Part shown: positions 1-64,000 of the stretch, in pieces
Numbering within the stretch: the stretch's first letter is position 1
Layout: each line of letters opens with the position of its first letter
Assembly (NCBI GenBank): GCA_001603275.1
Contig: LUYM01000030.1
Span: forward strand, 62,001-126,000
Direction of reading: 5' to 3'
Source: Actinomycetales bacterium Actino_02
GTDB lineage: Bacteria > Actinomycetota > Actinomycetes > Propionibacteriales > Propionibacteriaceae
Length of the DNA: 64,000 nt
Program-made: the position numbers and the translations under genes
Notes under the pieces: generated by a model
Seen by the model: only the letters and a program-made list of their open reading frames with translations
Told to the model about the DNA's origin: nothing
The model's database searches: none

Positions 1-589
1 TGAGGTAGCGGCCGAGGATCTCTTCCTTGCTCAGCTCGTTGCCGATCTTGGCGGCCAGCAGGATCTCCTTCGCCTTGCGAGTGAAGGTCTTCTCCTGGGT
101 CAGATACATCACCTTGATGTACTGCTGAGTGATCGTCGAGCCGCCGCCGGTGGCGGTGGCGTCGGCAGGAGCGATGCCGATCAGGCCCAGCGCGGCCCGC
201 ATCAGGCCGGTCGGCGAAATGCCGGGGTCGGTCCAGAAGCTGCGGTTCTCGCCGGCCACGATGGCGTCCTTGACGTACTGCGGCATCTGGTCGTAGGCGA
301 TCGACTGGCGGTTCTGCACCTGGAACGAGCCGATCTTCTGCTTGCCGTCGGCGTAGTAGACCGAGGTGGTGTTGGTGAGGAAGTCGGCGTTCTCGTCGGG
401 CACCTGGATGGTGACGTAGGCGTACGCGATGCCGCCGATGCCGATTAGACCGATGCCGAGCAGACCCACCAGGGTCCACAGGAGGGCCCGCAGCCACGGG
501 TTGCGCTTGCGCTTGCTTTTGCCGCGGCTGGCGCCGCCTGTGGGCGTGGCGGCGCGGGTGGCAGCGTTGGCACGTTTGGGCTTAGCCAT
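1..589 (-). CDS. Class A penicillin-binding protein, N-terminal part (cut by window edge)
   Basis: This is a bifunctional peptidoglycan synthase of the PBP1/PonA type, which polymerises lipid II and cross-links peptides outside the membrane. Only the first 196 residues are present. A Lys/Arg-rich cytoplasmic tail (1-33) precedes one transmembrane segment (about 34-58). The glycosyltransferase family 51 domain then starts: the catalytic Glu lies in GENRSFW (about 113-119), followed by the GGSTITQQYIK motif (about 148-158) and the KEEILGRYL motif. The transpeptidase domain is beyond the window. The ATG overlaps the end of the DUF5318 gene by 8 bases, so the two are probably translationally coupled. 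The family assignment is firm; which paralogue it is cannot be told. Confidence 0.93.
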   Translation of the reverse strand, partial: MAKPKRANAATRAATPTGGASRGKSKRKRNPWLRALLWTLVGLLGIGLIGIGGIAYAYVTIQVPDENADFLTNTTSVYYADGKQKIGSFQVQNRQSIAYDQMPQYVKDAIVAGENRSFWTDPGISPTGLMRAALGLIGIAPADATATGGGSTITQQYIKVMYLTQEKTFTRKAKEILLAAKIGNELSKEEILGRYL

Positions 590-1001
590 AGATGTCCTCA
601 ACAGTGGGCTGGCGGCGTGGTGGACGTCGAGTAACCCCGTCACCGAGCAGATAGGAACTGATCATCTGGTTCCATCCGCATCCGGTGCAGACTTCGACGA
701 CTCGAACCTTGAACTCACCGAACTGATTCTCCATCTCGTCCAGCTCAGCGCTGGACTTGATCCGTCCGGAGTACTGGCCGAGTTGGTCACCGAAGACATA
801 GTTCAGGTTCACCAGCTGGGGTGCGGCGCAGATCGGGCAGGGCGCGTCGACAGCCTCGCCGTGATGACGTGCGGCCCGCAACAGCAGCGGGTCGGCGTCA
901 CACAGCTCGGAGCTGTCCAAAGAGCGTTGTGGACGCCGCGCTGCTGCCAGTCGATTGCGTCGCTGGAGCGCGTAGTCCACCACCTCTCGCCGTGACCACA
1001 T
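582..1001 (-). CDS. DUF5318 family protein, zinc-ribbon-like
   Basis: A 139-residue protein matching the actinobacterial DUF5318 family, whose members typically start MWSRREVVDYAL as here. Two cysteine pairs, CPIC (about 55-58) and CTGC (about 105-108), look like a zinc ribbon; no enzymatic motif is seen. The function is unknown. It sits directly upstream of, and overlaps, the penicillin-binding protein gene, so a link to cell wall synthesis is possible but is inference. The start is supported by a TACCCT -10 element 7 bases before the ATG, with no Shine-Dalgarno sequence, which suggests a leaderless transcript. Confidence 0.88.
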   Translation of the reverse strand: MWSRREVVDYALQRRNRLAAARRPQRSLDSSELCDADPLLLRAARHHGEAVDAPCPICAAPQLVNLNYVFGDQLGQYSGRIKSSAELDEMENQFGEFKVRVVEVCTGCGWNQMISSYLLGDGVTRRPPRRQPTVEDIYG

Positions 1002-1084
1002 GGCTTCAAGGGTAGTTGGCGGCCAGAAATCGGTCGATTTCCTCCCGTCCGCCTGGACGCGTGGGACTCACCGACCGCCCAGCC

Positions 1085-1154
1085 ACCCCGTTCCCGCTAC
1101 CGAAGGCAACCTTTGCTACCGAAGTTTCGGTAGCGGGAGTTCCCTTCGGTAGCG
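1085..1154. repeat. Nested inverted repeats of GCTACCGAA
   Basis: Four copies of GCTACCGAA or its complement lie in about 70 bases. The inner pair is a perfect 9-bp inverted repeat (1115-1123 and 1126-1134) with a 2-base loop. The outer copies at about 1095 and 1145 form a second, larger inverted pair. No gene is seen between the DUF5318 start and tRNA-Ala, and this repeat is the main content of that gap. A related cluster with the same GCTACC core lies at 32249-32377. Confidence 0.75.
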
Positions 1155-1268
1155 AACGCGGCGAAGCGACCCGATGGGGAGCGGACGTGTCCGCGCCGGC
1201 CGGATCGCAACGTCCGGGCGGGCGTGTTGGTATCCACCCGGCCGTAGATGCCACAATGGGCGCCGCAC

Positions 1269-1341
1269 GGGGCATTAGCTCAGTTGGTAGAGCACCTGCT
1301 TTGCAAGCAGGGGGTCAGGGGTTCGAGTCCCCTATGCTCCA
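1269..1341 (+). tRNA. tRNA-Ala (anticodon TGC)
   Basis: The sequence folds as a full cloverleaf. The acceptor stem GGGGCAT pairs with ATGCTCC (one G-U), there is a D arm with AGCTCAGTTGGTAGAGC, an anticodon stem with the loop TTTGCAA giving anticodon TGC, and a T arm with GGTTCGAGTCC. The discriminator base is A, and CCA is not encoded. It reads GCN alanine codons. Confidence 0.97.
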
Positions 1342-1350
1342 CCCTGTGAT

Positions 1351-1393
1351 GAGTCGCGACATGGGTTACACCTGAGTCGGGACATGGGTTACA
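1351..1393. repeat. Two 20-bp direct repeats beside tRNA-Ala, resembling an IS481-type end
   Basis: Two copies of GAGTCGSGACATGGGTTACA, differing at one base, begin 23 bases apart, ten bases after the tRNA. On the other strand each copy begins TGTAACCCATGTC. Multiple short direct repeats of this kind, starting with TGT, are known at termini of IS481-family elements. No transposase gene is present, so this would be an orphan end. The IS481 link is from memory of the family, not from a search. Confidence 0.5.
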
Positions 1394-1398
1394 GCTTG

Positions 1399-1430
1399 AG
1401 CCCGGGCCATCGGCCCGGCTTTGTTGTTGG
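1399..1430 (+). terminator. Rho-independent terminator after tRNA-Ala
   Basis: A GC-rich hairpin (AGCCCGGGCC, 3-base loop, GGCCCGGCT, with one bulged base) is followed by the T-rich run TTTGTTGTT. It is placed to end tRNA-Ala transcription before the convergent oxidoreductase gene. Confidence 0.7.
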
Positions 1431-1462
1431 TTGCTCTGGCGGGAAGGGCTGCGGCACAGGGC

Positions 1463-2404
1463 TCACTCGGTCCCGCCAGTGAGCAGAGCCAGCTTTCCGC
1501 GGGTGTGGCGCTGTTGCTGCCGTTCGATGGCGATCCGGTAGTCGGCCAGCGGGTAGGTCTGCTCGACCGGAATCCGCAGCCGACCGGACGCAACCAGACC
1601 CAGCAGCTCCGACAAGGCGTCGGGACGGGCGTCGCGGCCGTTCACCGCCACCGCACCCATCGGCGGCTCGTCGGCTTCGATGGTGGCCACCCGGCCAGGG
1701 GCGGCACCCAGCTCGAGCGCGGCCGTGGCTGCAGCTACACCGTGCAGGTCGGCCGCCGCGGTGATCCCGGACGGGGTCAGCCGGCGCACATCGGGCACCA
1801 GGTCGGGTCCGTAGCGGACCGGCTCGGCACCCAGTGCTGCGATCACCTCCGCACTGTCCGCGGAGCCGCTGCCCAGCACCCGAGCCCCGCTGGCCACCGC
1901 CAGCTGAGTGAGCACCGTGCCGACTCCGCCGGCTGCGGAGCCGATCAGGACCGTGTCGTCCGGGCTCAGCCGCAGCCGATCCGCGACCGCGCTGGCCGTC
2001 CGTCCGACGATGTCGATCACGCCGGCCACCAGGTCACTCACCCCGGGCGGGGTGGCCAGGATCCTCGGATCGTCGGCCTGAGCCAGGAAGTAGTCGGCGG
2101 CTGCCCGGGCGCGGGCCCCGCCGAAGACCCGGTCACCGACCTGCCAGTTGGTGACGTCGGTGCCGACAGCGTCCACGGTTCCGGCGAAGTCGTTTCCGTA
2201 GCCGCACGGCGGTCGCACGCCGAAGTAGGCGGCCAGCGCCGGGGAGGCGAGAATCTGCCAGTCGACGGGGTTCAGGCCGGCGACCGCGACGCGAACCCGG
2301 ATCTGGTCGGGCCCCGGCTCGGGGCGCTGTGCGGTGACCAGGCTGAGCTTGTCCAGCCCACCAAAGCCCGCGAAGTGCAGTGCGCGGTTGGTCACGTGCA
2401 GCAT
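1463..2404 (-). CDS. Zinc-independent medium-chain dehydrogenase/reductase (quinone oxidoreductase-like)
   Basis: A 313-residue NAD(P)H-dependent oxidoreductase of the MDR superfamily, quinone-oxidoreductase/enoyl-reductase type. It has the GroES-like N-terminal domain with GLNPVDWQ and GNDFAGTVDAVG, and the Rossmann nucleotide-binding region GSAAGGVGTVLTQLAV. The Cys/His zinc ligands of alcohol dehydrogenases are absent. The substrate cannot be told. A longer reading frame extends upstream, but the ATG used here has a TACCAT -10 element exactly 7 bases before it and fits the family's usual N-terminus. Confidence 0.85.
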   Translation of the reverse strand: MLHVTNRALHFAGFGGLDKLSLVTAQRPEPGPDQIRVRVAVAGLNPVDWQILASPALAAYFGVRPPCGYGNDFAGTVDAVGTDVTNWQVGDRVFGGARARAAADYFLAQADDPRILATPPGVSDLVAGVIDIVGRTASAVADRLRLSPDDTVLIGSAAGGVGTVLTQLAVASGARVLGSGSADSAEVIAALGAEPVRYGPDLVPDVRRLTPSGITAAADLHGVAAATAALELGAAPGRVATIEADEPPMGAVAVNGRDARPDALSELLGLVASGRLRIPVEQTYPLADYRIAIERQQQRHTRGKLALLTGGTE

Positions 2405-2536
2405 GTCCACGATGGTATCCACCGGCGCTGCCGGAACCGGATCCGACAACCCCGCCCGGCACATCGAGGACGAGCCGGCGAGCAGGCTGAGCCTGGCTGA
2501 GAGCGTCCACTCAGCTGGGCGCGCTAGCGTTGAGGC

Positions 2537-2944
2537 ATGGCACTACCGGACGGCTACCTCGCCAGCCTGAGCGACAACTTGGCGCCCTACGGGCTGGAGT
2601 TCGGCAGCGCCCAGGAGCTTGCCGGCGGAATCACCGAAGTGATCTTCACCACCGACCCGGAGAGCTTCGCGCGGCAGCACCCCCAGCTGGGTGTCGAGTT
2701 CGCCTACGGGGACGACTGGCCACCGGCGCAGCTGCGTCTCGTGCTGGCCTTCGATGAGCAGCTCAACCCGTTGCAGGCCGAGTTCGAGACGATCGACCTG
2801 CTGACCTGGACGTCGGCGACCCATCCGCGGCTCCGCGACCGGCTGAACACCCTGGACGATCCGGACGACCATGCGGCCGCCGTAGCCGAGGCGCTGGATC
2901 GCGCTCTCGCCGAAGAGGACCCCGAGGCCGAATACCTGTACTGA
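2537..2944 (+). CDS. Hypothetical acidic protein
   Basis: A 135-residue, strongly acidic protein with no motif I recognise. It is rich in Asp/Glu and Leu, has no signal peptide or membrane segment, and ends in an acidic tail (EEDPEAEYLY). Coding is supported by typical GC codon bias and by a TAGCGT -10 element exactly 6 bases before the ATG, the leaderless pattern shared by many genes here. It is probably a small cytoplasmic protein of unknown role. Confidence 0.75.
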   Translation: MALPDGYLASLSDNLAPYGLEFGSAQELAGGITEVIFTTDPESFARQHPQLGVEFAYGDDWPPAQLRLVLAFDEQLNPLQAEFETIDLLTWTSATHPRLRDRLNTLDDPDDHAAAVAEALDRALAEEDPEAEYLY

Positions 2945-2988
2945 GCCCGGCTGTGTGTTGAGCCCCGCTGCGCGGAGGCTCACCGCGG

Positions 2989-3114
2989 TCAGTCGACTGG
3001 GTCAGTGCCGGCCGCCCAGCGTTGCCGCGACGCCAACTGCTGGTCTTGCCAATAGCGGTAGGCGGCGTAGCCGGCCAGGGCCAGCACGGCAGCGAGTCTG
3101 AGGTATTTCGCCAT
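2989..3114 (-). CDS. Small DLW-39-like membrane peptide (41 aa)
   Basis: A 41-residue peptide: a short basic start, one hydrophobic segment (about residues 5-19, LRLAAVLALAGYAAY), then a polar tail ending RQRWAAGTDPVD. Size, layout and the W..xTDPV tail resemble the actinobacterial DLW-39 family, usually found near gyrA. Here the tail lacks the Asp-Leu-Trp triplet and the gene lies 37 kb from gyrA, so membership is tentative. The start is supported by TAGGCT 6 bases upstream; a GTG six bases further up is possible. Confidence 0.6.
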   Translation of the reverse strand: MAKYLRLAAVLALAGYAAYRYWQDQQLASRQRWAAGTDPVD

Positions 3115-3127
3115 CACCACAGCCTAA

Positions 3128-4225
3128 TCAGCGAGACGTCTGCGCCGGAGTGGACGAGCTGGCAGACGCCGAGCCGCTCTCGGTCGGAGCCAGACTCTCC
3201 CCACCGACCGCTGCGGTGGGCGTCGACGCCGGAGCCTGATCCGGTGCATCGCTGACCTGGGTCGCGCTGGACGCGGCCTGCGTCGGCTGTGGCGCACCAC
3301 CCCCGCTCGCCTGGCTGCGGACGGCGGTGCCGACCCGTCCCGGCCCGGAAAGGCTGAGTTGTGGGGTCTCGGCAAGGGCGTCGGTGGCCAGTCCTTCCCG
3401 CAGGGCGTTCAAGCTGCCTGAATCAGCCAGCGTGCCCACTCTGGTCTGCGCGCCGGCCACCGGCCACAGACCGACGTCGGCAATGTGCACTCGGGACTCG
3501 ACCAGGATGGCCTCGATCGTGTCATTGCTCAGTCCGCTGTCGATGGTCAGGCAGCCGCCCAGGGCACCGACGATCCGGTCGAATCGCGGCAGATTCAGCA
3601 CGCCGCCGTTGGCCTCGGCTTCGATCATGGCTTGCCGGATCATCTCGGCGGCCCGCTGGGAGCGCTGCAGCGTCGAGTCGGCGCCGGCCAGGTAGGCCAC
3701 GGCTGCCGTTCCGTCCAGCTGGCCCTCGCTGAGCTGCAGGCCGTCCAGGCCGTCCACCACCGCCGCGAAGCCATCCAGATCGAGTTGCAGCTGGTGGTCC
3801 ATCCGCGCCCCGGTGATTCGCTCGACCAGCTGGGTGGCATCCAGCGGGCCGGACGCGTACGCGTCGGCCAGGGTCGGGGACGAGCCGTCCGCGATCAGGT
3901 CGGCCGGCAGGGCGACCAGGGTGAGATCACGCCGGGAACCGGAGAGGTTGGCCACCACGGCCGCCTGCAGCTGAGGCCCGGAGCTCACCAGAATCAGGAA
4001 GTTCATGGCCGGGTTCTCGGCCACCTGGACCGGAGCCGGACGTCCGGCATAGTCGGCCAGCGCGTCCACCCGACGCAGCCCGGTGGCCATGTCACTGATC
4101 CGGTCGACATAGATCGCCAGCAGCACCACGACGGCCACCGACAACACCGAAACTCCGACCAGAGCGGTGAGGGCAAGCCGATGCCCGAAGCCGTTGCCGG
4201 CTTTCGGTTCAACGATCGGTTGCAT
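3128..4225 (-). CDS. Degenerate LytR-CpsA-Psr (LCP) family membrane protein
   Basis: 365 residues: a short cytoplasmic tail, one transmembrane helix (about 17-40), an LCP-like extracytoplasmic domain (about 70-290) and a Ser/Pro/Thr-rich tail of about 70 residues. The LCP fold is suggested by MNFLILVSSG, LTLVALPADLI and the stretch TGARMDHQLQLDLDGFAAVVDGLDGLQL (read in two parts), which matches the ligase pattern tGi.idhy...df.gf..lvd.lGGv. The catalytic Arg of the usual PRD motif is Ala (ALPAD, about 105-109) and the RSDT motif is missing, so it is unlikely to be an active glycopolymer ligase. A good Shine-Dalgarno (AAGGAG) supports the start. Confidence 0.72.
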   Translation of the reverse strand: MQPIVEPKAGNGFGHRLALTALVGVSVLSVAVVVLLAIYVDRISDMATGLRRVDALADYAGRPAPVQVAENPAMNFLILVSSGPQLQAAVVANLSGSRRDLTLVALPADLIADGSSPTLADAYASGPLDATQLVERITGARMDHQLQLDLDGFAAVVDGLDGLQLSEGQLDGTAAVAYLAGADSTLQRSQRAAEMIRQAMIEAEANGGVLNLPRFDRIVGALGGCLTIDSGLSNDTIEAILVESRVHIADVGLWPVAGAQTRVGTLADSGSLNALREGLATDALAETPQLSLSGPGRVGTAVRSQASGGGAPQPTQAASSATQVSDAPDQAPASTPTAAVGGESLAPTESGSASASSSTPAQTSR

Positions 4226-4315
4226 GCCACTCCTTCGGTGTCACTATCAACCCTAGGGTCACCGGACAACCCGGACGGTTCCGCACCGGAAGTGTGAGGC
4301 GTTTAGGCTGGCGCG

Positions 4316-4729
4316 GTGCGATCTGAGAACCAGCGACAGGCCGACGCATTGCGCCGCGAGGAGATGGCCCGCGCCGCCCAGCGGCGTGAGGCGGCAGCTG
4401 CCCAGCTTCAGTTGGACGACTTCGTCACCGAACTGCGGGCCGCCCGAATCAAGCCGCAGCCACTGCAGGCGACGCTGCTCAACGGCGTCCGAGTCCGCAC
4501 CGGTTTGCTCGGCTGGTACCTCAACCGCGCCGAGACCGTGGCCGTCGACCAGGTCGGACGCTACTTCCACCTGGTCTGCCCTGGTTCGCCATTGGCCAGG
4601 TTCACCGGCGTGAAAGTGCTCCCCACCGAGCCCACCTTGGTGATCGGACGTGGCGGACGCGACGGCGAGACCGGCGATCTGTCGGAGTTCCTGGACCGGG
4701 CCCGGCAGCGCTACAACCCTGCCGACTAG
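4316..4729 (+). CDS. Hypothetical protein with basic helical N-terminus
   Basis: 137 residues, function not recognised. The first 35 residues are charged and Ala-rich (RREEMARAAQRREAAAAQL), likely a long helix, and the remainder looks like a small alpha/beta domain. There is no signal peptide or membrane segment. The GTG start is supported by TAGGCT exactly 6 bases upstream. A strong terminator follows the stop codon, so the gene is probably monocistronic. Confidence 0.75.
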   Translation: MRSENQRQADALRREEMARAAQRREAAAAQLQLDDFVTELRAARIKPQPLQATLLNGVRVRTGLLGWYLNRAETVAVDQVGRYFHLVCPGSPLARFTGVKVLPTEPTLVIGRGGRDGETGDLSEFLDRARQRYNPAD

Positions 4730-4736
4730 CTGATCT

Positions 4737-4806
4737 GCCCCAAACATGGCACCAGGTGGCCACTGGATATCCGAGTGGCCACCTGGGCGATCATGGGGCG
4801 GTTTTT
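4737..4806 (+). terminator. Large rho-independent terminator
   Basis: A long hairpin contains a perfect 13-bp inverted repeat (CCAGGTGGCCACT at 4752-4764 and its complement at 4774-4786), enclosed by an outer GCCCC/GGGGC stem and followed by GGTTTTT. It ends the upstream gene's transcript. The remaining 170 bases to the next gene hold no other feature I can support. Confidence 0.85.
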
Positions 4807-4977
4807 CGCAGCCGCCTACTGCCGTGTGGTTAGCGCAATCATAGCTTTTTGAGGCAGGGCTCCACGACTGCTGAGACGGCATCGTTGCCAAATCGTTAGC
4901 GGGTCCGACACACGTCGACAACACCGGTGCCTGGCCGGACAACATCGCAGCCAACAGCCCGCGGCCAGGCTGCCGCA

Positions 4978-5682
4978 ATGACCCACAGCTTCCCGATGCT
5001 GATCACCTTGAATCGTGAATGGACCCAGCTCGAACAGACCGGCGCCCAGTTCGTCGCCGACTGGGCCGCGGCCGAGCCGTCCCTAGCCGACTGTCACAGC
5101 CTGACCGACGTGCTGCAGGCGGCCCAACAGCGGCCCGATGCCGTCTTCGCCACCCTGCTGCGGCTGGGCGCCGACGGTGCCGGCAGTACCGAGAGTGCCA
5201 CCGTGGCCCGGCGGGTGATCCTGCAGTCGTTGCTGGGCCTGCTGGTCCGGCTGGCCAAGGGACGGCCGCAGGTCTTCGAGGAGGCGGTGACCGAGGCGTG
5301 GCTGCTGATCGCCGAATACCCGCTGGCTCGGCGGCCCCGCTCGATCGTGGCCAACCTGGCCTGGTCGTTGCGTCGCTGGGCCGCTGAGCAGGGCGACAGC
5401 CCGCGGCAACCCACGGCGTTGCCGATCGGCGGCCTCCTCACCGAGCCTGCCTCCCCGACCATCCCAGAGCCCGAACTCGACGCTGCCGACACTCTGACCC
5501 AGGCCCGTCGGCTCGGCCTGATCGATCCGCTCACCCACCAGACGTTGGTGTCGGTCTACCTGGTCGGCAAGACCAGCGCCGAGGCCGGGCGTGATCTCGG
5601 ACTGAGTGCCCAAGCCGTCCGCTGGCGATGCAGCAATGCGCTGCGAAACCTCCAGCGACAGGCGGTCCTTCTCGCCGGATGA
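4978..5682 (+). CDS. Sigma-70-region-4-like helix-turn-helix protein
   Basis: 234 residues. The C-terminal part (about 165-230) reads GLIDPLTHQTLVSVYL, then KTSAEAGRDLGLSAQAVRWR and RCSNALRNLQ. This is the layout of a sigma-70 region 4 or LuxR-type helix-turn-helix that recognises DNA. The N-terminal 150 residues resemble no sigma region 2 that I can recognise, so it may be a diverged ECF sigma factor or a plain regulator. No anti-sigma gene is adjacent. The ATG was chosen over an upstream in-frame start because GC-biased coding begins there; no clear Shine-Dalgarno is seen. Confidence 0.65.
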   Translation: MTHSFPMLITLNREWTQLEQTGAQFVADWAAAEPSLADCHSLTDVLQAAQQRPDAVFATLLRLGADGAGSTESATVARRVILQSLLGLLVRLAKGRPQVFEEAVTEAWLLIAEYPLARRPRSIVANLAWSLRRWAAEQGDSPRQPTALPIGGLLTEPASPTIPEPELDAADTLTQARRLGLIDPLTHQTLVSVYLVGKTSAEAGRDLGLSAQAVRWRCSNALRNLQRQAVLLAG

Positions 5683-5786
5683 GGTCGTTCGAAACCGCCC
5701 TTCTAGGAGGTTCATGGATCAACCTCACTGGTCCGGATCGGCGTGCGGTGCGAGAATGTCCGACGCACGACCTGTGAGAGGAACCG

Positions 5787-6758
5787 GTGAGCGACCCAAA
5801 GACGAGCCAGTATTCGGCTGCGGCTCCGGCCTTCGCCCGCCTAGTCGCCCAGCATCTGGTGATGAAGCCGTACATCTGGTCGGCGCTCACCGTGAACCTC
5901 CACGGGCTGCGGAACCTGGACGACCTGAAGGCGCCGTTCGTGGTGATCGCGAACCATTCCAGCCATCTGGACGCACCGCTGATCTACGGTGCGCTGCCGC
6001 GGCGGCTCTCCCAGAATCTGGCCGCGGCCACCGCCGGCGACTACTTCTTCAACAGCTGGTACAAGGCGGTTCCCACCAAGCTGTTCTTCAACTCGTTCCC
6101 GGTGGTTCGGCAAGGTCACGCCAATCGCAACGGACAGCGCGGCATGGCCGCCAAGCTGGTCAACGACGGCGTTCCGATCCTGATCTTCCCCGAGGGCACC
6201 CGCTCACGGACCGGGGCCATGGCGAACTTCACCCCGGGTGCGGCTGCGTTGAGCATCTCCCGCAACGCCCCGATCCTGCCGATCGCCCTGGTCGGCGCCT
6301 ACGCCGCCATGCCGTACGGAGCGACCGTGCCGGTGCCCGGACGTCCGCACGTCCACGTAGTGTTCGGACGCCCGCTGCGGGCCACACCGGGCGAGACCGC
6401 CAGCCACTTCGCTGAACGGCTGCATCGCTATGTCGTCGAACTGCACGACTCGACCGCCCGCGCCTATGGGATGCCCACCCAGGCCGACTTCGCCCGCGCG
6501 GTCGCGCTGCGCTCGGCGGCAGCCCGCGCTGATCAGGCGGCCGAGGGTGCCGTCCGCGCCGAGCCGGAGCCGGCTCCGATCGCCGAGTCCAGCCAGCGGC
6601 TGGCCCCGCCGGAGCCGATCGACGAGACCGCGCCGTCCACCGACGAAGCCGTCACCCCGCTCGAGCCGCCGGACCAGATCGTCCCGCTCAGCCCGCCGGA
6701 ACCCGTCGTCCCGCTGGATCCGCCGGACACCGCAGCCGTCGAGCCCACTCAGAACTGA
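5787..6758 (+). CDS. 1-acyl-sn-glycerol-3-phosphate acyltransferase (PlsC family)
   Basis: 323 residues. It transfers an acyl chain to lysophosphatidic acid or a related acceptor at the inner membrane face during phospholipid synthesis. The acyltransferase block I is NHSSHLD (NHxxxxD, about residues 52-58) and block III is FPEGTRSRTG. A Pro/Glu-rich tail of about 75 residues with repeated PPEPxVPL units follows the domain and is unusual for the family. GTG start with GAGAGGAA upstream. Acceptor specificity cannot be judged. Confidence 0.9.
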   Translation: MSDPKTSQYSAAAPAFARLVAQHLVMKPYIWSALTVNLHGLRNLDDLKAPFVVIANHSSHLDAPLIYGALPRRLSQNLAAATAGDYFFNSWYKAVPTKLFFNSFPVVRQGHANRNGQRGMAAKLVNDGVPILIFPEGTRSRTGAMANFTPGAAALSISRNAPILPIALVGAYAAMPYGATVPVPGRPHVHVVFGRPLRATPGETASHFAERLHRYVVELHDSTARAYGMPTQADFARAVALRSAAARADQAAEGAVRAEPEPAPIAESSQRLAPPEPIDETAPSTDEAVTPLEPPDQIVPLSPPEPVVPLDPPDTAAVEPTQN

Positions 6759-6771
6759 CCACAGCCCCGGC

Positions 6772-6792
6772 AGCGCCTCAGCTGGAGGCGCT
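6772..6792. terminator. Hairpin between convergent genes
   Basis: A perfect 8-bp inverted repeat (AGCGCCTC, 5-base loop, GAGGCGCT) overlaps the stop codon of the YhgE gene and lies 14 bases after the acyltransferase gene. There is no T-run, so termination in either direction is only a possibility. Confidence 0.35.
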
Positions 6793-8907
6793 GGCCACCA
6801 CGTCGGCCAGACTGGTCGTCCGACGCCGGGTGATCGCGATCGCGCTGGCCGCCAGCCCGATGATCAGCCAGCCGACCACGGTCAGCGTGGACGTCGTCGC
6901 GGCGCCTGATTCGGTGACCACTGCTCGCACGGCATCCAGCGCCGGGGTGAGCGGTGAGAAGGCGCGCAGTCCGCTGAGGATGCCGTCGGTAGCCGGTCCG
7001 AGCGAGATTGCCGTGGTGACAACGGCGAACACGATCGAGATCAACCGGCCCAGTCCGCCGAGCCAGGCGACCAGCGCATGGTTGACCATGACGAAGGCCA
7101 ACGCCGCGATCAACAGCACCCCGGTCACCTCGAACCACTTCTGCCACGACAGTCCCAGCCCCGGCTGCGCAAGCCCGGCGAGAGCCAGCGCTTGGACTCC
7201 GACCACCAGAATCCCGGGCAGCAATGCGCGCCCGATCAGCAGCACTGTCGGCTCCGGCGAACTGAGCAGCCCCCGTCCGATCGCCTTGACTACCGCGTAG
7301 GTGGCCAGGGCACCGATCCACAAGGCGACGATCAGCAACAGGCTGATCCAGCCGATGTTGGTGTTGGCGAGTCCGTCCAGGCCCGCGGTCGCCACCGGCT
7401 GAGCGACCACACTGGCCAGGTCGGTCCGCTCCGAGCTGGAGTAGCTGGGCACCTTGTCCTTGCCCTGGCTGATCCCGTCGGCCAGCTTCCACATCCCGTC
7501 TGCGAACTTCGTGCCGCCGGTCTTGGCATCGGCCAGGCCTGAGCTGAGCTGGTCGACGCCGTCGGCGAGCTGCGAGGATCCGTCCGCGGCCTGGCTGATC
7601 CCCTTGGCCAGCGCCGGCATCCCGTCGGCCAGCTGGTCGGTGCCGCTGGCCAACTGGGTGCCACCGGCGATCAGCTGCTTGAGCTGCTTGGTGGTGGCGG
7701 TGACGTCCGGTGCCCCCGCGGCGGCCTGGTCGGCGGCAGTCGTGAGGTTCGACGCCAGCGCGGACGCCCCACTGATCAGGCTCTGGTGAGTGGTCGGATC
7801 CTCCTGGCTGAGCCCGCCGGCCGCACCCTGCAAGGCCTGGGCCGCACCCTTCAAGGAGCCGACACAGCCAGCACCGTCGGTGGCCAGATGCGCGGCATCG
7901 GTGCTCACTCCACACGCCGAGTGCACTGCCGCGATCGCCGCCGCACCATAGGTGGCCGGGTCGGCAGCGGCTGCGCTCAGCACGTTCTCCACCTGAGTGG
8001 CGGCGTCCGAGGCATCGGAGGCCTGGCTGAGCAGCGAACTCTTGTAGGTCGACAACCCGCTGCTCAGCCCGGACGCGCCGGCGGCGGCCTGCTGCAGCCC
8101 GTCGATCAGTGCGACCTGCTGCGGCAGTGAGTCGATCGTGGACTGGGCGAGTTCGTTCGCGCCGGCCACGTAGCTGGCGGTGCCGTCGGCGAGCTTGCGG
8201 ACGTCACTGGGCATCGACTTGGTCTGGGTGGCCATGGTGTCCAGCCCGTTGGACAGCTTCCGGGCGCCGGTGGCCAGTTGCGCGGAGCCGTCCGCGGCAT
8301 CGCCGATGCCGGAGACCAGCTTGTCGCCGCCCTTGGCCAGATCGGTGGCGCCGTCGGCCATCGTGGAGAACTGCTTGCCCAAGTCGTTGAAGCCGACGTA
8401 GATGTTCTCCAGGTAGCCCGAGGTCAGGGTCTCGTTGAGCGAGTCGGCCGCGGCCAGAGCCACAACCTTGCCCAAGGTGGCGTCGGCCACGCCCGCCACC
8501 GGCGAGGTGGTCAGCTCGATGGTGGCCCGCTCGGCGGTGGACGCATCGTTCTTGGCGTACGAGGTGGCTGCTTCGGAGAAGTTCTTCGGAATGATCACCA
8601 TGGCCGCGTAGCTGCCGTCGGCCAGCCCGGCGCGCGCATTCGCCTCGGTGTCGAGTCGCCATCCCAGATTCTGAGTGCGCTGGGAGTCGACCAAGTTGGC
8701 GGTCAGCTGCCGGCCCAGCGGGACGTACTTGCCGTCAATGGTCACCGGCTCATCGAGGTTCACCACGGCCGCCTGGACCTGGCCGAAACGGTGGTCAGAG
8801 GTCAGTCCGGCCAGCAGAAAGCCGCCGGCCACCAGCAACGGGACCAGCACCAGCCCGAGCAGGCTCCACCAACGGGCGGGAGTGGAGTTCACCAGTTCGG
8901 TCTTCAC
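6778..8907 (-). CDS. YhgE/Pip family membrane protein
   Basis: 709 residues of the YhgE/Pip family (related to phage-infection protein and type VII-associated EsaA). One N-terminal transmembrane helix (about 13-34) is followed by a long extracytoplasmic region (about 35-520) with repeated segments such as QLADG, KLSNG and QLASG that likely form coiled helices, then about six C-terminal membrane helices (about 520-700). The family is thought to act in export or as ABC-2-like permeases; the substrate is unknown. The GTG start overlaps the MMPL stop (GTGA), so the two genes form one operon. Confidence 0.88.
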   Translation of the reverse strand: MKTELVNSTPARWWSLLGLVLVPLLVAGGFLLAGLTSDHRFGQVQAAVVNLDEPVTIDGKYVPLGRQLTANLVDSQRTQNLGWRLDTEANARAGLADGSYAAMVIIPKNFSEAATSYAKNDASTAERATIELTTSPVAGVADATLGKVVALAAADSLNETLTSGYLENIYVGFNDLGKQFSTMADGATDLAKGGDKLVSGIGDAADGSAQLATGARKLSNGLDTMATQTKSMPSDVRKLADGTASYVAGANELAQSTIDSLPQQVALIDGLQQAAAGASGLSSGLSTYKSSLLSQASDASDAATQVENVLSAAAADPATYGAAAIAAVHSACGVSTDAAHLATDGAGCVGSLKGAAQALQGAAGGLSQEDPTTHQSLISGASALASNLTTAADQAAAGAPDVTATTKQLKQLIAGGTQLASGTDQLADGMPALAKGISQAADGSSQLADGVDQLSSGLADAKTGGTKFADGMWKLADGISQGKDKVPSYSSSERTDLASVVAQPVATAGLDGLANTNIGWISLLLIVALWIGALATYAVVKAIGRGLLSSPEPTVLLIGRALLPGILVVGVQALALAGLAQPGLGLSWQKWFEVTGVLLIAALAFVMVNHALVAWLGGLGRLISIVFAVVTTAISLGPATDGILSGLRAFSPLTPALDAVRAVVTESGAATTSTLTVVGWLIIGLAASAIAITRRRTTSLADVVASASS

Positions 8908-11603
8908 TTGCTCGCTCCTTCCAGCGCGCGATGGGAAGCCAACCGGAGCACCCGATGGGGCACCGGCAGCCAGCCGTCCAACTCGGCGCCGGGGGAGACC
9001 CCCAGAAGCCAGGTAATCGGTTCCGGTGAGGTCGCGGACGCGCTCAGGGACGCAGCCAGCAGCGTGTCTCGGCGATGGTTCAGCTCATCGGCGGAGTCGA
9101 CGCAGACCAGGCCGCCGCGCTGCCGGGACAACAGCCGCTCGAAGTCCGCGGTACCGGCAGACAGCATCGCGGCCCGCGGACGCAGCACCGGAGCCTCCTC
9201 CGGCAGCACCAAGCCGAGCACCTTCAGCCGTCCGTCGGTGAGCTTGAGGCGTCCGGAGAGCGCCATCAGCAAGGCCTTTCGCTGGGCCGGTTCGGCCTCG
9301 ATGACCAGCACCTCGCCCGGTTCGACGTGCAGATCGAGCCGGTCGAAGATGACCCGATCACCGAGCCGAGCAGTCAGGCCCTCGGCAGCCACCGCTGCGG
9401 TGTCGCCGGGTGTCGGCCAGTCGGCCAGCTGCAGCTGCCGGGTCAGCGACTCACCTTCGATGTCGAAGGACGGCAATCGGCGATCCAGCCACGTCGGCAG
9501 CCACCAGGCGTGGCGTCCGAGCAGCTTCATCACCGCCGGAACCAGGGTCATTCGGACCACGAAGGCATCCAGCAGGACGCCGAGCGCCAAGGCGAAGGCG
9601 ATCGGCTTGATCGCACCCTCGCCATTGGGGACGAAGAAGGCGAAGACCGCGAACATGATGCCGCCGGCCGCCGCCACCACCTTCGCCGAGTGGACGAAAC
9701 CGTCCTCGACCCAGGTCTCGGTATTGCCGTGGACGTACTCCTCCCGCATCCGGGAGACCAGGAACACCTCGTAGTCCATGGCCAGGCCGAACAGGATGCC
9801 CATCACGATGATCGGCAGGAAGCTGATCACCGGGCCGGCCTCGGGCAGGTTGATCGCCTCTTTGAGCCAGCCCTCGTTGAAGACCAGCGTGGTCGCACCG
9901 AAGGCGCCACCGAGGCTGAGCAGGTAGCCCAGCGCGGCCTTGAGCGGCACCCACAGCGAGCGGAACACCATGGTCAACAGCACCAACGACAGTCCGACCA
10001 CGAAGATGCCGAAGGGCAGCAGCGCTGCCTGCAGCCGTTCAGTGACGTCGATGGTGACCGCGGTGAAGCCGGTGACGGCGGTGTCGACGCCCCATTCGGA
10101 CTTCCATTGCGCCTCATGGTCGCGCAGTTGCTGGACCAGGGTCGCGGTGGCCGGGTCATCCGGGGCGGTCGTCGGAATGATCTGAACCATGCCGGTGTCG
10201 GCATTGGCGTTCGGGGTGGAGGTGGCGACCATGTCCACCCCGGGCATCGCCTCGATGTCGGCCTTCAGGCCGTCCATGATCTTCACCGGATCGTCGGACT
10301 CGACGATGTTCGCCGTGACGATCAGTGGTCCGTTGGCGCCGGCCCCGAAGATCTTGGTGATCTCGTCGGCGGCAATCCGATCCTGAGTGCCGGGCAGGGA
10401 ACGTCCCGAGGTCGGCAGCGCCAGGTAGAGGTCCTTGGTTGGGATGGCCAGGCCACCCAACGCGATCAGAACGACGGCCACGGTGAGCAGCGGCCACTTG
10501 GTGACCAGCTTCACCCAGCCGCCGGCCACGTTCAGACTGCGCCGCGGACGAGCCGCCTTCTTGGTCTTCCTGGGCTTGGGTGCCTTCGGCCGCATCCGCT
10601 CACCGGCGAAGCCGAGGAAGGCCGGCAGCAAGGTCAGGGCGAGCAGCACCTCGATGGCCACCCCGACCGCGGCGAAGATGCCCATCACCGACAGGAACGG
10701 CAATCCGGCGATACTCAGTCCGACCAGGGCGATGATCACGGTCAGTCCGGCGAAGACCACCGCCGAGCCGGCGGTGCCGACCGCTCGGGCCGCGGACTCC
10801 TCGACGTCCATGCCGGTGGCCAGCTGGTCGCGATGCCGGGACAGGATGAACAGCGCATAGTCGATGCCGACGGCCAGGCCGAGCATGATCGCCAGCATCA
10901 AGGTGGTCGAGCTGACCGAGATCACTCCGGCGGCGACCTGGGTGATCATCACTGCGATGCCGACACCGGTGACGGCGCTGCCGATCGGCATCATCGATGC
11001 CACGAACGAGCCAAGGGTGACCAGGAGAACGAGAATGGCCACCCCGAGGCCGAGGGCCTCGACGATGCTCAGGTGCGGCACGTGAATGCTGAAGATGTCG
11101 CCACCGGCGAAGGCCTTCGTGCCCGGAAGTTGCTCGGCCAGGGAATCGGCGACCTTGGTGATCTGCTCACGCTGGGCGTCGGTGATCAGAGATGACGTCG
11201 TGTTGACCCGGACGGTCACTCGGGCGCTGCGTCCATCGGAGCTAATCAGACCATCGACATGCTCGTTGTACGGGCTGACGGTGCCGCGGACGAAGTTCAG
11301 CTTCTCGAACTCCTTCAGCCAGTCCTCGACCTTGGTCTTGACCTTCGGGTCCTCCAGTTTGTCGCCCTCGGGGACGGTGATCAGGACGGTGGCGGTGGAG
11401 TCCGCCGCTTCCGGGAAGGTGGCCTTCAGCTGATCGAGCGCGATGGTGGAGGCGGCGTTGGGGATCTTGAAGCTGTCGTCGTACTTGCCGCCGATGGTGA
11501 ACGCCAAGGCGCCCATCAGCACCAGCATGAGCAGCCAGGCGGCAACGACCCGGCGCCGGGCTCGGAAGCTGGCCCGACCGACGCGATACAGGAATGACGA
11601 CAT
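8904..11603 (-). CDS. MMPL-family RND transporter with degenerate ABC-ATPase-like C-terminus
   Basis: 899 residues. Residues about 1-700 are an MMPL/RND transporter: transmembrane helix at about 18-38, a first extracytoplasmic loop, a helix bundle with GLAVGIDYALFILSRHRDQ (proton-relay region), a second loop and a second bundle with MDYEVFLVSRMREEY. These pumps export lipids or drugs using the proton gradient. The last 190 or so residues read like an ABC ATPase start (GLTARLGDRVIFDRLDLHVE, then PGEVLVIEAE), but the Walker A GxxGxGKS is replaced by EAEPAQRKA and no LSGGQ is seen. The start is set by the Shine-Dalgarno GGGAAGG; an upstream frame extension is rejected. TetR-type operators lie 75-105 bases upstream. 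Confidence 0.9.
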   Translation of the reverse strand: MSSFLYRVGRASFRARRRVVAAWLLMLVLMGALAFTIGGKYDDSFKIPNAASTIALDQLKATFPEAADSTATVLITVPEGDKLEDPKVKTKVEDWLKEFEKLNFVRGTVSPYNEHVDGLISSDGRSARVTVRVNTTSSLITDAQREQITKVADSLAEQLPGTKAFAGGDIFSIHVPHLSIVEALGLGVAILVLLVTLGSFVASMMPIGSAVTGVGIAVMITQVAAGVISVSSTTLMLAIMLGLAVGIDYALFILSRHRDQLATGMDVEESAARAVGTAGSAVVFAGLTVIIALVGLSIAGLPFLSVMGIFAAVGVAIEVLLALTLLPAFLGFAGERMRPKAPKPRKTKKAARPRRSLNVAGGWVKLVTKWPLLTVAVVLIALGGLAIPTKDLYLALPTSGRSLPGTQDRIAADEITKIFGAGANGPLIVTANIVESDDPVKIMDGLKADIEAMPGVDMVATSTPNANADTGMVQIIPTTAPDDPATATLVQQLRDHEAQWKSEWGVDTAVTGFTAVTIDVTERLQAALLPFGIFVVGLSLVLLTMVFRSLWVPLKAALGYLLSLGGAFGATTLVFNEGWLKEAINLPEAGPVISFLPIIVMGILFGLAMDYEVFLVSRMREEYVHGNTETWVEDGFVHSAKVVAAAGGIMFAVFAFFVPNGEGAIKPIAFALALGVLLDAFVVRMTLVPAVMKLLGRHAWWLPTWLDRRLPSFDIEGESLTRQLQLADWPTPGDTAAVAAEGLTARLGDRVIFDRLDLHVEPGEVLVIEAEPAQRKALLMALSGRLKLTDGRLKVLGLVLPEEAPVLRPRAAMLSAGTADFERLLSRQRGGLVCVDSADELNHRRDTLLAASLSASATSPEPITWLLGVSPGAELDGWLPVPHRVLRLASHRALEGASK

Positions 11604-11675
11604 GCAAGACCTTCCCGGAGACTGTGCTGTCTTGAGGTCACCGGCTGGAGGCAGTCTCCGCGGGATCGGCGCGCT

Positions 11676-11709
11676 CGATACACAACTGTATGCGATACAT
11701 CGCTGTACC
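11676..11709. promoter_or_regulatory. Tandem TetR-type operators upstream of the MMPL operon
   Basis: Site 1 is ATACA-CAAC-TGTAT, a perfect 5-bp inverted repeat inside an 18-base box. Read on the minus strand, this box matches the operator at 13205-13222 at 14 of 18 bases with the same centre. Site 2 (GATACA-TCGC-TGTA) follows directly. They lie between the MMPL start and the 3' end of the upstream TetR gene. The regulator is inferred to be the TetR encoded at 13244. Confidence 0.6.
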
Positions 11710-11733
11710 CAAGTCCTACGAGGGGGACGGCGG

Positions 11734-12420
11734 TCAGTCCCTCGCCGAGGGCGGCTGCCAGCCGGCCGCCTGCAGCCGGGCGATCCCGTCCAGCAGCAGG
11801 TCGAGGGAGAACTCGAACTCGAACTGGTCGTCGCAGCCACGCCCGACCACGGAGTCGCCCTGATGCGCGGACGCGGACGCCATCGCGGCCACGTTGGGGA
11901 ACGCGGCGGCGAGTTGGGCCAACACCTCCGGCGCCGGCGGTGGCGCTGCGGCGTCCGGATCGTCGAAGAGCTCCTGGGTGAAGCCCCAGGCCCGGCTCCC
12001 CATGGCGTGCATGACGTGGTGGGTCAGCACGTCACTGAAGCCGGCCTCCCGGAACACCGCGATCAGCCCGTCCAGGTAGCCGAGCATCGTCGGGGTCTGC
12101 TGCGGCCGGGTCTCCAGCACTCGGCGCAGCCAGGGGTGCCGCAACAGCAGCTGCCGAGCGGCCAGGATTCGGCCTCGGACGGTGGTTCGCCAGTCCGGTT
12201 CCGGGCGAATCGGGCCGAGGCCGGACAACACCAGGTCGGCCATCCCGTCCAGGAGCGCCTGCTTGTCGGCGACGTGCTTGTAGAGCGCCATCGGGACCAC
12301 CCCGAGCTCGGCGGCCAGTCGGCGCATGCTCACCGCGTCCAGGCCGTTGCGGTCGGTGAAATCGACGGCTGCAGCCAGGACGCGCTCTCGGCTGAGTCGC
12401 TCGCGTGCAGCGTCGGCCAT
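11734..12420 (-). CDS. TetR family regulator (TetR_C_1-type C-terminus)
   Basis: 228 residues. The N-terminal helix-turn-helix (about 10-55) reads AVSMRRLAAELGVVPMALYKHV, typical of TetR proteins, and the ligand-binding C-terminal domain resembles the tetracycline-repressor type. It is divergent from the DUF4386 gene and shares its promoter region, which holds two copies of a 15-bp palindrome overlapping both -10 elements, so it probably represses itself and that gene. Strong Shine-Dalgarno AAGGAGG. The MMPL operon lies downstream on the same strand, but its operators look different from this protein's sites. Confidence 0.9.
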   Translation of the reverse strand: MADAARERLSRERVLAAAVDFTDRNGLDAVSMRRLAAELGVVPMALYKHVADKQALLDGMADLVLSGLGPIRPEPDWRTTVRGRILAARQLLLRHPWLRRVLETRPQQTPTMLGYLDGLIAVFREAGFSDVLTHHVMHAMGSRAWGFTQELFDDPDAAAPPPAPEVLAQLAAAFPNVAAMASASAHQGDSVVGRGCDDQFEFEFSLDLLLDGIARLQAAGWQPPSARD

Positions 12421-12437
12421 GACTTCCTCCTTGACGG

Positions 12438-12485
12438 GCGTACGGCGTACACCTTATCGTTCTCGGCGAGGTGTACGCCGTACAC
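12438..12485. promoter_or_regulatory. Divergent promoter with paired 15-bp operators
   Basis: GTGTACGCCGTACAC at 12471-12485 is a near-perfect palindrome, and a copy with one change sits in inverse orientation at 12438-12452. Between them, overlapping -10 elements point both ways: TAAGGT (minus, toward the TetR gene) and TATCGT (plus, toward the DUF4386 gene). This arrangement suggests that one repressor dimer pair silences both genes. Confidence 0.75.
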
Positions 12486-12498
12486 CAAAGGAGTGATG

Positions 12499-13194
12499 AT
12501 GTCCGACCGTCGCACGGCCCTGATCGCCGGCCTGCTGTACCTGCTCACCTTCGCCGCCTCGATCGCGGCCCTGCCCCTGCTCGATCCCGTGCTGCACGGC
12601 CCGAGCTTCGTCACCGGCACCGTCGGGACGGCCCTGGTCCGCCTCGGCGCCCTCCTGGACCTGGTCAACGCGGCCGCCTGCGTCGGGACGGCCCTGGTGC
12701 TCTACCCGGTGTTGCGCCGGACCGCCCCGGTCGGCGGCCTCGGCTTCGTGGCCTCTCGGCTGATCGAGGCGGCGATCATCATCATGGGGGTGATTGCGCT
12801 GCTCACCGTGGTCGGGCTGCGTCCGTCCGACCCGTCGATGCTGCCGACCGCCTCGGCCCTGGTCGCCCTCCGCGATTGGACGTTCCTGCTCGGCCCCGGC
12901 CTGATGCCGGCCATCAACGCTGCCCTGCTCGGCACTGCACTGTGGCGGGCCCGGCTGGTGCCGAGCGCGATTCCGCTGCTCGGCCTGATCGGTGCACCGC
13001 TACAGCTGCTGTCGGTGCTGGCCACGTTCTTCGGGCTGAACACGCAGACCTCGCCGCTGTCGGCGGTGGCGGTGATCCCGATCTTCTTCTGGGAGCTCTC
13101 AGTCGGGCTGTGGTTGGCGATCCGCGGCTTCCGGACCTCCGCCCAGGCCACCGAAGTCGACGAGCCACTGCACCACCTCGCCACGTCGGACTAG
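12499..13194 (+). CDS. DUF4386 domain membrane protein
   Basis: 231 residues, six predicted transmembrane helices and little else; it matches the DUF4386 family, which starts TALIAGLLYLLTFAASI and has the LVNAAACVGTALVLYPVLRR pattern. Function unknown. It is divergent from a TetR gene and its promoter carries two matching operators, so it is probably induced by the TetR ligand. The Shine-Dalgarno AAAGGAG lies 5 bases before this ATG; a tandem ATG one codon earlier is too close. Confidence 0.85.
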   Translation: MSDRRTALIAGLLYLLTFAASIAALPLLDPVLHGPSFVTGTVGTALVRLGALLDLVNAAACVGTALVLYPVLRRTAPVGGLGFVASRLIEAAIIIMGVIALLTVVGLRPSDPSMLPTASALVALRDWTFLLGPGLMPAINAALLGTALWRARLVPSAIPLLGLIGAPLQLLSVLATFFGLNTQTSPLSAVAVIPIFFWELSVGLWLAIRGFRTSAQATEVDEPLHHLATSD

Positions 13195-13222
13195 GCTGGT
13201 CGTTGGATACAGTGGCGTATCC
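13192..13222 (+). promoter_or_regulatory. Promoter -10 and autoregulatory operator of the second TetR gene
   Basis: A TAGGCT -10 element, whose TAG is also the stop codon of the DUF4386 gene, is followed 7 bases later by GGATAC-AGTGGC-GTATCC, a perfect 6-bp inverted repeat lying at the expected transcription start. Binding there would block the TetR gene at 13244. Confidence 0.65.
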
Positions 13223-13243
13223 GGCGAGGTGGAAGAGGTGATC

Positions 13244-13900
13244 ATGACCGCCGAGACTGTCAGTAGGCGACGCCAGCAGACGCTGGACCGCCTGGTTGCG
13301 GCCGCGATCGACGTCTTCGCCGAACGTGGTGTCGAGGCGGCCAGCGTCGAGGAGATCTGCGAGCGAGCCGGGTTCACCCGCGGCGCCTTCTACTCCAACT
13401 TCGACTCCAAGGAAGAGCTCTGCCTGGCCATCGTCCGCCAGCAGAGCGCTCTGATGCTCGCCTCGACCCGAGAAGCCCTGGCCGCGATTCCGCCGGCAAC
13501 CGTTGATGACGGCTCGCTGGACGAGATCGTGGCCAAGGTCCTGGCCCTGGTCGACGCCGGGATCGGACCCGAGCACAACTGGGTGGTGGTCCGCGACGAA
13601 CTGCGCCTCTACGCCTATCGGAATCGCAGCTTCTGGCCGGCCCTACAGGCCGCGACCGATGAGGTTGCCGAGCTGTTCCGGCAGGCGATTCAGGAGGCCT
13701 TCGAGCGTCAGCAGGCACACCTGCTGATCCCGGTGGATCAGTTCGTGGTCACCGTGGACGCCTATCGTGAGCGGTTGCGCCTGGAGGAGATCCTGGGCAC
13801 GGCCCGCGCCGCCGAGGCGAACTGGAGGGTCGGCATGGAGCGGCTGGTTCGGGCCCTGGTGGTGCTTCCCGGACGGGCGGTCGAGAGCGGAAACGACTAG
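13244..13900 (+). CDS. TetR/AcrR family transcriptional regulator
   Basis: 218 residues. The helix-turn-helix region (about 25-50) reads SVEEICERAGFTRGAFYSNF, the classic AcrR-type signature, followed by an all-helical ligand domain. Its own promoter carries GGATAC-N6-GTATCC, and a matching box lies in the MMPL-YhgE promoter, so it is the likely regulator of that exporter. The ATG is chosen over an in-frame GTG 15 bases upstream because GAGAGG/GAGGTG lies at a suitable distance. Its stop TAG forms part of the -10 element of ldh. Confidence 0.9.
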   Translation: MTAETVSRRRQQTLDRLVAAAIDVFAERGVEAASVEEICERAGFTRGAFYSNFDSKEELCLAIVRQQSALMLASTREALAAIPPATVDDGSLDEIVAKVLALVDAGIGPEHNWVVVRDELRLYAYRNRSFWPALQAATDEVAELFRQAIQEAFERQQAHLLIPVDQFVVTVDAYRERLRLEEILGTARAAEANWRVGMERLVRALVVLPGRAVESGND

Positions 13901-13909
13901 GCTGGCGGC

Positions 13910-14887
13910 ATGACCGCAGCCAGCGTCGAATCATTCAATCTGGCCAACTCGAAGCTGACGGTGGTCGGCGCGGGTTCCGTCGGAACGTCCATCGCCTATG
14001 CCGCGCTGATCCGAGGCTCCGCCCGCCAGATCGCGCTCTACGACATCGATGCCAAGAAGGTGGAAGCTGAGGTCCACGACCTCGCCCACGGCACCCAGTT
14101 CACCCCCACCTCGGTGGTCACCGGCGGCGCCGACATCACCGTGGCCAAGGACTCCTCGGTGATCATCATCACCGCCGGCGCCCGGCAGAAGCCGGGCCAG
14201 ACCCGCCTCGAGCTGGCCGGGGTGAACGCCGACATCATGACCAAGCTCGTCCCCGACCTGCTGGAGCAGGCGCCCAATGCCGTGCTGATCCTGGTCACCA
14301 ACCCCTGCGATGTGCTGACTGTGGTCGCCCAGAAGGTCAGCGACCTGCCGTACGGACGGGTGTTGTCCACCGGGACGCTGCTGGACACCTCGCGGCTGCG
14401 CTGGGCGATCGCCCAGCGGGCCGGGGTGTCGCTGTCGAACGTCCACGCCGCCATGCTGGGCGAGCACGGCGACACCGAGTTCCCGATCTGGTCGTCGGCC
14501 TCGATCGCGCAGATCCCGATCCGCGGCTGGACCGACCCGTCCGGTGAGCGGATCTTCACCGAAGAGGTGCTGGCTTCGATCGCCTACGACACCGTCCATG
14601 CCGCCTACGAGATCATCGAGGGCAAGGGTGCGACGAACTACGCGATCGGCCTAGCCGGGGCCCGATTGGTGGAGGCGATCCTGAAGGATCAGCGCAAGAT
14701 CTGGCCGCTGTCCAGCGTGCTGACCGACTACCGCGGCGTCTCCGGGGTGGCTCTCTCGGTGCCCAGTCTGGTCGGCCCGACCGGGATCGAGCGCACCTTC
14801 GAGTTCCCGATGGACGCTCACGAGATCAGCCTGCTGAACAAGTCGGCCAAGGCGATCAAGGACACCCTGGCCGCCATCGGCTACTGA
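13910..14887 (+). CDS. ldh: L-lactate dehydrogenase
   Basis: 325 residues. It interconverts pyruvate and L-lactate with NADH in the cytosol. Visible features are the Rossmann loop [14 protein letters not shown] (about 18-31), the substrate loop [14 protein letters not shown] with the catalytic-loop Arg, NPCDVLT, the dimer/specificity motif [10 protein letters not shown] and the catalytic His in [12 protein letters not shown]. Length is normal. TAGGCT lies exactly 6 bases before the ATG, implying a leaderless mRNA. A pair of palindromic repeats follows the gene. Confidence 0.96.
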
Positions 14888-14888
14888 C

Positions 14889-14956
14889 GGGGACGGTTCC
14901 ATTACCGTCCACCCTGGTCAGCCCGATTGGTGGGGACGGTTCCAATACCGTCCACC
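14889..14956. repeat. Pair of REP-like palindromes (family A) after ldh
   Basis: Two palindromes of the GGACGG-N8-CCGTCC type (14889-14913 and 14932-14956) are separated by a spacer that begins ACCCTGGTCAGCCC. The same palindrome-spacer-palindrome unit occurs inverted at 40334-40398. This fills the gap between ldh and the aminotransferase gene. Confidence 0.9.
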
Positions 14957-14995
14957 CTCCCGCGAAACCCTGGCTGCATAGTCGAGGAGACCATC

Positions 14996-16240
14996 ATGAC
15001 CACACCGTTGGCCGCCGCCCAGGCCGCCTATGACGAGCTGGCCGCGCTGGGCCTGAAGTTGAACCTGCAGCGCGGCCAACCCTCCGACGCCGACTTCGAC
15101 CTGTCGGACGGGCTGCTCACCGCCGTCACCCCCGGCAACACGACCATGGACGGTCTCGACCTGCGCAACTACCCCGGCGGAGTGGCCGGGCTGCCCAGCG
15201 CTCGGGCGCTGTTCGGCCGCTACCTGGGCCTGGACGCGGCCAACGTCGTGGTGTGGAACAACTCCTCCCTCGAACTGCAGGCGCTGGTGCTCGGCTTCGC
15301 GCTGCTCCACGGCGTCCGCGGCTCCGCGGGTGGCTGGGTGCATGAGCGTCCCAAGATGGTGGTGACCGTGCCCGGCTACGACCGGCACTTCCTGATGCTG
15401 ACCACGCTCGGCTTCGACCTGATCAGCGTCGGCATGGAGGCCGACGGGCCGGACGTCGCCGCGATCGAGGCGGCCGCCGCGGATCCGTCCGTGCGCGGCG
15501 TGCTGTTCGTCCCCACCTACTCCAACCCCGGTGGCGAGACCATCAGCGCCGCGAAGGCGGCCCGGCTAGCGGAAATGACGACCGCAGCGGACGACTTCAC
15601 GATCTTCGCCGACGACGCCTACCGGGCCCACCACCTCGGCGAGCCGGACGCCACCGTGAACCTGGTCGAGCTGTGCGCGCAGGCCGGCCACCCGGACCGG
15701 GCCTTCGTGTTCGGCAGCACCAGCAAGATCACCTTCGCCAGCGGTGGCTTGGGATTCGTCGGAACCTCGACGGCGAATGTGGCCTGGCTGTCGGAGCTGC
15801 TCAGCGCCCAGAGCATCGGGCCGAACAAGGTCGAGCAGGCGCGCCACGTCCGCTTCATCGAGGGCTACCCCGGCGGCATGGACGGCCTGATGCGCGCCCA
15901 CGCCGCGCTGATCGCCCCCAAGTTCGCCGCCGTGGACGAGGTGCTCTCCGCCGAGTTGGGCACCGACGGCTCCCTGGCCACGTGGACGACGCCGCGCGGC
16001 GGCTACTTCAGTTCGCTATTCACCACCGAGCCGGTCGCCGCCCGGGTCGTCGAGCTGGCCAACGCGGCCGGGGTGAGTCTGACTCCGGCCGGCGCCACCT
16101 ATCCGGGCGGCATCGACCCGGCGAACCGCAACATTCGGCTGGCCCCGACCCGTCCGCCGGTCGAGGAGGTGCGCACCGCAATGACGGTGGCCGCTGCCTG
16201 CGTCCGGCTGGCCACGCAGGAGTACCGCGCCGCTCGCTGA
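14996..16240 (+). CDS. PLP-dependent aminotransferase (class I, MocR-type fold)
   Basis: 414 residues. A fold type I pyridoxal-phosphate enzyme of the aspartate-aminotransferase group represented by Pfam Aminotran_MocR. It has LRNYPGGVAGLPSARALFG near the N-terminus, VPTYSNPGGET, the cofactor-ring Asp region IFADDAYRAHH, and the Schiff-base Lys in GSTSKITFASGG. There is no DNA-binding domain, so it is an enzyme and not a MocR regulator. Probable reaction: amino-group transfer between an amino acid (aspartate or similar) and 2-oxoglutarate. Start chosen by GAGGAGA 6 bases before the ATG; an upstream in-frame ATG lies inside the palindromic repeat. Confidence 0.9.
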   Translation: MTTPLAAAQAAYDELAALGLKLNLQRGQPSDADFDLSDGLLTAVTPGNTTMDGLDLRNYPGGVAGLPSARALFGRYLGLDAANVVVWNNSSLELQALVLGFALLHGVRGSAGGWVHERPKMVVTVPGYDRHFLMLTTLGFDLISVGMEADGPDVAAIEAAAADPSVRGVLFVPTYSNPGGETISAAKAARLAEMTTAADDFTIFADDAYRAHHLGEPDATVNLVELCAQAGHPDRAFVFGSTSKITFASGGLGFVGTSTANVAWLSELLSAQSIGPNKVEQARHVRFIEGYPGGMDGLMRAHAALIAPKFAAVDEVLSAELGTDGSLATWTTPRGGYFSSLFTTEPVAARVVELANAAGVSLTPAGATYPGGIDPANRNIRLAPTRPPVEEVRTAMTVAAACVRLATQEYRAAR

Positions 16241-17167
16241 TCAGCCGAACAGACTCCAGCCGAGTCGTCCGGCAAGGGACGCGGTGGCCGCCCGTCCGCG
16301 GACGGAGTTGCCGGCCTCGTCCAGTCGCGGCGAGAAGGTGCCGATGCCGGCGCGTCCGGGCGCGACGGCGAGGATCCCGCCGCCCAGGCCCGACTTGCCC
16401 GGCAGCCCGACCTGGTAGAGCCATTCGCCGCTGTGCTCGTACACCCCGGAGGTCGTCATCACCGCGAGCACCGGCGCACACACGTCCGCGGGCACCACGT
16501 CGACGCCGGTGATCGGGTTACGTCCGCGATTGGCGACGGTGGCCGCCATCACGCCCAGATCGCGGGCCGACACCTTCACACACGATTGCCGCGAGTACAG
16601 CTCCAGTGCCTCCCCCGGTTCACCGACCAACAACCCGCGCAGGGCCAGCGCCTCGGTGAGCTCGCGATTACGGACGTTCGTAGCGGCCACATCGGCCAGT
16701 AGCTCGGCATCGACGGCCAGCTCCCGTCCGGCGAACGCGGACAGCGCGGCCCGTAGACCCTCCCAGCGTTCCTCGAGGGACGCTCCGGGCAGCCGCGAGC
16801 AGGTGGCGATCGCACCGGCGTTGACCATCGGGTTCGTCCGGCCGTCGCGACGCTTGCGGACCGGCTCGACGGCGTTGAAGGCGTCCCCGGTGGCGTTCAC
16901 GCCCAGCTCGTCCGCTGCTCGGGCCGCACCCAATGCCTCACAGACCAGGGCGAACGTGAACGGCTTGGCTGCACTCATCAGGGCGAACTCCGCGGTGGCG
17001 TCGCCCACCTCGTCCTGGGAACCGTCGATCCCGGTGACGCTCAGCCCGAACTGCTCGGGGTCGGCACCGGCCAGGCTGGGGTAGATCGCCGCGTTCGCAC
17101 CATCGGTGATCGGCAGCACCTCGGCGTAGGTTGCAGCCAGCGCCTGGACGACGGACGGGTCTGACAC
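16241..17167 (-). CDS. glsA: Glutaminase
   Basis: 308 residues, the usual length of GlsA. It hydrolyses glutamine to glutamate and ammonia in the cytosol. The serine-hydrolase-like active site is visible as SAAKPFTF (Ser-x-x-Lys), with RTNPMVNAGAIAT, the Tyr region LELYSRQSCVKV and the C-terminal GLPGKSGLGGGILAV. The GTG start is chosen because TAAGGT lies 7 bases upstream. That promoter faces the cobU promoter in a 27-bp gap. Confidence 0.93.
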   Translation of the reverse strand: MSDPSVVQALAATYAEVLPITDGANAAIYPSLAGADPEQFGLSVTGIDGSQDEVGDATAEFALMSAAKPFTFALVCEALGAARAADELGVNATGDAFNAVEPVRKRRDGRTNPMVNAGAIATCSRLPGASLEERWEGLRAALSAFAGRELAVDAELLADVAATNVRNRELTEALALRGLLVGEPGEALELYSRQSCVKVSARDLGVMAATVANRGRNPITGVDVVPADVCAPVLAVMTTSGVYEHSGEWLYQVGLPGKSGLGGGILAVAPGRAGIGTFSPRLDEAGNSVRGRAATASLAGRLGWSLFG

Positions 17168-17194
17168 GCTGGCGACCTTAGTAGGGTTCAGGTC
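17168..17194. promoter_or_regulatory. Back-to-back leaderless promoters for glsA and cobU
   Basis: Only 27 bp separate the two start codons. TAAGGT (minus) and TAGGGT (plus) -10 elements each lie 7 bases before their start codon, and the two are almost adjacent. Each promoter's -35 region must lie inside the other gene's coding sequence. Confidence 0.7.
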
Positions 17195-17722
17195 ATGGCA
17201 CACGTTCTGGTCACCGGCGGCGTGCGGAGCGGGAAGTCGCGCTACGCAGAACAACTGCTGGCCGACGCCGAGCAGGTCACCTATCTGGCCGCCGGCTACC
17301 CGACCGGCGACGACCCGGAGTGGAATGCCCGGGTGGCCGCGCATCAGCTGCATCGTCCGGCCTCGTGGCGGACGATCGAGACGCTCGCGTTGGCCGACGG
17401 CGTTCGTGAGGCGGACGGACCGGTGCTGATCGACTGTCTGGGCACCTGGCTGACCCGCACCCTGGATGCCTGGGACGCCTGGGAGAAGCCGGTCGCCGAA
17501 TGGGAGCCCCGGCTGAACCAGGAGGTCGTCGAGCTGGCTTCGGCGATCACCACCCACGCCCACGATGTCGTCGTGGTCACCAACGAGGTCGGCTGGGGCC
17601 TGGTCTCGGAGTACCCGGCCGGACGGGTGTTCGCCGACGAGCTCGGACGGCTCAACCAGGTGATCGCGGCGGCCTGCGACCAGGTCGTCCTCTTGGTCGC
17701 CGGACGCCCAATCCGCTTCTGA
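17195..17722 (+). CDS. cobU: Adenosylcobinamide kinase / adenosylcobinamide-phosphate guanylyltransferase
   Basis: 175 residues. CobU phosphorylates adenosylcobinamide and then adds GMP, assembling the lower loop of cobalamin in the cytosol. The P-loop is GGVRSGKS (about 8-15), followed by VTYLAAG, the DCLGTWLTR segment, and VVVVTNEVGWGLVSEYPAGRVFADELGRLNQ (given as several family blocks), which are diagnostic. The partner CobS is encoded 2.3 kb away, with an ECF sigma pair between. No cobT is seen in the window, and no cobalamin riboswitch is visible upstream. Confidence 0.95.
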   Translation: MAHVLVTGGVRSGKSRYAEQLLADAEQVTYLAAGYPTGDDPEWNARVAAHQLHRPASWRTIETLALADGVREADGPVLIDCLGTWLTRTLDAWDAWEKPVAEWEPRLNQEVVELASAITTHAHDVVVVTNEVGWGLVSEYPAGRVFADELGRLNQVIAAACDQVVLLVAGRPIRF

Positions 17723-17774
17723 GCTGGCCCATCGCCGGCGCCGGGACGGCTCCCGCGATTCGCTCTGACAACGC

Positions 17775-17856
17775 TGGACGGTATTGGAACCGTCCCCTTT
17801 CGTCCCGTCCCTGTCGTCTCACGGGACATAACGGGGACGGTTCCTGTTACGTCCCC
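17775..17856. repeat. REP-like palindrome pair, mixed subtypes A and B
   Basis: A subtype-A palindrome (GGACGGTATTGGAACCGTCC) at 17775-17797 faces a subtype-B copy (GGACGGTTCCTGTTACGTCC core) at 17833-17856. TTTCGTCCC and GGGACATAACG between them are partial copies. This is most of the content between cobU and the anti-sigma-like gene. Confidence 0.88.
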
Positions 17857-17914
17857 AATGCAGTCTGGCGGGCGCGAACCATGAGGCCGAGCCCAGCCCA
17901 GGCCACTGCGCCGG

Positions 17915-19291
17915 TCAGCTCGTCGTCACGCTGGCCAGGATCGCGACCAGCTGGTCGAGCTCAGCCGCTGTCGGGTTGATACCGGGGCCGACCCCGCCCA
18001 GCTGCACCCCTCGGTGACCACCGAAGTGCAGCAGATCCTGGACCCGCGAGTCACGGGAGAGAGCCAGGTAGGCGCTGGCGACGTCAGTCCCGCCGTTGCG
18101 CCAGCGAATCTCGGCCGGGCCACTGAGCGTCACCACCGGCTGGTTGAAGTCCGTCGCCGCGTCCGCCGTAGCCGGGGCCGCCGCCACCGTGCCCAGCACG
18201 ACCGAGGAGTCGCTCTCGTCGGCGAAATACTCATCGCCGTCCCGGGCCAACCCCACCCGCAGCTGATAGCCACTGGGCGCGGCGAGCGTCCACTCTTCCT
18301 GCTCGGCGTCGTGACTCACCTTCCAGTCGTCCGGGTAGCGCAACCGAATGCCGGCAGCGTCAACGGTGAGCGTCCGCCAGCTCGCGTCGGGCGCGACCGC
18401 TCCGAGCACCGGCGTCTTCATCGAGTCGAACTGGGCCAGCACGCCATTCACCGGCATCGTCGGGTGGTAGTCGGGGTTGGGCCGTGCGCTGGCCAAGATC
18501 ATCAGCAGCGCCTGCGCCTGCTCTCCGGAGGTGGTCCCGCCGAGGTTGTCCAGAGCGGTTCCGAAGCTGAACAGTGCCTCGCGCCGATCGCCGAGCGGGT
18601 TTGCGTCCCCCACCGCGATCGCCGTGGACTCCACCGATCCGTCGTCGGAGGTGGCGGCAAGGAAGTAGTCCCAGCCGTGCGCGCCGGCCCGCGACCGGGC
18701 CAGGACGATCGGACGCGCGGTGCCATCGGCGACTCTGGCCCAGCCGGTCAGGCCGGGGATGGCGGCGACCATCTCCGGGCTGCTGTAGAAGCCGTCGGTC
18801 ACGTTGTCATTGGCCTCGAAACCGTTGCGGTTGAGGACCACAGGAGTCACGGAACTCCCCTTCGGCGGGCTCAGTGTCAGCTGACATCCAGACATCGAAC
18901 ATCCGGCTGTGCGTCCGATCAGGCCGCTGAGCACCCAGTCCTTCGGGAAGTCGAAGGTGATCGGGTACTCCTTCGACGCGAAGTGCTTCCACCCGTCCAT
19001 GGGCACCGTGATCGTGTCCGAGCTGGACGTGCTGGAGGTGGACGGCGTCGTCGAAGCGGACGGCACTGGCAGCGGAGTGGCCAGCACCGGCGCGTTCGGA
19101 CGCAGCATCGTCGGCACCAGCAGAGTGAGCGCCACCGCCACCGCAGCCACGCCGACCAACCCGCCGGCGATGCCGGCATTGCGGCGCCGCTTTCGGCTGG
19201 TGGCGGCCAGTTCGGCAGCATCAAGATCGGGACGGAAGGCCTCTGCTGCGTCCTGCAGCCGGCGTCGCCACTCGTCCATCGGGTCGGTCAT
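17915..19291 (-). CDS. Membrane-anchored partner of the SigE-family sigma factor (putative anti-sigma)
   Basis: 458 residues. A 38-residue cytoplasmic N-terminus rich in charged residues (WRRRLQDAAEAFRPDL) precedes one transmembrane helix (about 39-60). A Ser/Thr/Pro linker and a large extracytoplasmic domain of about 370 residues without a motif I recognise follow; it includes one close Cys pair (CSMSGC). Its ATG overlaps the sigma factor stop (ATGA), the usual arrangement for an anti-sigma factor. No zinc-binding HxxxCxxC motif is present, so the anti-sigma role is inferred from context only. Confidence 0.7.
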   Translation of the reverse strand: MTDPMDEWRRRLQDAAEAFRPDLDAAELAATSRKRRRNAGIAGGLVGVAAVAVALTLLVPTMLRPNAPVLATPLPVPSASTTPSTSSTSSSDTITVPMDGWKHFASKEYPITFDFPKDWVLSGLIGRTAGCSMSGCQLTLSPPKGSSVTPVVLNRNGFEANDNVTDGFYSSPEMVAAIPGLTGWARVADGTARPIVLARSRAGAHGWDYFLAATSDDGSVESTAIAVGDANPLGDRREALFSFGTALDNLGGTTSGEQAQALLMILASARPNPDYHPTMPVNGVLAQFDSMKTPVLGAVAPDASWRTLTVDAAGIRLRYPDDWKVSHDAEQEEWTLAAPSGYQLRVGLARDGDEYFADESDSSVVLGTVAAAPATADAATDFNQPVVTLSGPAEIRWRNGGTDVASAYLALSRDSRVQDLLHFGGHRGVQLGGVGPGINPTAAELDQLVAILASVTTS

Positions 19292-19800
19292 CAGTGTTCT
19301 CCCTCACTCAGGTGCGTCCGCAGGGCAGCCACGCCGCGGGAGACGAGTTTGCGGGCGTTCGCTTCGCTGACCCCGAGCAGTTCGGCGACCTCGGCGAAGC
19401 TGCGGTCCTCCATCACTCGGAGGATCACCGCGATCCGCTGACGATCGGGCAACTGCCCGACCAGGCTGAGCGCCCAATCAGCGTCGGCAAGCTGCACGGT
19501 CGGATCAGCGCTGACCGGCTCGCGATCACCCAGGGCCACCAAGCGGTACAGCTTGCGGCGAACGGAGATCTGCCGGTTCACGATGCAACGGCGGACGTAG
19601 GCGAGCGGGTCGCCGCCTTCGCTGAGGCGTTGCCAGCGCGGATAGGCCGCGATCAGAGCGTCCTGGACCAAGTCCTGCGCGTCCTGTCGGTTCCCGGCGA
19701 CCATCAGCGCGAAGCCCGCCAGCGATGAACCGTTGCTGGCCACGAAGCTCTCGAAGCTGGTCGTCGCGTGGACCGCCACCTGCACAGCGTATTCGCTCAC
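19291..19800 (-). CDS. SigE-family ECF RNA polymerase sigma factor
   Basis: 169 residues. Region 2 (about 15-85) includes LAGFALMVAGNRQDAQDLVQDALIAAYPRW, shown here as family blocks, and region 4 (about 105-160) includes LPDRQRIAVILR and SFAEVAELLGVSEANARKLVSRGVAAL. This is the SigE subfamily of actinobacterial ECF factors (around 170 residues), not the well-known SigE of Mycobacterium. It directs RNA polymerase to a small regulon, probably controlled by the membrane protein encoded downstream and overlapping it by 4 bases. Confidence 0.92.
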   Translation of the reverse strand: MSEYAVQVAVHATTSFESFVASNGSSLAGFALMVAGNRQDAQDLVQDALIAAYPRWQRLSEGGDPLAYVRRCIVNRQISVRRKLYRLVALGDREPVSADPTVQLADADWALSLVGQLPDRQRIAVILRVMEDRSFAEVAELLGVSEANARKLVSRGVAALRTHLSEGEH

Positions 19801-19954
19801 GCCCTCGTCCCTCGGCGTCTAGGTGGACGGCTGCCCACACCCGTACAACGCGCCGGCACCCGGTTTTGGGACAACTCCTTCGGCCTGGTTCCGCCGAAAA
19901 TCGTCTACTTCCTCGCCGACGGACGTCCGCTCCGCCCCTGAGTCGCACCGATCT

Positions 19955-19977
19955 GGGACGCAACAGGAACCGTCCCC
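19955..19977. repeat. REP-like palindrome, subtype B
   Basis: One copy of the GGGACGYAACAGGAACCGTC type with an extra GTTATGTCCC after it, which pairs with the 5' half. It lies just after the cobS stop codon, between cobS and the sigma factor gene start. The rest of that 190-base gap holds no gene I can support. Confidence 0.85.
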
Positions 19978-19989
19978 GTTATGTCCCGG

Positions 19990-20748
19990 CTACCAGGAGA
20001 TCGAAGCTGTGATCAGCATCACGGTGGCGGCCAGTTCAACCCCGGCGCCCAGGACGTCGCCGGTGAGGCCGCCGAGGCGGCTTCGGGCCGTCCGCGCCAA
20101 CCAGAGGACGGCTGCCACCGCCAGCGGCACGGCCAGGGCGGCACCCAGCAGATGTCCGGTCAACCAGCCGGTCGCAGCAGTGAGCAGCCAGACCAGCAGT
20201 GTTGCGACAAGGGCGGACGGTAATGGAACCGTCCCCAGGACTAGGGCGCCGAGGCCTCCGGGACGAGCCGGAGCCTGACCGCGCCGAGTCAGCACAGCCA
20301 GCGCCACTCGGGCACCGGCAAGGAGCACGGCCACCTGCAACCAGCCCCAGGGCCGCGCCAGCAACGCCGGGATCGTCGCCGCCTGGGCGATGTAGACCAG
20401 CACTACCGCGGCCGCACCCATCGGCCCGACGTCGCCGCGCTTCATGATCGCCAGCGACGTCTCCTGGTCACGGCGACTACCGAGTCCGTCGGCGGTGTCA
20501 GCCAGCCCGTCCGCGTGCAATGCGCCGGTGGCCAGCAGCCCGACCGCCACGGTCACGATCCCGGCGACCAGACCGGGCAGACCCAGCAACAGACAGGCCC
20601 ATCCGGTCAGCGCGGCCACCAGGCTGATCGGCAGCAGCGCCAGCGGGGCCAGCAGCATGGCCCGCCGCGCCGAGACCTCGTCGACGCCGTCCGGGGCCGG
20701 CACCGGAATCAGGGTCAGCAGTCCGAGGGCGAGCCGAAGTCCATTCAC
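19990..20748 (-). CDS. cobS: Adenosylcobinamide-GDP ribazoletransferase (cobalamin synthase)
   Basis: 252 residues with about six membrane helices. CobS joins adenosylcobinamide-GDP to alpha-ribazole to give adenosylcobalamin at the membrane. The diagnostic motif GALHADGLADTADGLG is followed by the LAIMKRGDVGPMGAAA segment. A REP-like palindrome lies inside the frame and encodes GTVPLPS in a loop between helices. The GTG start is chosen because TAGGGT lies 7 bases upstream; an in-frame GTG three codons earlier would overlap the -10. Confidence 0.93.
   Translation of the reverse strand: MNGLRLALGLLTLIPVPAPDGVDEVSARRAMLLAPLALLPISLVAALTGWACLLLGLPGLVAGIVTVAVGLLATGALHADGLADTADGLGSRRDQETSLAIMKRGDVGPMGAAAVVLVYIAQAATIPALLARPWGWLQVAVLLAGARVALAVLTRRGQAPARPGGLGALVLGTVPLPSALVATLLVWLLTAATGWLTGHLLGAALAVPLAVAAVLWLARTARSRLGGLTGDVLGAGVELAATVMLITASISW
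20215..20236. repeat. REP-like palindrome (subtype A) inside cobS
   Basis: A perfect subtype-A copy (GGACGGTAATGGAACCGTCC plus CC) sits in the cobS reading frame and is translated on the minus strand as GTVPLPS. The insertion keeps the frame and falls in a predicted loop. Confidence 0.85.
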
Positions 20749-20908
20749 GTCCAGCACCCTAGCTACAACCGTCCGCGAACTGGGTACTGGTCGGTACCCG
20801 GCCGGATGCGGGGAATGCCGCACGCAGCGTTCTCTGTTGTCCCTGGTGAACCACAAAGTGACGCACCCGCTGGCGAAACGACGCCAGCACCAACGCAGAG
20901 GAGAACTG

Positions 20909-21409
20909 ATGCCGACCAAGAAGATGGCTCCGCACGGACCGACAGGCCTGAGCGCCGCGGACGCGAAGAAGGTGATCGACCTCCTGCAGGAGCGACTGAA
21001 CGCCTACAACGATCTGCAGCTGACCCTGAAGCATGTGCACTGGAACGTGGTCGGCCCGAGCTTCATCGGTGTCCACGAGATGATCGATCCCGAGGTCGAT
21101 CAGGTTCGCCTCAACGCGGACGCCGTTGCCGAGCGGATCGCCACTCTGGGTGGCTCGCCGCGCGGCACCATCGGCGCCATCACCAAGACCCGTGACTGGG
21201 ACGACTACCCGCTGGATCGCGCGTTGGTCCCCGACCACCTCGCTGCCCTTGATGGCGAGTATGACCGGGTGATCGCCGCCAACCGGGAAGCGATCGAGGA
21301 GCTGGAGGATGCCGACCTGGTCACCCAGGATCTGCTGATCGGCCAGACCGGGGCCCTGGAGAAGTTCCAGTGGTTCGTCCGGGCGCATCTGGAGACCGCG
21401 GCCAAGTAG
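20909..21409 (+). CDS. dps: Dps-family DNA-binding ferritin-like protein
   Basis: 166 residues, a normal Dps length. It forms a dodecamer that oxidises and stores iron and shields DNA during stress or starvation. The ferroxidase ligands are visible in KHVHWNVVGPSFIGVHEMID and the following EVDQVRLNADAVAERIATLGG, and the N-terminus carries Lys residues for DNA binding. An excellent Shine-Dalgarno (AGAGGAG) sets the start. A terminator hairpin follows. Confidence 0.95.
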   Translation: MPTKKMAPHGPTGLSAADAKKVIDLLQERLNAYNDLQLTLKHVHWNVVGPSFIGVHEMIDPEVDQVRLNADAVAERIATLGGSPRGTIGAITKTRDWDDYPLDRALVPDHLAALDGEYDRVIAANREAIEELEDADLVTQDLLIGQTGALEKFQWFVRAHLETAAK

Positions 21410-21424
21410 GTCGCCACACGGACG

Positions 21425-21466
21425 GGGCTCGGGGCGCGGCGTGGTCCGCTCCCTGAGCCCTCTTGT
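21425..21466. terminator. Terminator hairpin between dps and the ACT-domain gene
   Basis: GGGCTCGGG pairs with CCCTGAGCCC around a GC-rich loop and is followed by TCTTGTG. The two flanking genes converge here, so it may serve both. Confidence 0.6.
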
Positions 21467-21481
21467 GTGTCCGGGTTCGGG

Positions 21482-21991
21482 CTAGTCGACCAGCGAGATG
21501 TCGACCAGGATCTCGGCGGCCAGCCGCTCCAGGTCGGCGGTCAGCGCCTCCGGGTCGACCTCTTGAGGCAGCCGGGCCACCACGGTGGCCTCGAACAGGC
21601 GTCCGCCGGCCATCGGTGCGTCGATGATTCGGGTGGCCAGCTTCTCGATGCTGAGCCGATGCTGGTTCAGCACGTCCGTCACGTCGCGGACGATGCCGGG
21701 ATGGTCGTTGCCAAGGACGTTCAGCTCCACGCTGCGCCAGACCGGCGCCGGGAGGTCGGTACCAGGGTGGGTGGTGATCTTCAGCAGGCCGTCCAACTCA
21801 CCGAGTGCCTCGATGAGTTCGGCGCTACGGGCGTCCGGAACAGACACTTCGACCATGCCGGCAAAGGTGCCGGCCAACTCGGCCAGCCGACTCTGTTCCC
21901 AGTTGCCACCGTGTGCGCTGACCACTGTGGCCAGTGCTGCCACCAGCCCAGCCCGGTCGTCACCTACGACAGTCAGTACGAGATTCGCCAC
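21482..21991 (-). CDS. Two-ACT-domain protein (GcvR-like)
   Basis: 169 residues forming two ACT domains (about 1-80 and 85-165). The first begins VANLVLTVVGDDRAGLVAALA and the second VELNVLGNDHPGIVRDVTDVL (both read as family blocks), the amino-acid-binding pattern of GcvR-like proteins. It probably senses an amino acid and controls a partner; the target is unknown. The GTG start has TACGAT exactly 6 bases upstream and no Shine-Dalgarno, so a longer frame through the upstream repeat is rejected. Confidence 0.82.
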   Translation of the reverse strand: MANLVLTVVGDDRAGLVAALATVVSAHGGNWEQSRLAELAGTFAGMVEVSVPDARSAELIEALGELDGLLKITTHPGTDLPAPVWRSVELNVLGNDHPGIVRDVTDVLNQHRLSIEKLATRIIDAPMAGGRLFEATVVARLPQEVDPEALTADLERLAAEILVDISLVD

Positions 21992-22067
21992 TTGAGCATC
22001 GTAGTGTGCAGGCCGCAGGCCGGTTTCCGGGCCCGAACCGCGGTACTCACGCCTCAACCCGCGCCGT

Positions 22068-22133
22068 GGGGACGGTTCCGAAATTCGTAGCGCTGCCCCC
22101 TGACAAGGGGTGGACGGTAATGGAACCGTCCCC
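22068..22133. repeat. REP-like palindrome and half-copy
   Basis: A half element (GGGGACGGTTCCG, 22068-22080) is followed by a complete subtype-A copy at 22112-22133, with CCCCCTGACAAGGGG between them. They fill the gap between the ACT-domain gene and the thioredoxin-like gene. Confidence 0.85.
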
Positions 22134-22150
22134 AATTGAGTCCGCCGAGG

Positions 22151-22477
22151 CTAGTCGGGCATCGCGGCGTCGAGCTGGTCCAGCGCCGCGCTGAGCTCGC
22201 CGGTTCCCCAGGGACGGACGACCCGAGCCACCTCGACCCCGTCAGCCAGGAAGATCAACGTCGGCCACAGCTTCACCCGATAGGACCGGCCCAGCGGACG
22301 TCCCTTGCCGTCCTCCACCAGAATCCGGGCCAGGTCGTCGCGTCCGCCGAGCACCTGCTCGATGGCCGCGTCGGCGCCTTGGCAGTAGCCGCACCAGTTC
22401 GTGCCGAACTGCAGCACGGTTGCCCCGGCGAGCGCGTCCACCTCGTCCCGCGTGATCGACTCTGGCTGGTAATCCAT
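22151..22477 (-). CDS. Thioredoxin-family protein
   Basis: 108 residues with a thioredoxin fold. The redox site is WCGYC (about 28-32), which differs from the WCGPC/WCAPC of TrxA. The cis-proline region is KLWPTLIFLADG. The CGYC centre suggests a glutaredoxin- or bacterioredoxin-like role in the cytosol (no signal peptide). TAGCGT lies 6 bases before the ATG, so the mRNA is probably leaderless. It is separate from the trxA-trxB operon at 57.4 kb. Confidence 0.88.
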   Translation of the reverse strand: MDYQPESITRDEVDALAGATVLQFGTNWCGYCQGADAAIEQVLGGRDDLARILVEDGKGRPLGRSYRVKLWPTLIFLADGVEVARVVRPWGTGELSAALDQLDAAMPD

Positions 22478-22592
22478 GTATCAACGCTAGTTGGGTGAGT
22501 CGTGCATTCGGCCAGCTCAGTGGCCAATCTGCTCAGTGGTTCAACACAGCGCGGGGAGCGGCGAGGCGGCCAAGTCGATCCGGGCGACGGTC

Positions 22593-23018
22593 CTACAGCA
22601 CGCCTTTGACCAGGACGAAGCAGGAGTAGCCGCGCGGCTCGCCGGTCTGGATGATCGCGTAGGCGGTGCGGGCCAGTTCGTAGAAGTCGAAACGCTCGAC
22701 AGCGGCGATCTCGACCTCACGTCCCTCGGCGGCGTTCACCTCCGCCTGGAACTCGCGGTGTGAGTCGAACCAGGTCTCGAGCTGTCCCGGCGGAACAATC
22801 CGGAGGGCGGACGGATCGTCGAAGGTATCCACCGGGAACAGCTCGAGGACGGCCCGTGCCACGGCCGCCGTGTCGGCGCCCGGCAGGTGGTGCACCCGCG
22901 AGGCCGAGGTTGTCGAAGGAAAGTTGCGGTCCACGATGGCCAGCCGATCGCCGTGACCCATCGCAGCCAGGTCAGCTAGCAGCTCCGGGGTGAGCAGCGG
23001 GGAGATCTTCTTCAGCAT
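22593..23018 (-). CDS. fucU: RbsD/FucU-family sugar mutarotase
   Basis: 141 residues. FucU/RbsD proteins interconvert anomers of free sugars such as fucose or ribose. Visible family features are the MLKKISPLLTPELLADLAAMGHGD start with its catalytic His, the IVDRNFPS segment and the C-terminal FYELARTAYAIIQTGE (FucU-type Tyr). The start overlaps the kinase stop by 7 bases and has GAGGAGG upstream, so it is the last gene of the sugar operon. It is closer to FucU than RbsD, but the true substrate is unknown. Confidence 0.88.
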   Translation of the reverse strand: MLKKISPLLTPELLADLAAMGHGDRLAIVDRNFPSTTSASRVHHLPGADTAAVARAVLELFPVDTFDDPSALRIVPPGQLETWFDSHREFQAEVNAAEGREVEIAAVERFDFYELARTAYAIIQTGEPRGYSCFVLVKGVL

Positions 23019-24238
23019 GTGCCCTCCTCAGACTGGCTTTCGGCACCCAGTGGCCCATAGACCAGAGTGCCAAGGAAGCCGCCCACGAAGGTGTCGCCCA
23101 GCCCGATGGTGGTCGGACGAGGCACGTCCAGCACCCGTCCGGGCACACAGCGGACGGTCTGGCCCAGCCGAGCCCGGATCGCCGCGCAGAACTCCGCCCC
23201 GCCGGCATGGACGTCCAGCTGCCGCACCGCATTCAGGTCACTGACCGTGAAGTTGTCGCCGTAGCAATAGCGGGTGCTGGCCAGGTCGATGCCGCCGGCC
23301 AGCGCAGCCTCGAACTCGCCGGCCCGAGCCCCGCGGGCCAGCGACCAGTACTTGGTGTGGATCACCACGGTCGGCGCGATCGCGAAACGGTCGAACTCGT
23401 CCAAGGCGGCCAGCACGTCGTCCAGGTCGAGCAGGTTCACCCGCCGGCCCAGATAGGACTGCAGCTCGTCCTCGTTGAGGCTATGCACGTCGATGCGTCC
23501 GCGGAAGTCGCGGCTGACGATCTCCCGCATCGCGTTGTCGTGATAGCCGGCGTCCTCGTAGAACACCACTGCCTGCGCCGGGAGCCGGGTCATCGCCTGC
23601 TGCAGGAAGGCGATCCGGTCGGCCAACAACTCCTGATCGCGCATCACGTTGAAGCCGGACGGGAGGAACGCCCGCGCGCCGGCCAGGACCGTGGGGAGCT
23701 CCGGGCTGAGCACCAGATCCCGGTTCGGCGGATCGTTCACGTAGATGATCCGGTTCGGATGGACGGCCCGTACTTCCCCATCGAGCATCGCCACGCTCGC
23801 CCCGGCGGGGAACTGGACGATCACGTGCGGATCGAGGGAATCCCCCGATGCACTGCACAGGTAATCGATCCCCGCCGGGAGCAAGCGACGGACGTTGTCG
23901 TCGATGCTGACCAGGTGCACCAAGCTGGGCACGCCCAGCTTGGCGATCGCCAGGGCGGCCCGTACGCAGGTGCCACCCAGGGTGATCTGGTAGTCGAAGC
24001 GCTCCGCGAACTCGATCCCCAACTGCGACGAGGCGACGAACTTCTCGCCTCCGCTGTCGGCGTCCAGGAACGCCAGGATCGAGCAGACCAAGTCACGCTC
24101 GTCCCGGACCGGAGCGGTCACGTCGAGGTCGGCCCGGGTGATCCGATACTGCTGGGCCAGCGTGGCCAGTAGCTCGGCGTCCCAGGCGATCTCGAAATCG
24201 ACGGTTCCGCCCAGTCCGAGGACGAGTTCGTGGGTCAT
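23012..24238 (-). CDS. ADP-dependent phosphofructokinase/glucokinase-family sugar kinase
   Basis: 408 residues of the ADP_PFK_GK family, ribokinase-like enzymes that use ADP as phosphoryl donor and are best known from archaea and animals. Seen are GLGGTVDFEI at the N-terminus, TLGGTCVRAALAIAKLG, VVFYEDAGYHDNAMREI, HTKYWSLARG and the C-terminal anion-hole/catalytic-base motif GLGDTFVGG. Length is slightly under the archaeal enzymes (about 450). Operon position after a class II aldolase and before a mutarotase suggests phosphorylation of a ketose or ketose phosphate. ADP use is family knowledge, not shown here. ATG chosen with GGAGAT upstream. Confidence 0.85.
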   Translation of the reverse strand: MTHELVLGLGGTVDFEIAWDAELLATLAQQYRITRADLDVTAPVRDERDLVCSILAFLDADSGGEKFVASSQLGIEFAERFDYQITLGGTCVRAALAIAKLGVPSLVHLVSIDDNVRRLLPAGIDYLCSASGDSLDPHVIVQFPAGASVAMLDGEVRAVHPNRIIYVNDPPNRDLVLSPELPTVLAGARAFLPSGFNVMRDQELLADRIAFLQQAMTRLPAQAVVFYEDAGYHDNAMREIVSRDFRGRIDVHSLNEDELQSYLGRRVNLLDLDDVLAALDEFDRFAIAPTVVIHTKYWSLARGARAGEFEAALAGGIDLASTRYCYGDNFTVSDLNAVRQLDVHAGGAEFCAAIRARLGQTVRCVPGRVLDVPRPTTIGLGDTFVGGFLGTLVYGPLGAESQSEEGTC

Positions 24239-24258
24239 TGGGGAACTATCTCCAACTT

Positions 24259-25125
24259 TCAGCGGTACAGGCCGGCCTTGCCGTCCGCACCGAACAGACG
24301 GATCTTGTGCGCAGCCACCTCGTTCATGGCGTCGATGCAAGCCGGCTGGATCATCAGCGGCTCACGCAGCTTGGGATCATCACCGAGCACCTCGCGCATC
24401 TTGGCGTGGTAGGCCACCTTGATGTCGGAGGAGATGTTGATCTTGTTGATGCCGGTCTTCGCGGCGATGCCGATCTCGTCGTCGGGGTTGTTCGAACCGC
24501 CGTGCAGCACCAGCGGAATCGGCAGCACCGCCTTGATCTCCTTGAGCAGCTCGAGCTTGAGCTCGGGCTTCATGCCGGCCGGGTAGAGGCCATGGAAGGT
24601 GCCGATGGCGACCGCCAGGCTGTCCACGCCGGTCTGCTCGACGAACTTCACTGCGTCCTCGGGCTTGGTGTAGATGACCTCGGCCGCACCGGACTCACCG
24701 TAGGCGTCGTTGGCGCCGATGGTGCCGAGCTCGGCCTCCACCGAGAGCCCGACGGCATGCGCAGCGGCGACGACCTTCTTGGTGATGGCGACGTTCTCCT
24801 CGAACGGCTTGATCGAGGCGTCGATCATCACCGAGGTGTAGCCGTTCTGGATCGAGGTGAGCACCTGCTCGTAGGTGCCGCCGTGATCGAGGTGGACGGC
24901 CATCGGCACGGACGAGCGGTACGCGCGAGCCAGGATCGCCTTGATCATGTCCGGGCCGATGTGGTCGTACTCATCGGGGTGGATCGCCACGATCCACGGC
25001 GCCTGCAGCTCCTCGCAGAGGTCCGAGATCCCCTGGAACATCGCGTAATCGCTGATGTTGAACGCCGGCACAGCGAAGCCGTGCTCGTTGGCGACCTTCA
25101 GAACTCCGTCACCGCTGGTAAGCAT
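24259..25125 (-). CDS. Class II (zinc) ketose-bisphosphate aldolase
   Basis: 288 residues, FbaA/GatY/KbaY type. It cleaves a ketose 1,6-bisphosphate to dihydroxyacetone phosphate and an aldehyde phosphate. Zinc and substrate motifs are present: the N-terminal AVPAFNISDY, HLDHGG (zinc His), EAELGTIG, GTFHGLYP (second His) and PLVLHGGSN (third His). Fructose- versus tagatose-bisphosphate preference cannot be decided. It is followed after 20 bases by the ADP-dependent kinase. The Shine-Dalgarno AAGGAG sets the start. Confidence 0.92.
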   Translation of the reverse strand: MLTSGDGVLKVANEHGFAVPAFNISDYAMFQGISDLCEELQAPWIVAIHPDEYDHIGPDMIKAILARAYRSSVPMAVHLDHGGTYEQVLTSIQNGYTSVMIDASIKPFEENVAITKKVVAAAHAVGLSVEAELGTIGANDAYGESGAAEVIYTKPEDAVKFVEQTGVDSLAVAIGTFHGLYPAGMKPELKLELLKEIKAVLPIPLVLHGGSNNPDDEIGIAAKTGINKINISSDIKVAYHAKMREVLGDDPKLREPLMIQPACIDAMNEVAAHKIRLFGADGKAGLYR

Positions 25126-25163
25126 GCTATTTCTCCTTGTGTTTCTTTGTTTGGTAGGGAAGA

Positions 25164-26003
25164 TCAGTTCTTGACCGCACCGGCAGTCATGCCGCCGATG
25201 AAGTACCGCTGGAAGAAGAGGAAGAGCAGCATGATCGGGATCGAGCCGAGGATCGACATCGACATCATCTGATTCCACTCATAGGAGTGCTGGCCCATCA
25301 GCAGCTGGATGCCGATCGGCACCGTCCGCATCTCCGGGGTCTTGGTCAGGGTCAGCGCGAACAGGTACTCGTTCCAGGCGATCATGAAGGTGTAGATGCC
25401 GACCGAGACCAGGCCGGGGATGCTGATCGGAACCAGCACCCGCCACAGCGCCGTCCATGAGGATCCGCCGTCGACCTTGACCGCCTCGTCCAACTCACGC
25501 GGCAAGGTGTTGAAGTAGCCGGTGAGCATGATGATCGCGTAGGGCAGGGTGAACACCAGATAGGTCAGGATCAGCCCGGCGTAGCTGTTGTACAGGCCCA
25601 AGAAGACGATCAGGCCGAAGTAGGGGATCAGCAGCGTGATCGGCGGGACGGCCTGGACGCTGACGATGATCATGTTCAGGATCTTCTTGAACGGGAACTC
25701 GTAGCGGCTCAGCGCGAAGGCGGCCAGAATGCCGACCAGCAGGGTGAGCGCGGTCACCGAGAGCGAGACGAAGTAGCTGTTCAGGAAGAAGCGCACCTTG
25801 GTCGGATCGGTGAAGATCGCGGTGTAGGCGTCGAAGGTGAACGTGGTCGGGATCAGATGCGGCGGGAACTGGAAGATGTCGGTGTTCGGCTTGAACGAGC
25901 TCGACAGCATCCACAGCACCGGCGCTCCGGCGAAGACCGCACCGATCAGCAGTGCGATGACCAGGCCGGTACGGGCCAACATTCGAGTCTGGGCTTTGGT
26001 CAT
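25164..26003 (-). CDS. Carbohydrate ABC transporter permease, MalG type
   Basis: 279 residues, about six membrane helices. The inner-membrane permease of a sugar importer. The cytoplasmic EAA loop that contacts the ATPase reads LDEAVKVDGGSSW...VPISIPGL, and the tail FFQRYFIGGMTAGAVKN is typical of MalG-like subunits. It starts 2 bases after the stop of the other permease. No ATPase gene occurs in the locus, so a shared MsiK-type ATPase is the likely partner. Confidence 0.93.
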   Translation of the reverse strand: MTKAQTRMLARTGLVIALLIGAVFAGAPVLWMLSSSFKPNTDIFQFPPHLIPTTFTFDAYTAIFTDPTKVRFFLNSYFVSLSVTALTLLVGILAAFALSRYEFPFKKILNMIIVSVQAVPPITLLIPYFGLIVFLGLYNSYAGLILTYLVFTLPYAIIMLTGYFNTLPRELDEAVKVDGGSSWTALWRVLVPISIPGLVSVGIYTFMIAWNEYLFALTLTKTPEMRTVPIGIQLLMGQHSYEWNQMMSMSILGSIPIMLLFLFFQRYFIGGMTAGAVKN

Positions 26004-26005
26004 GA

Positions 26006-26959
26006 TCAGTCCCTCGCCTTCTGGGCGCGGACGTAGAAGAACGCGAGCACCATCGAGATGACCAGGACGATCACGGCCGCAGCCGACGCCGTCCCGAACT
26101 GGTACTTGGTGAAGGCCAGCTTGTAGGTGAACGTGCTCAACATCTCGGTGGTGCCGAGCGGGCCGCCGCCGGTGGTCATCCAGATCAACGCGAACTGCTG
26201 CGTCGTCCAGATGAAGTCCAGCAAGGCCATGCTGATGATGATCGGCTTGAGCTGCGGCAAGGTGATCCGGGTGAAACGCTGCCAGGCGCTGGCACCGTCC
26301 ACCTGCGCGGCTTCGTAGTACTCACCGGGGATCCCCTGCAGACCGGCCAGCAGGCTGGTCATGTAGAACGGGTAGCCGGACCAGATGTTGATGAAGGTGA
26401 CTGCGAAGAGGGCGGTGTCGGGAGAGCCCAGCCATTCGATCTGCGAGCCGGCCAGCTGCGACGCCGTCAACAGGTAGTTGATCACGCCGTTCGGCTCCAG
26501 CAGTAGCCGCCACAGCACGGCGATGATCGCCACGGTGAACAGCCAGGGCAGGACGTAGATGGTCCGGAAGATCGCCTTGACCCGGTGGCCGAGGAGCTCG
26601 CTGTTGAGCATCATGGCGAAGGCCAGGCCGAGGACCAGGTGAGCAACGACGCTCACTCCGGTGAAGAACAAGGTGTTGGTAGCGGCCGTCCAGAAGCTGT
26701 CGCTGGTCAGGATGTCGCTGTAGTGCTTGAACCCGACGAACTGCGGGTTCTTCTTCATGATCACGTTGTCCATCAGCGAGTAGCCGACGACCATCACGAT
26801 CGGGATGACCATCAAGACGGTCAGCAGAACAACGGTGGGGCTGAGGTACCCAAAGGGGACCAGGGCCTTGGCCAGCCCTTTCTTGCTTCCAGTCGCCTGA
26901 ACCCGGCTACCGCCCGGCCCAGTGCGCTTGGCTCGTGCCGGGAGCGTGGTGGTACTCAC
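26006..26959 (-). CDS. Carbohydrate ABC transporter permease, MalF type
   Basis: 317 residues with a cytoplasmic basic N-terminus and about six membrane helices. The EAA loop reads YEAAQVDGASAWQRFTRITL, followed by PQL. It pairs with the MalG-type permease encoded just downstream to form the translocation pore for the substrate delivered by the binding lipoprotein encoded upstream. Confidence 0.93.
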   Translation of the reverse strand: MSTTTLPARAKRTGPGGSRVQATGSKKGLAKALVPFGYLSPTVVLLTVLMVIPIVMVVGYSLMDNVIMKKNPQFVGFKHYSDILTSDSFWTAATNTLFFTGVSVVAHLVLGLAFAMMLNSELLGHRVKAIFRTIYVLPWLFTVAIIAVLWRLLLEPNGVINYLLTASQLAGSQIEWLGSPDTALFAVTFINIWSGYPFYMTSLLAGLQGIPGEYYEAAQVDGASAWQRFTRITLPQLKPIIISMALLDFIWTTQQFALIWMTTGGGPLGTTEMLSTFTYKLAFTKYQFGTASAAAVIVLVISMVLAFFYVRAQKARD

Positions 26960-27034
26960 CGCGCCTCCTTTCGATCATGGAGTGGGGGCCCCAGGTGAAC
27001 CTTGAGGCCCCCACTCTGGTACATCAGGTTGGGA

Positions 27035-28339
27035 TCAGCCGGCGAAAGCTGCGTCCCAGGCCTTCTGTGCGGCGGCCAGCGCATCATCTGCGGACTGCTT
27101 GCCAGCCAGGTACTTCTGGAACTGCTCATCGAAGGACCGCATCAGATCCTCGGCCACCGGCAGGCCGGTGAACTCGTTGGTCGGAGTCCCTGCCTGGTAG
27201 ATGTCGAAGGCCTGCTTGAAGATCGCGTCGGTGTTCACGAAGTCCGGGACGGCCTGGGCGTTGCCCGGGAAGGCGTGAGCCGAGTTGCACAAGGTGGCGT
27301 TGACGTCCTTGCCGAGCAGGAAGGCGACCAGCTTGAAGGCCTCGGCCTGGTGCTTGGAGTTGGCGGCCACGCCGATGCCCCAGGATGCGTACGGCATCCC
27401 GCGCTTGCCCGAGTAGCCATCGGCCGACGGGATTGCGGCGACCTGGAACTTCAGGTCCTTGTTCTGCTCGCGGATCAGGTTCACGTGAGCCAGGGAGTCG
27501 ATCATCATGCCGACCCGGCCGTTGGTGAACTCGTTGACCTTGTCCTGCTCCTTCATGGTGAAGCTGCCCTTGGCGATCGAGCCGGCGTCGTACATGCCCT
27601 TGATGAACTCCATGGCGGACTTCACATCAGCATTGCCGGTCAGGTACGGCTTGCCGTCCTTGAGCATCGAGCCACCGGACGACCAGACCCAGCTCATCAC
27701 GTCGTTCTGGATGCCGTTGGGGGCGCTGGAATCCAGCGGCAGGACCCAGCCGGCGGTGTTGTTGCCGAGCTTGGTCAGCGCCGCGGCGGCAGCGGTGAAC
27801 TCGGTGCGGTTGGTCGGGACGGCCGAGACGCCGGCCTTCTTCAGCAGATCGTCGTTGACGAACATCGGGTAGACGAAGTTCGCCACCGGGATCATCCAGG
27901 TGGAGCCGTCCAGCTGAACCTGAGCAGCCAGCTGGCTCTCATCGAAGCTGGCGGCCTTCATCAGCTCGGTCAGGTTGGCCAGAGACCCCTGCTTGACGAA
28001 GTCGTTGACCCAGGCTCCGTCCAGGCCGACCACGTCGGACATGGTGCCGGCTGCCGCACCCGCGACAACCTGCTCCTTGGTGGAGGCATACGGGCCGCTG
28101 ATCAGCTTGACCTTGATGCCCGGGTTTTCCTTCTCGAACTGATCCATCAGGCCGCGCAGGGCGTTGGCGGGCAGTTCCGGCTCCCACCACTGGGCGAATT
28201 CGAGGGTTACATCCTCAGCGGCGGCGCTGGCGCTACCTGCGGCTGAAGTCGGTGCGGTGGTGCTGCCACTTGCACATCCCGTCATTGCCAGGGTTGCTGC
28301 TGCCATCACAGCGATCCCTGCCAGGAACTTCTTACGCAT
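27035..28339 (-). CDS. Sugar ABC transporter substrate-binding lipoprotein
   Basis: 434 residues, family 1 extracellular solute-binding protein. A lipoprotein signal peptide (MRKKFLAGIAVMAAATLAMT) is followed by the lipobox Cys (MTGC, about residue 21) and a Ser/Thr/Ala linker. The body includes VTLEFAQWWEPELPANALRG and GMPYASWGIGVAANSKHQ (SBP family blocks). It captures an unknown sugar for the two permeases encoded downstream. AAGGGAG precedes the ATG. It is the first gene of the minus-strand sugar operon. Confidence 0.93.
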   Translation of the reverse strand: MRKKFLAGIAVMAAATLAMTGCASGSTTAPTSAAGSASAAAEDVTLEFAQWWEPELPANALRGLMDQFEKENPGIKVKLISGPYASTKEQVVAGAAAGTMSDVVGLDGAWVNDFVKQGSLANLTELMKAASFDESQLAAQVQLDGSTWMIPVANFVYPMFVNDDLLKKAGVSAVPTNRTEFTAAAAALTKLGNNTAGWVLPLDSSAPNGIQNDVMSWVWSSGGSMLKDGKPYLTGNADVKSAMEFIKGMYDAGSIAKGSFTMKEQDKVNEFTNGRVGMMIDSLAHVNLIREQNKDLKFQVAAIPSADGYSGKRGMPYASWGIGVAANSKHQAEAFKLVAFLLGKDVNATLCNSAHAFPGNAQAVPDFVNTDAIFKQAFDIYQAGTPTNEFTGLPVAEDLMRSFDEQFQKYLAGKQSADDALAAAQKAWDAAFAG

Positions 28340-28564
28340 CTCACTCCCTTGTTCGTGCGTGACGCGCCGGAGGAGCGGCGACTCCGCTCTGAGACTCACG
28401 ATCGCGCCGGCGATGCTCATCCTGCCGTCGATTTCCTCCGAGAGTCAAGGCATTTTTGCGGGTTCTTGCGGTTACAGATCGATAACTTCCGCGGACTCTT
28501 GCCACCACTGCGGGAATTGTGGCAGGATTTTCGCAGAAAGCCGCACCCCCAAGGGAGAGAGAGT
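28340..28564. promoter_or_regulatory. Divergent control region of the sugar locus
   Basis: This 225-base gap separates the sugar-binding lipoprotein gene from the DeoR gene. It holds an inverted repeat TGCCAC-N13-GTGGCA (28500-28524) and a tandem 10-bp repeat TTTTTGCGGG/TTCTTGCGGT (28453-28472). The T-rich stretches stand out in this GC-rich DNA. These are candidate DeoR operators; neither promoter can be placed firmly. The plus side ends in the Shine-Dalgarno AAGGGAGAGA. Confidence 0.5.
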
Positions 28565-29389
28565 ATGGCCAAGGAGAACCTCTACCCCGCCCGACGCCGC
28601 GCCGAAATGCTGGAGTTCCTGCGTGACCGTGGGCAGGCCTCCATTCACGAGCTGTCGACGCAGTTCGCCGTCTCGGAGGACACCGTCCGCCGTGATGTCG
28701 AGACGTTGGCGAACCAGGGCTCGGTCGAGCGGACGCACGGTGGAGTGACCATCTCCCGCGATGACCGCTTCAACGATGTGGTGCCCTTCGTGAAGCGGAT
28801 CGATGCACACTCTGCAGCCAAGGACGAGATCGCTCGAGTGGCGTCCACCTTCATCGAAGAGGGCCAGAGCCTGATCATCTACGGCGGCACCACCACGCTG
28901 GCACTGGCCAAGTATCTGGCCGCGCTGCGCGGGATCACCGTCGTCACCAACAACCTGGCCCTGCCCCAGGAGCTGTACTCCCGCGGGGTGCGTGAGATCT
29001 ACGTGCTGGGGGGCTCGTTCCGTCCGCGCTCCCAGGTGACCATCGGCCCGGTGGCTCTGTCCGACGGGGCCGGCAAGCCGCGCTCGATCCACGCCCGGTG
29101 GGCGATCATCGGCGTCGGCGGCGTCTCCGACGAGGGGACGGTGTGGACCAGCAGCCTGCCGGAGGCCGGGATGATGCGGGAGATGATGGACTGCGCCTCG
29201 CACACCCTGCTGCTGGCTGATGCCACCAAGTTCGGCAAGCGTGAGTTCGCCGAGGTCGCCGATCTGTCGGCCAACACCACCTTGATCACCGAGAAGCGGC
29301 CCAGCCAGGCGCTGCTCGACATGGCCGCCGAAGTCGGCGCCCGAGTGATCGTCACCAGCGAGTTCGAGGACGCCCAGTCCCGCGACTGA
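28565..29389 (+). CDS. DeoR-family transcriptional regulator
   Basis: 274 residues. The N-terminal winged helix-turn-helix contains SIHELSTQFAVSEDTVRRDV, and the C-terminal DeoR sensor domain has DEIARVASTFIEEGQSLII, GGTTTLALAKYL, VVTNNLALPQEL and LLLADATKFGKREF. DeoR proteins bind a sugar phosphate and usually repress sugar-use operons. It is divergent from the ABC importer operon and 26 bases before the cupin isomerase gene, so it likely controls the whole locus. Confidence 0.93.
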   Translation: MAKENLYPARRRAEMLEFLRDRGQASIHELSTQFAVSEDTVRRDVETLANQGSVERTHGGVTISRDDRFNDVVPFVKRIDAHSAAKDEIARVASTFIEEGQSLIIYGGTTTLALAKYLAALRGITVVTNNLALPQELYSRGVREIYVLGGSFRPRSQVTIGPVALSDGAGKPRSIHARWAIIGVGGVSDEGTVWTSSLPEAGMMREMMDCASHTLLLADATKFGKREFAEVADLSANTTLITEKRPSQALLDMAAEVGARVIVTSEFEDAQSRD

Positions 29390-29415
29390 GCCGACACATT
29401 CCGAATCGAGATCCG

Positions 29416-30636
29416 ATGTCCGCCGTCCCTACCTTCACTACCGCTGCCGCCGATCGGGCCCTTGATGCCGGGGACGGTGTCGTCCGGCTCGCGCCGACCT
29501 GGGTGCCCCGCGTCTTCTCCACTCCCGGACGACGCATTCGGCTGCACCCCGACGACTACTACGCCTTCGGCAAGGATCGCGGTGGCATCGACGAGCGCTG
29601 GTTGGCCTCACCGATCACGGCCGACAACGGCCCTGACACCGGCGAGTTCGAGGGGCTCAGCCTGGTCCGCGGCCCGGAAGGTGAGTTGATTCCGTTCGAC
29701 CAGTTCATCGCCCATCACGGTGCCCAGCTGATCGGCTCACGGATCTGGTCGGCGTGGGCCAAGTGGCCGGTGTTCGCCAAGTTCTTCGACAACGAGCAGG
29801 CGCTGCCGTTCCACGTCCATCACCGCGACGAGCAGGCCCGGGCCATCGGCAAGGTCTCCAAGCCGGAGGCCTACTACTACGCCCCGCAGCTGAACAATCA
29901 TCTGGCCGCCCATCCGGTCTCCTTCCTGGGCCTGCAGCCGGGCGTGACCCGAGACCAGCTCCGCGATCGGCTGATCGGCTTCAGCAAGGGCGGTGACAAC
30001 CGGATCACTGATCTGTCCTTCGGCTATCGCACCCAGCTGGGCACCGGCTGGGACGTCCCGGCCGGCGTTCTGCACGCCCCGGCCAGCGCCTGCACCTACG
30101 AGCCACAAGCGGCCTCGGACGTGCTGTGCATGTGCGAGTCGTGGAGCAACAACCGTGAGGTGCCCGACGAGTTGCTCTGGAAGGACGCCCCGGCCGACCG
30201 GGTCGGCGACTACGACTACATCCTCGATCTGCTCGACTGGGAGCTGAACACCGATCCGGACTTCACCAGCAGCCGACGGCTGATCCCGTTCCAGACCGCC
30301 GAGTCGGTGGCGGCGGCCGACCCGGGTTACGTCGAGAAGTGGATCGTCTACAAGTCGGCGATGTTCAGCGCCAAGGAGCTGACCGTGCGCCCGGGCGCGA
30401 GCGTGGTGATCACCGACACCGACGCCTACGGTGTGATCGTGATCCAGGGGCATGGACGCTTCGGCGTCCATCCGGCCGCGGCGCCGACGCTGATCCGTTT
30501 CGGCGAGCTGACCGAGGACGAGTTCTTCGTCTCCGAGCCGGCCGCGCGCAGTGGCGTCCGGGTGGTCAACGAGAGTTCGACGGAACCGTTGGTGCTGCTG
30601 AAGAACTTCGGGCCGGGAACCGCGCCCAGCTTCTGA
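29416..30636 (+). CDS. Phosphomannose-isomerase-like cupin (sugar isomerase)
   Basis: 406 residues resembling type I mannose-6-phosphate isomerases. Metal-ligand candidates are LPFHVHHRDEQAR (two His and an acid), the nearby KPEAYYY motif and VPAGVLHAPAS (His), matching the zinc-site pattern of that family. A second cupin-like domain follows in the last 100 residues. It probably interconverts an aldose and a ketose (or their phosphates) before the kinase and aldolase encoded across the divergent promoter. It could instead be a non-catalytic cupin. Co-transcription with deoR is likely. Confidence 0.78.
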   Translation: MSAVPTFTTAAADRALDAGDGVVRLAPTWVPRVFSTPGRRIRLHPDDYYAFGKDRGGIDERWLASPITADNGPDTGEFEGLSLVRGPEGELIPFDQFIAHHGAQLIGSRIWSAWAKWPVFAKFFDNEQALPFHVHHRDEQARAIGKVSKPEAYYYAPQLNNHLAAHPVSFLGLQPGVTRDQLRDRLIGFSKGGDNRITDLSFGYRTQLGTGWDVPAGVLHAPASACTYEPQAASDVLCMCESWSNNREVPDELLWKDAPADRVGDYDYILDLLDWELNTDPDFTSSRRLIPFQTAESVAAADPGYVEKWIVYKSAMFSAKELTVRPGASVVITDTDAYGVIVIQGHGRFGVHPAAAPTLIRFGELTEDEFFVSEPAARSGVRVVNESSTEPLVLLKNFGPGTAPSF

Positions 30637-30713
30637 TCAGGGTTTTCATCCTCTGGTGCCCGCAACGACCGAGGGCAGGACGGCGATCACGACCGACCAC
30701 AGAGCCAGCGTGC

Positions 30714-31127
30714 TCAACCGAGCCCGATGAAGCCCTCCGCCGGCCCACTGGACATCGGATCGCGCAGTATCAGCGACAGGGTCCTGGTGGAGGTCGGGCA
30801 GCTCAGCACGTCGACGTTGTCGTTGGTGAAGCCCTCCGGGTTCAGACGGCAGCCAATGCTCTGCGCCGAGCTCACCAGGGTGGCCAGATCGGCGTGCTTC
30901 CAGTAACCGCCGATCGCCCCACACTCACCGTCCCCCGTACTCAGCTCCACGGACAGTGCTGGGAGCTTGCCGCTCAGCTCGGTGAGTGAGGCCGCGAACT
31001 GCCCTGCGGCGACTTCGCCGCAGACCGGCTGCAGCACGTTGTAGTAGAGCGCCGAGTAGCTGGCACCCGCAACAGTCAGGGTGAGTGCGGCCAGAACCGC
31101 GAATGGCACCTGTGTCTGCTGCTTCAT
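30714..31127 (-). CDS. Membrane-anchored four-cysteine protein, paralogue 1
   Basis: 137 residues, function unknown. One N-terminal hydrophobic segment (about 8-30) is a signal anchor. The exported part has four Cys in PVCGEV, GECGAIGG, IGCR and LSCP contexts, probably two disulfides. It is clearly related to the protein at 38546: the same Cys spacing, shared ELxxxLPxLxV, and a W-xx-D-xL pattern. GGGGGG lies 7 bases before the chosen ATG; a longer frame upstream lacks support. It is followed by about 75 bases with no feature. Confidence 0.78.
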   Translation of the reverse strand: MKQQTQVPFAVLAALTLTVAGASYSALYYNVLQPVCGEVAAGQFAASLTELSGKLPALSVELSTGDGECGAIGGYWKHADLATLVSSAQSIGCRLNPEGFTNDNVDVLSCPTSTRTLSLILRDPMSSGPAEGFIGLG

Positions 31128-31239
31128 TGCCGGACCCCCCGCTCGCATGCAGCTTCGTCGAGCCAAGAGTCGCATCGGTGACGTCGCGATGACGAGACCA
31201 CCGGGATAGTTCGTACAGTTTTCCGCTGGCCGGCTTGGC

Positions 31240-32196
31240 TCAGCCGAGCAGCCGCGCCTTCTCCGCTACGGGCAGGAAGGACGCCTCGATGCTGTTGCGA
31301 GCCAGCGTGCCCAGCTGATCCTGGCTGAGCCCGAACTGGTCGCGGACGGCGGCCAGATTGTCGTCCAGGTAGCCACCGAAGTAGGCCGGGTCGTCAGAGT
31401 TCACGGTGACCAGCAGGCCGGCGTCCAACATGGCCGGAAGCGGATGGGCAGCCAGGCTGGGCACCGCCTTCAGCCGGACGTTCGACAGCGGGCAGCTGGT
31501 CAGCGGGATCCGGTGCTCGGCCAGATGTGCGACCAGAGCCGGATCCTCCATGGCGCGGATGCCGTGGTCGATGCGTTCGACCTTCAACTCGCGCAGTGCC
31601 TCCCAGACGTAGTCGGGCCCGCCTTCCTCACCGGCGTGGGCCACGGTGTGCAGACCGTCGGCACGGGCGCGTTGCCAGAGTGGGGCGAACGGCGCAGCCG
31701 GGAAACCGACCTCGGACGAGCAGAGCCCGATCCCGAGCAGTTCTACCCCGGTGGCCAGCGCCTGGTCGTAGGCGTGTACGGCGTCGTCCGCGCTGAGGTG
31801 GCGCAGGAAGGTGACGATCAGCCCCGAGCTGACGCCGTGGTCGGCTTCGGAGCGGCTCAATGCGTCGCTGACACCGGCCAGCACCACGTCCGCCGGCACT
31901 CCCCGCGCCGTATGTGCTTGTAGATCCAAGAACACCTCGGCCCGGACGACACCGGCCCGGGCCGCCCGGGCCAGGTAGGCATCGGCCAGTTCGGCGAAGT
32001 CGGCCTCGGTGCGCAGCACCGCCATGTTGGCGTAGTAGATGTCCAGGAAATCCTGCAGACAGCCGTAGTCGAGGCGGGAGCGCAGGTCGTCCACATCGCG
32101 CCAGGGGAGCTGGACGTGGTTGCGCTCAGCCAACTCGAAGGCCAGCTCCGGCTCGAGCGTCCCCTCCAGGTGAAGGTGCAACTCCGCGAACCCCAT
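31240..32196 (-). CDS. Adenine-deaminase-type member of the adenosine deaminase family
   Basis: 318 residues. A zinc hydrolase that deaminates adenine or adenosine in purine salvage. It has HLHLEG (zinc HxH) at residues 6-11, the catalytic HAGEEGG, VERIDHGIR, and VTVNSDDPAYFGGYLDDNL. The CPLSNVRLK and DDPAYFGGY motifs are those of the adenine deaminase branch more than of classical adenosine deaminases, which is why I lean that way; biochemical specificity is not proven. ATG with GGGAG upstream; a GTG two codons earlier is possible. Confidence 0.87.
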   Translation of the reverse strand: MGFAELHLHLEGTLEPELAFELAERNHVQLPWRDVDDLRSRLDYGCLQDFLDIYYANMAVLRTEADFAELADAYLARAARAGVVRAEVFLDLQAHTARGVPADVVLAGVSDALSRSEADHGVSSGLIVTFLRHLSADDAVHAYDQALATGVELLGIGLCSSEVGFPAAPFAPLWQRARADGLHTVAHAGEEGGPDYVWEALRELKVERIDHGIRAMEDPALVAHLAEHRIPLTSCPLSNVRLKAVPSLAAHPLPAMLDAGLLVTVNSDDPAYFGGYLDDNLAAVRDQFGLSQDQLGTLARNSIEASFLPVAEKARLLG

Positions 32197-32248
32197 GACC
32201 ACTCCCGTCCTGCTGTTCCGGCGATGCTATCGCTGTCCGTCGCAGCCT

Positions 32249-32377
32249 GCCGCGCTACCCGTAAGTGCGCCGCGCTACCGCTCCGTCCTGCCGCACTACC
32301 CGTTAGTGCACCGCGCTACCGGTGTACGGGTAGCTTCGCGAAGTTCGGGTAGCGCCGCGACATGTCCGGTAGCGCGG
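32249..32377. repeat. Cluster of CCGCGCTACC repeats in both orientations
   Basis: Four forward copies of CCGCRCTACC (at about 32249, 32270, 32291 and 32311) are followed by three inverted copies (GGGTAGC at about 32328 and 32347, CCGGTAGCGCGG at about 32365). The array can fold into several alternative hairpins. It lies in the gap between the adenine-deaminase-type gene and thrE, which diverge. The GCTACC core is shared with the cluster at 1085-1154. Confidence 0.8.
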
Positions 32378-32501
32378 CAATGGCCAGATCGTGCGACGGG
32401 CTGCCGGCCAGCCGATCCTCCACGGCTGAGACAATCAGAGCCCAACGGTTGTCCGCCGAGCCCGGCACGTGTCGTCCTCGGCCGACCAGGAAGGTGACGA
32501 C

Positions 32502-33902
32502 ATGACCGACCTGCAGCCCGCAACTCCTCCCACACCCGCCGGACGCGACGCCGCCCTGGCCGAGAAGTCGGACGCGGTGTGCCGGATGGGATCACTGATG
32601 TTGACCGCCGGCACCGGCTCCTACCGAGTCAAAGCCGCCATGGGACGAGTGGCTGCCGCTTTGGGCATCGAGCAGCTCGAAGCCCAAGTGAGCCTCACCG
32701 AGATCGTGGCCACCACCCGCGCCCAGGGTGCGTTCCGCACGCAGGTGCTCGAAGTGCCGGTGCCCGTGGTGAACGCCGATCGGATCTCGGCGCTGCTGCG
32801 GGTCTCGCTGCGAGCGACCCCGGGCCTGACCGCAGCAGAGCTGCAATCCCAACTCGACCTCGTCGAGGCCAAGGCGCGGCACTACCCGCAGCTGGCGATC
32901 GTGGCCGGAGCCGCCGCTGCCTGTGCGGCGTTCGCCTTCTTGAATAACGGGCGCTGGCAGGAGTGCCTGGCCGCTGCGATCGCCGCCGGGCTCGGCAAGC
33001 TCGTCCAACTCGCTCTGCAGCGGTTCCGGCTGAATCAGTTGGCTGTCGTCGGACTGGCCGCGACGGTGGCCTGCCTTTTCTACATGCTGTGCGCGACGGC
33101 GCTGGCCTGGCTGATGCCCACGGCCGTCCATCCGTTGCATGAGGCGGCGTTCACCTCGGCCATCTTGTTCCTGGTGCCGGGCTTCCCGCTGCTCACCGCA
33201 GCACTGGACCTGGCCCGGTTCGACTTCACCTCAGGGGTGTCCCGGCTGCTCTACGCGACGATGGTGACACTGGCCGCAGCACTGGGCGCCTGGCTGGTGG
33301 CCTGGGCATTCGGCCCGACCCCGGCCGAGATCGCGCCACTCGGCCTGGCTCCCGGCGCCCTCCTCGGGCTGAGAGCGCTGGCCAGCCTGGTCGGGGTCTT
33401 CGGCTTCGCCATCACCTTCAACACGCCGCTGCGTCCGGCCATCACCGCCTCGGTGATCGGGATGATCGCCAATGTGGCCCGGCTCACTGCGGTGGACGCG
33501 TCGGCGAACCCGTTGCTGTGCGCGGCCGCGGCCACGATCGTGGTCGGATTGCTGGCCGGCTGGGCCAGCCAGCGGCTGCCCGCACCGCGGATCATCTTGT
33601 CGGTGCCGGCCGTGCTGATCATGATCCCGGGCGCCAGCACCTATCGGGCACTGGTGGCCATGATCAACCGGGATTCACTCAGTGCGCTGAGTAACGCCTC
33701 GGCCGCCTTGAGTGTGATCGTCGCACTGGCCGCCGGCCTGGCGATCGCTCGGATGCTCACCGATCCGGCTTGGACGGTCGCGAACCCGACCTGGACGAAG
33801 ATGCCGACCACCCGTGCACAGCGAATCCTCCGGAACCGGGCCCGGGCCGAGCAGCGACGTCGGGTCGTCCACTCCTCCGACACAGACAAGAACGGCGACT
33901 GA
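32502..33902 (+). CDS. thrE: ThrE-type threonine/serine exporter
   Basis: 466 residues. The N-terminal part (about 20-140) is the ThrE/YjjP cytoplasmic domain (CRMGSLMLTAGTGSYRVKAA and the following VSLTEIVAT). About ten membrane helices follow, in which the YjjP- and YjjB-like halves are fused as in Corynebacterium ThrE. It exports threonine and serine using the proton gradient. The C-terminal 45 residues are basic. GGAAGG precedes the ATG; an in-frame ATG further upstream is rejected on spacing. Confidence 0.9.
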   Translation: MTDLQPATPPTPAGRDAALAEKSDAVCRMGSLMLTAGTGSYRVKAAMGRVAAALGIEQLEAQVSLTEIVATTRAQGAFRTQVLEVPVPVVNADRISALLRVSLRATPGLTAAELQSQLDLVEAKARHYPQLAIVAGAAAACAAFAFLNNGRWQECLAAAIAAGLGKLVQLALQRFRLNQLAVVGLAATVACLFYMLCATALAWLMPTAVHPLHEAAFTSAILFLVPGFPLLTAALDLARFDFTSGVSRLLYATMVTLAAALGAWLVAWAFGPTPAEIAPLGLAPGALLGLRALASLVGVFGFAITFNTPLRPAITASVIGMIANVARLTAVDASANPLLCAAAATIVVGLLAGWASQRLPAPRIILSVPAVLIMIPGASTYRALVAMINRDSLSALSNASAALSVIVALAAGLAIARMLTDPAWTVANPTWTKMPTTRAQRILRNRARAEQRRRVVHSSDTDKNGD

Positions 33903-33943
33903 GCCGGGCCCTAAACCCGTCCAGCCGCAGTCCGTGCGCGACC

Positions 33944-34690
33944 TCAGTCGGTGAACTCGAAGCCCTGCGCACGCAGGGTCTTGGCCACGTCCGGGTAGTA
34001 GATCCGGGAGTAGACCCCTGCGGTCTCCTGTGCGTAGCCAGCCATCTTGGTCAGGCCCTGAGCGTCCCACCACGAGCGCAGCACCTCGTCGTAGGCGGCA
34101 ACCCCCTCGGCGACCTTCTCGGCGTCATAGCGCTCGGGCATGGCGAAGGACTCCACCGGCACCCGCGGCTTCCGCTGAGTCATCCGCTCCTGGTCCGGCA
34201 CGCCCAGGGTGGAGCCGACGATCGGGTAGGTGCGCGGCGGCAACTCCAGCAGAGCGATAATCTTGGCCGGATTGCGACGAATTCCGCCGATCGGAGTGGT
34301 GCCGTAGCCCAGCGCCGCGGCCGCGGCCTGGAAGGTGGCCAGAGCGATGCCGGCGTCGACGGCTCCGACCAGGATCCCCTCGGCACTGCGCTCGACGATC
34401 TGCTCGGTGCCGACCAGCTTGGCGGCCTCGGCGGTCCGGTTGAAGTCGACGACGAAGGCCACGAACGTGTCAGCGGCGGCGATCGCCGGCTGGCCGGCGA
34501 GTTCGGAGATCCGGGCGATCCGCTCCTTGTCGCGGACGACGACCAGGCTGATCTGCTGACCGTTGATCGAGGTCGGCGCCTGCTGGGTCGCCTTGATGAT
34601 CTCGGCCAGGTCGGACTCGCTGACCGCCTCGCCGGTGAAGGCGCGGACGGAGCGGCGCTCGGTGAGCTGCTCAAGAACGGGGTTGGACAC
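33944..34690 (-). CDS. NADPH-dependent flavin oxidoreductase (nitroreductase family, NfsA-like)
   Basis: 248 residues. FMN-binding nitroreductase fold: the N-terminal phosphate-binding RRSVRAFTGEAVSESDL, QAPTSINGQQ, GYGTTPIGGIRRNP and VVGSTLGVPD-like C-terminal blocks match the NfsA/FRP group, which reduces nitro compounds, quinones or flavins with NADPH. It is divergent from a TetR gene with an operator in between, suggesting induction by a toxic compound. GTG start with AAAGG upstream. Confidence 0.9.
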   Translation of the reverse strand: MSNPVLEQLTERRSVRAFTGEAVSESDLAEIIKATQQAPTSINGQQISLVVVRDKERIARISELAGQPAIAAADTFVAFVVDFNRTAEAAKLVGTEQIVERSAEGILVGAVDAGIALATFQAAAAALGYGTTPIGGIRRNPAKIIALLELPPRTYPIVGSTLGVPDQERMTQRKPRVPVESFAMPERYDAEKVAEGVAAYDEVLRSWWDAQGLTKMAGYAQETAGVYSRIYYPDVAKTLRAQGFEFTD

Positions 34691-34765
34691 TGCTCTGCCT
34701 TTCGTGAACCCAGCGGCGCGGAGCACCGATCTGGTTGAGGCGGACGATTCGTCCACCTTCCTGGA

Positions 34766-34807
34766 TTGTGTATCGACCGTTCCACTTTATATACTGAACC
34801 GGCCGGT
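34766..34807 (+). promoter_or_regulatory. TetR gene promoter with palindromic operator
   Basis: A -35 TTGTGT and -10 TATACT, 18 bases apart, are followed directly by the perfect 10-bp palindrome ACCGGCCGGT at the expected transcription start. ACCGTTC upstream partly mirrors GAACCGG, which widens the dyad. The region also serves the divergent nitroreductase gene. Confidence 0.6.
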
Positions 34808-34852
34808 ACACAAATCGGCAGTCGGCCTGCGATGATGGCCGAGGGAGGTGTG

Positions 34853-35428
34853 ATGGGACGACCACAGGAGTTCGACACCGCACAGGCGGTCCGCGCGGCA
34901 CGTCGCGTGTTCTGGGAACAGGGCTACGCCGAGGCCTCGATGCCGGATCTTGAGCACGCCACCGGAGTGGGTCGCTCCAGCATTTACCACGCCTTCGGCA
35001 GCAAGCGCGGCCTTTTCGACGCCGCCGTCGCCAGCTATCTGGACGAGGTGGTCCGGCCGCGGCTTCGTCCGCTGTACGACGACCCGGTCGATCCGGACGC
35101 CGTGGTCACCTATCTGCGCGCGGTCCAAGCCGCCGCCCGGGACACCGGCGGCACCCATGGCTGCCTGCTGATCAACACCGCGACGTCACCGCTCGGCGCG
35201 GATGCTGTGGTCTCCCAGGTGGTGGCCGAGTATCGCGCCACCGTGCAGGACGGACTTCGCCGCGGCCTCCAGGCCCGCTTCCCCGAGCGCAGCAGTGCCG
35301 CGATCGAACGGCTGGCCGAGACCTGCACCGCCTTGGTGGTGGCGGCCTTCAGCACCGTCCGCGCCGACCCGAAGGGTGCGGCTCGCGACCTGGAGTTGGC
35401 GATCGTCCTGGCCGAAGAGGGCAGCTGA
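34853..35428 (+). CDS. TetR/AcrR family regulator
   Basis: 191 residues. It starts MGRPQEFDTAQAVRAARRVF, and the helix-turn-helix reads SMPDLEHATGVGRSSIYHAF with FGSKRGLF after it, the subfamily with GRSSIY(H/R)AFGSK. The C-terminal part resembles the TetR_C domain of nitroreductase- or quinone-linked repressors. The start is set by GAGGGAGG. It probably represses itself and the divergent nitroreductase gene. Confidence 0.9.
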   Translation: MGRPQEFDTAQAVRAARRVFWEQGYAEASMPDLEHATGVGRSSIYHAFGSKRGLFDAAVASYLDEVVRPRLRPLYDDPVDPDAVVTYLRAVQAAARDTGGTHGCLLINTATSPLGADAVVSQVVAEYRATVQDGLRRGLQARFPERSSAAIERLAETCTALVVAAFSTVRADPKGAARDLELAIVLAEEGS

Positions 35429-35496
35429 CCCAGCCCGTCCGTGTGCCTGCCACCGCGAGGTCTGGCACAGTGGAGGACAGGTCCCCTTCGTGGGCC

Positions 35497-35536
35497 CCGG
35501 ACGAGGGAGCCGTACCCGGTCAGCGACAAGACGGCC
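35497..35536 (+). promoter_or_regulatory. Guanidine-III riboswitch
   Basis: The aptamer core CCGGACGAGG, then GCCGTACCCGGTCAG, then ACAAGACGGC matches the known guanidine-III (ykkC-III) consensus almost base for base, including the pseudoknot strands. It ends a few bases before the Shine-Dalgarno (AGAAGGA) of the SMR gene, so guanidinium binding probably frees or exposes that site. This identifies the downstream transporter as a guanidinium exporter. Confidence 0.92.
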
Positions 35537-35549
35537 AGAAGGACTCGTC

Positions 35550-35867
35550 ATGTCGTGGCTGATTCTCGTGTGTGCCGGAGTCGCCGAAGCGGTCTGGGCC
35601 GTCGCCCTGGGACGCTCGGACGGCCTCACCCGACTGCTGCCCAGCGCGGTGTTCGTGGTTGCCTTACTGATGAGCATGGCCGGTCTGGCCTTCGCGATGC
35701 GCAGCCTGCCGACCGGCACCGCCTACGCGGTCTGGGTCGGCATCGGCGCGTCCCTGACCGTTGGCTACGGAATGCTCACCGGGGCCGAGTCGTCCTCGCT
35801 GTGGCGGGTGCTCTTCCTGGCCATGATCATCGGCGGCGTCATCGGGCTGAAGGCTGTCGACTCCTGA
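35550..35867 (+). CDS. gdx: Guanidinium exporter, SMR family (Gdx/SugE)
   Basis: 105 residues, four membrane helices. A dual-topology small multidrug resistance transporter of the Gdx subtype, which exports guanidinium in exchange for protons. The essential Glu lies in helix 1 (AGVAEAVWAVAL, Glu13), and the Gdx signature SLPTGTAYAVWVGIGA closely matches E. coli Gdx. The riboswitch directly upstream independently supports the substrate. It lies downstream of the TetR gene but probably has its own leader RNA. Confidence 0.95.
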   Translation: MSWLILVCAGVAEAVWAVALGRSDGLTRLLPSAVFVVALLMSMAGLAFAMRSLPTGTAYAVWVGIGASLTVGYGMLTGAESSSLWRVLFLAMIIGGVIGLKAVDS

Positions 35868-36060
35868 ACCCGGCCCTGGGGCGCACTTCGGGGATGAGTG
35901 TGGGCGTTGCCCGAACCAGCACCTCCCCACAGGTGGTCCATAGGCCCAGCCGCTAGCGTTGGCGGCAGCAGGCACTGTCCGCGTCGAAGCCGATGGGCGG
36001 GATCTGTCATTCATGCCCCGATGCAGCCCCACTTGCGACTGCGGAGAGTCCATACCTGCC

Positions 36061-37011
36061 ATGACCATCAAGGCACTACCCGCCACCGTCCTCGCCGCCG
36101 TGCTCGCCCTCACCGGGTGCACGGCGGCCCCCGCAACCTCGAGCCAACCGTCGGCGTCGGTCAGCGCCAGCGCCAGCGCTGATTCCACTGCAAGCGCGCC
36201 AACGGTCGATCGTGATCCAAAGGGCGAGCTGCCCGCCATCACGTTCAGCGCCAAGGGCATCCCGACGATGGCAAAGGTCAGCTCGGACGCGCCCGCAGTG
36301 ATCTCCGTGAAGACACTGAAGGCCGGTACCGGTGCAGTCGTGGCCGCCGGCGACTTCGTCAAGGTGAACTATGCAGGTTTCCTGTGGAGCGACGGCACCC
36401 AGTTCGACTCCTCCTACGACTCCGGCACCCCGGCAGGATTCGCGCTGAGTGAGGTCGTCGACGGTTGGAAGTACGGGCTGTCCGGCGCGAAGGTCGGCGA
36501 CCGCCTGGAGCTCATCATCCCGCCTGCCTACGGCTACGGCGACCAGGAGCAGGAGTCGATCCCTGCCGGCTCGACCCTGGTGTTCGTGGTGGACGTCCTG
36601 GCCAGCACCACGGTGACCACCGAGGCATTGACCGCGGCGACCCTCACCAAGGCCACCCTGCCCGCGGGCGTCACTGTCACCGGTGAGCTCGGCCAAGAAC
36701 CCACGCTGACCATCGCCGCGGACGCGGCCAAACCGACCAAGACCGAGACCATCGTGCTTGCCGAAGGTAAGGGCGCCACCATCACCAAGACCGACACGTT
36801 GCTCTACCACATGGTGGCCAGCGAATGGGGCGGTGAGAGCTCGTCCACCTGGGACAGCTCCTTCCAGCAGACCGACTCCGGCGGCGGCGACATCACCGTC
36901 GGTAAGCGGGTCGGCTCCCGGCTGCTGCTGGTCTATCCGGCCGACGAGGAAGGCGGCACCGCCGCCCAGGTCTACGTGGTCGACATCCTGGCTGCGATTC
37001 CGTCCGAGTAG
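36061..37011 (+). CDS. Lipoprotein FKBP-type peptidyl-prolyl isomerase, two-domain
   Basis: 316 residues. A lipoprotein signal with lipobox LTGC (Cys20) anchors it outside the membrane, followed by a Ser/Ala linker to about residue 50. The FKBP domain (about 80-181) has VKVNYAGFLWSDGTQFDSS, GWKYGLSGAKVGDRLELIIP and AYGYG, the active-site blocks. A second, diverged FKBP-like half (about 190-314) repeats LLYHMVASEW...VGKRVGSRLLLVYPAD but lacks the aromatic active-site set. It likely helps fold exported proteins. The lipoprotein signal fixes the start. Confidence 0.92.
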   Translation: MTIKALPATVLAAVLALTGCTAAPATSSQPSASVSASASADSTASAPTVDRDPKGELPAITFSAKGIPTMAKVSSDAPAVISVKTLKAGTGAVVAAGDFVKVNYAGFLWSDGTQFDSSYDSGTPAGFALSEVVDGWKYGLSGAKVGDRLELIIPPAYGYGDQEQESIPAGSTLVFVVDVLASTTVTTEALTAATLTKATLPAGVTVTGELGQEPTLTIAADAAKPTKTETIVLAEGKGATITKTDTLLYHMVASEWGGESSSTWDSSFQQTDSGGGDITVGKRVGSRLLLVYPADEEGGTAAQVYVVDILAAIPSE

Positions 37012-37055
37012 CTGAGCCAGCTGGCGCTGCTGTCCGCTGGCGACGGCAGCCCCGG

Positions 37056-38342
37056 CTACTCGGAGTCGGACTCAGGACGCCCGGTGCGCGGCCAGATGGT
37101 GACGGCTTCGGGAAGGTCGGTGATTGCCCGTGCTCCGGTCAGATGGTCGACAATCGCCGCTGTCGGAAGGCCCCACACATCCAGGATCTGACGGATGATG
37201 ACCTCCGGCTCGCCGTCCATCGTGACAAGCTCGGCGAGACGGTCGCGATCCGGTAGGGCGAGCCCGACCAACTCGTCCGGCCAAACCTCCAGCGGCCAGG
37301 TCGGGCACAGTGCTCGAAGCTCCTCCGGGCTACCCTCGCCCACCAGGCGACCGTGATGATTCCACGCAGCGCGGGCCACCAGCACTCCGTCCTCATGCAC
37401 AGCCAAGGACACTCGCCCACCACGAAGAGCGATCACCAGGGCCGCCACCTCGCCCTCGGCTGAGTTCCGGCTCGCGCAGTTCTGGTCGACAACGCAAAAC
37501 TCGGCCAGCTGAACCGCTCTGGCTGGCCCCCCCACCGAGAACAGCGCGGATACGTCCGAGCATGCGACCACGGTCACCACCCGGTCATCGGAGGTGGGTC
37601 GTGGCGACAGCGAGCAGTCCATCCAGCGGTGTGGCACCGCACCGTCCGGGCCGAAATGGATGTGCTCTGGCCATCGCATCACGCACGCCTCGGCGCCGAG
37701 GCCAGCCAACGACTGCCCCAACGCCGGCACATCCTCGAAGTCGCTGAACAACACACCATCAACCATGGCGATATTGGCGAACGTGCCCCCGCCGGGCAGA
37801 GGCTCAGCCCAGGCGGTTTCGACGTGCTCACTGAGCCATTCCATGAAGTGGTCCTGGTCGGCCGACGTCGCGAGCCGAACCCGCTGGTATCTCCATTCAC
37901 TCTCGGATTCGCCGTCGCGGATCATGCCGATGGCGGTGACCCAGGCTGCAACGGTCATCGCAATGAACACAGACCCAAGGGAAAGGACGAGGAGAACACC
38001 GCCCCAGGTTCCCTTCTCGACGCCGACCGGCAGGCCCACGACATCACGGAGAGACGGGATGTACTGCACCCTCAGCGCACTGCCCTCAGCGCTGCAGTCG
38101 CCATCAAGAACGACGGCCCGCGGCTGTCCGCCTGTGTCGGCCACGAAGGTGCCTTCGGCGTAGCACGTCGTGAAGAGGAGGTGCCAGTTTCGCTCGGCGG
38201 CGGTGATCATCATCGTCCCAGGCGAGCCCTCACCGCGAAGCGCGGTGATGCTCACGTAGGAGTCGTTGATCGCCAGGATGGACACGAAAGTGAGTCCGAG
38301 AAGGATGAGGGCCCCCACCAGCCAGCTGAGGACTCTCTTCAC
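37056..38342 (-). CDS. Hypothetical membrane protein
   Basis: 428 residues, not recognised. Two hydrophobic segments are seen: residues about 6-26 and about 113-137. They flank an exported stretch of about 85 residues containing two Cys (TTCYAEGT, DGDCSAEG). The C-terminal 290 residues should be cytoplasmic and contain repeated acidic/hydrophobic blocks without a catalytic motif. It sits in a stretch of accessory genes with small exported proteins. ATG at a normal position. Confidence 0.75.
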   Translation of the reverse strand: MKRVLSWLVGALILLGLTFVSILAINDSYVSITALRGEGSPGTMMITAAERNWHLLFTTCYAEGTFVADTGGQPRAVVLDGDCSAEGSALRVQYIPSLRDVVGLPVGVEKGTWGGVLLVLSLGSVFIAMTVAAWVTAIGMIRDGESESEWRYQRVRLATSADQDHFMEWLSEHVETAWAEPLPGGGTFANIAMVDGVLFSDFEDVPALGQSLAGLGAEACVMRWPEHIHFGPDGAVPHRWMDCSLSPRPTSDDRVVTVVACSDVSALFSVGGPARAVQLAEFCVVDQNCASRNSAEGEVAALVIALRGGRVSLAVHEDGVLVARAAWNHHGRLVGEGSPEELRALCPTWPLEVWPDELVGLALPDRDRLAELVTMDGEPEVIIRQILDVWGLPTAAIVDHLTGARAITDLPEAVTIWPRTGRPESDSE

Positions 38343-38387
38343 GTGGTCATCCTGGCAGAAGGATGACGACCTGAGGTGAGCTGCCGC

Positions 38388-38459
38388 TCAGCGCCCACGC
38401 CGGAGCAGGTCGGACGGAAGGTCGCGCAGGTTGGCGGTCACGATCACGTCGGCACGTCA
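38388..38459 (-). pseudogene. Possible PIN-domain protein remnant
   Basis: In the 203-base gap between two hypothetical genes, the minus strand reads RADVIVTANLRDLPSDLLRR and ends in a stop. This strongly resembles the C-terminal (V/A)DVIVTxNLRDFP motif of PIN-domain toxins of toxin-antitoxin pairs. A stop codon lies directly before it and no upstream PIN acid residues are found in frame, so only a fragment survives. No antitoxin gene is seen. Confidence 0.4.
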
Positions 38460-38545
38460 GGTCACGTTGCTCTCTGGTTCGCCGTCCAGCGACTCACGAC
38501 GCAGTCTCAGCACTGGCGCTGCGCTGTTATGACCGCCTGAGCAGT

Positions 38546-38965
38546 TCAGGAGAGAACCAGCTCTCCCTCGAGCGGGACGCTGCCAAGCTCGATGCTGAGC
38601 TTCACGTCTCGCCCGGAGGTGTGGCAGGTCACCGACAGGTAGCCCGACAAATCGTCCGAATCTCGCGAGTCTTCCCGGCAGCCGGCCGCCTCCGCGTCCG
38701 CCAGCAACTGATCCAACCCATCGTGTTCCCACGACGCGTAGACCCGGCCACCGGAGTCGCAGCTATCGCCGAACCCCGTGACGTGCAGGCTCGGAAGCCG
38801 GGCGCCAAGCTCATTGACCGCGCGGTTCAGCTGTGCCGTCGCGATGTCGCCACAGGATGGGGCGATCACGTTCGATTTCAGCCACCAGAAGACCAGCCCA
38901 CCGCTGAGCGGCACGCTCACGACGACCAGGATGATCCAGGCCAGGGCACGATCAGACAACTTCAT
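38546..38965 (-). CDS. Membrane-anchored four-cysteine protein, paralogue 2
   Basis: 139 residues, function unknown. One signal-anchor helix (about 8-30) is followed by an exported domain with four Cys in PSCGDI, GDSCDSGG, AGCRED and VTCHTS. Cys spacing and residues such as LGARLPSLHV and WEHDGLDQLL match the protein at 30714, so the two are paralogues. Codon usage is like its neighbours. A likely extracytoplasmic disulfide-stabilised small domain. Confidence 0.8.
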   Translation of the reverse strand: MKLSDRALAWIILVVVSVPLSGGLVFWWLKSNVIAPSCGDIATAQLNRAVNELGARLPSLHVTGFGDSCDSGGRVYASWEHDGLDQLLADAEAAGCREDSRDSDDLSGYLSVTCHTSGRDVKLSIELGSVPLEGELVLS

Positions 38966-39110
38966 GTCACCGCCGACGTTGCTGGGGCCGCATTCAGGTT
39001 GAGAACTACTCCAAACCTACCCCCTCTTCGAGGTGCACCAGTGGCCGCTCGGAGGCCGCAACGATGCGAGGCGGAACGGCGTCTACGTAGTCAAGGAGGT
39101 TCAACTGATC

Positions 39111-39521
39111 ATGAACCGCTCGCGCTCTGGACGTCTCCTGCTACTGACGGCAGCCGTCGTGGCTGGGTGCGTCCTGTTGGCTGGCTGCACCGCGGCACAC
39201 AATGAGCCCGCGTCGACGCCAACGCCCACACCGGCGCCGGGACAACTGGTCGGACACCTCTACTCGGAGGGTGGCCAAGACCCGAAGAGGTATGGGTATC
39301 CGGCGAAGCTGACTGCGACCGCGATCTACGCCTCGGCACCGGCTGTCTACAACTTCGAGGCCGGCAGTGACGGCGCCTTTCGAGTCACCTTGCCGCCGGG
39401 CTACTACATGGTCACCACCTCCTCGATCGGGAGCAGATCCACAATTCAGACGAGGCCGGCAGAGGTGACCATCTGGTCCGGCGGCACCTACACACTCGAA
39501 CTCACCTCAATCCACCCGTAG
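39111..39521 (+). CDS. Hypothetical lipoprotein with carboxypeptidase-regulatory-like fold
   Basis: 136 residues. Signal peptide MNRSRSGRLLLLTAAVVAG then CVLLAGC; the lipobox Cys is in LAGC (about residue 25). A Pro/Thr linker leads to a domain with YNFEAGSDGAFRVTLPPGYY and IWSGGTYTLELT, the beta-sandwich pattern of carboxypeptidase-regulatory or transthyretin-like modules. It probably sits on the outer face of the membrane; the binding partner is unknown. A very strong Shine-Dalgarno (AAGGAGGT) fixes the start. Confidence 0.82.
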   Translation: MNRSRSGRLLLLTAAVVAGCVLLAGCTAAHNEPASTPTPTPAPGQLVGHLYSEGGQDPKRYGYPAKLTATAIYASAPAVYNFEAGSDGAFRVTLPPGYYMVTTSSIGSRSTIQTRPAEVTIWSGGTYTLELTSIHP

Positions 39522-39703
39522 CCGCGGCGCACGTTCGACACGGCCGTCGCTGGGCGCTGCACGACCCCTTTTCTGCGAGGTCCGGCGCCAGGAGGCCCTC
39601 TCCTCGTTCGGGACCGACACAGCCATCTCAAACTCAAGATGTTGGAGGCCGCTGCGTCCCTCGCCATCGATCTGCTCGCCCCGACGCGCCATAGACTGCC
39701 GTC

Positions 39704-40048
39704 GTGCCTCTTGAGGAAGACGACCGCGACGTCATCCGCCAATGCCTGCGGGCTGTGGTCGACGGCCCGTTCTTCCCCGACAGCGAGTTTCACACCCTGT
39801 TCGGGTTCGAGCGAACCGAGCTTCGACGCATTGCCGAAAGCTGGCCGGTGTGGGACGACCCAGTCGAACAGTCGGACGCGGTCAGCAACGCCTTCAACAA
39901 CTTGCTCGGATACCCGCACGGACGTTGGGATGTCTGGCATGACTACATCACCCCAATCTCGAGCGATGTGGCGCGCGTCTTCACGCGATGGAGGGGCGAG
40001 CTTGAGACCGACCGATCAGGCAAGGGCTACTTCGATCGGCTCCGGTGA
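39704..40048 (+). CDS. Hypothetical small protein
   Basis: 114 residues, acidic, Trp-rich (WPVWDD, GRWDVWHDY), with no signal peptide or known motif. The leader-free GTG start is supported by TAGACT exactly 6 bases upstream. It resembles small immunity-like or DUF proteins found singly in actinobacteria, but I cannot name a family. The 130 bases after it, up to tRNA-Ile, hold nothing I can support. Confidence 0.65.
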   Translation: MPLEEDDRDVIRQCLRAVVDGPFFPDSEFHTLFGFERTELRRIAESWPVWDDPVEQSDAVSNAFNNLLGYPHGRWDVWHDYITPISSDVARVFTRWRGELETDRSGKGYFDRLR

Positions 40049-40178
40049 CCCGTTCAGCTGGTCAGCCGCGCCTCTCGCTTCACTGCGCGACAGCCACGGT
40101 GCTGAATGAATCCGTTGGTGTGAGCGATGCGGCGACCTCGCCGGAAACATCAAGGCTCCGGGGCCGGCGGGGAAGATC

Positions 40179-40255
40179 TGGTGGGCCTAACTGGACTTGA
40201 ACCAGTGACCTCTGCCTTATCAGGGCAGCGCTCTAACCGTCTGAGCTATAGGCCC
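40179..40255 (-). tRNA. tRNA-Ile (anticodon GAT)
   Basis: A full cloverleaf on the minus strand. The acceptor stem GGGCCTA pairs with TAGGCCC, the D arm has AGCTCAGACGGTTAGAGC, the anticodon loop CTGATAA gives GAT, and the T arm has GGTTCAAGTCC. The discriminator is A and CCA is encoded. Its place after gyrA and the DUF3566 gene is the usual actinobacterial order. Confidence 0.97.
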
Positions 40256-40333
40256 GCCGCGCGGGTTAACACGCAAGGTGAAAGGTTACCGACTCCCGTC
40301 CAGAGGCTCAAATCGGGGCGAACGTGAGCGGCT

Positions 40334-40429
40334 GGACGGTAATGGAACCGTCCCCACGAGTTGGGCTGACCAGGGTGGACGGTAATGGAACCGTCCCCGA
40401 GGATCTGGGACGTAACAGGAACCGTCCCC
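40334..40429. repeat. Cluster of three REP-like palindromes
   Basis: Two subtype-A copies (40334-40355 and 40377-40398) flank the spacer GGGCTGACCAGGGT, exactly inverse to the unit after ldh. A subtype-B copy follows (40407-40429), with TTTCGTCCC after it. It occupies the gap between tRNA-Ile and the 3' end of the DUF3566 gene. Confidence 0.92.
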
Positions 40430-40469
40430 TTTCGTCCCGGAGGGGCGAGGGGGGACCGACTCGGAGGGG

Positions 40470-41222
40470 TCAGTCTTCAGCGAGGGTGACTTCCAGGCCG
40501 CCGAGGATGTTGGCGGACAGGTTGTACAAGAAGGCGGTCAGGGTGCCCAGCGCGGTGATCAGCACCACGTTCACCGCAGCGATCAGGGCGCTCAGGCCGA
40601 GCACCTTGTTGGTGCTGATGTAGTCCTGGATGCTCCAGGTATCGGTGCTGGTCGGGCTGGCGATGATCTTGGTGATCTGGTCGTTCAGCGCCTCGAAGAC
40701 TCCCGAGGACGCCACCACGTTCCACAACACGTAGACCGACACCCAGAACATGATCCCGAAGGCGATCGAGAACAGGAACGAGGTCTTCATCACCGACCAC
40801 GGATCCACCCGGGACAAGCGCAGTCGCGCCTTGCGGGTCCGACGCAGTCCGGTGCGCGGCTTCGGCTGCTCAGCGGTTGCAGCGGTCGGGACGACCGGGG
40901 CCGGCGGCACAGGCGCGACCACCGGAGCCTGCACTGGAGCCGACGCTGCCTCGGCGGCCGGACGGTTTGTCGCTCGGCCGCGGGACGAACCAGAAGCCGG
41001 CGGGTTGGCCGCCTTGGCGCTCACGGCACGAGTCCGTCCGGTGTTCGGGCCCTGGCTCTTGCTGTCGCGGGATCGCGGAGCGACCGGCACCTTGGGCAGA
41101 CGCACCACGGTGTCTGCCATGCCCTCGTTCCACTTGGCCTCGCCAGTGGCCCCCTCGACACTCCACTGAGCGTCTGCGCCACCCTTGGGGGTGGACGACG
41201 CGGGGTCTGGTTGGTCAGTCAC
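40470..41222 (-). CDS. DUF3566 domain membrane protein
   Basis: 250 residues. About 130 residues of low-complexity Pro/Ala/Ser cytoplasmic sequence lead to the DUF3566 domain (about 150-250) with [20 protein letters not shown] and two membrane helices (about 165-190 and 215-240). The family is found after gyrA across actinobacteria (as Rv0007 in Mycobacterium); its role is not established. GTG start with AGGGAA upstream; it overlaps the gyrA stop by 8 bases, so it is co-translated. Confidence 0.92.
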
Positions 41223-43875
41223 CGGTTCCCTCCTCGGCGTTCGGCTCGACCTCATCGGTGCTGGCCGTCGGCTGTTGCGCCTCAACGCTACCTTGCTCGT
41301 CGGCTTCTGGGTCAACGGATCCGGAAGTCTCTTCGTCCGTGCTGGATTCAGGGTTGAGTGCGATCACCGAGACCGCATCGTTCCCAGCCACCGCCACGAA
41401 CTTGACCCCCATGGTGTCGCGGCCCTTGGCCGGCACGTCCGCCACCGCCGAACGAGTGATCTGGCCGCTGGTCTTGATGGCGATCACCTCGTCGGATTCC
41501 TGGACGACCAGGCCACCCACCAGGGATCCACGATCCTCGTTGAGCTTCATGGCCTTGATGCCCAAGCCGCCGCGGCCCTGCTGGCGGTACTCGCTGACCG
41601 CGGTCCGCTTGGCGAAGCCGCCGTCGGTCACGGTGAACACGAACCGATCGTCCTCAGGCATGTCCGCCCCGATCACCGACATGCTCAGCAGAGCGTCGCC
41701 GGCACGGAACTTCATGCCGGTGACGCCGGACGTCGCCCGTCCCATCGGACGTAGCTGTTCATCATCGGCGGCGAACCGGATCGCCTGCCCCTTGCGGGAG
41801 ATCAGCAGGACGTCGTCATCGGCCGAGCACAGCGAGGCACCGATCAGTTCGTCGTCCTCCTCACGGAAGTTGACCGCGATCACACCGGCCTGGCGCGGGG
41901 AGTCGTAGGCGCGCAACTCGGTCTTCTTGACCAGGCCATTGCGGGTGGCCAGCAGCAGGTACGGCGCATCGTCGTAGCTGCGCAAGGTGAGAACCTCGGC
42001 GATCTGCTCATCAGGCAGGAAGCTGAGCAGTCCGGCCACGTGCCCGCCCTTGGCGTCACGTCCGGCTTCGGGCAGCTGCCACACCTTGGCCCGGTAGACC
42101 CGGCCCAGGTTGGTGAAGAACAAGATCCACTGGTGGTTGGTGGTCGCGAACAGGTGATCCACCTCGTCGTCGGCCCGCAGTGAAGCACCGCGGACGCCCT
42201 TGCCGCCACGCTTCTGGGTCCGGTACAGGTCGGTCCGGGTCCGCTTGGCATAGCCACCACGGGTGATGGTGACCACCATCTCGTCGTCGGGGATGAAGTC
42301 CTCGTCGGACAGGTCGCCGTCAGCAGCGATGATCCGGGTCCGCCGTTCGTCGCCGTACTTGTCGACGATCTCGGCCAGTTCGGAACTGATGATCTGACGC
42401 TGCCGCTCGGGCCGGACCAGGATGTCCTGCAGGTCCTTGATCTGGGTCTCCAGCTCGGCCAACCGGGCGATGATCTGCTCGATCTCCATGGCGGCCAGCC
42501 GGCGCAGCTGAGTGTTCAGAATGTGCAGCGCCTGGTCGTCGTCGATGCCCAGCAGTTCCTTCAGACCCTCGCGAGCCGCCTCGGCGGTCCGGGAAGCCCG
42601 AATCAGCGCCAGCACTTCGTCCAGCCGGTTCAGCGCAGCCACCAGGCCACGATCCAGGTGGGCCCGCTTCTCGGCCTCCTGCAGCCGGAACGCCGTGCGC
42701 CGCTGGATGACCTGCATCTGGTGCTTGACCCAGTAGCTGATGAACTGATCCAGCCGCAGGGTGCGCGGCACCTCGTCGACCAGCGCCAGCATGTTGCAGC
42801 CGAAAGTGTCCTGCAGCTGAGTGTGCTTGTACAGGTTGTTCATCACCACGCGCGGCTGAGCGTCCCGCTTGAGGACGATCACCAGCCGCTGCCCGGTACG
42901 CGCGGACGAGTCGTCGCGGATGTCGGCGATGCCGGTCAGCTTGCCGGAGTTCACCAGTTCGGCGATCTTGATGGCCAGGTTGTCCGGATTGCACATATGC
43001 GGCAGCTCAGTGACCACCAGCAGAGTGCGTCCGGCCTTGTCCTCTTCGATGTCGATGACCGCCCGCATGATCACCGAACCACGACCGGTGCGGTAGGCGT
43101 CCTCGATGCCCTGGCGTCCGACGATCAGCGCGCCGTTGGGGAAGTCCGGGCCCTTGACCCGTTCCATGGCCGCTTCGAGCAGCTCTTCCTTGCTGGCCTC
43201 TGGGTGATCGAGCGCCCACTGAACGGCCGAGGACACCTCGCGCAGGTTGTGGGTCGGGATGTTAGTGGCCATGCCGACCGCAATACCGGTCGATCCGTTC
43301 ACCAACAGGTTCGGGAACCGGGCCGGAAGGACCGTCGGCTCGAGTTCACGGTTGTCGTAGTTCGGGACGAAGTCGACGGTGTTCTCGGTGATGTCGCGGA
43401 CCATCTCCATCGACAGCGGCGCCATCTTGCACTCGGTGTATCGCATGGCGGCGGCCGGGTCGTTGCCGGGAGAGCCGAAGTTGCCCTGCCCGGCGACCAG
43501 CGGCGCCCGCATCACCCACGGCTGCGCCAGGCGCACCAAGGTGTCGTAGATCGCCGAGTCACCGTGCGGGTGGTACAGACCCATCACCTCGCCGACCACG
43601 CGGGAGCACTTGTTCCAGCCGCGGTCGGGACGGTAGCCGCCGTCGTACATGGCGTAGAGCACCCGGCGGTGCACCGGCTTGAGGCCGTCGCGGACGTCCG
43701 GGAGCGCACGGCCGACGATCACGCTCATGGCGTAGTCGAGGTAGGACCGCTGGATCTCGACCTGCAGGTCGATCTCCTCGGTCTTGGCCTTGGTCGGAAC
43801 CAGGCCCTGCTCGGGAGCTTCGAGCTCGACGTTTTCGAGCTCGTTGTCCTGCGGCTCGTTCGGGCCGTCAGTCAT
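41215..43875 (-). CDS. gyrA: DNA gyrase subunit A
   Basis: 886 residues. GyrA cuts and rejoins DNA during ATP-driven negative supercoiling with GyrB. The winged-helix domain carries the catalytic Tyr in AAMRYTECK (Tyr146), and the quinolone-determining region reads [12 protein letters not shown] with wild-type Ser107 and Asp111, so no classic resistance change is present. The C-terminal beta-pinwheel has the GyrA-box variant QKRGGKG. An acidic tail of about 50 residues follows. It starts 87 bases after gyrB. Confidence 0.98.
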
Positions 43876-43962
43876 TGCGTTTCTCCTTCACCCCCGGCCG
43901 GTTCTGGCTCTTCGTCCGGCTGGGGCCGTTGCGGGTCTTCAGCTGTGGGGGGACGGCTTCGA

Positions 43963-45966
43963 CTAGATGTCGAGGAAGCGGACGTCCTTGGCGTTGCGCT
44001 GGATGAAACTGCGGCGCTGTTCGACGTCCTCGCCCATCAGGATCGAGAACATCTGGTCGGCCGCGGCCGCGTCCTCCAAGGTGACCTGGAGCAGCGAGCG
44101 CTTGTCTGGATCCATGGTGGTGTCCCACAGGTCGCCGGCGTCCATCTCGCCCAGACCCTTGTAGCGCTGGATCGGGTTCACCTGCGGCAGCTTCTTGCCG
44201 GCGGCCACGCCCTCGTCGCGCAGCCGGTCGCGCTCCTCGTCGGAGTAGGCCAGCTCGTGAGCGGAGTTGCTCCAGCGCAGCCGGAACAGCGGCGGCTGGG
44301 CCAGGTAGATGTGGCCGGCGTGGATCAGCGGCTTCATGAACCGGAACAGCAACGTCAGCAGCAGGGTGCGGATGTGGGCACCGTCGACGTCGGCATCGGC
44401 CATCAGGACGATCTTGTGATAACGCAGCTTGTCCAGATCAAAGTCGTCCTGGACGCCGGTGCCGAGGGTGTTGAAGATCGCCTCGACTTCCTTGTTCTGC
44501 AGGATTTTGTCCAGCCGGGCCTTCTCGACGTTCAGGATCTTTCCGCGGATCGGCAGGATCGCCTGGGTCCGCGGGTCGCGTCCACCCTTGGCCGAGCCAC
44601 CGGCGGAATCGCCCTCGACGATGAACACCTCACACTCGCTGGGTTCGGTGGACGAGCAGTCGGACAACTTGCCGTACTGGCCGCGGTTCAGCAGACCCTT
44701 ACGGCTACGGGCGATGTCGCGCGCCTTGCGGGCGGCCAGTCGGGCAGTGGCCGCGGCCTGCGACTTGCGGACGATGTCCTTGCCCTCGGCCGGGTTCTTC
44801 TCGAACCAGTCGCCGAGCAGGTCGTTGACGACCTTCTGGACGAACGAGCGCGCCTCAGTGTTGCCCAGCTTGGTCTTGGTCTGGCCCTCGAACTGTGGCT
44901 CGGCCAGCTTCACCGAGATGATCGCGGTCAGGCCCTCGCGGATGTCGTCGCCCGATACCCGGTCGTCCCGCTTCTTGATCATTCCCCAGGTCTCGCCCCA
45001 CTTGTTGACCGTGTTGGTCAGCGCGGCCCGGAAGCCCTCTTCGTGGGTGCCGCCCTCGTGGGTGTTGATCGTGTTGGCGAAGGTGTGGACGCTCTCGTTG
45101 AACGAGGAGTTCCACTGCATGGCCACCTCGAGGCTCATCTTCTGCTCGTCGGAGACGGCGTCGATGGCGATCACCGAGGAGTGGATGGTCTCCTTGGTGC
45201 CGGTCAGGTACTTCACGTAGTCGATCAGGCCGTCGGTGTAGAAGAAGGTCTGCTCGCGCCGCTCGGGCTCGTCATCGTCCTCGGAAACCGGACGCCGATC
45301 AGCCAGGACGATCTTGAGGCCCTTGTTCAGGAAGGCCATCTCCCGGAAGCGAGTGGCCAGCGTCTCGTAGGAGTAGTTCGTCGTCTCGAAGATCGTCGGG
45401 CTGGCGAAGAAGGTGATCGTCGTGCCGGTCTTGTCGCTGGCCTCCAGGCGCTCCAGCGGAGCCAGCGGATCGCCCAGGTTGAAGCTCTGCTGCCAGTGGT
45501 AGCCGTCGCGCCACACGTCCGCGGTCAGCGAATCCGACAGGGCGTTCACAACCGAGACGCCGACGCCGTGCAAACCGCCGGAGACCTTGTAGCCACCGTC
45601 GCCGAACTTGCCGCCGGCGTGCAGGATGGTCAGGGCGACGGTCAGCGCCGAGATCTTCTCCTTGGGGTGCTCGCCGACCGGGATGCCGCGGCCGTTGTCG
45701 GTGACCCGGATCCCGTCACCTTCGAGCAGTTCGACCAGGATGTTGTCGCAGTAGCCGGCCAGAGCTTCGTCCACCGCGTTGTCGACGACTTCGTAGACGA
45801 GGTGGTGCAGGCCGCGCTCACCGGTCGAGCCGATGTACATGCCCGGACGTTTACGGACGGCCTCGAGGCCTTCCAGGACGGTGATCGCGGAAGCGTCGTA
45901 GTTGCCCGCGGCAACGTGGGCGGCTTCGGCGGCGGATTGGGCGGCGACGCTGGGGTCGTCTGTCAC
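43963..45966 (-). CDS. gyrB: DNA gyrase subunit B
   Basis: 667 residues. The ATPase subunit of gyrase: GHKL domain with [28 protein letters not shown] and [15 protein letters not shown]; the transducer; and the TOPRIM domain with [14 protein letters not shown] and [14 protein letters not shown]. Ends KDVRFLDI as in other actinobacteria. GTG start with GAGGGG upstream. The 294-base leader region upstream contains a GGCC hairpin (near 46097-46109) and two palindromic repeats. Confidence 0.98.
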
Positions 45967-46196
45967 TCGGGTTCCCCTCGGACGTGATAATGGCCACCAG
46001 CTGCCGGGCAGCTAGCGGCGCTCTTCCAACGTCCCAATACTACCGCATCCACCCAAGATTCCTGGTCACCGATCACACTCAGTGTGGCTTGTCCGGCCTT
46101 TCAGGCCGTTTTGGAGCCTCTGACGGGGGTCTGGACAAGGACGGATATGCACTAGCGGCCCTCAGGCGGCCAAATCGGCCCCCGTCGGTACGAAAT

Positions 46197-46253
46197 GGGG
46201 ACGGTTCCTGTTACGTCCCAGCGGGAGCGTGGGACGTAACAGGAACCGTCCCC
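46197..46253. repeat. Inverted pair of REP-like palindromes, subtype B
   Basis: Two subtype-B copies (46197-46219 and 46231-46253) are exact inverse complements over 23 bases with an 11-base spacer, so they can form one long hairpin. They lie 7 bases past the DUF721 stop codon and upstream of gyrB. The rest of the 294-base gap has an AT-richer stretch and a small GGCC-TTTCA-GGCC hairpin but no gene. Confidence 0.92.
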
Positions 46254-46260
46254 TTGTGAC

Positions 46261-46719
46261 TCAGCCGTAGGTGTCGCGCGGGCCGCGGCCGGGAACCGAG
46301 CGCGGGCCCTTCTTCCAGCTGGGCGCCTGGGGTCCGATCACCTGGACCCGGGTCACGCTGCCCTGCCCGAGTTGCTCGTTGAGCACTGCGACCAGTTGCG
46401 GGGCGATGCTGCGCAGCGACGCCGCCCAGACCGTCGAGTCGGCGCGGACGGTCAGCACTGTCTGCGCGTAGGACTCCGGGGTGGAGTGGGCGGCGTTCAC
46501 CGGGCCGACCAGCGCCGGCCAACGGGCCAGCAGCTGATGGACGTTCACCTCGGCGGTCCAGCCCTGCGAGTCCATGACGCCCTTGAGCAAGTCACCGACC
46601 CGGGTCGGTTCGTCGACCGGACGCTCTCGCGGCCCCCGCTTCGGCTTGGGGGCGGCGCCGCGGGCGGCGCGAGCGATCTGCCGGGCCAACTCCTGGCCCT
46701 CCGGATCATGATCGCTCAT
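46261..46719 (-). CDS. DUF721/DciA-type replication protein
   Basis: 152 residues. The DUF721 domain (about 45-130) has [20 protein letters not shown], then [15 protein letters not shown] and [22 protein letters not shown]; such proteins (DciA) help load or run the DnaB helicase in bacteria without DnaC. The N-terminus is basic and disordered. The ATG overlaps the recF stop (ATGA) and has a GAGGAGGTGG Shine-Dalgarno. The DciA role is established for related bacteria and inferred here. Confidence 0.9.
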
Positions 46720-47852
46720 TCCACCTCCTCCACCGTGGCCGCGGAGACCTGATAGCGCCGGCCGGCCAGCACCGGCGGCACATCGGCAGCCACTGCTGCG
46801 GTGATCAACACCTGCTCTGCAGAGCCCACCAGATCGGCGAGCCGGTCGCGCCGCGTCTCGTCCAATTCTGCGAAGACATCGTCCAGGATCAATACCGGCT
46901 CCACTCCGTCCGCGCGGAGCAGGGTGAAAGCGGCCAGCCGCAACGCCAAGGCACTGGACCAGGATTCGCCGTGCGAGGCGTACCCCTTGGTCGGCAGCCC
47001 GCCGAGGGTGAGGGTGAGGTCGTCGCGGTGCGGTCCGACCAGACACAGGCCGCGGGCGATCTCTTCGCCGCGGCGGGTCGCCATCTGCTCCAGCAGCGCC
47101 TGGGTGAGCTCGGCGATCGAGGCCTCCTCCTCGCTGACCGCGCTCGACTTGTAGGTGATGCCGGCCTCGTTGTTGGTGGGCGCAATGTCGGCATAGGCCC
47201 GAACCAGATGGGGACGCAGTTCGCCCAGCGTGGTCAACCGAGCCGCGACCAGTTCGGCGCCGAGGGCGGCAAGTTGGCCGTCCCAGACCTCGAGGGTGGC
47301 CGCCACGTCCGCACTGGAGCTGCGTCCGGCGCGTCCGGACAGTGACTTCAGCAAGGTGGCCCGCTGCTTCAGCACCCGGTCGTAGTCGGCCCGGACGCCG
47401 GCCAGCCGCGGCCAGCGCGCCGTGATCAGCGCGTCCAGATAGGCCCGACGATCGGAAGGATCACCCTTGACGATGGCCAGGTCGTCCGGTGCGAACAGCA
47501 CGACCCGCAAGGCACCGAGAAGATCACGGGGCCGGCGAAGCGGGCCGCGGTTGAGTGAGGCCTTGTTGGCTCGGCCAGGAATGATCTCGACCTCGAGCAG
47601 CAGGCTGCGCGGATCGTCCAGCCCGGCCTGCACCTTGCCGCGGACGATGGCCCGCTCGGCACCGGCTCGGACCAACGGTTGATCGCCGGCCACCCGGTGC
47701 GAGCCGAGGGTGGCCAGGAACTCGACCGCCTCGACCAGATTGGTCTTGCCCTGTCCGTTCGCCCCGGTGAACACGGTGACGCCGGCTGCCAACGGCACCT
47801 CGGCAGAGGTGTAGTTGCGGAAATCGGCAAGGCTGAGGTGGGTGACAAACAT
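46716..47852 (-). CDS. recF: DNA replication and repair protein RecF
   Basis: 378 residues. An SMC-like ATPase that helps load RecA at gaps through RecOR. Walker [14 protein letters not shown] (about 30-42), the signature region and Walker [18 protein letters not shown] are present. Ends 4 bases into the DUF721 gene. It lies 48 bases after dnaN, in the canonical dnaA-dnaN-recF order. Confidence 0.97.
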
Positions 47853-47900
47853 CTAGCTCCCTGCCGCCGGCCAACGCAGGCGCATGCCGATGCCCTCCGA

Positions 47901-49061
47901 CTAGGACGGAAGGCGCATCAGCATGATCACATGCCGGTAATCGCCGAGCTCCTCGCCGTCGATCTCGTTCAGTCCGGTCAGCAGGCAGGGCTTGCCCGGA
48001 GCGGTGAACGAGAACTGGACGTACGGAGCGTCCAACGCAGCCAGCGCATCCTGCAGGTAATGCGGATTGAAGCCGGCCGCGGTCATCGATAGCCCGTTGC
48101 CGGTGGTGTCGGTGACCACAGCCTCCAAAGCCTCGACGGCCTGGGCCTGGTCGCCGGTGGCGGCCTCGAGAGTGATCGAGCCGTCGGCGATCAGCATCCG
48201 CAGCGAAGTATTCCGCTCGGCGACCAGGCCGACGCGCTTCACGGCGGCGATCACGTCGGTGGTATTCGCCCGGACGCTCACTGCGGCCTGAACGCTCATC
48301 AGGTGGCGAACCTTCGGGAACTCACCGTCGAGCAGACGCGTGGTGATCTGGCGGACGCCAGCAGCACCGGTGCCTTCGAAGCCGATCAGGCCGTCGCCGG
48401 TCGCGGCTGCCGACAGGCTCACCGTCACGGCCTCGCCCGCGGTCATCGACTTGGCAGTCTCAGCCAGCACTCGGGCCGGCACCAGCGCCGCACCCTCACC
48501 CGAACTCGAGCGCGGCGACCACTGCAACTCCTTCAGCGCCATCCGGTAGCGGTCGGTGGCCAGCAGCGACAAGGTCTCGCCCTCGATCTCCATCCGGACA
48601 CCGGTGAAGACCGGCAGCAGCTCGTCCCGGCCGGCAGCGATGACGACCTGGCCCACCGCCTTGGCGAAGTCTTCGCTGGGGATGATGCCGGTGGCCTCGG
48701 GCATCTCCGGGAGTGCCGGGTAGTCGGCGACCGGGAGCGTCTGCAAGGTGAACCGGGCGGTGCCGCAGACCAGTTCCATCTTGGTCTGGTCGGCGCTGAT
48801 CTCGACGGTCTTGTTCGGCAGCGAGCGAGCGATGTCAGCCAGCAGCCGTCCCGAGACCAAGGCCACACCGTCATCACTGACGTCGGCCTTCACGGTGATC
48901 TGTGCGGAGGTCTCGTAGTCGAAGCTGCTCAGTACCACCTGACCAGCGGAGGCCTTCACCAGCAGTCCAGCCAGGATCGGCACACTCGGACGAGTGGGCA
49001 GGCTGCGGGCAGCCCACTGGACGGCTTCGGCCAGAACGTCGCGGTCGAGACGGATCTTCAC
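47901..49061 (-). CDS. dnaN: DNA polymerase III sliding clamp, beta subunit
   Basis: 386 residues. The clamp that tethers polymerase III to DNA, made of three similar domains. MKIRLDRDVLAEAVQWAARS at the N-terminus, RLLADIARSLPNKTVEI and the C-terminal LMRLPS-type end are typical. GTG start with GGGAG upstream. Directly downstream of oriC. Confidence 0.97.
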   Translation of the reverse strand: MKIRLDRDVLAEAVQWAARSLPTRPSVPILAGLLVKASAGQVVLSSFDYETSAQITVKADVSDDGVALVSGRLLADIARSLPNKTVEISADQTKMELVCGTARFTLQTLPVADYPALPEMPEATGIIPSEDFAKAVGQVVIAAGRDELLPVFTGVRMEIEGETLSLLATDRYRMALKELQWSPRSSSGEGAALVPARVLAETAKSMTAGEAVTVSLSAAATGDGLIGFEGTGAAGVRQITTRLLDGEFPKVRHLMSVQAAVSVRANTTDVIAAVKRVGLVAERNTSLRMLIADGSITLEAATGDQAQAVEALEAVVTDTTGNGLSMTAAGFNPHYLQDALAALDAPYVQFSFTAPGKPCLLTGLNEIDGEELGDYRHVIMLMRLPS

Positions 49062-49502
49062 GATGACTCCCTAGAAATCAACTTGCCGCGATCATATCGG
49101 CGCAGGTCGCCCGAGACATGGTTGCCTGGTCCAGGCAGTATCCCCCAGTTGTGCAGAACTCGTCCTTGAAGTTCTGGGACATGTATCAATTCGTACTCGT
49201 AGTAGCGGCTGTGGATCCGGTGGATAACTCCCGTTTGGGCTGGTGATCCCGCCTCAGAGCCTGTGGATGATGGTTGTGGATGAATCTGGGAGAACGACGC
49301 CGAGCTGAGGATGAGTCGAGCGGGCCCGGACTGTACACACAGGCGTCCCCAGTTATCCCCAGGGTTGTTCACATCAGTGCACAGTCACCCGTGGGAGGGA
49401 CAGCGTTGGTATCTGGTTGGCTAGAGGTTTCCATGGCGTTCACGCGGCGCGGCGCGCTGTGCTAGAGAGCAGGCGCGACAATGCGCCTGTGGACAACCGG
49501 GC
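49062..49502. other. Chromosomal replication origin oriC
   Basis: The 441-base gap between dnaA and dnaN holds seven DnaA-box-like sites: TGTGGACAA (49488, a perfect TTGTCCACA complement), TGTGGATCC (49210), GGTGGATAA (49219), TGTGGATGA (49262 and 49275), TTATCCCCA (49353) and TTGTTCACA (49365). An AT-richer stretch near 49181-49200 is a possible unwinding site. Gene context (dnaA-dnaN, flanked by rpmH and gyrB) is the standard actinobacterial origin. Confidence 0.9.
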
Positions 49503-50891
49503 TCAGCGCAGAGTCGACTGCCGGATCCGGTTGGTGATCTCGGTGATCTGGTTGAAGACGCTGCGTCGTTCCCGAATGAGGTGGCGAATCTTCCGGTCGG
49601 CATGCATGACCGTGGTGTGATCGCGGCCGCCGAACAGCTGGCCGATCTTCGGCAGCGACAAGTCGGTCATTTCTCGGCACAGGTACATGGCGATCTGGCG
49701 TGCGGTGACCAGGACGTGGGTGCGGCTCTGGCCGCAGAGTTCATCCACAGTGACCGAGAAGTAGTCGGCCACGTGGGCCATGATCGCCGAGGAGGAGATC
49801 TGGGTTTCGCCGCCGTCGGGAATCAGATCGCGCAGCACGATCTCAGCCAGCGACAGATCAACCTCTTGACGGTTCAGGCTGGCGAAGGCGGTGACCCGGA
49901 TCAGGGCGCCTTCGAGTTCGCGGATGTTGGTCTGGATCTTGCTGGCGATGAACTCCAGGACGTCCGGGCCGGCGGTGAGTCGCTCGGCAACGGCTTTCTT
50001 CCGCAGAATCGCAATGCGGGTTTCGAGGTCGGGGGGCTGGACGTCGGTCATCAGTCCCCACTCGAACCGGCTGCGCAGCCGGGGCTCGAGCGCCTCCAGT
50101 GCTTTGGGCGGACGGTCCGAGGTCAGCACGATCTGCTTCTGAGCGGTGTGCAGGGTGTTGAAGGTGTGGAAGAACTCTTCCTGAGTCTGGATCTTGCCCT
50201 CGAGGAACTGGATGTCGTCGACCAGCAGGACGTCGACTTCGCGGTACTGGCGGCGGAACTCGGCGGTCCGGTTGGCCGACACGGCGTTGATGAAGTCGTT
50301 GGTGAGCTCCTCGGTGGAGACGTACTTCACCCGGACCCGGTCGTAGTAGTTGCGAATGTAGTGACCGACGGCGTGCAGCAGGTGCGTCTTACCCAGCCCG
50401 GAATCGCCGTAGATCATCAGCGGGTTGTACGCCTTGCCGGGCGCCTCGGCCACGGCTACCGCGGCCGCGTGGGCGAAGCGGTTGGAGTTCCCGATGACGA
50501 AGGTCTCGAAGGAGTACTTGGGGTTCAGCCGGTCGCCGGCGCGCTGGGCAGCTTTGGTGGGCACCGGGTCGGGCTCGGTGACGAAGGCGTCGAGCTCTTC
50601 CTCGGCAGCCTCTTCTTCGGCGATCGAGGCATCGACGGTGATGGCCAGCCGGACCGGACGGTCGAAGTACTCGCTGAGCTGAGCCTCAATGATGGGACGC
50701 AGCCGGGACTCCACCCGTCCACGGGTGAACTCGTTGGCGACAGCCAGAATCACCAGGGAATCGTGGATGGCGATCGGACGAGTGCCCTGCAGCCAGGCCA
50801 GGGTCGAGGGATCTGAGTTCTTCCGGACGTGATCCCACGCGTGGGCGAGCTCGGCAGAGGCAGGATCAGCGTTCGTTGGAGACTGCGACAT
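49503..50891 (-). CDS. dnaA: Chromosomal replication initiator DnaA
   Basis: 462 residues. Domain I (about 1-85), a short acidic domain II ([13 protein letters not shown]), the AAA+ domain III with Walker [16 protein letters not shown] and Walker [10 protein letters not shown], and domain IV with the DnaA-box-binding helix-turn-helix [20 protein letters not shown] and [11 protein letters not shown]. It unwinds oriC. GGAAGGGAG precedes the ATG. The upstream region has a perfect TTGTCCACA box, so autoregulation is likely. Confidence 0.98.
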
Positions 50892-51214
50892 CGATTCGAC
50901 CCGGCTCCCTTCCTGCCCGTGTCACCCGTTACCCACATGGTTGTCCACAGAATGTGTACGAGTACGCACGGCAGCGCACGGGGGTGAATCCGTGGCGGCT
51001 GTCCAGCAACTTAGCGACCGCTGAAGGACTTCGCAAACAGTTTTCAGAATTGGCCACAGCTTGACCGGCGTGTCGTCTGGACGCTGTGTGGAAAGTGGTC
51101 CGGTTTGCCCGTGATCGGGCCGTCCGCGTATCGTTGGACGGTCGCACCAGCGGCATCCGTGCGTCCAGGTGGGCGCATCAGCTTCGAGAACCTACCGAAT
51201 ATGGGAGCACTCGC
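50892..51214. promoter_or_regulatory. Divergent dnaA/rpmH control region
   Basis: This 323-base gap has no gene. A perfect DnaA box TTGTCCACA lies at 50941-50949, close to the dnaA start. TGTGGAAAG near 51086 and TTGGCCACA near 51052 are weaker matches. The rpmH side has CGTATCGTTGG as a possible -10 region. Some actinobacteria carry part of the origin here. Confidence 0.6.
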
Positions 51215-51352
51215 GTGAGCAAGCGCACTTTCCAGCCGAGCAACCGGCGTCGCAGCCGCACCCATGGCTTCCGTCTGCGGATGCGCACCCGTGCAGGGCG
51301 CGCCATCATTTCGGCTCGGCGCCGTCAGGGCCGCGCCCGTCTGGCCGGCTGA
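51215..51352 (+). CDS. rpmH: 50S ribosomal protein L34
   Basis: 45 residues, Arg/Lys-rich, [20 protein letters not shown] then [15 protein letters not shown], the invariant L34 pattern. It is part of the large ribosomal subunit. GTG start; GGGAGCA lies upstream. First gene of the rpmH-rnpA-yidD-yidC-jag-rsmG-parAB series. Confidence 0.97.
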
Positions 51353-51363
51353 GCCGGCGGGCG

Positions 51364-51699
51364 GTGCTGCCTGCGCAGTCGCGACTTCGCCGTCCTGACG
51401 AGTTCCGCGACACCCTGCATCAGGGCGTCCGTTGTGGGCGCAGGAGCCTTGTGATGCACGTCCGTTCCAATGGGACCGACGGGTCGCGGGCGGGCTTTAT
51501 CGTGTCCAAGGCCGTGGGCAAGGCCGTCACCCGGAATCGGGTGAAGCGCCAATTGCGTCATTTGGCGGCCGCCGCTCTGCCGGTGACTCCGTCCGGCGTG
51601 GACGTCGTGGTCAGGGCGTTGCCGTCCTCGGTTGCGGGTGATCTCAGGGAAGACTTCGATACCGCGCTGCGCGACTGCCTGGGGAGACTGGCCTCATGA
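51364..51699 (+). CDS. rnpA: Ribonuclease P protein component
   Basis: 111 residues. It assists the RNase P RNA in maturing tRNA 5' ends. The RNR motif is SKAVGKAVTRNRVKRQLRHL. GTG start, 11 bases after the rpmH stop; a longer frame through rpmH is rejected. Overlaps yidD by 4 bases (ATGA). Confidence 0.95.
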   Translation: MLPAQSRLRRPDEFRDTLHQGVRCGRRSLVMHVRSNGTDGSRAGFIVSKAVGKAVTRNRVKRQLRHLAAAALPVTPSGVDVVVRALPSSVAGDLREDFDTALRDCLGRLAS

Positions 51700-51998
51700 G
51701 GTATGTCCTGATCGGCCTGTTGAAGGTCTATCGCGCGGTGATCTCCCCGCTGTACGGCAATGTCTGCAAGTACTACCCGTCCTGCTCGGCCTACGCCTTG
51801 GAAGCGGTGACGGTGCATGGCTCTGTGAAGGGAAGCTGGCTCGCGGCGCGTCGACTGCTGAGCTGCCACCCGTGGGCCGCCGGTGGGTACGACCCGGTTC
51901 CCGGAACTGAAGCTGCGGCGGCTTGGGCCGCTGAGCAGGCTGCTGCCTGCAACTGCACCAACGACGGCGCCCAGCGCGCCCGAGAGGCGACATGTTGA
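51696..51998 (+). CDS. yidD: YidD membrane protein insertion efficiency factor
   Basis: 100 residues. A small membrane-associated protein that aids YidC-dependent insertion. It has the YRAVISPLYGNVCKYYPSCS motif and SCHPW with the family's conserved Cys residues, then an Ala-rich tail. Overlaps rnpA by 4 and yidC by 7 bases, so all are probably co-translated. Confidence 0.95.
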   Translation: MRYVLIGLLKVYRAVISPLYGNVCKYYPSCSAYALEAVTVHGSVKGSWLAARRLLSCHPWAAGGYDPVPGTEAAAAWAAEQAAACNCTNDGAQRAREATC

Positions 51999-53080
51999 AC
52001 CTACTGTCTTTGATCCCACTGAGTTTGTGGGACGACTTCATGCGCATGCTGGACGCAATGATGCAGCCGCTCTACTGGGCGGTGTCCGGCGTGATGGTCG
52101 GCTTCCACTGGTTGCTGAGCTTTGTGTTCGACCCGAACTGGGGCGGCACCTGGGCACTGTCGATCGTGTTGCTCACCGTGGTGATCCGGACGCTGCTGAT
52201 CCCGCTGTTCGTGCGGCAGATCAACTCGGCGCGGAACATGCAGCTGCTGCAGCCCAAGCTCAAGGAGCTCAACGAGAAGTACGGCTCCGATCGGGAGAAG
52301 CTCGGTCAAGAGACCATGAAGCTGTACAAGGAGGAGGGCGTCAACCCGATGGCCTCCTGCATGCCGATCCTGCTGCAGATGCCGATCTTCATCGCGTTGT
52401 TCAACGTGCTGAACAGCGTGTCCCGCACGGTCGTGCCCGAGAACGCCACCGGCTACCTGCCGACCGTGCTGGGTCACTTCTTCCAGCAGGACGCCACCTT
52501 GGTGACGTCGCTGCAGAAGGCGACGATCTTCGGCGCGCACATCTCGCAGACCTTCCTGCCGATGACCAGCTTTGGCGCAACCCAGGTGGTGGCGCTGGTG
52601 CTGATCGTGCTGATGACCGGCGTGCTGTTCATCACCCAGATGCAGCTGATGCGCAAGAACATGCCGCCGGACGCCATGACCGGCCCGATGGCTCAGCAGC
52701 AGAAGATGATGCTGTACATGTTCCCGGCCATGTATGCCATCGGCGGCGTGAACATCCCGATCGGTGTGTTGGTCTACTGGTTGACCACCAACACCTGGAA
52801 CATGGGTCAGCAGTACATCCTGATCCACAACAACCCGGCCCCCGGTACCCCGGCCTATATCGACTGGGAAGAGCGGATGCGGGCCCGGGGCAAGGATCCC
52901 GACGAGATCGCAGCCAAGCGACGCGGTGCGTCCAAGCGGCCTGCGGCTGGCCCGGCCACGGTGGCCCGTCAGTCGACAGCTAGCGAGGGTGCTACGGCGT
53001 CGGAGGGTTCCGGCGTGCAGCGCCAGGTCGTCCAGCGGCAGCAGCCGCGGAAGAACGCCCGCGCCGCCCGGAAGAAGTGA
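51992..53080 (+). CDS. yidC: Membrane protein insertase YidC
   Basis: 362 residues, five membrane helices of the YidC/Oxa1 core without the large periplasmic domain of proteobacteria, as usual in Gram-positive bacteria. The core has WGGTWALSIVLLTVVIRTLL with its conserved Arg, and EGVNPMASCMPILLQMPIFI. The C-terminal 65 residues are basic and may bind ribosomes. It inserts proteins alone or with SecYEG. Confidence 0.96.
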   Translation: MLNLLSLIPLSLWDDFMRMLDAMMQPLYWAVSGVMVGFHWLLSFVFDPNWGGTWALSIVLLTVVIRTLLIPLFVRQINSARNMQLLQPKLKELNEKYGSDREKLGQETMKLYKEEGVNPMASCMPILLQMPIFIALFNVLNSVSRTVVPENATGYLPTVLGHFFQQDATLVTSLQKATIFGAHISQTFLPMTSFGATQVVALVLIVLMTGVLFITQMQLMRKNMPPDAMTGPMAQQQKMMLYMFPAMYAIGGVNIPIGVLVYWLTTNTWNMGQQYILIHNNPAPGTPAYIDWEERMRARGKDPDEIAAKRRGASKRPAAGPATVARQSTASEGATASEGSGVQRQVVQRQQPRKNARAARKK

Positions 53081-53108
53081 GCAGAGCCAGATGGAAGAGG
53101 AAGTTGCG

Positions 53109-53642
53109 ATGAGCGAAGAGAACAACGAGGTCGTGGTGGCGACCGAGGAGGATCAGGTCGAGGCCGCCGAGGGCCGGTCGAAGAAGGAGACCGCCCTGGA
53201 GAATGAGGGCGAGATCGCTGCGGACTACCTGGAGGAGTTGTTGGACATCGTCGATCTCGACGGTGACATCGACACCTTCATCGAGGGTGGTCGGGCGCAC
53301 GTGTCGATCCTGAATGGCTCTGAGGTGCTGGTTGGCCGGGACGGAGAGGTCCTGGAGGCTTTGCAGGAGCTGGCCCGGCTGGCGGTGATGACCGAGACCG
53401 GTCATCGCAGCCGACTGATGCTCGACATCGCCGGCCACCGGGAGACCCGGCGGACGGCGCTGCAGGAGTTGGCGGCCGACGCGGTCAACGAGGTCAAGGA
53501 GTCCGGGGAGCCAGTACGGCTCTCCCCGATGAACCCGTTCGAGCGGAAGATCGTCCACGACGCCGTTGCGGCAGCCGGCCTGATCAGCGAGTCCGAGGGC
53601 GAGGAGCCACAGCGCCGCGTTGTGGTGCTGCCCAAGGCGTGA
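53109..53642 (+). CDS. jag: Jag/KhpB RNA-binding protein (KH and R3H domains)
   Basis: 177 residues. An acidic N-terminus (about 1-45) replaces the Jag_N domain of firmicutes. A KH-II domain (about 50-110) and an R3H domain (SRLMLDIAGHRETR and the following region) bind single-stranded nucleic acids; relatives control cell division and elongation. Start chosen at the ATG with AGAGGAAG 6 bases upstream, not the ATG six codons earlier. Its stop overlaps the rsmG start (GTGA). Confidence 0.92.
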   Translation: MSEENNEVVVATEEDQVEAAEGRSKKETALENEGEIAADYLEELLDIVDLDGDIDTFIEGGRAHVSILNGSEVLVGRDGEVLEALQELARLAVMTETGHRSRLMLDIAGHRETRRTALQELAADAVNEVKESGEPVRLSPMNPFERKIVHDAVAAAGLISESEGEEPQRRVVVLPKA

Positions 53643-54265
53643 ACACTGACCCGTCGGCCCACTTCGGGCCGGCCTCTCAGTCGATAAGGCAATATGTCGA
53701 GATATTGTCTTCAAGGGGCATTGAGTGGGGTCTTCTGGGTCCGCGCGAGGGTGATCGGCTCTGGGACCGGCACATCCTGAACAGTGTGGCGGTGGCCTCG
53801 CTGATCCCGGAAGGTGCGACGGTGGTGGACGTGGGGTCCGGCGCCGGGCTGCCCGGCTTGCCGTTGGCGCTGTTCCGCCCGGATGTGATGATGACCCTCC
53901 TGGAGTCGCTGCTTCGCCGATCGGAGTTCCTACAGCTTGCGGTGGATGAGTTGGGCCTGCAGGACCGGGTGCGCGTGGTGCGTGCGCGGGCCGAGGAGCA
54001 CCGGGAGTGCTATCAGGTGGTGACGGCGCGCGCGGTCGCTCCGCTGGAGCGTCTTGTCGGGTGGTGCGAGCCGCTGATGGAACGAGGCGGAGCACTACTG
54101 GCCTTGAAGGGCTCGAGTGCCGCAGACGAACTGGCTGCTTCGGCGGACGCTCTGAGTGTGCGCGGACTGACTGGCGTGGTGCACGAGTTGGCCGTGCCAG
54201 GTACCGATGAGGTGACCTGGGCTGTGGAGATCCGGCGCCGCCGTGACCGCCACCCCTTATCCTGA
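53639..54265 (+). CDS. rsmG: 16S rRNA (guanine-527-N7) methyltransferase
   Basis: 208 residues. RsmG methylates G527 of 16S rRNA with S-adenosylmethionine. The SAM motif is VVDVGSGAGLPGLPLALFRP, preceded by DRLWDRHILNS and followed by VVTARAVAPLERL, all family-specific. GTG start overlapping jag. A parS site starts directly after its stop codon. Confidence 0.95.
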   Translation: MNTDPSAHFGPASQSIRQYVEILSSRGIEWGLLGPREGDRLWDRHILNSVAVASLIPEGATVVDVGSGAGLPGLPLALFRPDVMMTLLESLLRRSEFLQLAVDELGLQDRVRVVRARAEEHRECYQVVTARAVAPLERLVGWCEPLMERGGALLALKGSSAADELAASADALSVRGLTGVVHELAVPGTDEVTWAVEIRRRRDRHPLS

Positions 54266-54281
54266 TGTTTCACGTGAAACC
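54266..54281. promoter_or_regulatory. parS centromere site 1
   Basis: TGTTTCACGTGAAACC matches the bacterial parS consensus (TGTTTCACGTGAAACA) at 15 of 16 bases. It lies between rsmG and parA. ParB binds here and spreads to organise the origin. Confidence 0.95.
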
Positions 54282-54301
54282 CGCTGGTCAGTTGGAGTGT
54301 G

Positions 54302-55231
54302 ATGACTATCAAGCCGCCTGAGGCGCCGCGTCGGATTGCGTTCGAGGGGCCGGAAGATCCCACGGAGTCGCCCGACGAGCCGGACGATCTGGACGCGCCC
54401 GTTTCACGTGAAACAACGCTCCCCCGGCCGGCTCGGACTCGAACCTTCGTGATCGCCAATCAGAAGGGCGGCGTCGGCAAGACCACGACGGCGGTGAACA
54501 TCGCCACCGCATTGGCGCTCGGCGGCCTTGAGGTGCTGGTCGTCGACTTGGACCCGCAGGGCAATGCGTCCACTGCTCTCGGTATCGAGCATCACGAAGG
54601 CATCCAAGGTACCTACGAAGTTCTCACCGCCGGTGCAGCCATCGCGGAGTTGGCGCAGGCGTCCCCGGAGGCCGAGGGGCTGTGGGTGTTGCCGGCCACC
54701 ATCGATCTTGCTGGGGCCGAAATCGGGCTGGTCAACACCCCGGCGCGCGAAAGCCGCCTCCTCCATGCCCTGCGCGACTACTTCACTGTGCGCACCCCGG
54801 ACTACATCTTCATTGACTGCCCGCCGTCACTGGGGCTGCTCACCCTCAATGCCCTCGTGGCAGCCACCGAGATTCTGATCCCGATCCAGTGCGAGTACTA
54901 CGCGCTGGAGGGCGTCACTCAGCTCCTGCGCACGATCAACCTGGTCAAGGGATCGATGAACGACCAGCTGTACTTGTCCACGGTCCTGCTCACCATGTTC
55001 GACGGGCGCACCCGATTGGCCACCCAGGTCTCGGCGGAGGTGCGCAAACACTTCGCCGATCAGACGCTGCAGGCGGTGATTCCCCGCTCGGTGCGAGTAT
55101 CCGAAGCGCCGAGCTACGGACAGACAGTTCTCACCTACCATCCGTCGTCGGCCGGAGCGCAGGCCTACTTCCAGGCTGCAACCGAAATCGCCCAGCGTGG
55201 GGCAGAGGGCGAAGAGGAGCACACCGCATGA
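54302..55231 (+). CDS. parA: Chromosome partitioning ATPase ParA
   Basis: 309 residues (counting from this ATG). A deviant-Walker ATPase that moves ParB-bound origins. The P-loop is KGGVGKTTTAVN (about residue 56), with DLDPQGNAST and DCPPSLGLLTLNAL (switch regions). An acidic, Pro-rich N-terminal extension of about 45 residues is typical of actinobacteria and encodes parS site 2. GGAG lies 4 bases before this ATG; the GTG immediately before is too close. Overlaps parB by 4 bases. Confidence 0.95.
   Translation: MTIKPPEAPRRIAFEGPEDPTESPDEPDDLDAPVSRETTLPRPARTRTFVIANQKGGVGKTTTAVNIATALALGGLEVLVVDLDPQGNASTALGIEHHEGIQGTYEVLTAGAAIAELAQASPEAEGLWVLPATIDLAGAEIGLVNTPARESRLLHALRDYFTVRTPDYIFIDCPPSLGLLTLNALVAATEILIPIQCEYYALEGVTQLLRTINLVKGSMNDQLYLSTVLLTMFDGRTRLATQVSAEVRKHFADQTLQAVIPRSVRVSEAPSYGQTVLTYHPSSAGAQAYFQAATEIAQRGAEGEEEHTA
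54400..54415. promoter_or_regulatory. parS centromere site 2, inside parA
   Basis: CGTTTCACGTGAAACA matches parS at 15 of 16 bases. It lies in the parA reading frame and is translated as the PVSRET stretch of the N-terminal extension. Confidence 0.93.
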
Positions 55232-56133
55232 ACGCACAACCGAAGCGGACGGGTTTGGGGCGCGGTCTTGGTGATCTGCTCCAACGCACCGACCCAGAAC
55301 TAGCTCACGGCGCCGAGGCGAGCGCCCCGGTGGTCGCCGAGCCGCAGGGAGCCCACTTCGCTGAGCTGCCGCTGGATGCCATCACTCCGAACCCGCGCCA
55401 GCCGCGCACGAACTTCGACGCGGACGCGCTGGCCGAGCTGGTCGGCTCGATCAAGGAAGTCGGGCTGCTGCAGCCTGTCGTGGTGCGTCCGCTCGGCTCA
55501 GGGCACTACGAGCTGGTGATGGGCGAACGCCGCTGGCGAGCCTCCCGAGAGGCCGGGCTCACTGTGATCCCCGCCATCGTCCGCCGCACCGAAGACGCCG
55601 ACCTACTCCGGGACGCCCTTCTGGAAAACCTGCATCGGGCGCAGCTGAACCCGCTGGAAGAGGCGGCGGCCTACCAGCAGATGCTCAGCGACTTCGGCTG
55701 CACGCAGGAAGAGCTCTCGGTACGGATCAAGCGATCGCGCCCGCAGATCTCCAACACAATTCGTCTGCTGCAGCTGCCGGCCCCAGTCCAGCGTCGAGTG
55801 GCAGCCGGTGTGCTCAGCGCCGGCCACGCCCGCGCGCTGCTGGCGCTGCCGGACAGTGATCAGATTGAGCATCTGGCCACGCGCATCGTCGCCGAAGGGA
55901 TGTCGGTGCGGGCGGTGGAGGAGTTGGTGGCCCTCGGCGAGGGCGGGCCCAAACGAGCGCCGCGCAGTCAGCGAATCGCCGAACCCACGCCGGAGGCAAC
56001 CCGAGTCGCAAACGAGTTGGCCGAGAGGCTCGACACGAGGGTGACCGTCACTCCCGGACGCGGTCGCGGCAAGGTCGTCATCGAGTTCGCCGACCAGGCC
56101 GATCTCGAGCGCATTGCCGATCTATTGCTTTAG
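55228..56133 (+). CDS. parB: Chromosome partitioning protein ParB
   Basis: 301 residues. A CTP-binding, parS-specific clamp. The N-terminal RTGLGRGLGDLL segment binds ParA, the ParB/Srx domain has PNPRQPRTNFD and GERRWRAS (CTP pocket), the central helix-turn-helix has QEELSVRIKRSRPQISNTIR, and the C-terminal dimer domain ends the protein. It overlaps parA, so the two form an operon acting on the two parS sites just upstream. Confidence 0.97.
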   Translation: MNAQPKRTGLGRGLGDLLQRTDPELAHGAEASAPVVAEPQGAHFAELPLDAITPNPRQPRTNFDADALAELVGSIKEVGLLQPVVVRPLGSGHYELVMGERRWRASREAGLTVIPAIVRRTEDADLLRDALLENLHRAQLNPLEEAAAYQQMLSDFGCTQEELSVRIKRSRPQISNTIRLLQLPAPVQRRVAAGVLSAGHARALLALPDSDQIEHLATRIVAEGMSVRAVEELVALGEGGPKRAPRSQRIAEPTPEATRVANELAERLDTRVTVTPGRGRGKVVIEFADQADLERIADLLL

Positions 56134-56135
56134 CT

Positions 56136-56714
56136 CTATATCGACATATAGCTATTGCTGACCGGCAGCTCCAGGCGGTCGACCGTGAAGGGCAGCGGTG
56201 GATAGCTCTCTCCCCGGCTGACCACGCGGAAGCCGAGCCGGGCGTACCACTGGCTCAGCCGCAGATTCTCCGCGACGATGCCAATGCGCAATGTGTCGGC
56301 TCCATCAGCGGCCGCGCACTCGGCCGCAGCCCGGATCAGCGCCTCACCGATCCCTCGGTGCCGGAACTCAGGGATCACTGCCAGGTGACGCAACTCCCAG
56401 CACCCCTCTCGACGACGGGACGGCCCGGCGAAGGCGCAGCCGACCAGAGCTGCGTCCACCTCGACGCCGAGCAGCTGAGCGGGCCGCGCCACCGCCCGGG
56501 CGACGTCACCGACGTCCCAATAGACGGGGTAGTGCGGGTTGTTCTCGGCAGTGATGCCGAACTGCTCCCGGACGCTCTCAAAGCCCGCGTGTAGTACCGC
56601 CACCACCTCTGCATAGCGCGAAGAGCCTGGTCGCAGGATCTCCAGGCCAGCGGCGTCCCCTGCCGAGTGTTCGGGACCCGGCTTCGACGCCGTCGCGGGC
56701 AATGCATCGTCCAT
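56136..56714 (-). CDS. GNAT family N-acetyltransferase
   Basis: 192 residues. The acetyl-CoA-binding motif A reads LRHLAVIPEFRHRGIGEALI, followed by LRLSQWYARLGFRVVSRG, the standard GNAT core. The acceptor is unknown. The first 25 residues are likely disordered. Strong Shine-Dalgarno (GGAGG) supports this ATG. Its stop codon is 3 bases from the convergent parB stop, inside an AT-rich CTATAT-CGAC-ATATAG dyad. Confidence 0.9.
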   Translation of the reverse strand: MDDALPATASKPGPEHSAGDAAGLEILRPGSSRYAEVVAVLHAGFESVREQFGITAENNPHYPVYWDVGDVARAVARPAQLLGVEVDAALVGCAFAGPSRRREGCWELRHLAVIPEFRHRGIGEALIRAAAECAAADGADTLRIGIVAENLRLSQWYARLGFRVVSRGESYPPLPFTVDRLELPVSNSYMSI

Positions 56715-56842
56715 ACTGATCGCCTCCGTCCGCCTCCAGAGCGTAGCCAGCCGGGGCGGGCGCACCCGCACAGTTCGGCCCGTGGCGTCCGGACGCCTAA
56801 TATGAACAGTGCCCCATGGCTCGGCCTCACCGATGGAGTCAG

Positions 56843-57388
56843 ATGCGCAACCTCGCCCCGGTCACCTCCACAGACCTGGCCTCCCTGGCCTGCCCGTACT
56901 GTGGCACGGCCGTGTCCGAGGACGAGGAATGGGTGGACACGTCCACACAGGCCTGGGGCCTGTGTGGCTGGCGGGTGCCTGGAGCCCACGGCACCGACGC
57001 GCTGATCCTGCTCACCCCGAGCATCGAACCGACATCGGCCCTGATCAAGCGGCTGTGGGTGGCACCGGGGGCGACCGGGCGAGGCCTGGGCAAGCGGCTG
57101 ATCCAGGGCAGTGCGGCCAATCTGACCCGCAGCTCCATCACGGCGATCCTCAGCCGCGGCTCCCGAACGCACGTCAGCTGCGCCAGCCCGCCCCGAGACT
57201 TCCTGCGTGAGGTCGGCTTCACTCGACAGCTGGACGAACGCCTCTACCGACTCGACCTGAACCGGGCAGTCTCCACCCGCAACCCATTGCAGACTCTGCT
57301 GGACAGGGTCGCCCAAGTACTACAGCCCGGACCGGGCGAGCCGGCCGCCGGTGGCCTCAGCCCGCGAGCCATGCGTCGCGGGGAGTAG
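56843..57388 (+). CDS. GNAT-like acetyltransferase domain protein
   Basis: 181 residues. A GNAT core is suggested by IKRLWVAPGATGRGLGKRLI (motif A) and the later FLREVGFTRQLDERLYRLDL. The N-terminal part has a Cys pair, CPYCG, like a half zinc site. GGAGT lies 6 bases before the chosen ATG; an in-frame ATG 27 bases upstream is less likely. Substrate unknown. Confidence 0.75.
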   Translation: MRNLAPVTSTDLASLACPYCGTAVSEDEEWVDTSTQAWGLCGWRVPGAHGTDALILLTPSIEPTSALIKRLWVAPGATGRGLGKRLIQGSAANLTRSSITAILSRGSRTHVSCASPPRDFLREVGFTRQLDERLYRLDLNRAVSTRNPLQTLLDRVAQVLQPGPGEPAAGGLSPRAMRRGE

Positions 57389-57400
57389 CGGCCGGACGAC

Positions 57401-57724
57401 TCAGAGGTACTCTTCGAGCGCCCTGAGCAGCGTCGACTTCGGCTTAGCGCCGGTGAAGGACTTCACCACTTCACCGCCGACGAACACCTGGACGGTGGGT
57501 AGCCCGAGCACGCCCTGCTGCAGCGGGACCTGCGGGTTCACGTTGGTGTCCATCTTCACGAAGGTGATCTTGTCGGAGTACTCGCCGGCCAGCTCGTCCA
57601 GGATCGGCGAGAGCTGACGGCAAGGCGCGCACCAGTCGGCCCAGTAGTCGACGACTACCGGCTTGGTGGACTTCAGGACCACCTCGGCGAAGGTGGAATC
57701 GGTGACATCAGCGACGGCGGACAT
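57401..57724 (-). CDS. trxA: Thioredoxin
   Basis: 107 residues, full thioredoxin. The redox site is DWCAPCRQL (CAPC, about residues 32-35), with the cis-Pro region LGLPTVQVF. It reduces protein disulfides in the cytosol using electrons from TrxB. It follows trxB after 9 bases with GGAGCTC as ribosome site, so both are under the trxB promoter. Confidence 0.96.
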   Translation of the reverse strand: MSAVADVTDSTFAEVVLKSTKPVVVDYWADWCAPCRQLSPILDELAGEYSDKITFVKMDTNVNPQVPLQQGVLGLPTVQVFVGGEVVKSFTGAKPKSTLLRALEEYL

Positions 57725-57733
57725 GCGGAGCTC

Positions 57734-58705
57734 CTAGGCGTTCGAGTTGGCGCTAGCCAGGCTAGCGGAGGCATCAGACAGAGTCGCCAGGTAGCGCTCT
57801 GCATCCAAAGCTGCGGCGCAACCAGTGCCGGCGGCGGTGATCGCCTGCCGGTAGGTGTGGTCAACCAGGTCGCCACAAGCGAAAACACCGTCAAGATTGG
57901 TGCGGGTGCTCGGCGCGGCCACCTTCACGTAGCCGGCTTCATCCACCTCGACCTGGCCCCGGACGATCTCCGAGCGCGGATCGTGACCGATGGCCACGAA
58001 CAGCCCATCCGCAGCCAGCGAGCGGGTCTCGCCGGTGACGGTGTCGGCCAGCGTGATCGAGTTCAGGGACTGCTCACCGACCAGACCGACGATCTGAGAG
58101 TTCCAGGCGAACCGGATCTTCGGATCGGACATCGCACGCTCGACCATGATCTTCGACCCACGCAGCTCATCGCGGCGGTGGATCAGCGTGACCGACTTGG
58201 CGAACCGGGTCAGGAAGGTGGCCTCCTCAAGAGCGGAGTCGCCACCACCGACCACGGCGATGTCCTTGTCACGGAAGAAGAAGCCGTCGCAGGTCGCACA
58301 CCAGGAGACACCGCGCCCGGAGAGCCGATCCTCATCGGCCAGGCCCAGCCGGCGATAGCCGGAGCCCATGGCCAAGATGACGGCCTTGCTCTGGTAGACG
58401 GTGCCCTCGGAGTCGGTGACCGACTTTACAGCGCCGGTCAGCTCGACCGCTGCCACGTCATCGGTGATGATCTCGGTGCCGAACTTCTCAGCCTGAGCGC
58501 GCATGTTGAACATCAGATCGGGGCCCATCACGCCCTCCGGGAACCCCGGATAGTTCTCGACCTCGGTGGTGTTCATCAGGGCGCCACCAGCGGTGAGCGC
58601 ACCTTCAAACAGCAGGGGACGCAGCCCGGCGCGGGCGGTGTAGATCGCCGCGGCATAGCCGGACGGGCCGGAGCCGACAATGATGACTTCGCGAATCTCG
58701 GACAT
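57734..58705 (-). CDS. trxB: Thioredoxin reductase
   Basis: 323 residues. FAD/NADPH flavoenzyme that reduces thioredoxin. FAD motif VGSGPSGYAAAIYTARAGL, redox CATCDG, NADPH motif VVGGGDSALEEATFL and the C-terminal FAD motif VFACGDLVDH are all present. A sigma-R-type promoter lies about 60 bases upstream (58766-58791), so the operon is probably induced by thiol oxidation. Confidence 0.97.
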   Translation of the reverse strand: MSEIREVIIVGSGPSGYAAAIYTARAGLRPLLFEGALTAGGALMNTTEVENYPGFPEGVMGPDLMFNMRAQAEKFGTEIITDDVAAVELTGAVKSVTDSEGTVYQSKAVILAMGSGYRRLGLADEDRLSGRGVSWCATCDGFFFRDKDIAVVGGGDSALEEATFLTRFAKSVTLIHRRDELRGSKIMVERAMSDPKIRFAWNSQIVGLVGEQSLNSITLADTVTGETRSLAADGLFVAIGHDPRSEIVRGQVEVDEAGYVKVAAPSTRTNLDGVFACGDLVDHTYRQAITAAGTGCAAALDAERYLATLSDASASLASANSNA

Positions 58706-58765
58706 GGTTCCTCAACAGGTTCTCGGACGCCTCACTCTAGCTGGGACGCCCCGGCATGCAGCTGT

Positions 58766-58791
58766 AACCACGACGGCCGCGGTCGCATTCC
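58766..58791 (-). promoter_or_regulatory. Sigma-R (SigH)-type promoter of trxB-trxA
   Basis: On the minus strand GGAAT is followed by exactly 18 bases and then GTT, the textbook consensus of the disulfide-stress sigma factor SigR of Streptomyces (SigH of Mycobacterium). That it sits upstream of trxBA, a classic member of that regulon, makes the call strong. The sigma factor gene itself is not in the window. Confidence 0.85.
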
Positions 58792-58826
58792 CTATACCCC
58801 AGGGTGGTATGCAACCGCGGCCGTCG
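58771..58826. terminator. Strong hairpin between the beta-helix gene and trxB
   Basis: A perfect 13-bp inverted repeat (CGACGGCCGCGGT and its complement) encloses an inner stem (ATACC/GGTAT). It can end the transcript of the beta-helix gene. It also overlaps the -35 element and spacer of the trxB promoter, so termination and promoter share bases. No T-run follows. Confidence 0.55.
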
Positions 58827-58878
58827 ACGGATTCCGACCGGGCCAGAGGGTCCCCACTCTCCGGCCCAGCCAGAGGCT

Positions 58879-60282
58879 CTATAGTTTCTTCGTCTTGCCT
58901 CCACTGCGAGTGGCCGTCGCCGTCGGGTTGGCCACGAACTCGCAGTGCACCATCTGCAGACTGGCCTTCTTCCGGACCACGACACCCACCTGGTGGTTGC
59001 CCACGAAACTGACCGACGAGCGAATCGTCCCGCTGGTGCTGCGGTCGGACAACATCAACCCGTTGGTCCGGTTGTCGGAGATGACATTGGAGCTACCGGA
59101 AACCGTCAGCCGCGACTTGCTGGCCAGCGCGATCCCATGCGCACCGGCGCCGGTGATGGTGTTGCCGCTGATCAGCGTGATCACACTCTTCTGACTGGCC
59201 GCCACATTGGTCTTGCCTGAGCCGGAGACCACGGTGTCGGTGAGCACCACCGAGCCGCGCCCAGGCAGCGAGACTCCGTAGGCGTCGGAGTCGGCGATCT
59301 TCACCCGGGTCAAGGTGGCCCGAGTGCCGGAGCCGGTGATCAGGACACCGTTGTAGTGGTTGCCGACCACGGTGGTGTCGGTGAAGCTGATCACGCCGCC
59401 TGCCGTGGTGCCTAGGCCGTGTCGTCCATTGCGGTTGAGGGTGGAGTTGCGCACCGTCAGGCCGCTCGGCCCGGTGGTGGAGATGCCGCAGACCTTGTTG
59501 TCGGACAGATCACTGTTCAGCACGGTCGCCCACGAGTTGGCCACGCCCAGCCCGTGACCGGTCTTGCCGGTGGTGGAGCCGGTGACTGCCTGGCCATTGA
59601 AGCTGATCTGGCTGTCCGAGATCGTCCCGGTGGAGCCGTCGGACAGCTGGACCCCGTTGTTGCGGTTGTAGGTCGAATGCAGCCTGGTGGCGCTGAGCAC
59701 GGAGGCGCGGACGTGGATGCCGTCCCGCGCACTGGCGGTGATGTCGACATCGCGGACGGCCACGGCCGACTTGGCGTAGGCGGCGATGCCGTGCTTGCCG
59801 GCCTTGGTGATGTTCAGATTCTTGAACACCACGGACGACCCGGTCAGGCCGAACACATTGGCCGTGCCTTTCGACCCTGCGCTCCAGGACCCGCCGGAGA
59901 CGCCGGCGGCCGGCAGCGAGGTGAACTGCAGCATCTGCGCTGCCGGAGCGGTCAGCGTGATCGACGCATCGTCGTCAGCGATCAGATAGACGTACCCGGC
60001 CATCCGAATGCTCGACCGCAGGGTGTAGGACCCGGCGGCCAGTCGGACGACGTGCGCCTTCTGGGCTGTGCCCGGGTCGGCGATGGCGTACTGCAAAGGG
60101 TTGGTGATGTCTCCACTGCCTTGGACGGACGTCAGCCGGTAATCGGTGATGCCAAAGCTGGCGATCACAGATTCCAGTCCTGACGCGGCATGGGCCGGCA
60201 GGGTTCCACCGCTCAGGGCGGCAGCACTGGTGACCAGGCCTGCAAGAGCGCAGGCCACAGTCCGCAGGATTTGGGGGGTCAT
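58879..60282 (-). CDS. Secreted right-handed parallel beta-helix protein
   Basis: 467 residues. A Sec signal peptide (to about LPAHAASG, residue 34) leads to a pectate-lyase-like beta-helix built of repeated strands: GIAAYAKSAV, GIHVRASVL, GVQLSDGSTG, GLGVANSWAT, GVLITGSGTR, GVSLPGRGSV, GIALASKSRL and GVVVRKKASL, with N-N-G/H turns. A basic tail (SGGKTKKL) ends it. It may be a polysaccharide lyase or epimerase, or a plain surface helix; catalytic residues cannot be assigned. The signal peptide fixes the start. Confidence 0.85.
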   Translation of the reverse strand: MTPQILRTVACALAGLVTSAAALSGGTLPAHAASGLESVIASFGITDYRLTSVQGSGDITNPLQYAIADPGTAQKAHVVRLAAGSYTLRSSIRMAGYVYLIADDDASITLTAPAAQMLQFTSLPAAGVSGGSWSAGSKGTANVFGLTGSSVVFKNLNITKAGKHGIAAYAKSAVAVRDVDITASARDGIHVRASVLSATRLHSTYNRNNGVQLSDGSTGTISDSQISFNGQAVTGSTTGKTGHGLGVANSWATVLNSDLSDNKVCGISTTGPSGLTVRNSTLNRNGRHGLGTTAGGVISFTDTTVVGNHYNGVLITGSGTRATLTRVKIADSDAYGVSLPGRGSVVLTDTVVSGSGKTNVAASQKSVITLISGNTITGAGAHGIALASKSRLTVSGSSNVISDNRTNGLMLSDRSTSGTIRSSVSFVGNHQVGVVVRKKASLQMVHCEFVANPTATATRSGGKTKKL

Positions 60283-60549
60283 GGCGGTAACCACCTGTTC
60301 CAGGTTCTTCAGCTGTATTCGGGACGCTAGCCAGGCGCCCTCACCGTCTTGCCTGGTCAGTGGGGATATCCGCACCGGAGAGCGGCTGCCCGCAGGCATG
60401 GCCCGCGGTGGACGGACCCGCGTGCTGCTGAATTCGGTGCCGGACAGTCTGCGGTCATTGCCGACGACTGCTCCGTCAGGTGTTCCTCCTAGCCACCCGT
60501 CCCATTAGGGTCAGCAGCGAGGACGACCGCCCCACCCCGAAGGAGCACC

Positions 60550-62178
60550 GTGACCAGCGAAGAGCCCGGACAGGACCACACCCCGCCCGTCCCCGCCGCA
60601 CCGCAGGCAGCTGGTGCTCAGGACGGCACGGGCGGGCCCGCGCAAATCCCGCCACCACTGCCGCCGTCGGGTCCGGTTTGGTTCGAACCGCCGCAGCCGA
60701 TCGCCGCGGCAGCAACACCTGAACTGCACCCAATCGCCACCCAGCCGCGGAGGGGCTGGACCCGTCGCCGCATCGGACTCGGCCTGGCCGCGATCGTCGT
60801 CGTGGTGGCACTGGTGGCCGGCTTTGTCACCGGCGGGTTCGGGTTGTTGAACCCCGGCGGCGCGGCCTCTCCGGCCGAGGAGGCCACCAAGGTCGCTCAG
60901 AAGTCCGTCCGGCTGTTCAACTCGCTGTCGCTGAAGAACCTGCTCAGCAACCCGTTGACCGCAGCCGGCGACCTCACCATGGAGATCGCGCCGAGCGAAG
61001 CTCGTTTGGAGCCGGGCTTCACCACCCTGGACAACGCCGACCTCCTTGCCCTGACCACAGACTCACTGGACTTGCTCGGTGAGCTCTCCGGGTCGTTCAC
61101 GCTGAGCCTCGACGGGCTGACCAGCGAGGTGATCCCCGTCGGGGACGAGATCGCCCTGGTCAACTTCACCGGCGGCACTCTCACCGTCACGGCCGACGCC
61201 GAACGGCTGACAGCCGCTCTGGCGAAGGTTGAGCCGGTAACCGAGGCGCAGCTGACCGCAACGCTCACCAGGTACGGTCTGCCGCCAACCAAGGCGATCG
61301 ACCTGAACCTGCCCAGCGGTTGGCAAGACGACCTGCTCAACCAGGTCAAGACCTCGCTTCCATACACGGTGAACCTGGCCGACTGCGCCGCCGGGCGGGC
61401 CTCGGGACGCTACGGAGACCGCGTCGAAATGGCGAGCATCTGCGCCGCGATCGGGCAGGTCGTGGTCGTGAAGGACGGCGGACGCTGGTACCTCTCGCCG
61501 CTGCTCACCGGAAGCCTCGGTCTGGGTGCCGGCACTGGCCCGCAGGACGTGACAGAGCTGACCAGCCCGGAGCGGGTGGCGCTGCTCACGGTTCCGGCAG
61601 CGCAGCACGCGAACCCCACCGAGGCACCCGGAGCGCTGATGAAGGCGCTGCTGCACGGCGAAGAGAGGGCCAAACTGGCCGAACTGCCGCTGGCCGAGCG
61701 TCGCTACGTGGCCGCCACCAGCATGCTGTCGCAGGTGGACCTGTCCGGCTTCCAGAGCACGAGCCGGTTCTCCGAGATCGGCCGCAAGGGGCAGCAAGCC
61801 AAGCTCCGGATCGACCAGCTCGCCCTGACCACTCCGGAGACGTCGGTGGAGATCACCGACGGCTCCTGCATCACCATGGACGGGACGACCAGCTGCCTGA
61901 GCGACCTAAAGCGGCCGGCGGCCGACCTGTATGCCGCCTTGAGCATGCTGGATTGGGCACCCTTCGAGGACGCCACCGGGATCAGCAACGACAAGGTGAT
62001 TCACAAGATCCAAGCAGCCACGGACGCGGCCATCGCCGCCCTCGATCCGAGCCAGATCGGCGTGGTCGCCGTTCAGGAGGACGGCAGCTGGCTGGTCAGC
62101 CTCAGCGCCACTGTGGCCGAGCTGCAAAAGCAGCTCCTGGCTGCGGTCCGGACCGGGCTGATCAGCATTCAGGAGTGA
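60550..62178 (+). CDS. Hypothetical membrane-anchored protein with Pro-rich N-terminus
   Basis: 542 residues, not recognised. A Pro/Ala-rich cytoplasmic N-terminus (1-70), one transmembrane helix (about 77-97), and an extracytoplasmic domain of about 440 residues with two Cys pairs (DCAAGR...SICAAIG; DGSCITMDG...SCLSDL). The layout resembles actinobacterial surface proteins with unknown lipid- or wall-binding domains. GTG start with GGAG; TAGGGT further upstream may be its -10. Confidence 0.8.
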   Translation: MTSEEPGQDHTPPVPAAPQAAGAQDGTGGPAQIPPPLPPSGPVWFEPPQPIAAAATPELHPIATQPRRGWTRRRIGLGLAAIVVVVALVAGFVTGGFGLLNPGGAASPAEEATKVAQKSVRLFNSLSLKNLLSNPLTAAGDLTMEIAPSEARLEPGFTTLDNADLLALTTDSLDLLGELSGSFTLSLDGLTSEVIPVGDEIALVNFTGGTLTVTADAERLTAALAKVEPVTEAQLTATLTRYGLPPTKAIDLNLPSGWQDDLLNQVKTSLPYTVNLADCAAGRASGRYGDRVEMASICAAIGQVVVVKDGGRWYLSPLLTGSLGLGAGTGPQDVTELTSPERVALLTVPAAQHANPTEAPGALMKALLHGEERAKLAELPLAERRYVAATSMLSQVDLSGFQSTSRFSEIGRKGQQAKLRIDQLALTTPETSVEITDGSCITMDGTTSCLSDLKRPAADLYAALSMLDWAPFEDATGISNDKVIHKIQAATDAAIAALDPSQIGVVAVQEDGSWLVSLSATVAELQKQLLAAVRTGLISIQE

Positions 62179-62250
62179 GCCACGGCGGCCATGTCGGGGC
62201 CGGCTGAGACCGCGTCATCCCGGCCGAGCACCCGTCCTAGGCTCGGCAGG

Positions 62251-63045
62251 GTGAATCCCGGAAAGTGGGCCGGCAAGGCCCAGGCCTATGCGGAGACCTT
62301 CGCGCTGCTCTGTGCCGAGCTGGTCGACCCCCTTCTGGACGCGCTGGACCCGGCTCCGGGCGACACCCTGCTCGATGTCGGCACTGGCACCGGTGCGGTG
62401 GCGGCCGCAGCGCTGCAGCGCGGTTGTGACGTGATGGCTGTCGACCCCGAGCCCGACATGCTGTCGCTGGCGGCCCAGAACGCGCCGGCGGCAAAACTCG
62501 TCCGGGCCGGACTGCCCGAGTTGGACGGCATCACCGGCCCATTCACCGCGATCGCGGCCAACTGCGTGCTCAACCAGCTGGCCGAGCCGAAAGCGTCACT
62601 GCAGCGGATGGTGGGTCTGCTCGCACCGCAGGGACGGCTGGCGGTGTCCACCTGGCCGGCCCAACACGGGGTCCAACAGCTGTGGAATGACGTCGTGGCC
62701 CAGTCCGGTGCGGTCATCCCGCCGGGAGCGGAACGGTCCTCGAATCCGGACGGCTAGCGACGCGACCTGGACGGGGTGCGCAGCCTGCTGAACAGCGCCG
62801 GCGTCCGGATCGATCGGTTGTGGCTGCACGAGTTCGTCCATGTGGTCGACCCAGAGCTGTGGTGGAGTGGGCCGTCCCGCGGGGTGGCCTGGATCGGCCA
62901 GGTCTACCGCGCGCAGAGTGAGGCGGGCGCCACGGCCATGGAGCGCGCCTACCGCCGGCTGAGCGCGGACTACCGGGGAAGCGACGGCCTGCTGCACCTG
63001 CCGGCCAGCGCCATCATGGCGGTCGGCGGACGCCCCACTGAGTGA
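62251..63045 (+). pseudogene. Class I SAM-dependent methyltransferase broken by an in-frame TAG
   Basis: The frame encodes a methyltransferase: LLDVGTGTGAVAAAALQRGC (motif I), MAVDPEPDMLSLA, and VNPGKWAGKAQAYAETFA at the start. A TAG codon at 62755-62757 interrupts it after residue 168. The same frame continues for 96 codons (RDLDGVRSLLNSAGVRIDRL onward) to a normal stop, and the continuation looks like the natural C-terminus of the family (GQVYRAQSEAGA). A nonsense mutation or a sequencing error fits best. TAGGCT lies 7 bases before the GTG. Confidence 0.75.
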
Positions 63046-63092
63046 AACTGCCCGCTGAGTAGCAGCGGAGGAGCGCCTAGGATCGCAGGCAA

Positions 63093-63905
63093 ATGCTCAG
63101 CCTGATCTCGCCGGCCAAGGCGCTCGACTTCGACTCGCCAGTGCCCAAGACCGCCCACACCATGCCTCGGCTCCTGCAGGACAGCATTGCGCTGGCCGCG
63201 GTGATGAAGAGCAAGTCGGTCACTGACCTGGCCCGACTGTCGGGGATCTCGGACGAACTGGCCGCTCTCAACGCCGAACGCTGGGCCGCCTTCGAGGTGC
63301 CGTTCGCCGGTTCGTCCGCGCGCGTGGCGTTGCTCGCTTTCAACGGCGACACCTATCAGGGCCTGGCCGCCCGGCAGCGGTTCCACACCCGCGACTACAC
63401 CGAGGCGCAGAAGACACTGCGGATCCTGTCCGGGTTGTACGGCCTGCTGCGGCCGCTGGATCAGATCCTGGCCTACCGGCTGGAGATGGGGACGCGGCTG
63501 GCGACCGAACACGGCGGCAACCTGTACCAGTGGTGGGGCCGGCGGATCACCGAACTTGTAGCCGAGGATCTGGCCGAGGCACCTGGCTCAGAGGTGCTGG
63601 TGAACCTGGCCTCGACGGAGTACTTCAGTGCGATCCAGCCCGACCTGCTGGACGCTCGAGTGATCTCGCCACGCTTCGAGGACACCGATCCGCGGGGACG
63701 CCGCTCGGTGGTGTCGTTCTACGCCAAGCGCGCCCGGGGTGAGCTGGCCGCCTGGCTGGTGCTGAATCGGGTGCACAGTGCCCGGGCCATCACCGAGTTC
63801 GATCAGGCCGGCTATCGCTACGACCGGGCGGCGTCGACCCCGGATCAGCCGGTGTTCGTCCGCTCGTACGCGGCCCGCCAGGCCGCACCGAGCGCCGCCC
63901 GCTAG
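63093..63905 (+). CDS. yaaA: YaaA family peroxide-response protein
   Basis: 270 residues. MLSLISPAKALDF at the N-terminus and FNGDTYQGLAARQRF, LRILSGLYGLLRPLD and NLASTEYFSAIQPD are the YaaA/DUF328 signatures. In E. coli YaaA limits free iron and DNA damage under peroxide stress. The ATG is preceded by GGAGGAGCG at a longer distance and by TAGGAT 9 bases upstream. Confidence 0.94.
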   Translation: MLSLISPAKALDFDSPVPKTAHTMPRLLQDSIALAAVMKSKSVTDLARLSGISDELAALNAERWAAFEVPFAGSSARVALLAFNGDTYQGLAARQRFHTRDYTEAQKTLRILSGLYGLLRPLDQILAYRLEMGTRLATEHGGNLYQWWGRRITELVAEDLAEAPGSEVLVNLASTEYFSAIQPDLLDARVISPRFEDTDPRGRRSVVSFYAKRARGELAAWLVLNRVHSARAITEFDQAGYRYDRAASTPDQPVFVRSYAARQAAPSAAR

Positions 63906-63910
63906 AGCCG

Positions 63911-63948
63911 AACGCCTCCGCGTGGGCGACGTTTGGCGACGAGGCGTT
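63911..63948. terminator. Hairpin between convergent genes
   Basis: A perfect 8-bp inverted repeat, AACGCCTC and GAGGCGTT, with a 22-base loop containing a GGCGAC direct repeat. It lies between yaaA and the convergent partial gene; no T-run is present. Confidence 0.45.
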
Positions 63949-64000
63949 CAGTGCAGGGTGATGATCTTGCCGCCGGAGCTGGTCGTGGCCGTGCGCCGAT
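63948..64000 (-). CDS. C-terminal end of an unknown gene (cut by window edge)
   Basis: Only the last 17 codons are visible, ending RRTATTSSGGKIITLH and a TGA stop. The TAT-SGGK pattern is like the tail of the beta-helix protein at 58879 (TATRSGGKTKKL), so a second secreted protein of that kind is possible, but too little is seen to say. Confidence 0.4.
   Translation of the reverse strand, partial: RRTATTSSGGKIITLH

Follow-up and report, generated by a model that had tools for sequence, protein, structure and literature searches.

A conserved actinobacterial cassette joins a kinase of the ADP-dependent family to a class II aldolase and alternative isomerases in a putative ketose 1-phosphate pathway

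ADP-dependent sugar kinases are glycolytic enzymes of archaea and animals. Animals also possess a fructose 1-phosphate pathway, consisting of ketohexokinase, aldolase B and triokinase, in which a ketose is converted by way of its 1-phosphate to DHAP and glyceraldehyde, with a triose kinase. The available parts of the published accounts of sulfo-EMP and sulfo-EMP2 describe an isomerase, a C1 kinase and a DHAP-forming aldolase that are clustered, with non-orthologous enzymes swapped between systems; the isomerase of sulfo-EMP is of the AGE family and the aldolase of sulfo-EMP2 is of class II, and both types also occur in the cassettes described below. Here we analyzed a sugar-catabolic locus within a 64,000-nucleotide stretch (the window) of contig LUYM01000030.1 from Actinomycetales bacterium Actino_02. 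A sequence-only reading of this DNA knew of no described pathway of this kind, and our literature search likewise found no description of the cassette; its layout, however, is not without parallel, as the reaction order is shared, with other kinase families, by animal fructose breakdown and, in those same accounts, by sulfo-EMP. The cassette differs from the animal pathway in its kinase family, in being a bacterial ABC-import operon and in having an isomerase included or fused, and from sulfo-EMP, as far as those accounts go, in carrying an ADP_PFK_GK kinase rather than PfkB or PfkA and a mannose-6-phosphate-isomerase-like (MPI-like) or cupin isomerase.

The locus holds eight genes, one more than first counted, with deoR and the cupin gene separated from the other six by a 0.2-kb divergent gap and the mutarotase gene overlapping the end of the kinase gene (Table 1). 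Pfam profiles recovered the previously named gene families in place, the exception being the cupin, which is without a Pfam match. The importer had been described as lacking an ATPase, and indeed none was seen among the cassette genes; since the single OB_MalK match in the genome lies elsewhere (C11:31034), the importer may well use a shared ATPase. The supposed FucU belongs to the RbsD_FucU family but missed the NCBIfam cut-off for L-fucose mutarotase (79 versus 141).

Table 1. Features of the cassette, in window coordinates.
Feature	Role	Coordinates	Strand	Evidence
RbsD/FucU-family sugar mutarotase/pyranase	accessory	22593..23018	-	PF05025 RbsD_FucU 112 bits
ADP-dependent PFK/GK family sugar kinase	core	23012..24238	-	PF04587 ADP_PFK_GK 59.7 bits, cut-off 27
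Class II DHAP-type aldolase	core	24259..25125	-	PF01116 290 bits
ABC permease, MalG/GlcU type	core	25164..26003	-	PF00528; top NCBIfam GlcU, under cut-off
ABC permease, MalF/GlcT type	core	26006..26959	-	PF00528; top NCBIfam MalF and GlcT, under cut-off
ABC sugar-binding lipoprotein	core	27035..28339	-	PF01547 119 bits; lipoprotein-signal-like N-terminus (from sequence)
Candidate operator repeat, TGCGG-type	divergent promoter region	28453..28469	+	
DeoR-family regulator	core	28565..29389	+	PF00455 134 bits, PF08220 60 bits
406-aa cupin, distant type I phosphomannose-isomerase-like	proposed aldose-ketose isomerase	29416..30636	+	profile-profile match

Kinase loci were found under 11 actinobacterial family codes, and in 41 of 45 the six core genes (regulator, importer, aldolase and kinase) occur together, a retention that argues against clustering by chance. 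The locus can thus be regarded, as originally proposed, as a single conserved catabolic unit with isomerase-kinase-aldolase logic, although conservation of the gene set in relatives extends to this core and not to FucU (4/45 loci, the others being L015, L019 and L030) or the cupin (7/45), both of which were dropped as core members. L027 was left out because it duplicates the contig of L016. L114 and L115, along with a second aldolase at L108, were assigned to a second cassette type and tallied separately. A contig scan with one protein as query yielded four loci, and a kinase search against plasmids gave zero matches. A phylum search of 396 genomes with alignment A1 returned only the gene itself and one partial match of 20 bits, a negative that reflects the limit of a first look, because Pfam-model searches of related draws found many more.

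We hold with moderate confidence that this conserved actinobacterial cassette carries out import, isomerization to a ketose, phosphorylation at C1 and cleavage to DHAP and a C3 aldehyde. The ABC importer, whose genes are present, would take in an unphosphorylated aldose, which the isomerase (the cupin here, an MPI-like or AGE-type enzyme elsewhere) would convert to a ketose. The kinase, a member of the ADP-dependent family, would then phosphorylate the ketose at C1, and the class II aldolase would cleave the ketose 1-phosphate, releasing DHAP together with a three-carbon aldehyde. This aldehyde, probably glyceraldehyde, would be collected by an adjacent DhaKLM or glycerate kinase in a few relatives and otherwise by general metabolism. 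Judging from its family, DeoR would act as a repressor at the divergent promoter, with release once either the sugar or some phosphorylated intermediate appears. The candidate operator motif occurs once in the window compared to 0.01 expected from shuffling and, allowing up to 3 mismatches, on the plus strand in 7/8 gaps of near relatives (in L018 on the other strand only) and in 9/33 of the remaining gaps, statistics that are circular because the motif was built from these same sequences. A promoter scan detected no sigma-70-like site, and terminators were at chance level.

Profile and fold agree with the initial placement of the kinase in the archaeal/eukaryotic ADP-dependent sugar kinase family. 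With kinase profile A2, ADP-dependent GK/PFK structures came first (1ua4, E 3.8e-15 over profile positions 4-384), and the top 22 PDB fold matches of the structure model (pLDDT 91.4) were all ADP-dependent kinases; a single-sequence PDB search gave chance matches only, and the score on the NCBIfam ADP-glucokinase equivalog, 35.6, was under the cut-off of 387. We mapped kinase residues onto AncMsPFK via 5k27 and 1ua4, inferring the offsets in numbering, and left the kinase remnant of L026 out of the residue counts and the tree. According to PMC7948494, Arg206 binds the ADP beta-phosphate, Asn32 is highly conserved in the ADP-dependent family, and Lys179 and Arg212 of AncMsPFK are required for fructose 6-phosphate. 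The cassette kinases resemble described PF04587 enzymes in fold, in their full-length profile match, in the equivalents of Asp36, Glu90 and Arg206, and in the NXXE and GXGD motifs: Arg163 (equivalent to Arg206) is present in 44/44 rows, Asp14 (Asp36) in 43/44 with one gap, and Glu65 and the GLGD end in all scored rows. They differ at three positions and in sharing a catabolic operon with an aldolase gene. Asn32 is replaced by Gly10 in 43/44 rows (one gap), such that the pocket, and even the donor, may differ, which counts against the C1-phosphorylation pathway; ADP is the putative phosphate donor. Lys is absent from all 44 rows at the Lys179 position, which holds Asp in 32, Tyr in 6, Asn in 4, Glu in 1 and His in 1, and the Arg212 position is Asp in 44/44, so that, by alignment, the phosphate-binding Lys and Arg for fructose 6-phosphate are absent, a point in favor of that pathway. 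At the Asn181 position, 42/44 rows have His and 2/44 Asn.

Glu65, together with His138 in 42/44 rows, makes for a glucokinase-like sugar site, which would suit a different order of steps that we consider rather unlikely: the kinase would act first, forming a hexose 6-phosphate in the manner of an ADP-glucokinase or mannokinase, the MPI-like protein would turn mannose 6-phosphate into fructose 6-phosphate, and the aldolase would cut the latter to dihydroxyacetone and glyceraldehyde 3-phosphate or follow the housekeeping PFK. Mannose 6-phosphate is the classical substrate of MPI-like proteins, and a weak TIGR00218 match points the same way. Free sugars, however, are the substrates of AGE-type D-mannose isomerases, and this type fills the isomerase slot in two loci, which argues against phosphorylation preceding isomerization.

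Across the 45 loci, that slot is occupied by a cupin in 7, an MPI-like protein in 16 and a D-mannose-isomerase-like AGE in 2 (L017 and L045), with none seen in 20; the types are mutually exclusive, never occurring two per locus. The MPI-like gene lies directly downstream of, or is fused to, the kinase in 13/16 cases, the fusions being single reading frames of 736 aa (L048) and 731 aa (L049), while the remaining three lie downstream after about 1 kb (L112), beyond deoR (L023) and beside the kinase remnant (L026). On the D-mannose isomerase model the AGE of L017 reached 422 bits, short of the cut-off of 600, and the other four kinase loci of its genus, besides the window, carry the cupin. The 20/45 loci without a nearby isomerase count against the C1-phosphorylation pathway. 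Searches for 19 of these loci detected an unlinked MPI-like gene with 49-50% identity in 6 and either nothing or weak matches in 13, which suggests that the isomerase step is missing or different in many loci.

For the cupin, whose resemblance to phosphomannose isomerase was proposed from the sequence, Pfam and NCBIfam family models gave zero matches; a putative, distant relationship showed in profile-profile comparison (hhalign E 5e-6, probability 86) with the MPI-like isomerases that other cassettes carry, spanning the H-x-H / KPE / GxxH core. A single-sequence PDB search gave chance matches and a weak mannosephosphate isomerase (E 0.53), and the structure model failed (pLDDT 37.6), six close rows being too shallow. 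Alignment A3 was built without L018, where the cupin is in two frames, and without L017 and L030, which have no cupin. A type I PMI is also present elsewhere in the genome.

The aldolase had been called a class II ketose-bisphosphate enzyme; its class stands, and among the NCBIfam models shown only the cut-off of the broad TIGR00167 was passed. As in KbaY/AgaY and FbaA, the class II tagatose/fructose bisphosphate aldolases, the metal ligands and catalytic Asp, along with Asn230, are kept in all scored rows (Asp82, His83, His180, His208, Asn230). Unlike in those enzymes, the DPR motif is changed to EP[L/N/D] in 42/42 scored main-type rows. The position of its arginine, AgaY Arg257, which we take to bind the C6-phosphate, is Leu in 11 rows (including the window), Asn in 29, Asp in 2 and Arg in 0, the two-piece aldolase of L101 being left out; the second cassette type has Arg in 3/3 aldolases. 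Retention of what we take to be the DHAP-phosphate-side residues, with loss of the presumed C6-phosphate contact, argues against the route through hexose 6-phosphate, in which, moreover, the adjacent bisphosphate aldolase would be redundant because the genome has two more PF01116 matches. A housekeeping role in glycolysis was rejected in view of these two aldolases together with four PF00365 matches.

Neighbor lists, consisting mostly of the first residues of script-called genes and covering part of the 45 loci in full, were read by eye. DhaKLM follows the cassette in L111 and L112, which share a genus code, and glycerate kinase in the closely related L016 and L029; a glyceraldehyde product, paralleling the triose kinase step of the animal pathway, would fit these four loci in two lineages. 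A free dihydroxyacetone product would also be compatible with a DHA kinase, which counts against the C1-phosphorylation pathway, and DhaKLM beside L111 and L112 would likewise collect the dihydroxyacetone expected if the kinase acted first. Once the C6-phosphate contact is lost any C6 might be tolerated, and the same chemistry on a pentose or 6-deoxy sugar, yielding DHAP and glycolaldehyde or lactaldehyde, would be in keeping with the RbsD/FucU mutarotase of 4/45 loci; we judge this unlikely, as no lactaldehyde or glycolaldehyde enzyme was recognized by eye in the neighbor lists and the DhaKLM and glycerate kinase genes favor glyceraldehyde.

Two loci carry neighbors that the C1-phosphorylation scheme does not need, which counts against it: what we take to be an aldo/keto reductase-like gene after the AGE in L017, and presumably a zinc alcohol dehydrogenase-like gene after the kinase in L024. 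Both could in principle take an aldehyde, as in a sulfoquinovose cluster with a replaced kinase, where, in the available accounts, the reaction order is identical, the AGE-family isomerase YihS has its counterpart in two loci, and the aldolase of sulfo-EMP2 is of class II. We regard this as very improbable: the SF kinases in those accounts belong to PF00294 or PF00365, and neither a sulfolactaldehyde reductase or dehydrogenase, a sulfonate or sulfosugar exporter, nor a sulfoquinovosidase was recognized by eye among the listed cassette neighbors, where main-type cassettes also show no recurrent reductase family. Sulfoquinovose was rejected as the default substrate given that a sulfolactaldehyde enzyme was not recognized among these listed neighbors.

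Within the C1-phosphorylation pathway, we tentatively suggest that the kinase may be an ADP-driven ketose 1-kinase, in which an ADP-dependent glycolytic branch would have been recruited to a bacterial fructolysis-type pathway with a (sometimes fused) mannose-isomerase-like partner in several actinobacterial families. Three soluble enzymes, or the aldolase and one natural kinase-isomerase fusion, would be enough to test the assignment directly, and the cassette context would suggest a function for the unannotated cupin. If true, the pairing of such a kinase with an isomerase and an aldolase dedicated to it, in a conserved bacterial operon, would represent a new job, and a new specificity, for the ADP-dependent kinase family.

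The cassette comprises eight closely packed genes in two divergent runs separated by a gap of ~0.2 kb (Table), and the genes recognised there by the sequence-only reading, which counted seven, are real. Its kinase is the only PF04587 match in the 3.05-Mb genome. The adenosine deaminase and ACT-domain genes adjoining it were seen again only in L015, among the relatives compared for these neighbours. Elsewhere in the same genome, the sole OB_MalK match lies ~3.4 kb from the sole type I PMI match.

Table. Coordinates and family assignments of the cassette and of related features.
Feature	Location	Strand	Family or remark
Cassette	window 22593-30636		eight genes
fucU	cassette	minus	PF05025
Kinase	cassette	minus	PF04587, 59.7 bits (cut-off 27)
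Aldolase	cassette	minus	PF01116
Two permeases	cassette	minus	PF00528, each
Binding protein	cassette	minus	PF01547
DeoR regulator	cassette	plus	PF00455/PF08220
406-aa cupin	cassette	plus	no Pfam or NCBIfam match
Adenosine deaminase	window 31240-32202		borders cassette
ACT-domain protein	window 21482-22090		borders cassette
Frame presumed thioredoxin-like	window 22154-22477		borders cassette
OB_MalK and type I PMI matches	G000:C11:31034-35036		window's own genome
Split cupin gene	L018:15738-16906		spread over two frames; may be a sequencing error or gene decay
Cupin homologue	L058 (G851), about 5029-10787		68% identity; near arylsulfatase-like gene
Lone kinase	L025:9538-10503		no cassette; match begins only at residue 74
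Kinase remnant	L026:9186-10803		beside full-length MPI-like gene
Second cassette type	L108:8393-9625 and 11712-12566		also in L114 and L115

Kinase relatives were found in 13/293 genomes of the order by protein search and in 10/394 genomes of the class by Pfam model (own genome counted in both), as well as in 23/198 genomes of the order of G935 and 6/22 of the family of G773, these genome draws overlapping. A contig scan yielded four named records, all of them MAGs: one of Propionicimonas, two of Propionibacteriaceae and one labelled 'Actinobacteria bacterium'. The comparison took in 45 kinase loci, made up of the window locus, 12 from the order search, 3 named contigs, 9 from the class and 20 from the G935 order; the fourth named contig, L027, is the same as L016 and was left out. 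They span 11 family codes (f1, f2, f9, f11, f94, f114, f116, f118, f120, f121, f125) plus the named MAGs. The six-gene core of DeoR regulator, two permeases, binding protein, aldolase and kinase is whole in 41/45, counting L028 (kinase off the contig end), L101 (aldolase in two pieces), and L111 and L112 (deoR non-divergent); it is incomplete in L025 (kinase only), L026 (kinase remnant), and L030 and L106 (at contig ends). The conservation of the gene set around ADP_PFK_GK kinases, run as a check on the sequence-only reading, was borne out for the core but not for the cupin or fucU.

The cupin occurs in 7/45 loci (window, L015, L016, L018, L019, L028, L029), a mannose-6-phosphate-isomerase-like (MPI-like) gene in 16 (L023, L026, L042, L048, L049, L094-L097, L099, L104, L106, L107, L109, L112, L113; directly at the kinase in 13 of the 16) and a D-mannose-isomerase-like (AGE) gene in two (L017, L045). 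No locus carries two of these types, and 20 carry none within 7.5 kb. When the L042 protein was searched against 19 genomes of these 20 loci, an unlinked copy of 49-50% identity was found in six (G773, G836, G844, G1040, G1076, G1140), and either weak matches or none in the other 13. The MPI-like proteins match TIGR00218 weakly (at most 57 bits among four scanned; cut-off 116). The two AGE proteins score 305 and 339 bits with PF07221, and 425 and 422 bits with the D-mannose isomerase model, below its cut-off of 600. Kinase and MPI-like domain share a single frame in L048 (736 aa) and L049 (731 aa), where the second part is ~50% identical to stand-alone MPI-like proteins; in L049, hmmscan detected the kinase together with a weak match to cupin or manA models. 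The window cupin had been called phosphomannose-isomerase-like, and despite its zero matches to Pfam and NCBIfam models, its profile aligns with that of the MPI-like set (E 5e-6, probability 86) across the H-x-H, KPE and GxxH stretches; it is therefore best read as a putative far MPI relative. Cupin relatives occur in 6/296 genomes of the class, the distant ones near other sugar-ABC genes. Around the L058 homologue, the kinase cassette is absent from the 20 kb viewed, and PF04587 from the genome.

A quick-method tree of 44 kinases, with several long branches and weak deep forks, requires 3 isomerase-type changes among isomerase-bearing rows and 13 over all four states. The AGE-associated L017 falls within a starred clade of nine kinases, seven of them with the cupin.

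A search with a profile of 22 kinases put ADP-dependent glucokinase/PFK structures at the top (1ua4, E 3.8e-15); adenosine kinases came in only from 0.1 and worse. For an AlphaFold2 kinase model (mean pLDDT 91.4), ADP-dependent kinases filled the first 22 places among the PDB matches (E 1e-22 to 4e-15), and a probable sugar kinase came next (2e-10). Residues were hand-mapped onto the mutagenised AncMsPFK of PMC7948494, via alignments to 1ua4 and ancMT 5k27, with numbering offsets inferred from conserved-residue spacing. Equivalents of Asp36, Glu90 and Arg206 are kept. The Lys179 position holds Asp, Tyr, Asn, Glu or His, that of Arg212 Asp, and that of Asn32, highly conserved in the ADP-dependent family, Gly; at the Asn181 position, 42/44 rows have His, the residue of T. 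litoralis glucokinase, and the other 2 have Asn. This residue pattern points to an unphosphorylated substrate, with ADP still plausible as donor.

Scored against the E. coli AgaY stretch, the aldolases keep the metal and catalytic residues in every row. The position of AgaY-257, the DPR arginine that we take to be the C6-phosphate contact, is Asn in 29, Leu in 11, Asp in 2 and Arg in none of 42 scored main-type rows. Arg does stand there in all three second-type aldolases (L114, L115 and the second copy in L108), whose genes are found alongside an SDR and a second, divergent kinase. The other aldolases of the window's own genome carry DPR (L064) and DPP (L065). The second cassette type has the importer and regulator of the main type, a DPR aldolase and an SDR dehydrogenase; L108 holds both kinases and both aldolases in tandem.

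Neighbouring genes were listed for 25 loci, on the downstream side alone in a list of 21 loci, and in detail for six, using a simple gene caller that missed or merged some genes, with names given mostly by eye from first residues; the remaining loci were checked by targeted queries only. DhaK, DhaL and DhaM (TIGR02363, TIGR02365, TIGR02364) come after the kinase in L111, whereas in L112 they come after the MPI-like gene; a glycerate kinase (PF02595) follows the cassette kinase in L016 and L029. Since L111 and L112 share one genus code and L016 is closely related to L029, these represent two lineages. Such neighbours suit glyceraldehyde as the C3 product, and the DHA kinase also suits dihydroxyacetone. 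Single reductase-like neighbours were an aldo/keto reductase-like gene (L017) and alcohol dehydrogenase-like genes (L024, and L113 two genes away). Genes we take to be sialidase-like (L047, L048, L049, L050; f94) and DapA-like (L047, L048) lie in the same 20-kb stretches as the cassette and are probably a separate unit.

Sulfo-EMP follows the same plan as the cassette (PMC8873060, PMC12890257, PMC9594981, PMC11968277), but its kinases belong to families other than PF04587 (PMC8873060, PMC12890257, PMC9594981). In the literature searched, PF04587 is named in one paper, on CPR metabolism. No sulfonate genes of sulfo-EMP were recognised in the neighbour lists, read mostly by eye (25 loci, a downstream-only list of 21 loci and a detailed one of six). 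The literature search, with most subscription papers beyond its reach, returned no description of this gene set, in keeping with the 'no known match' of the sequence-only reading, and the cassette is apparently undescribed. This catabolic cassette is real and widespread among actinobacteria, and its predicted enzymes would carry out a variant of the plan made up of isomerase, C1 kinase and DHAP-forming aldolase.
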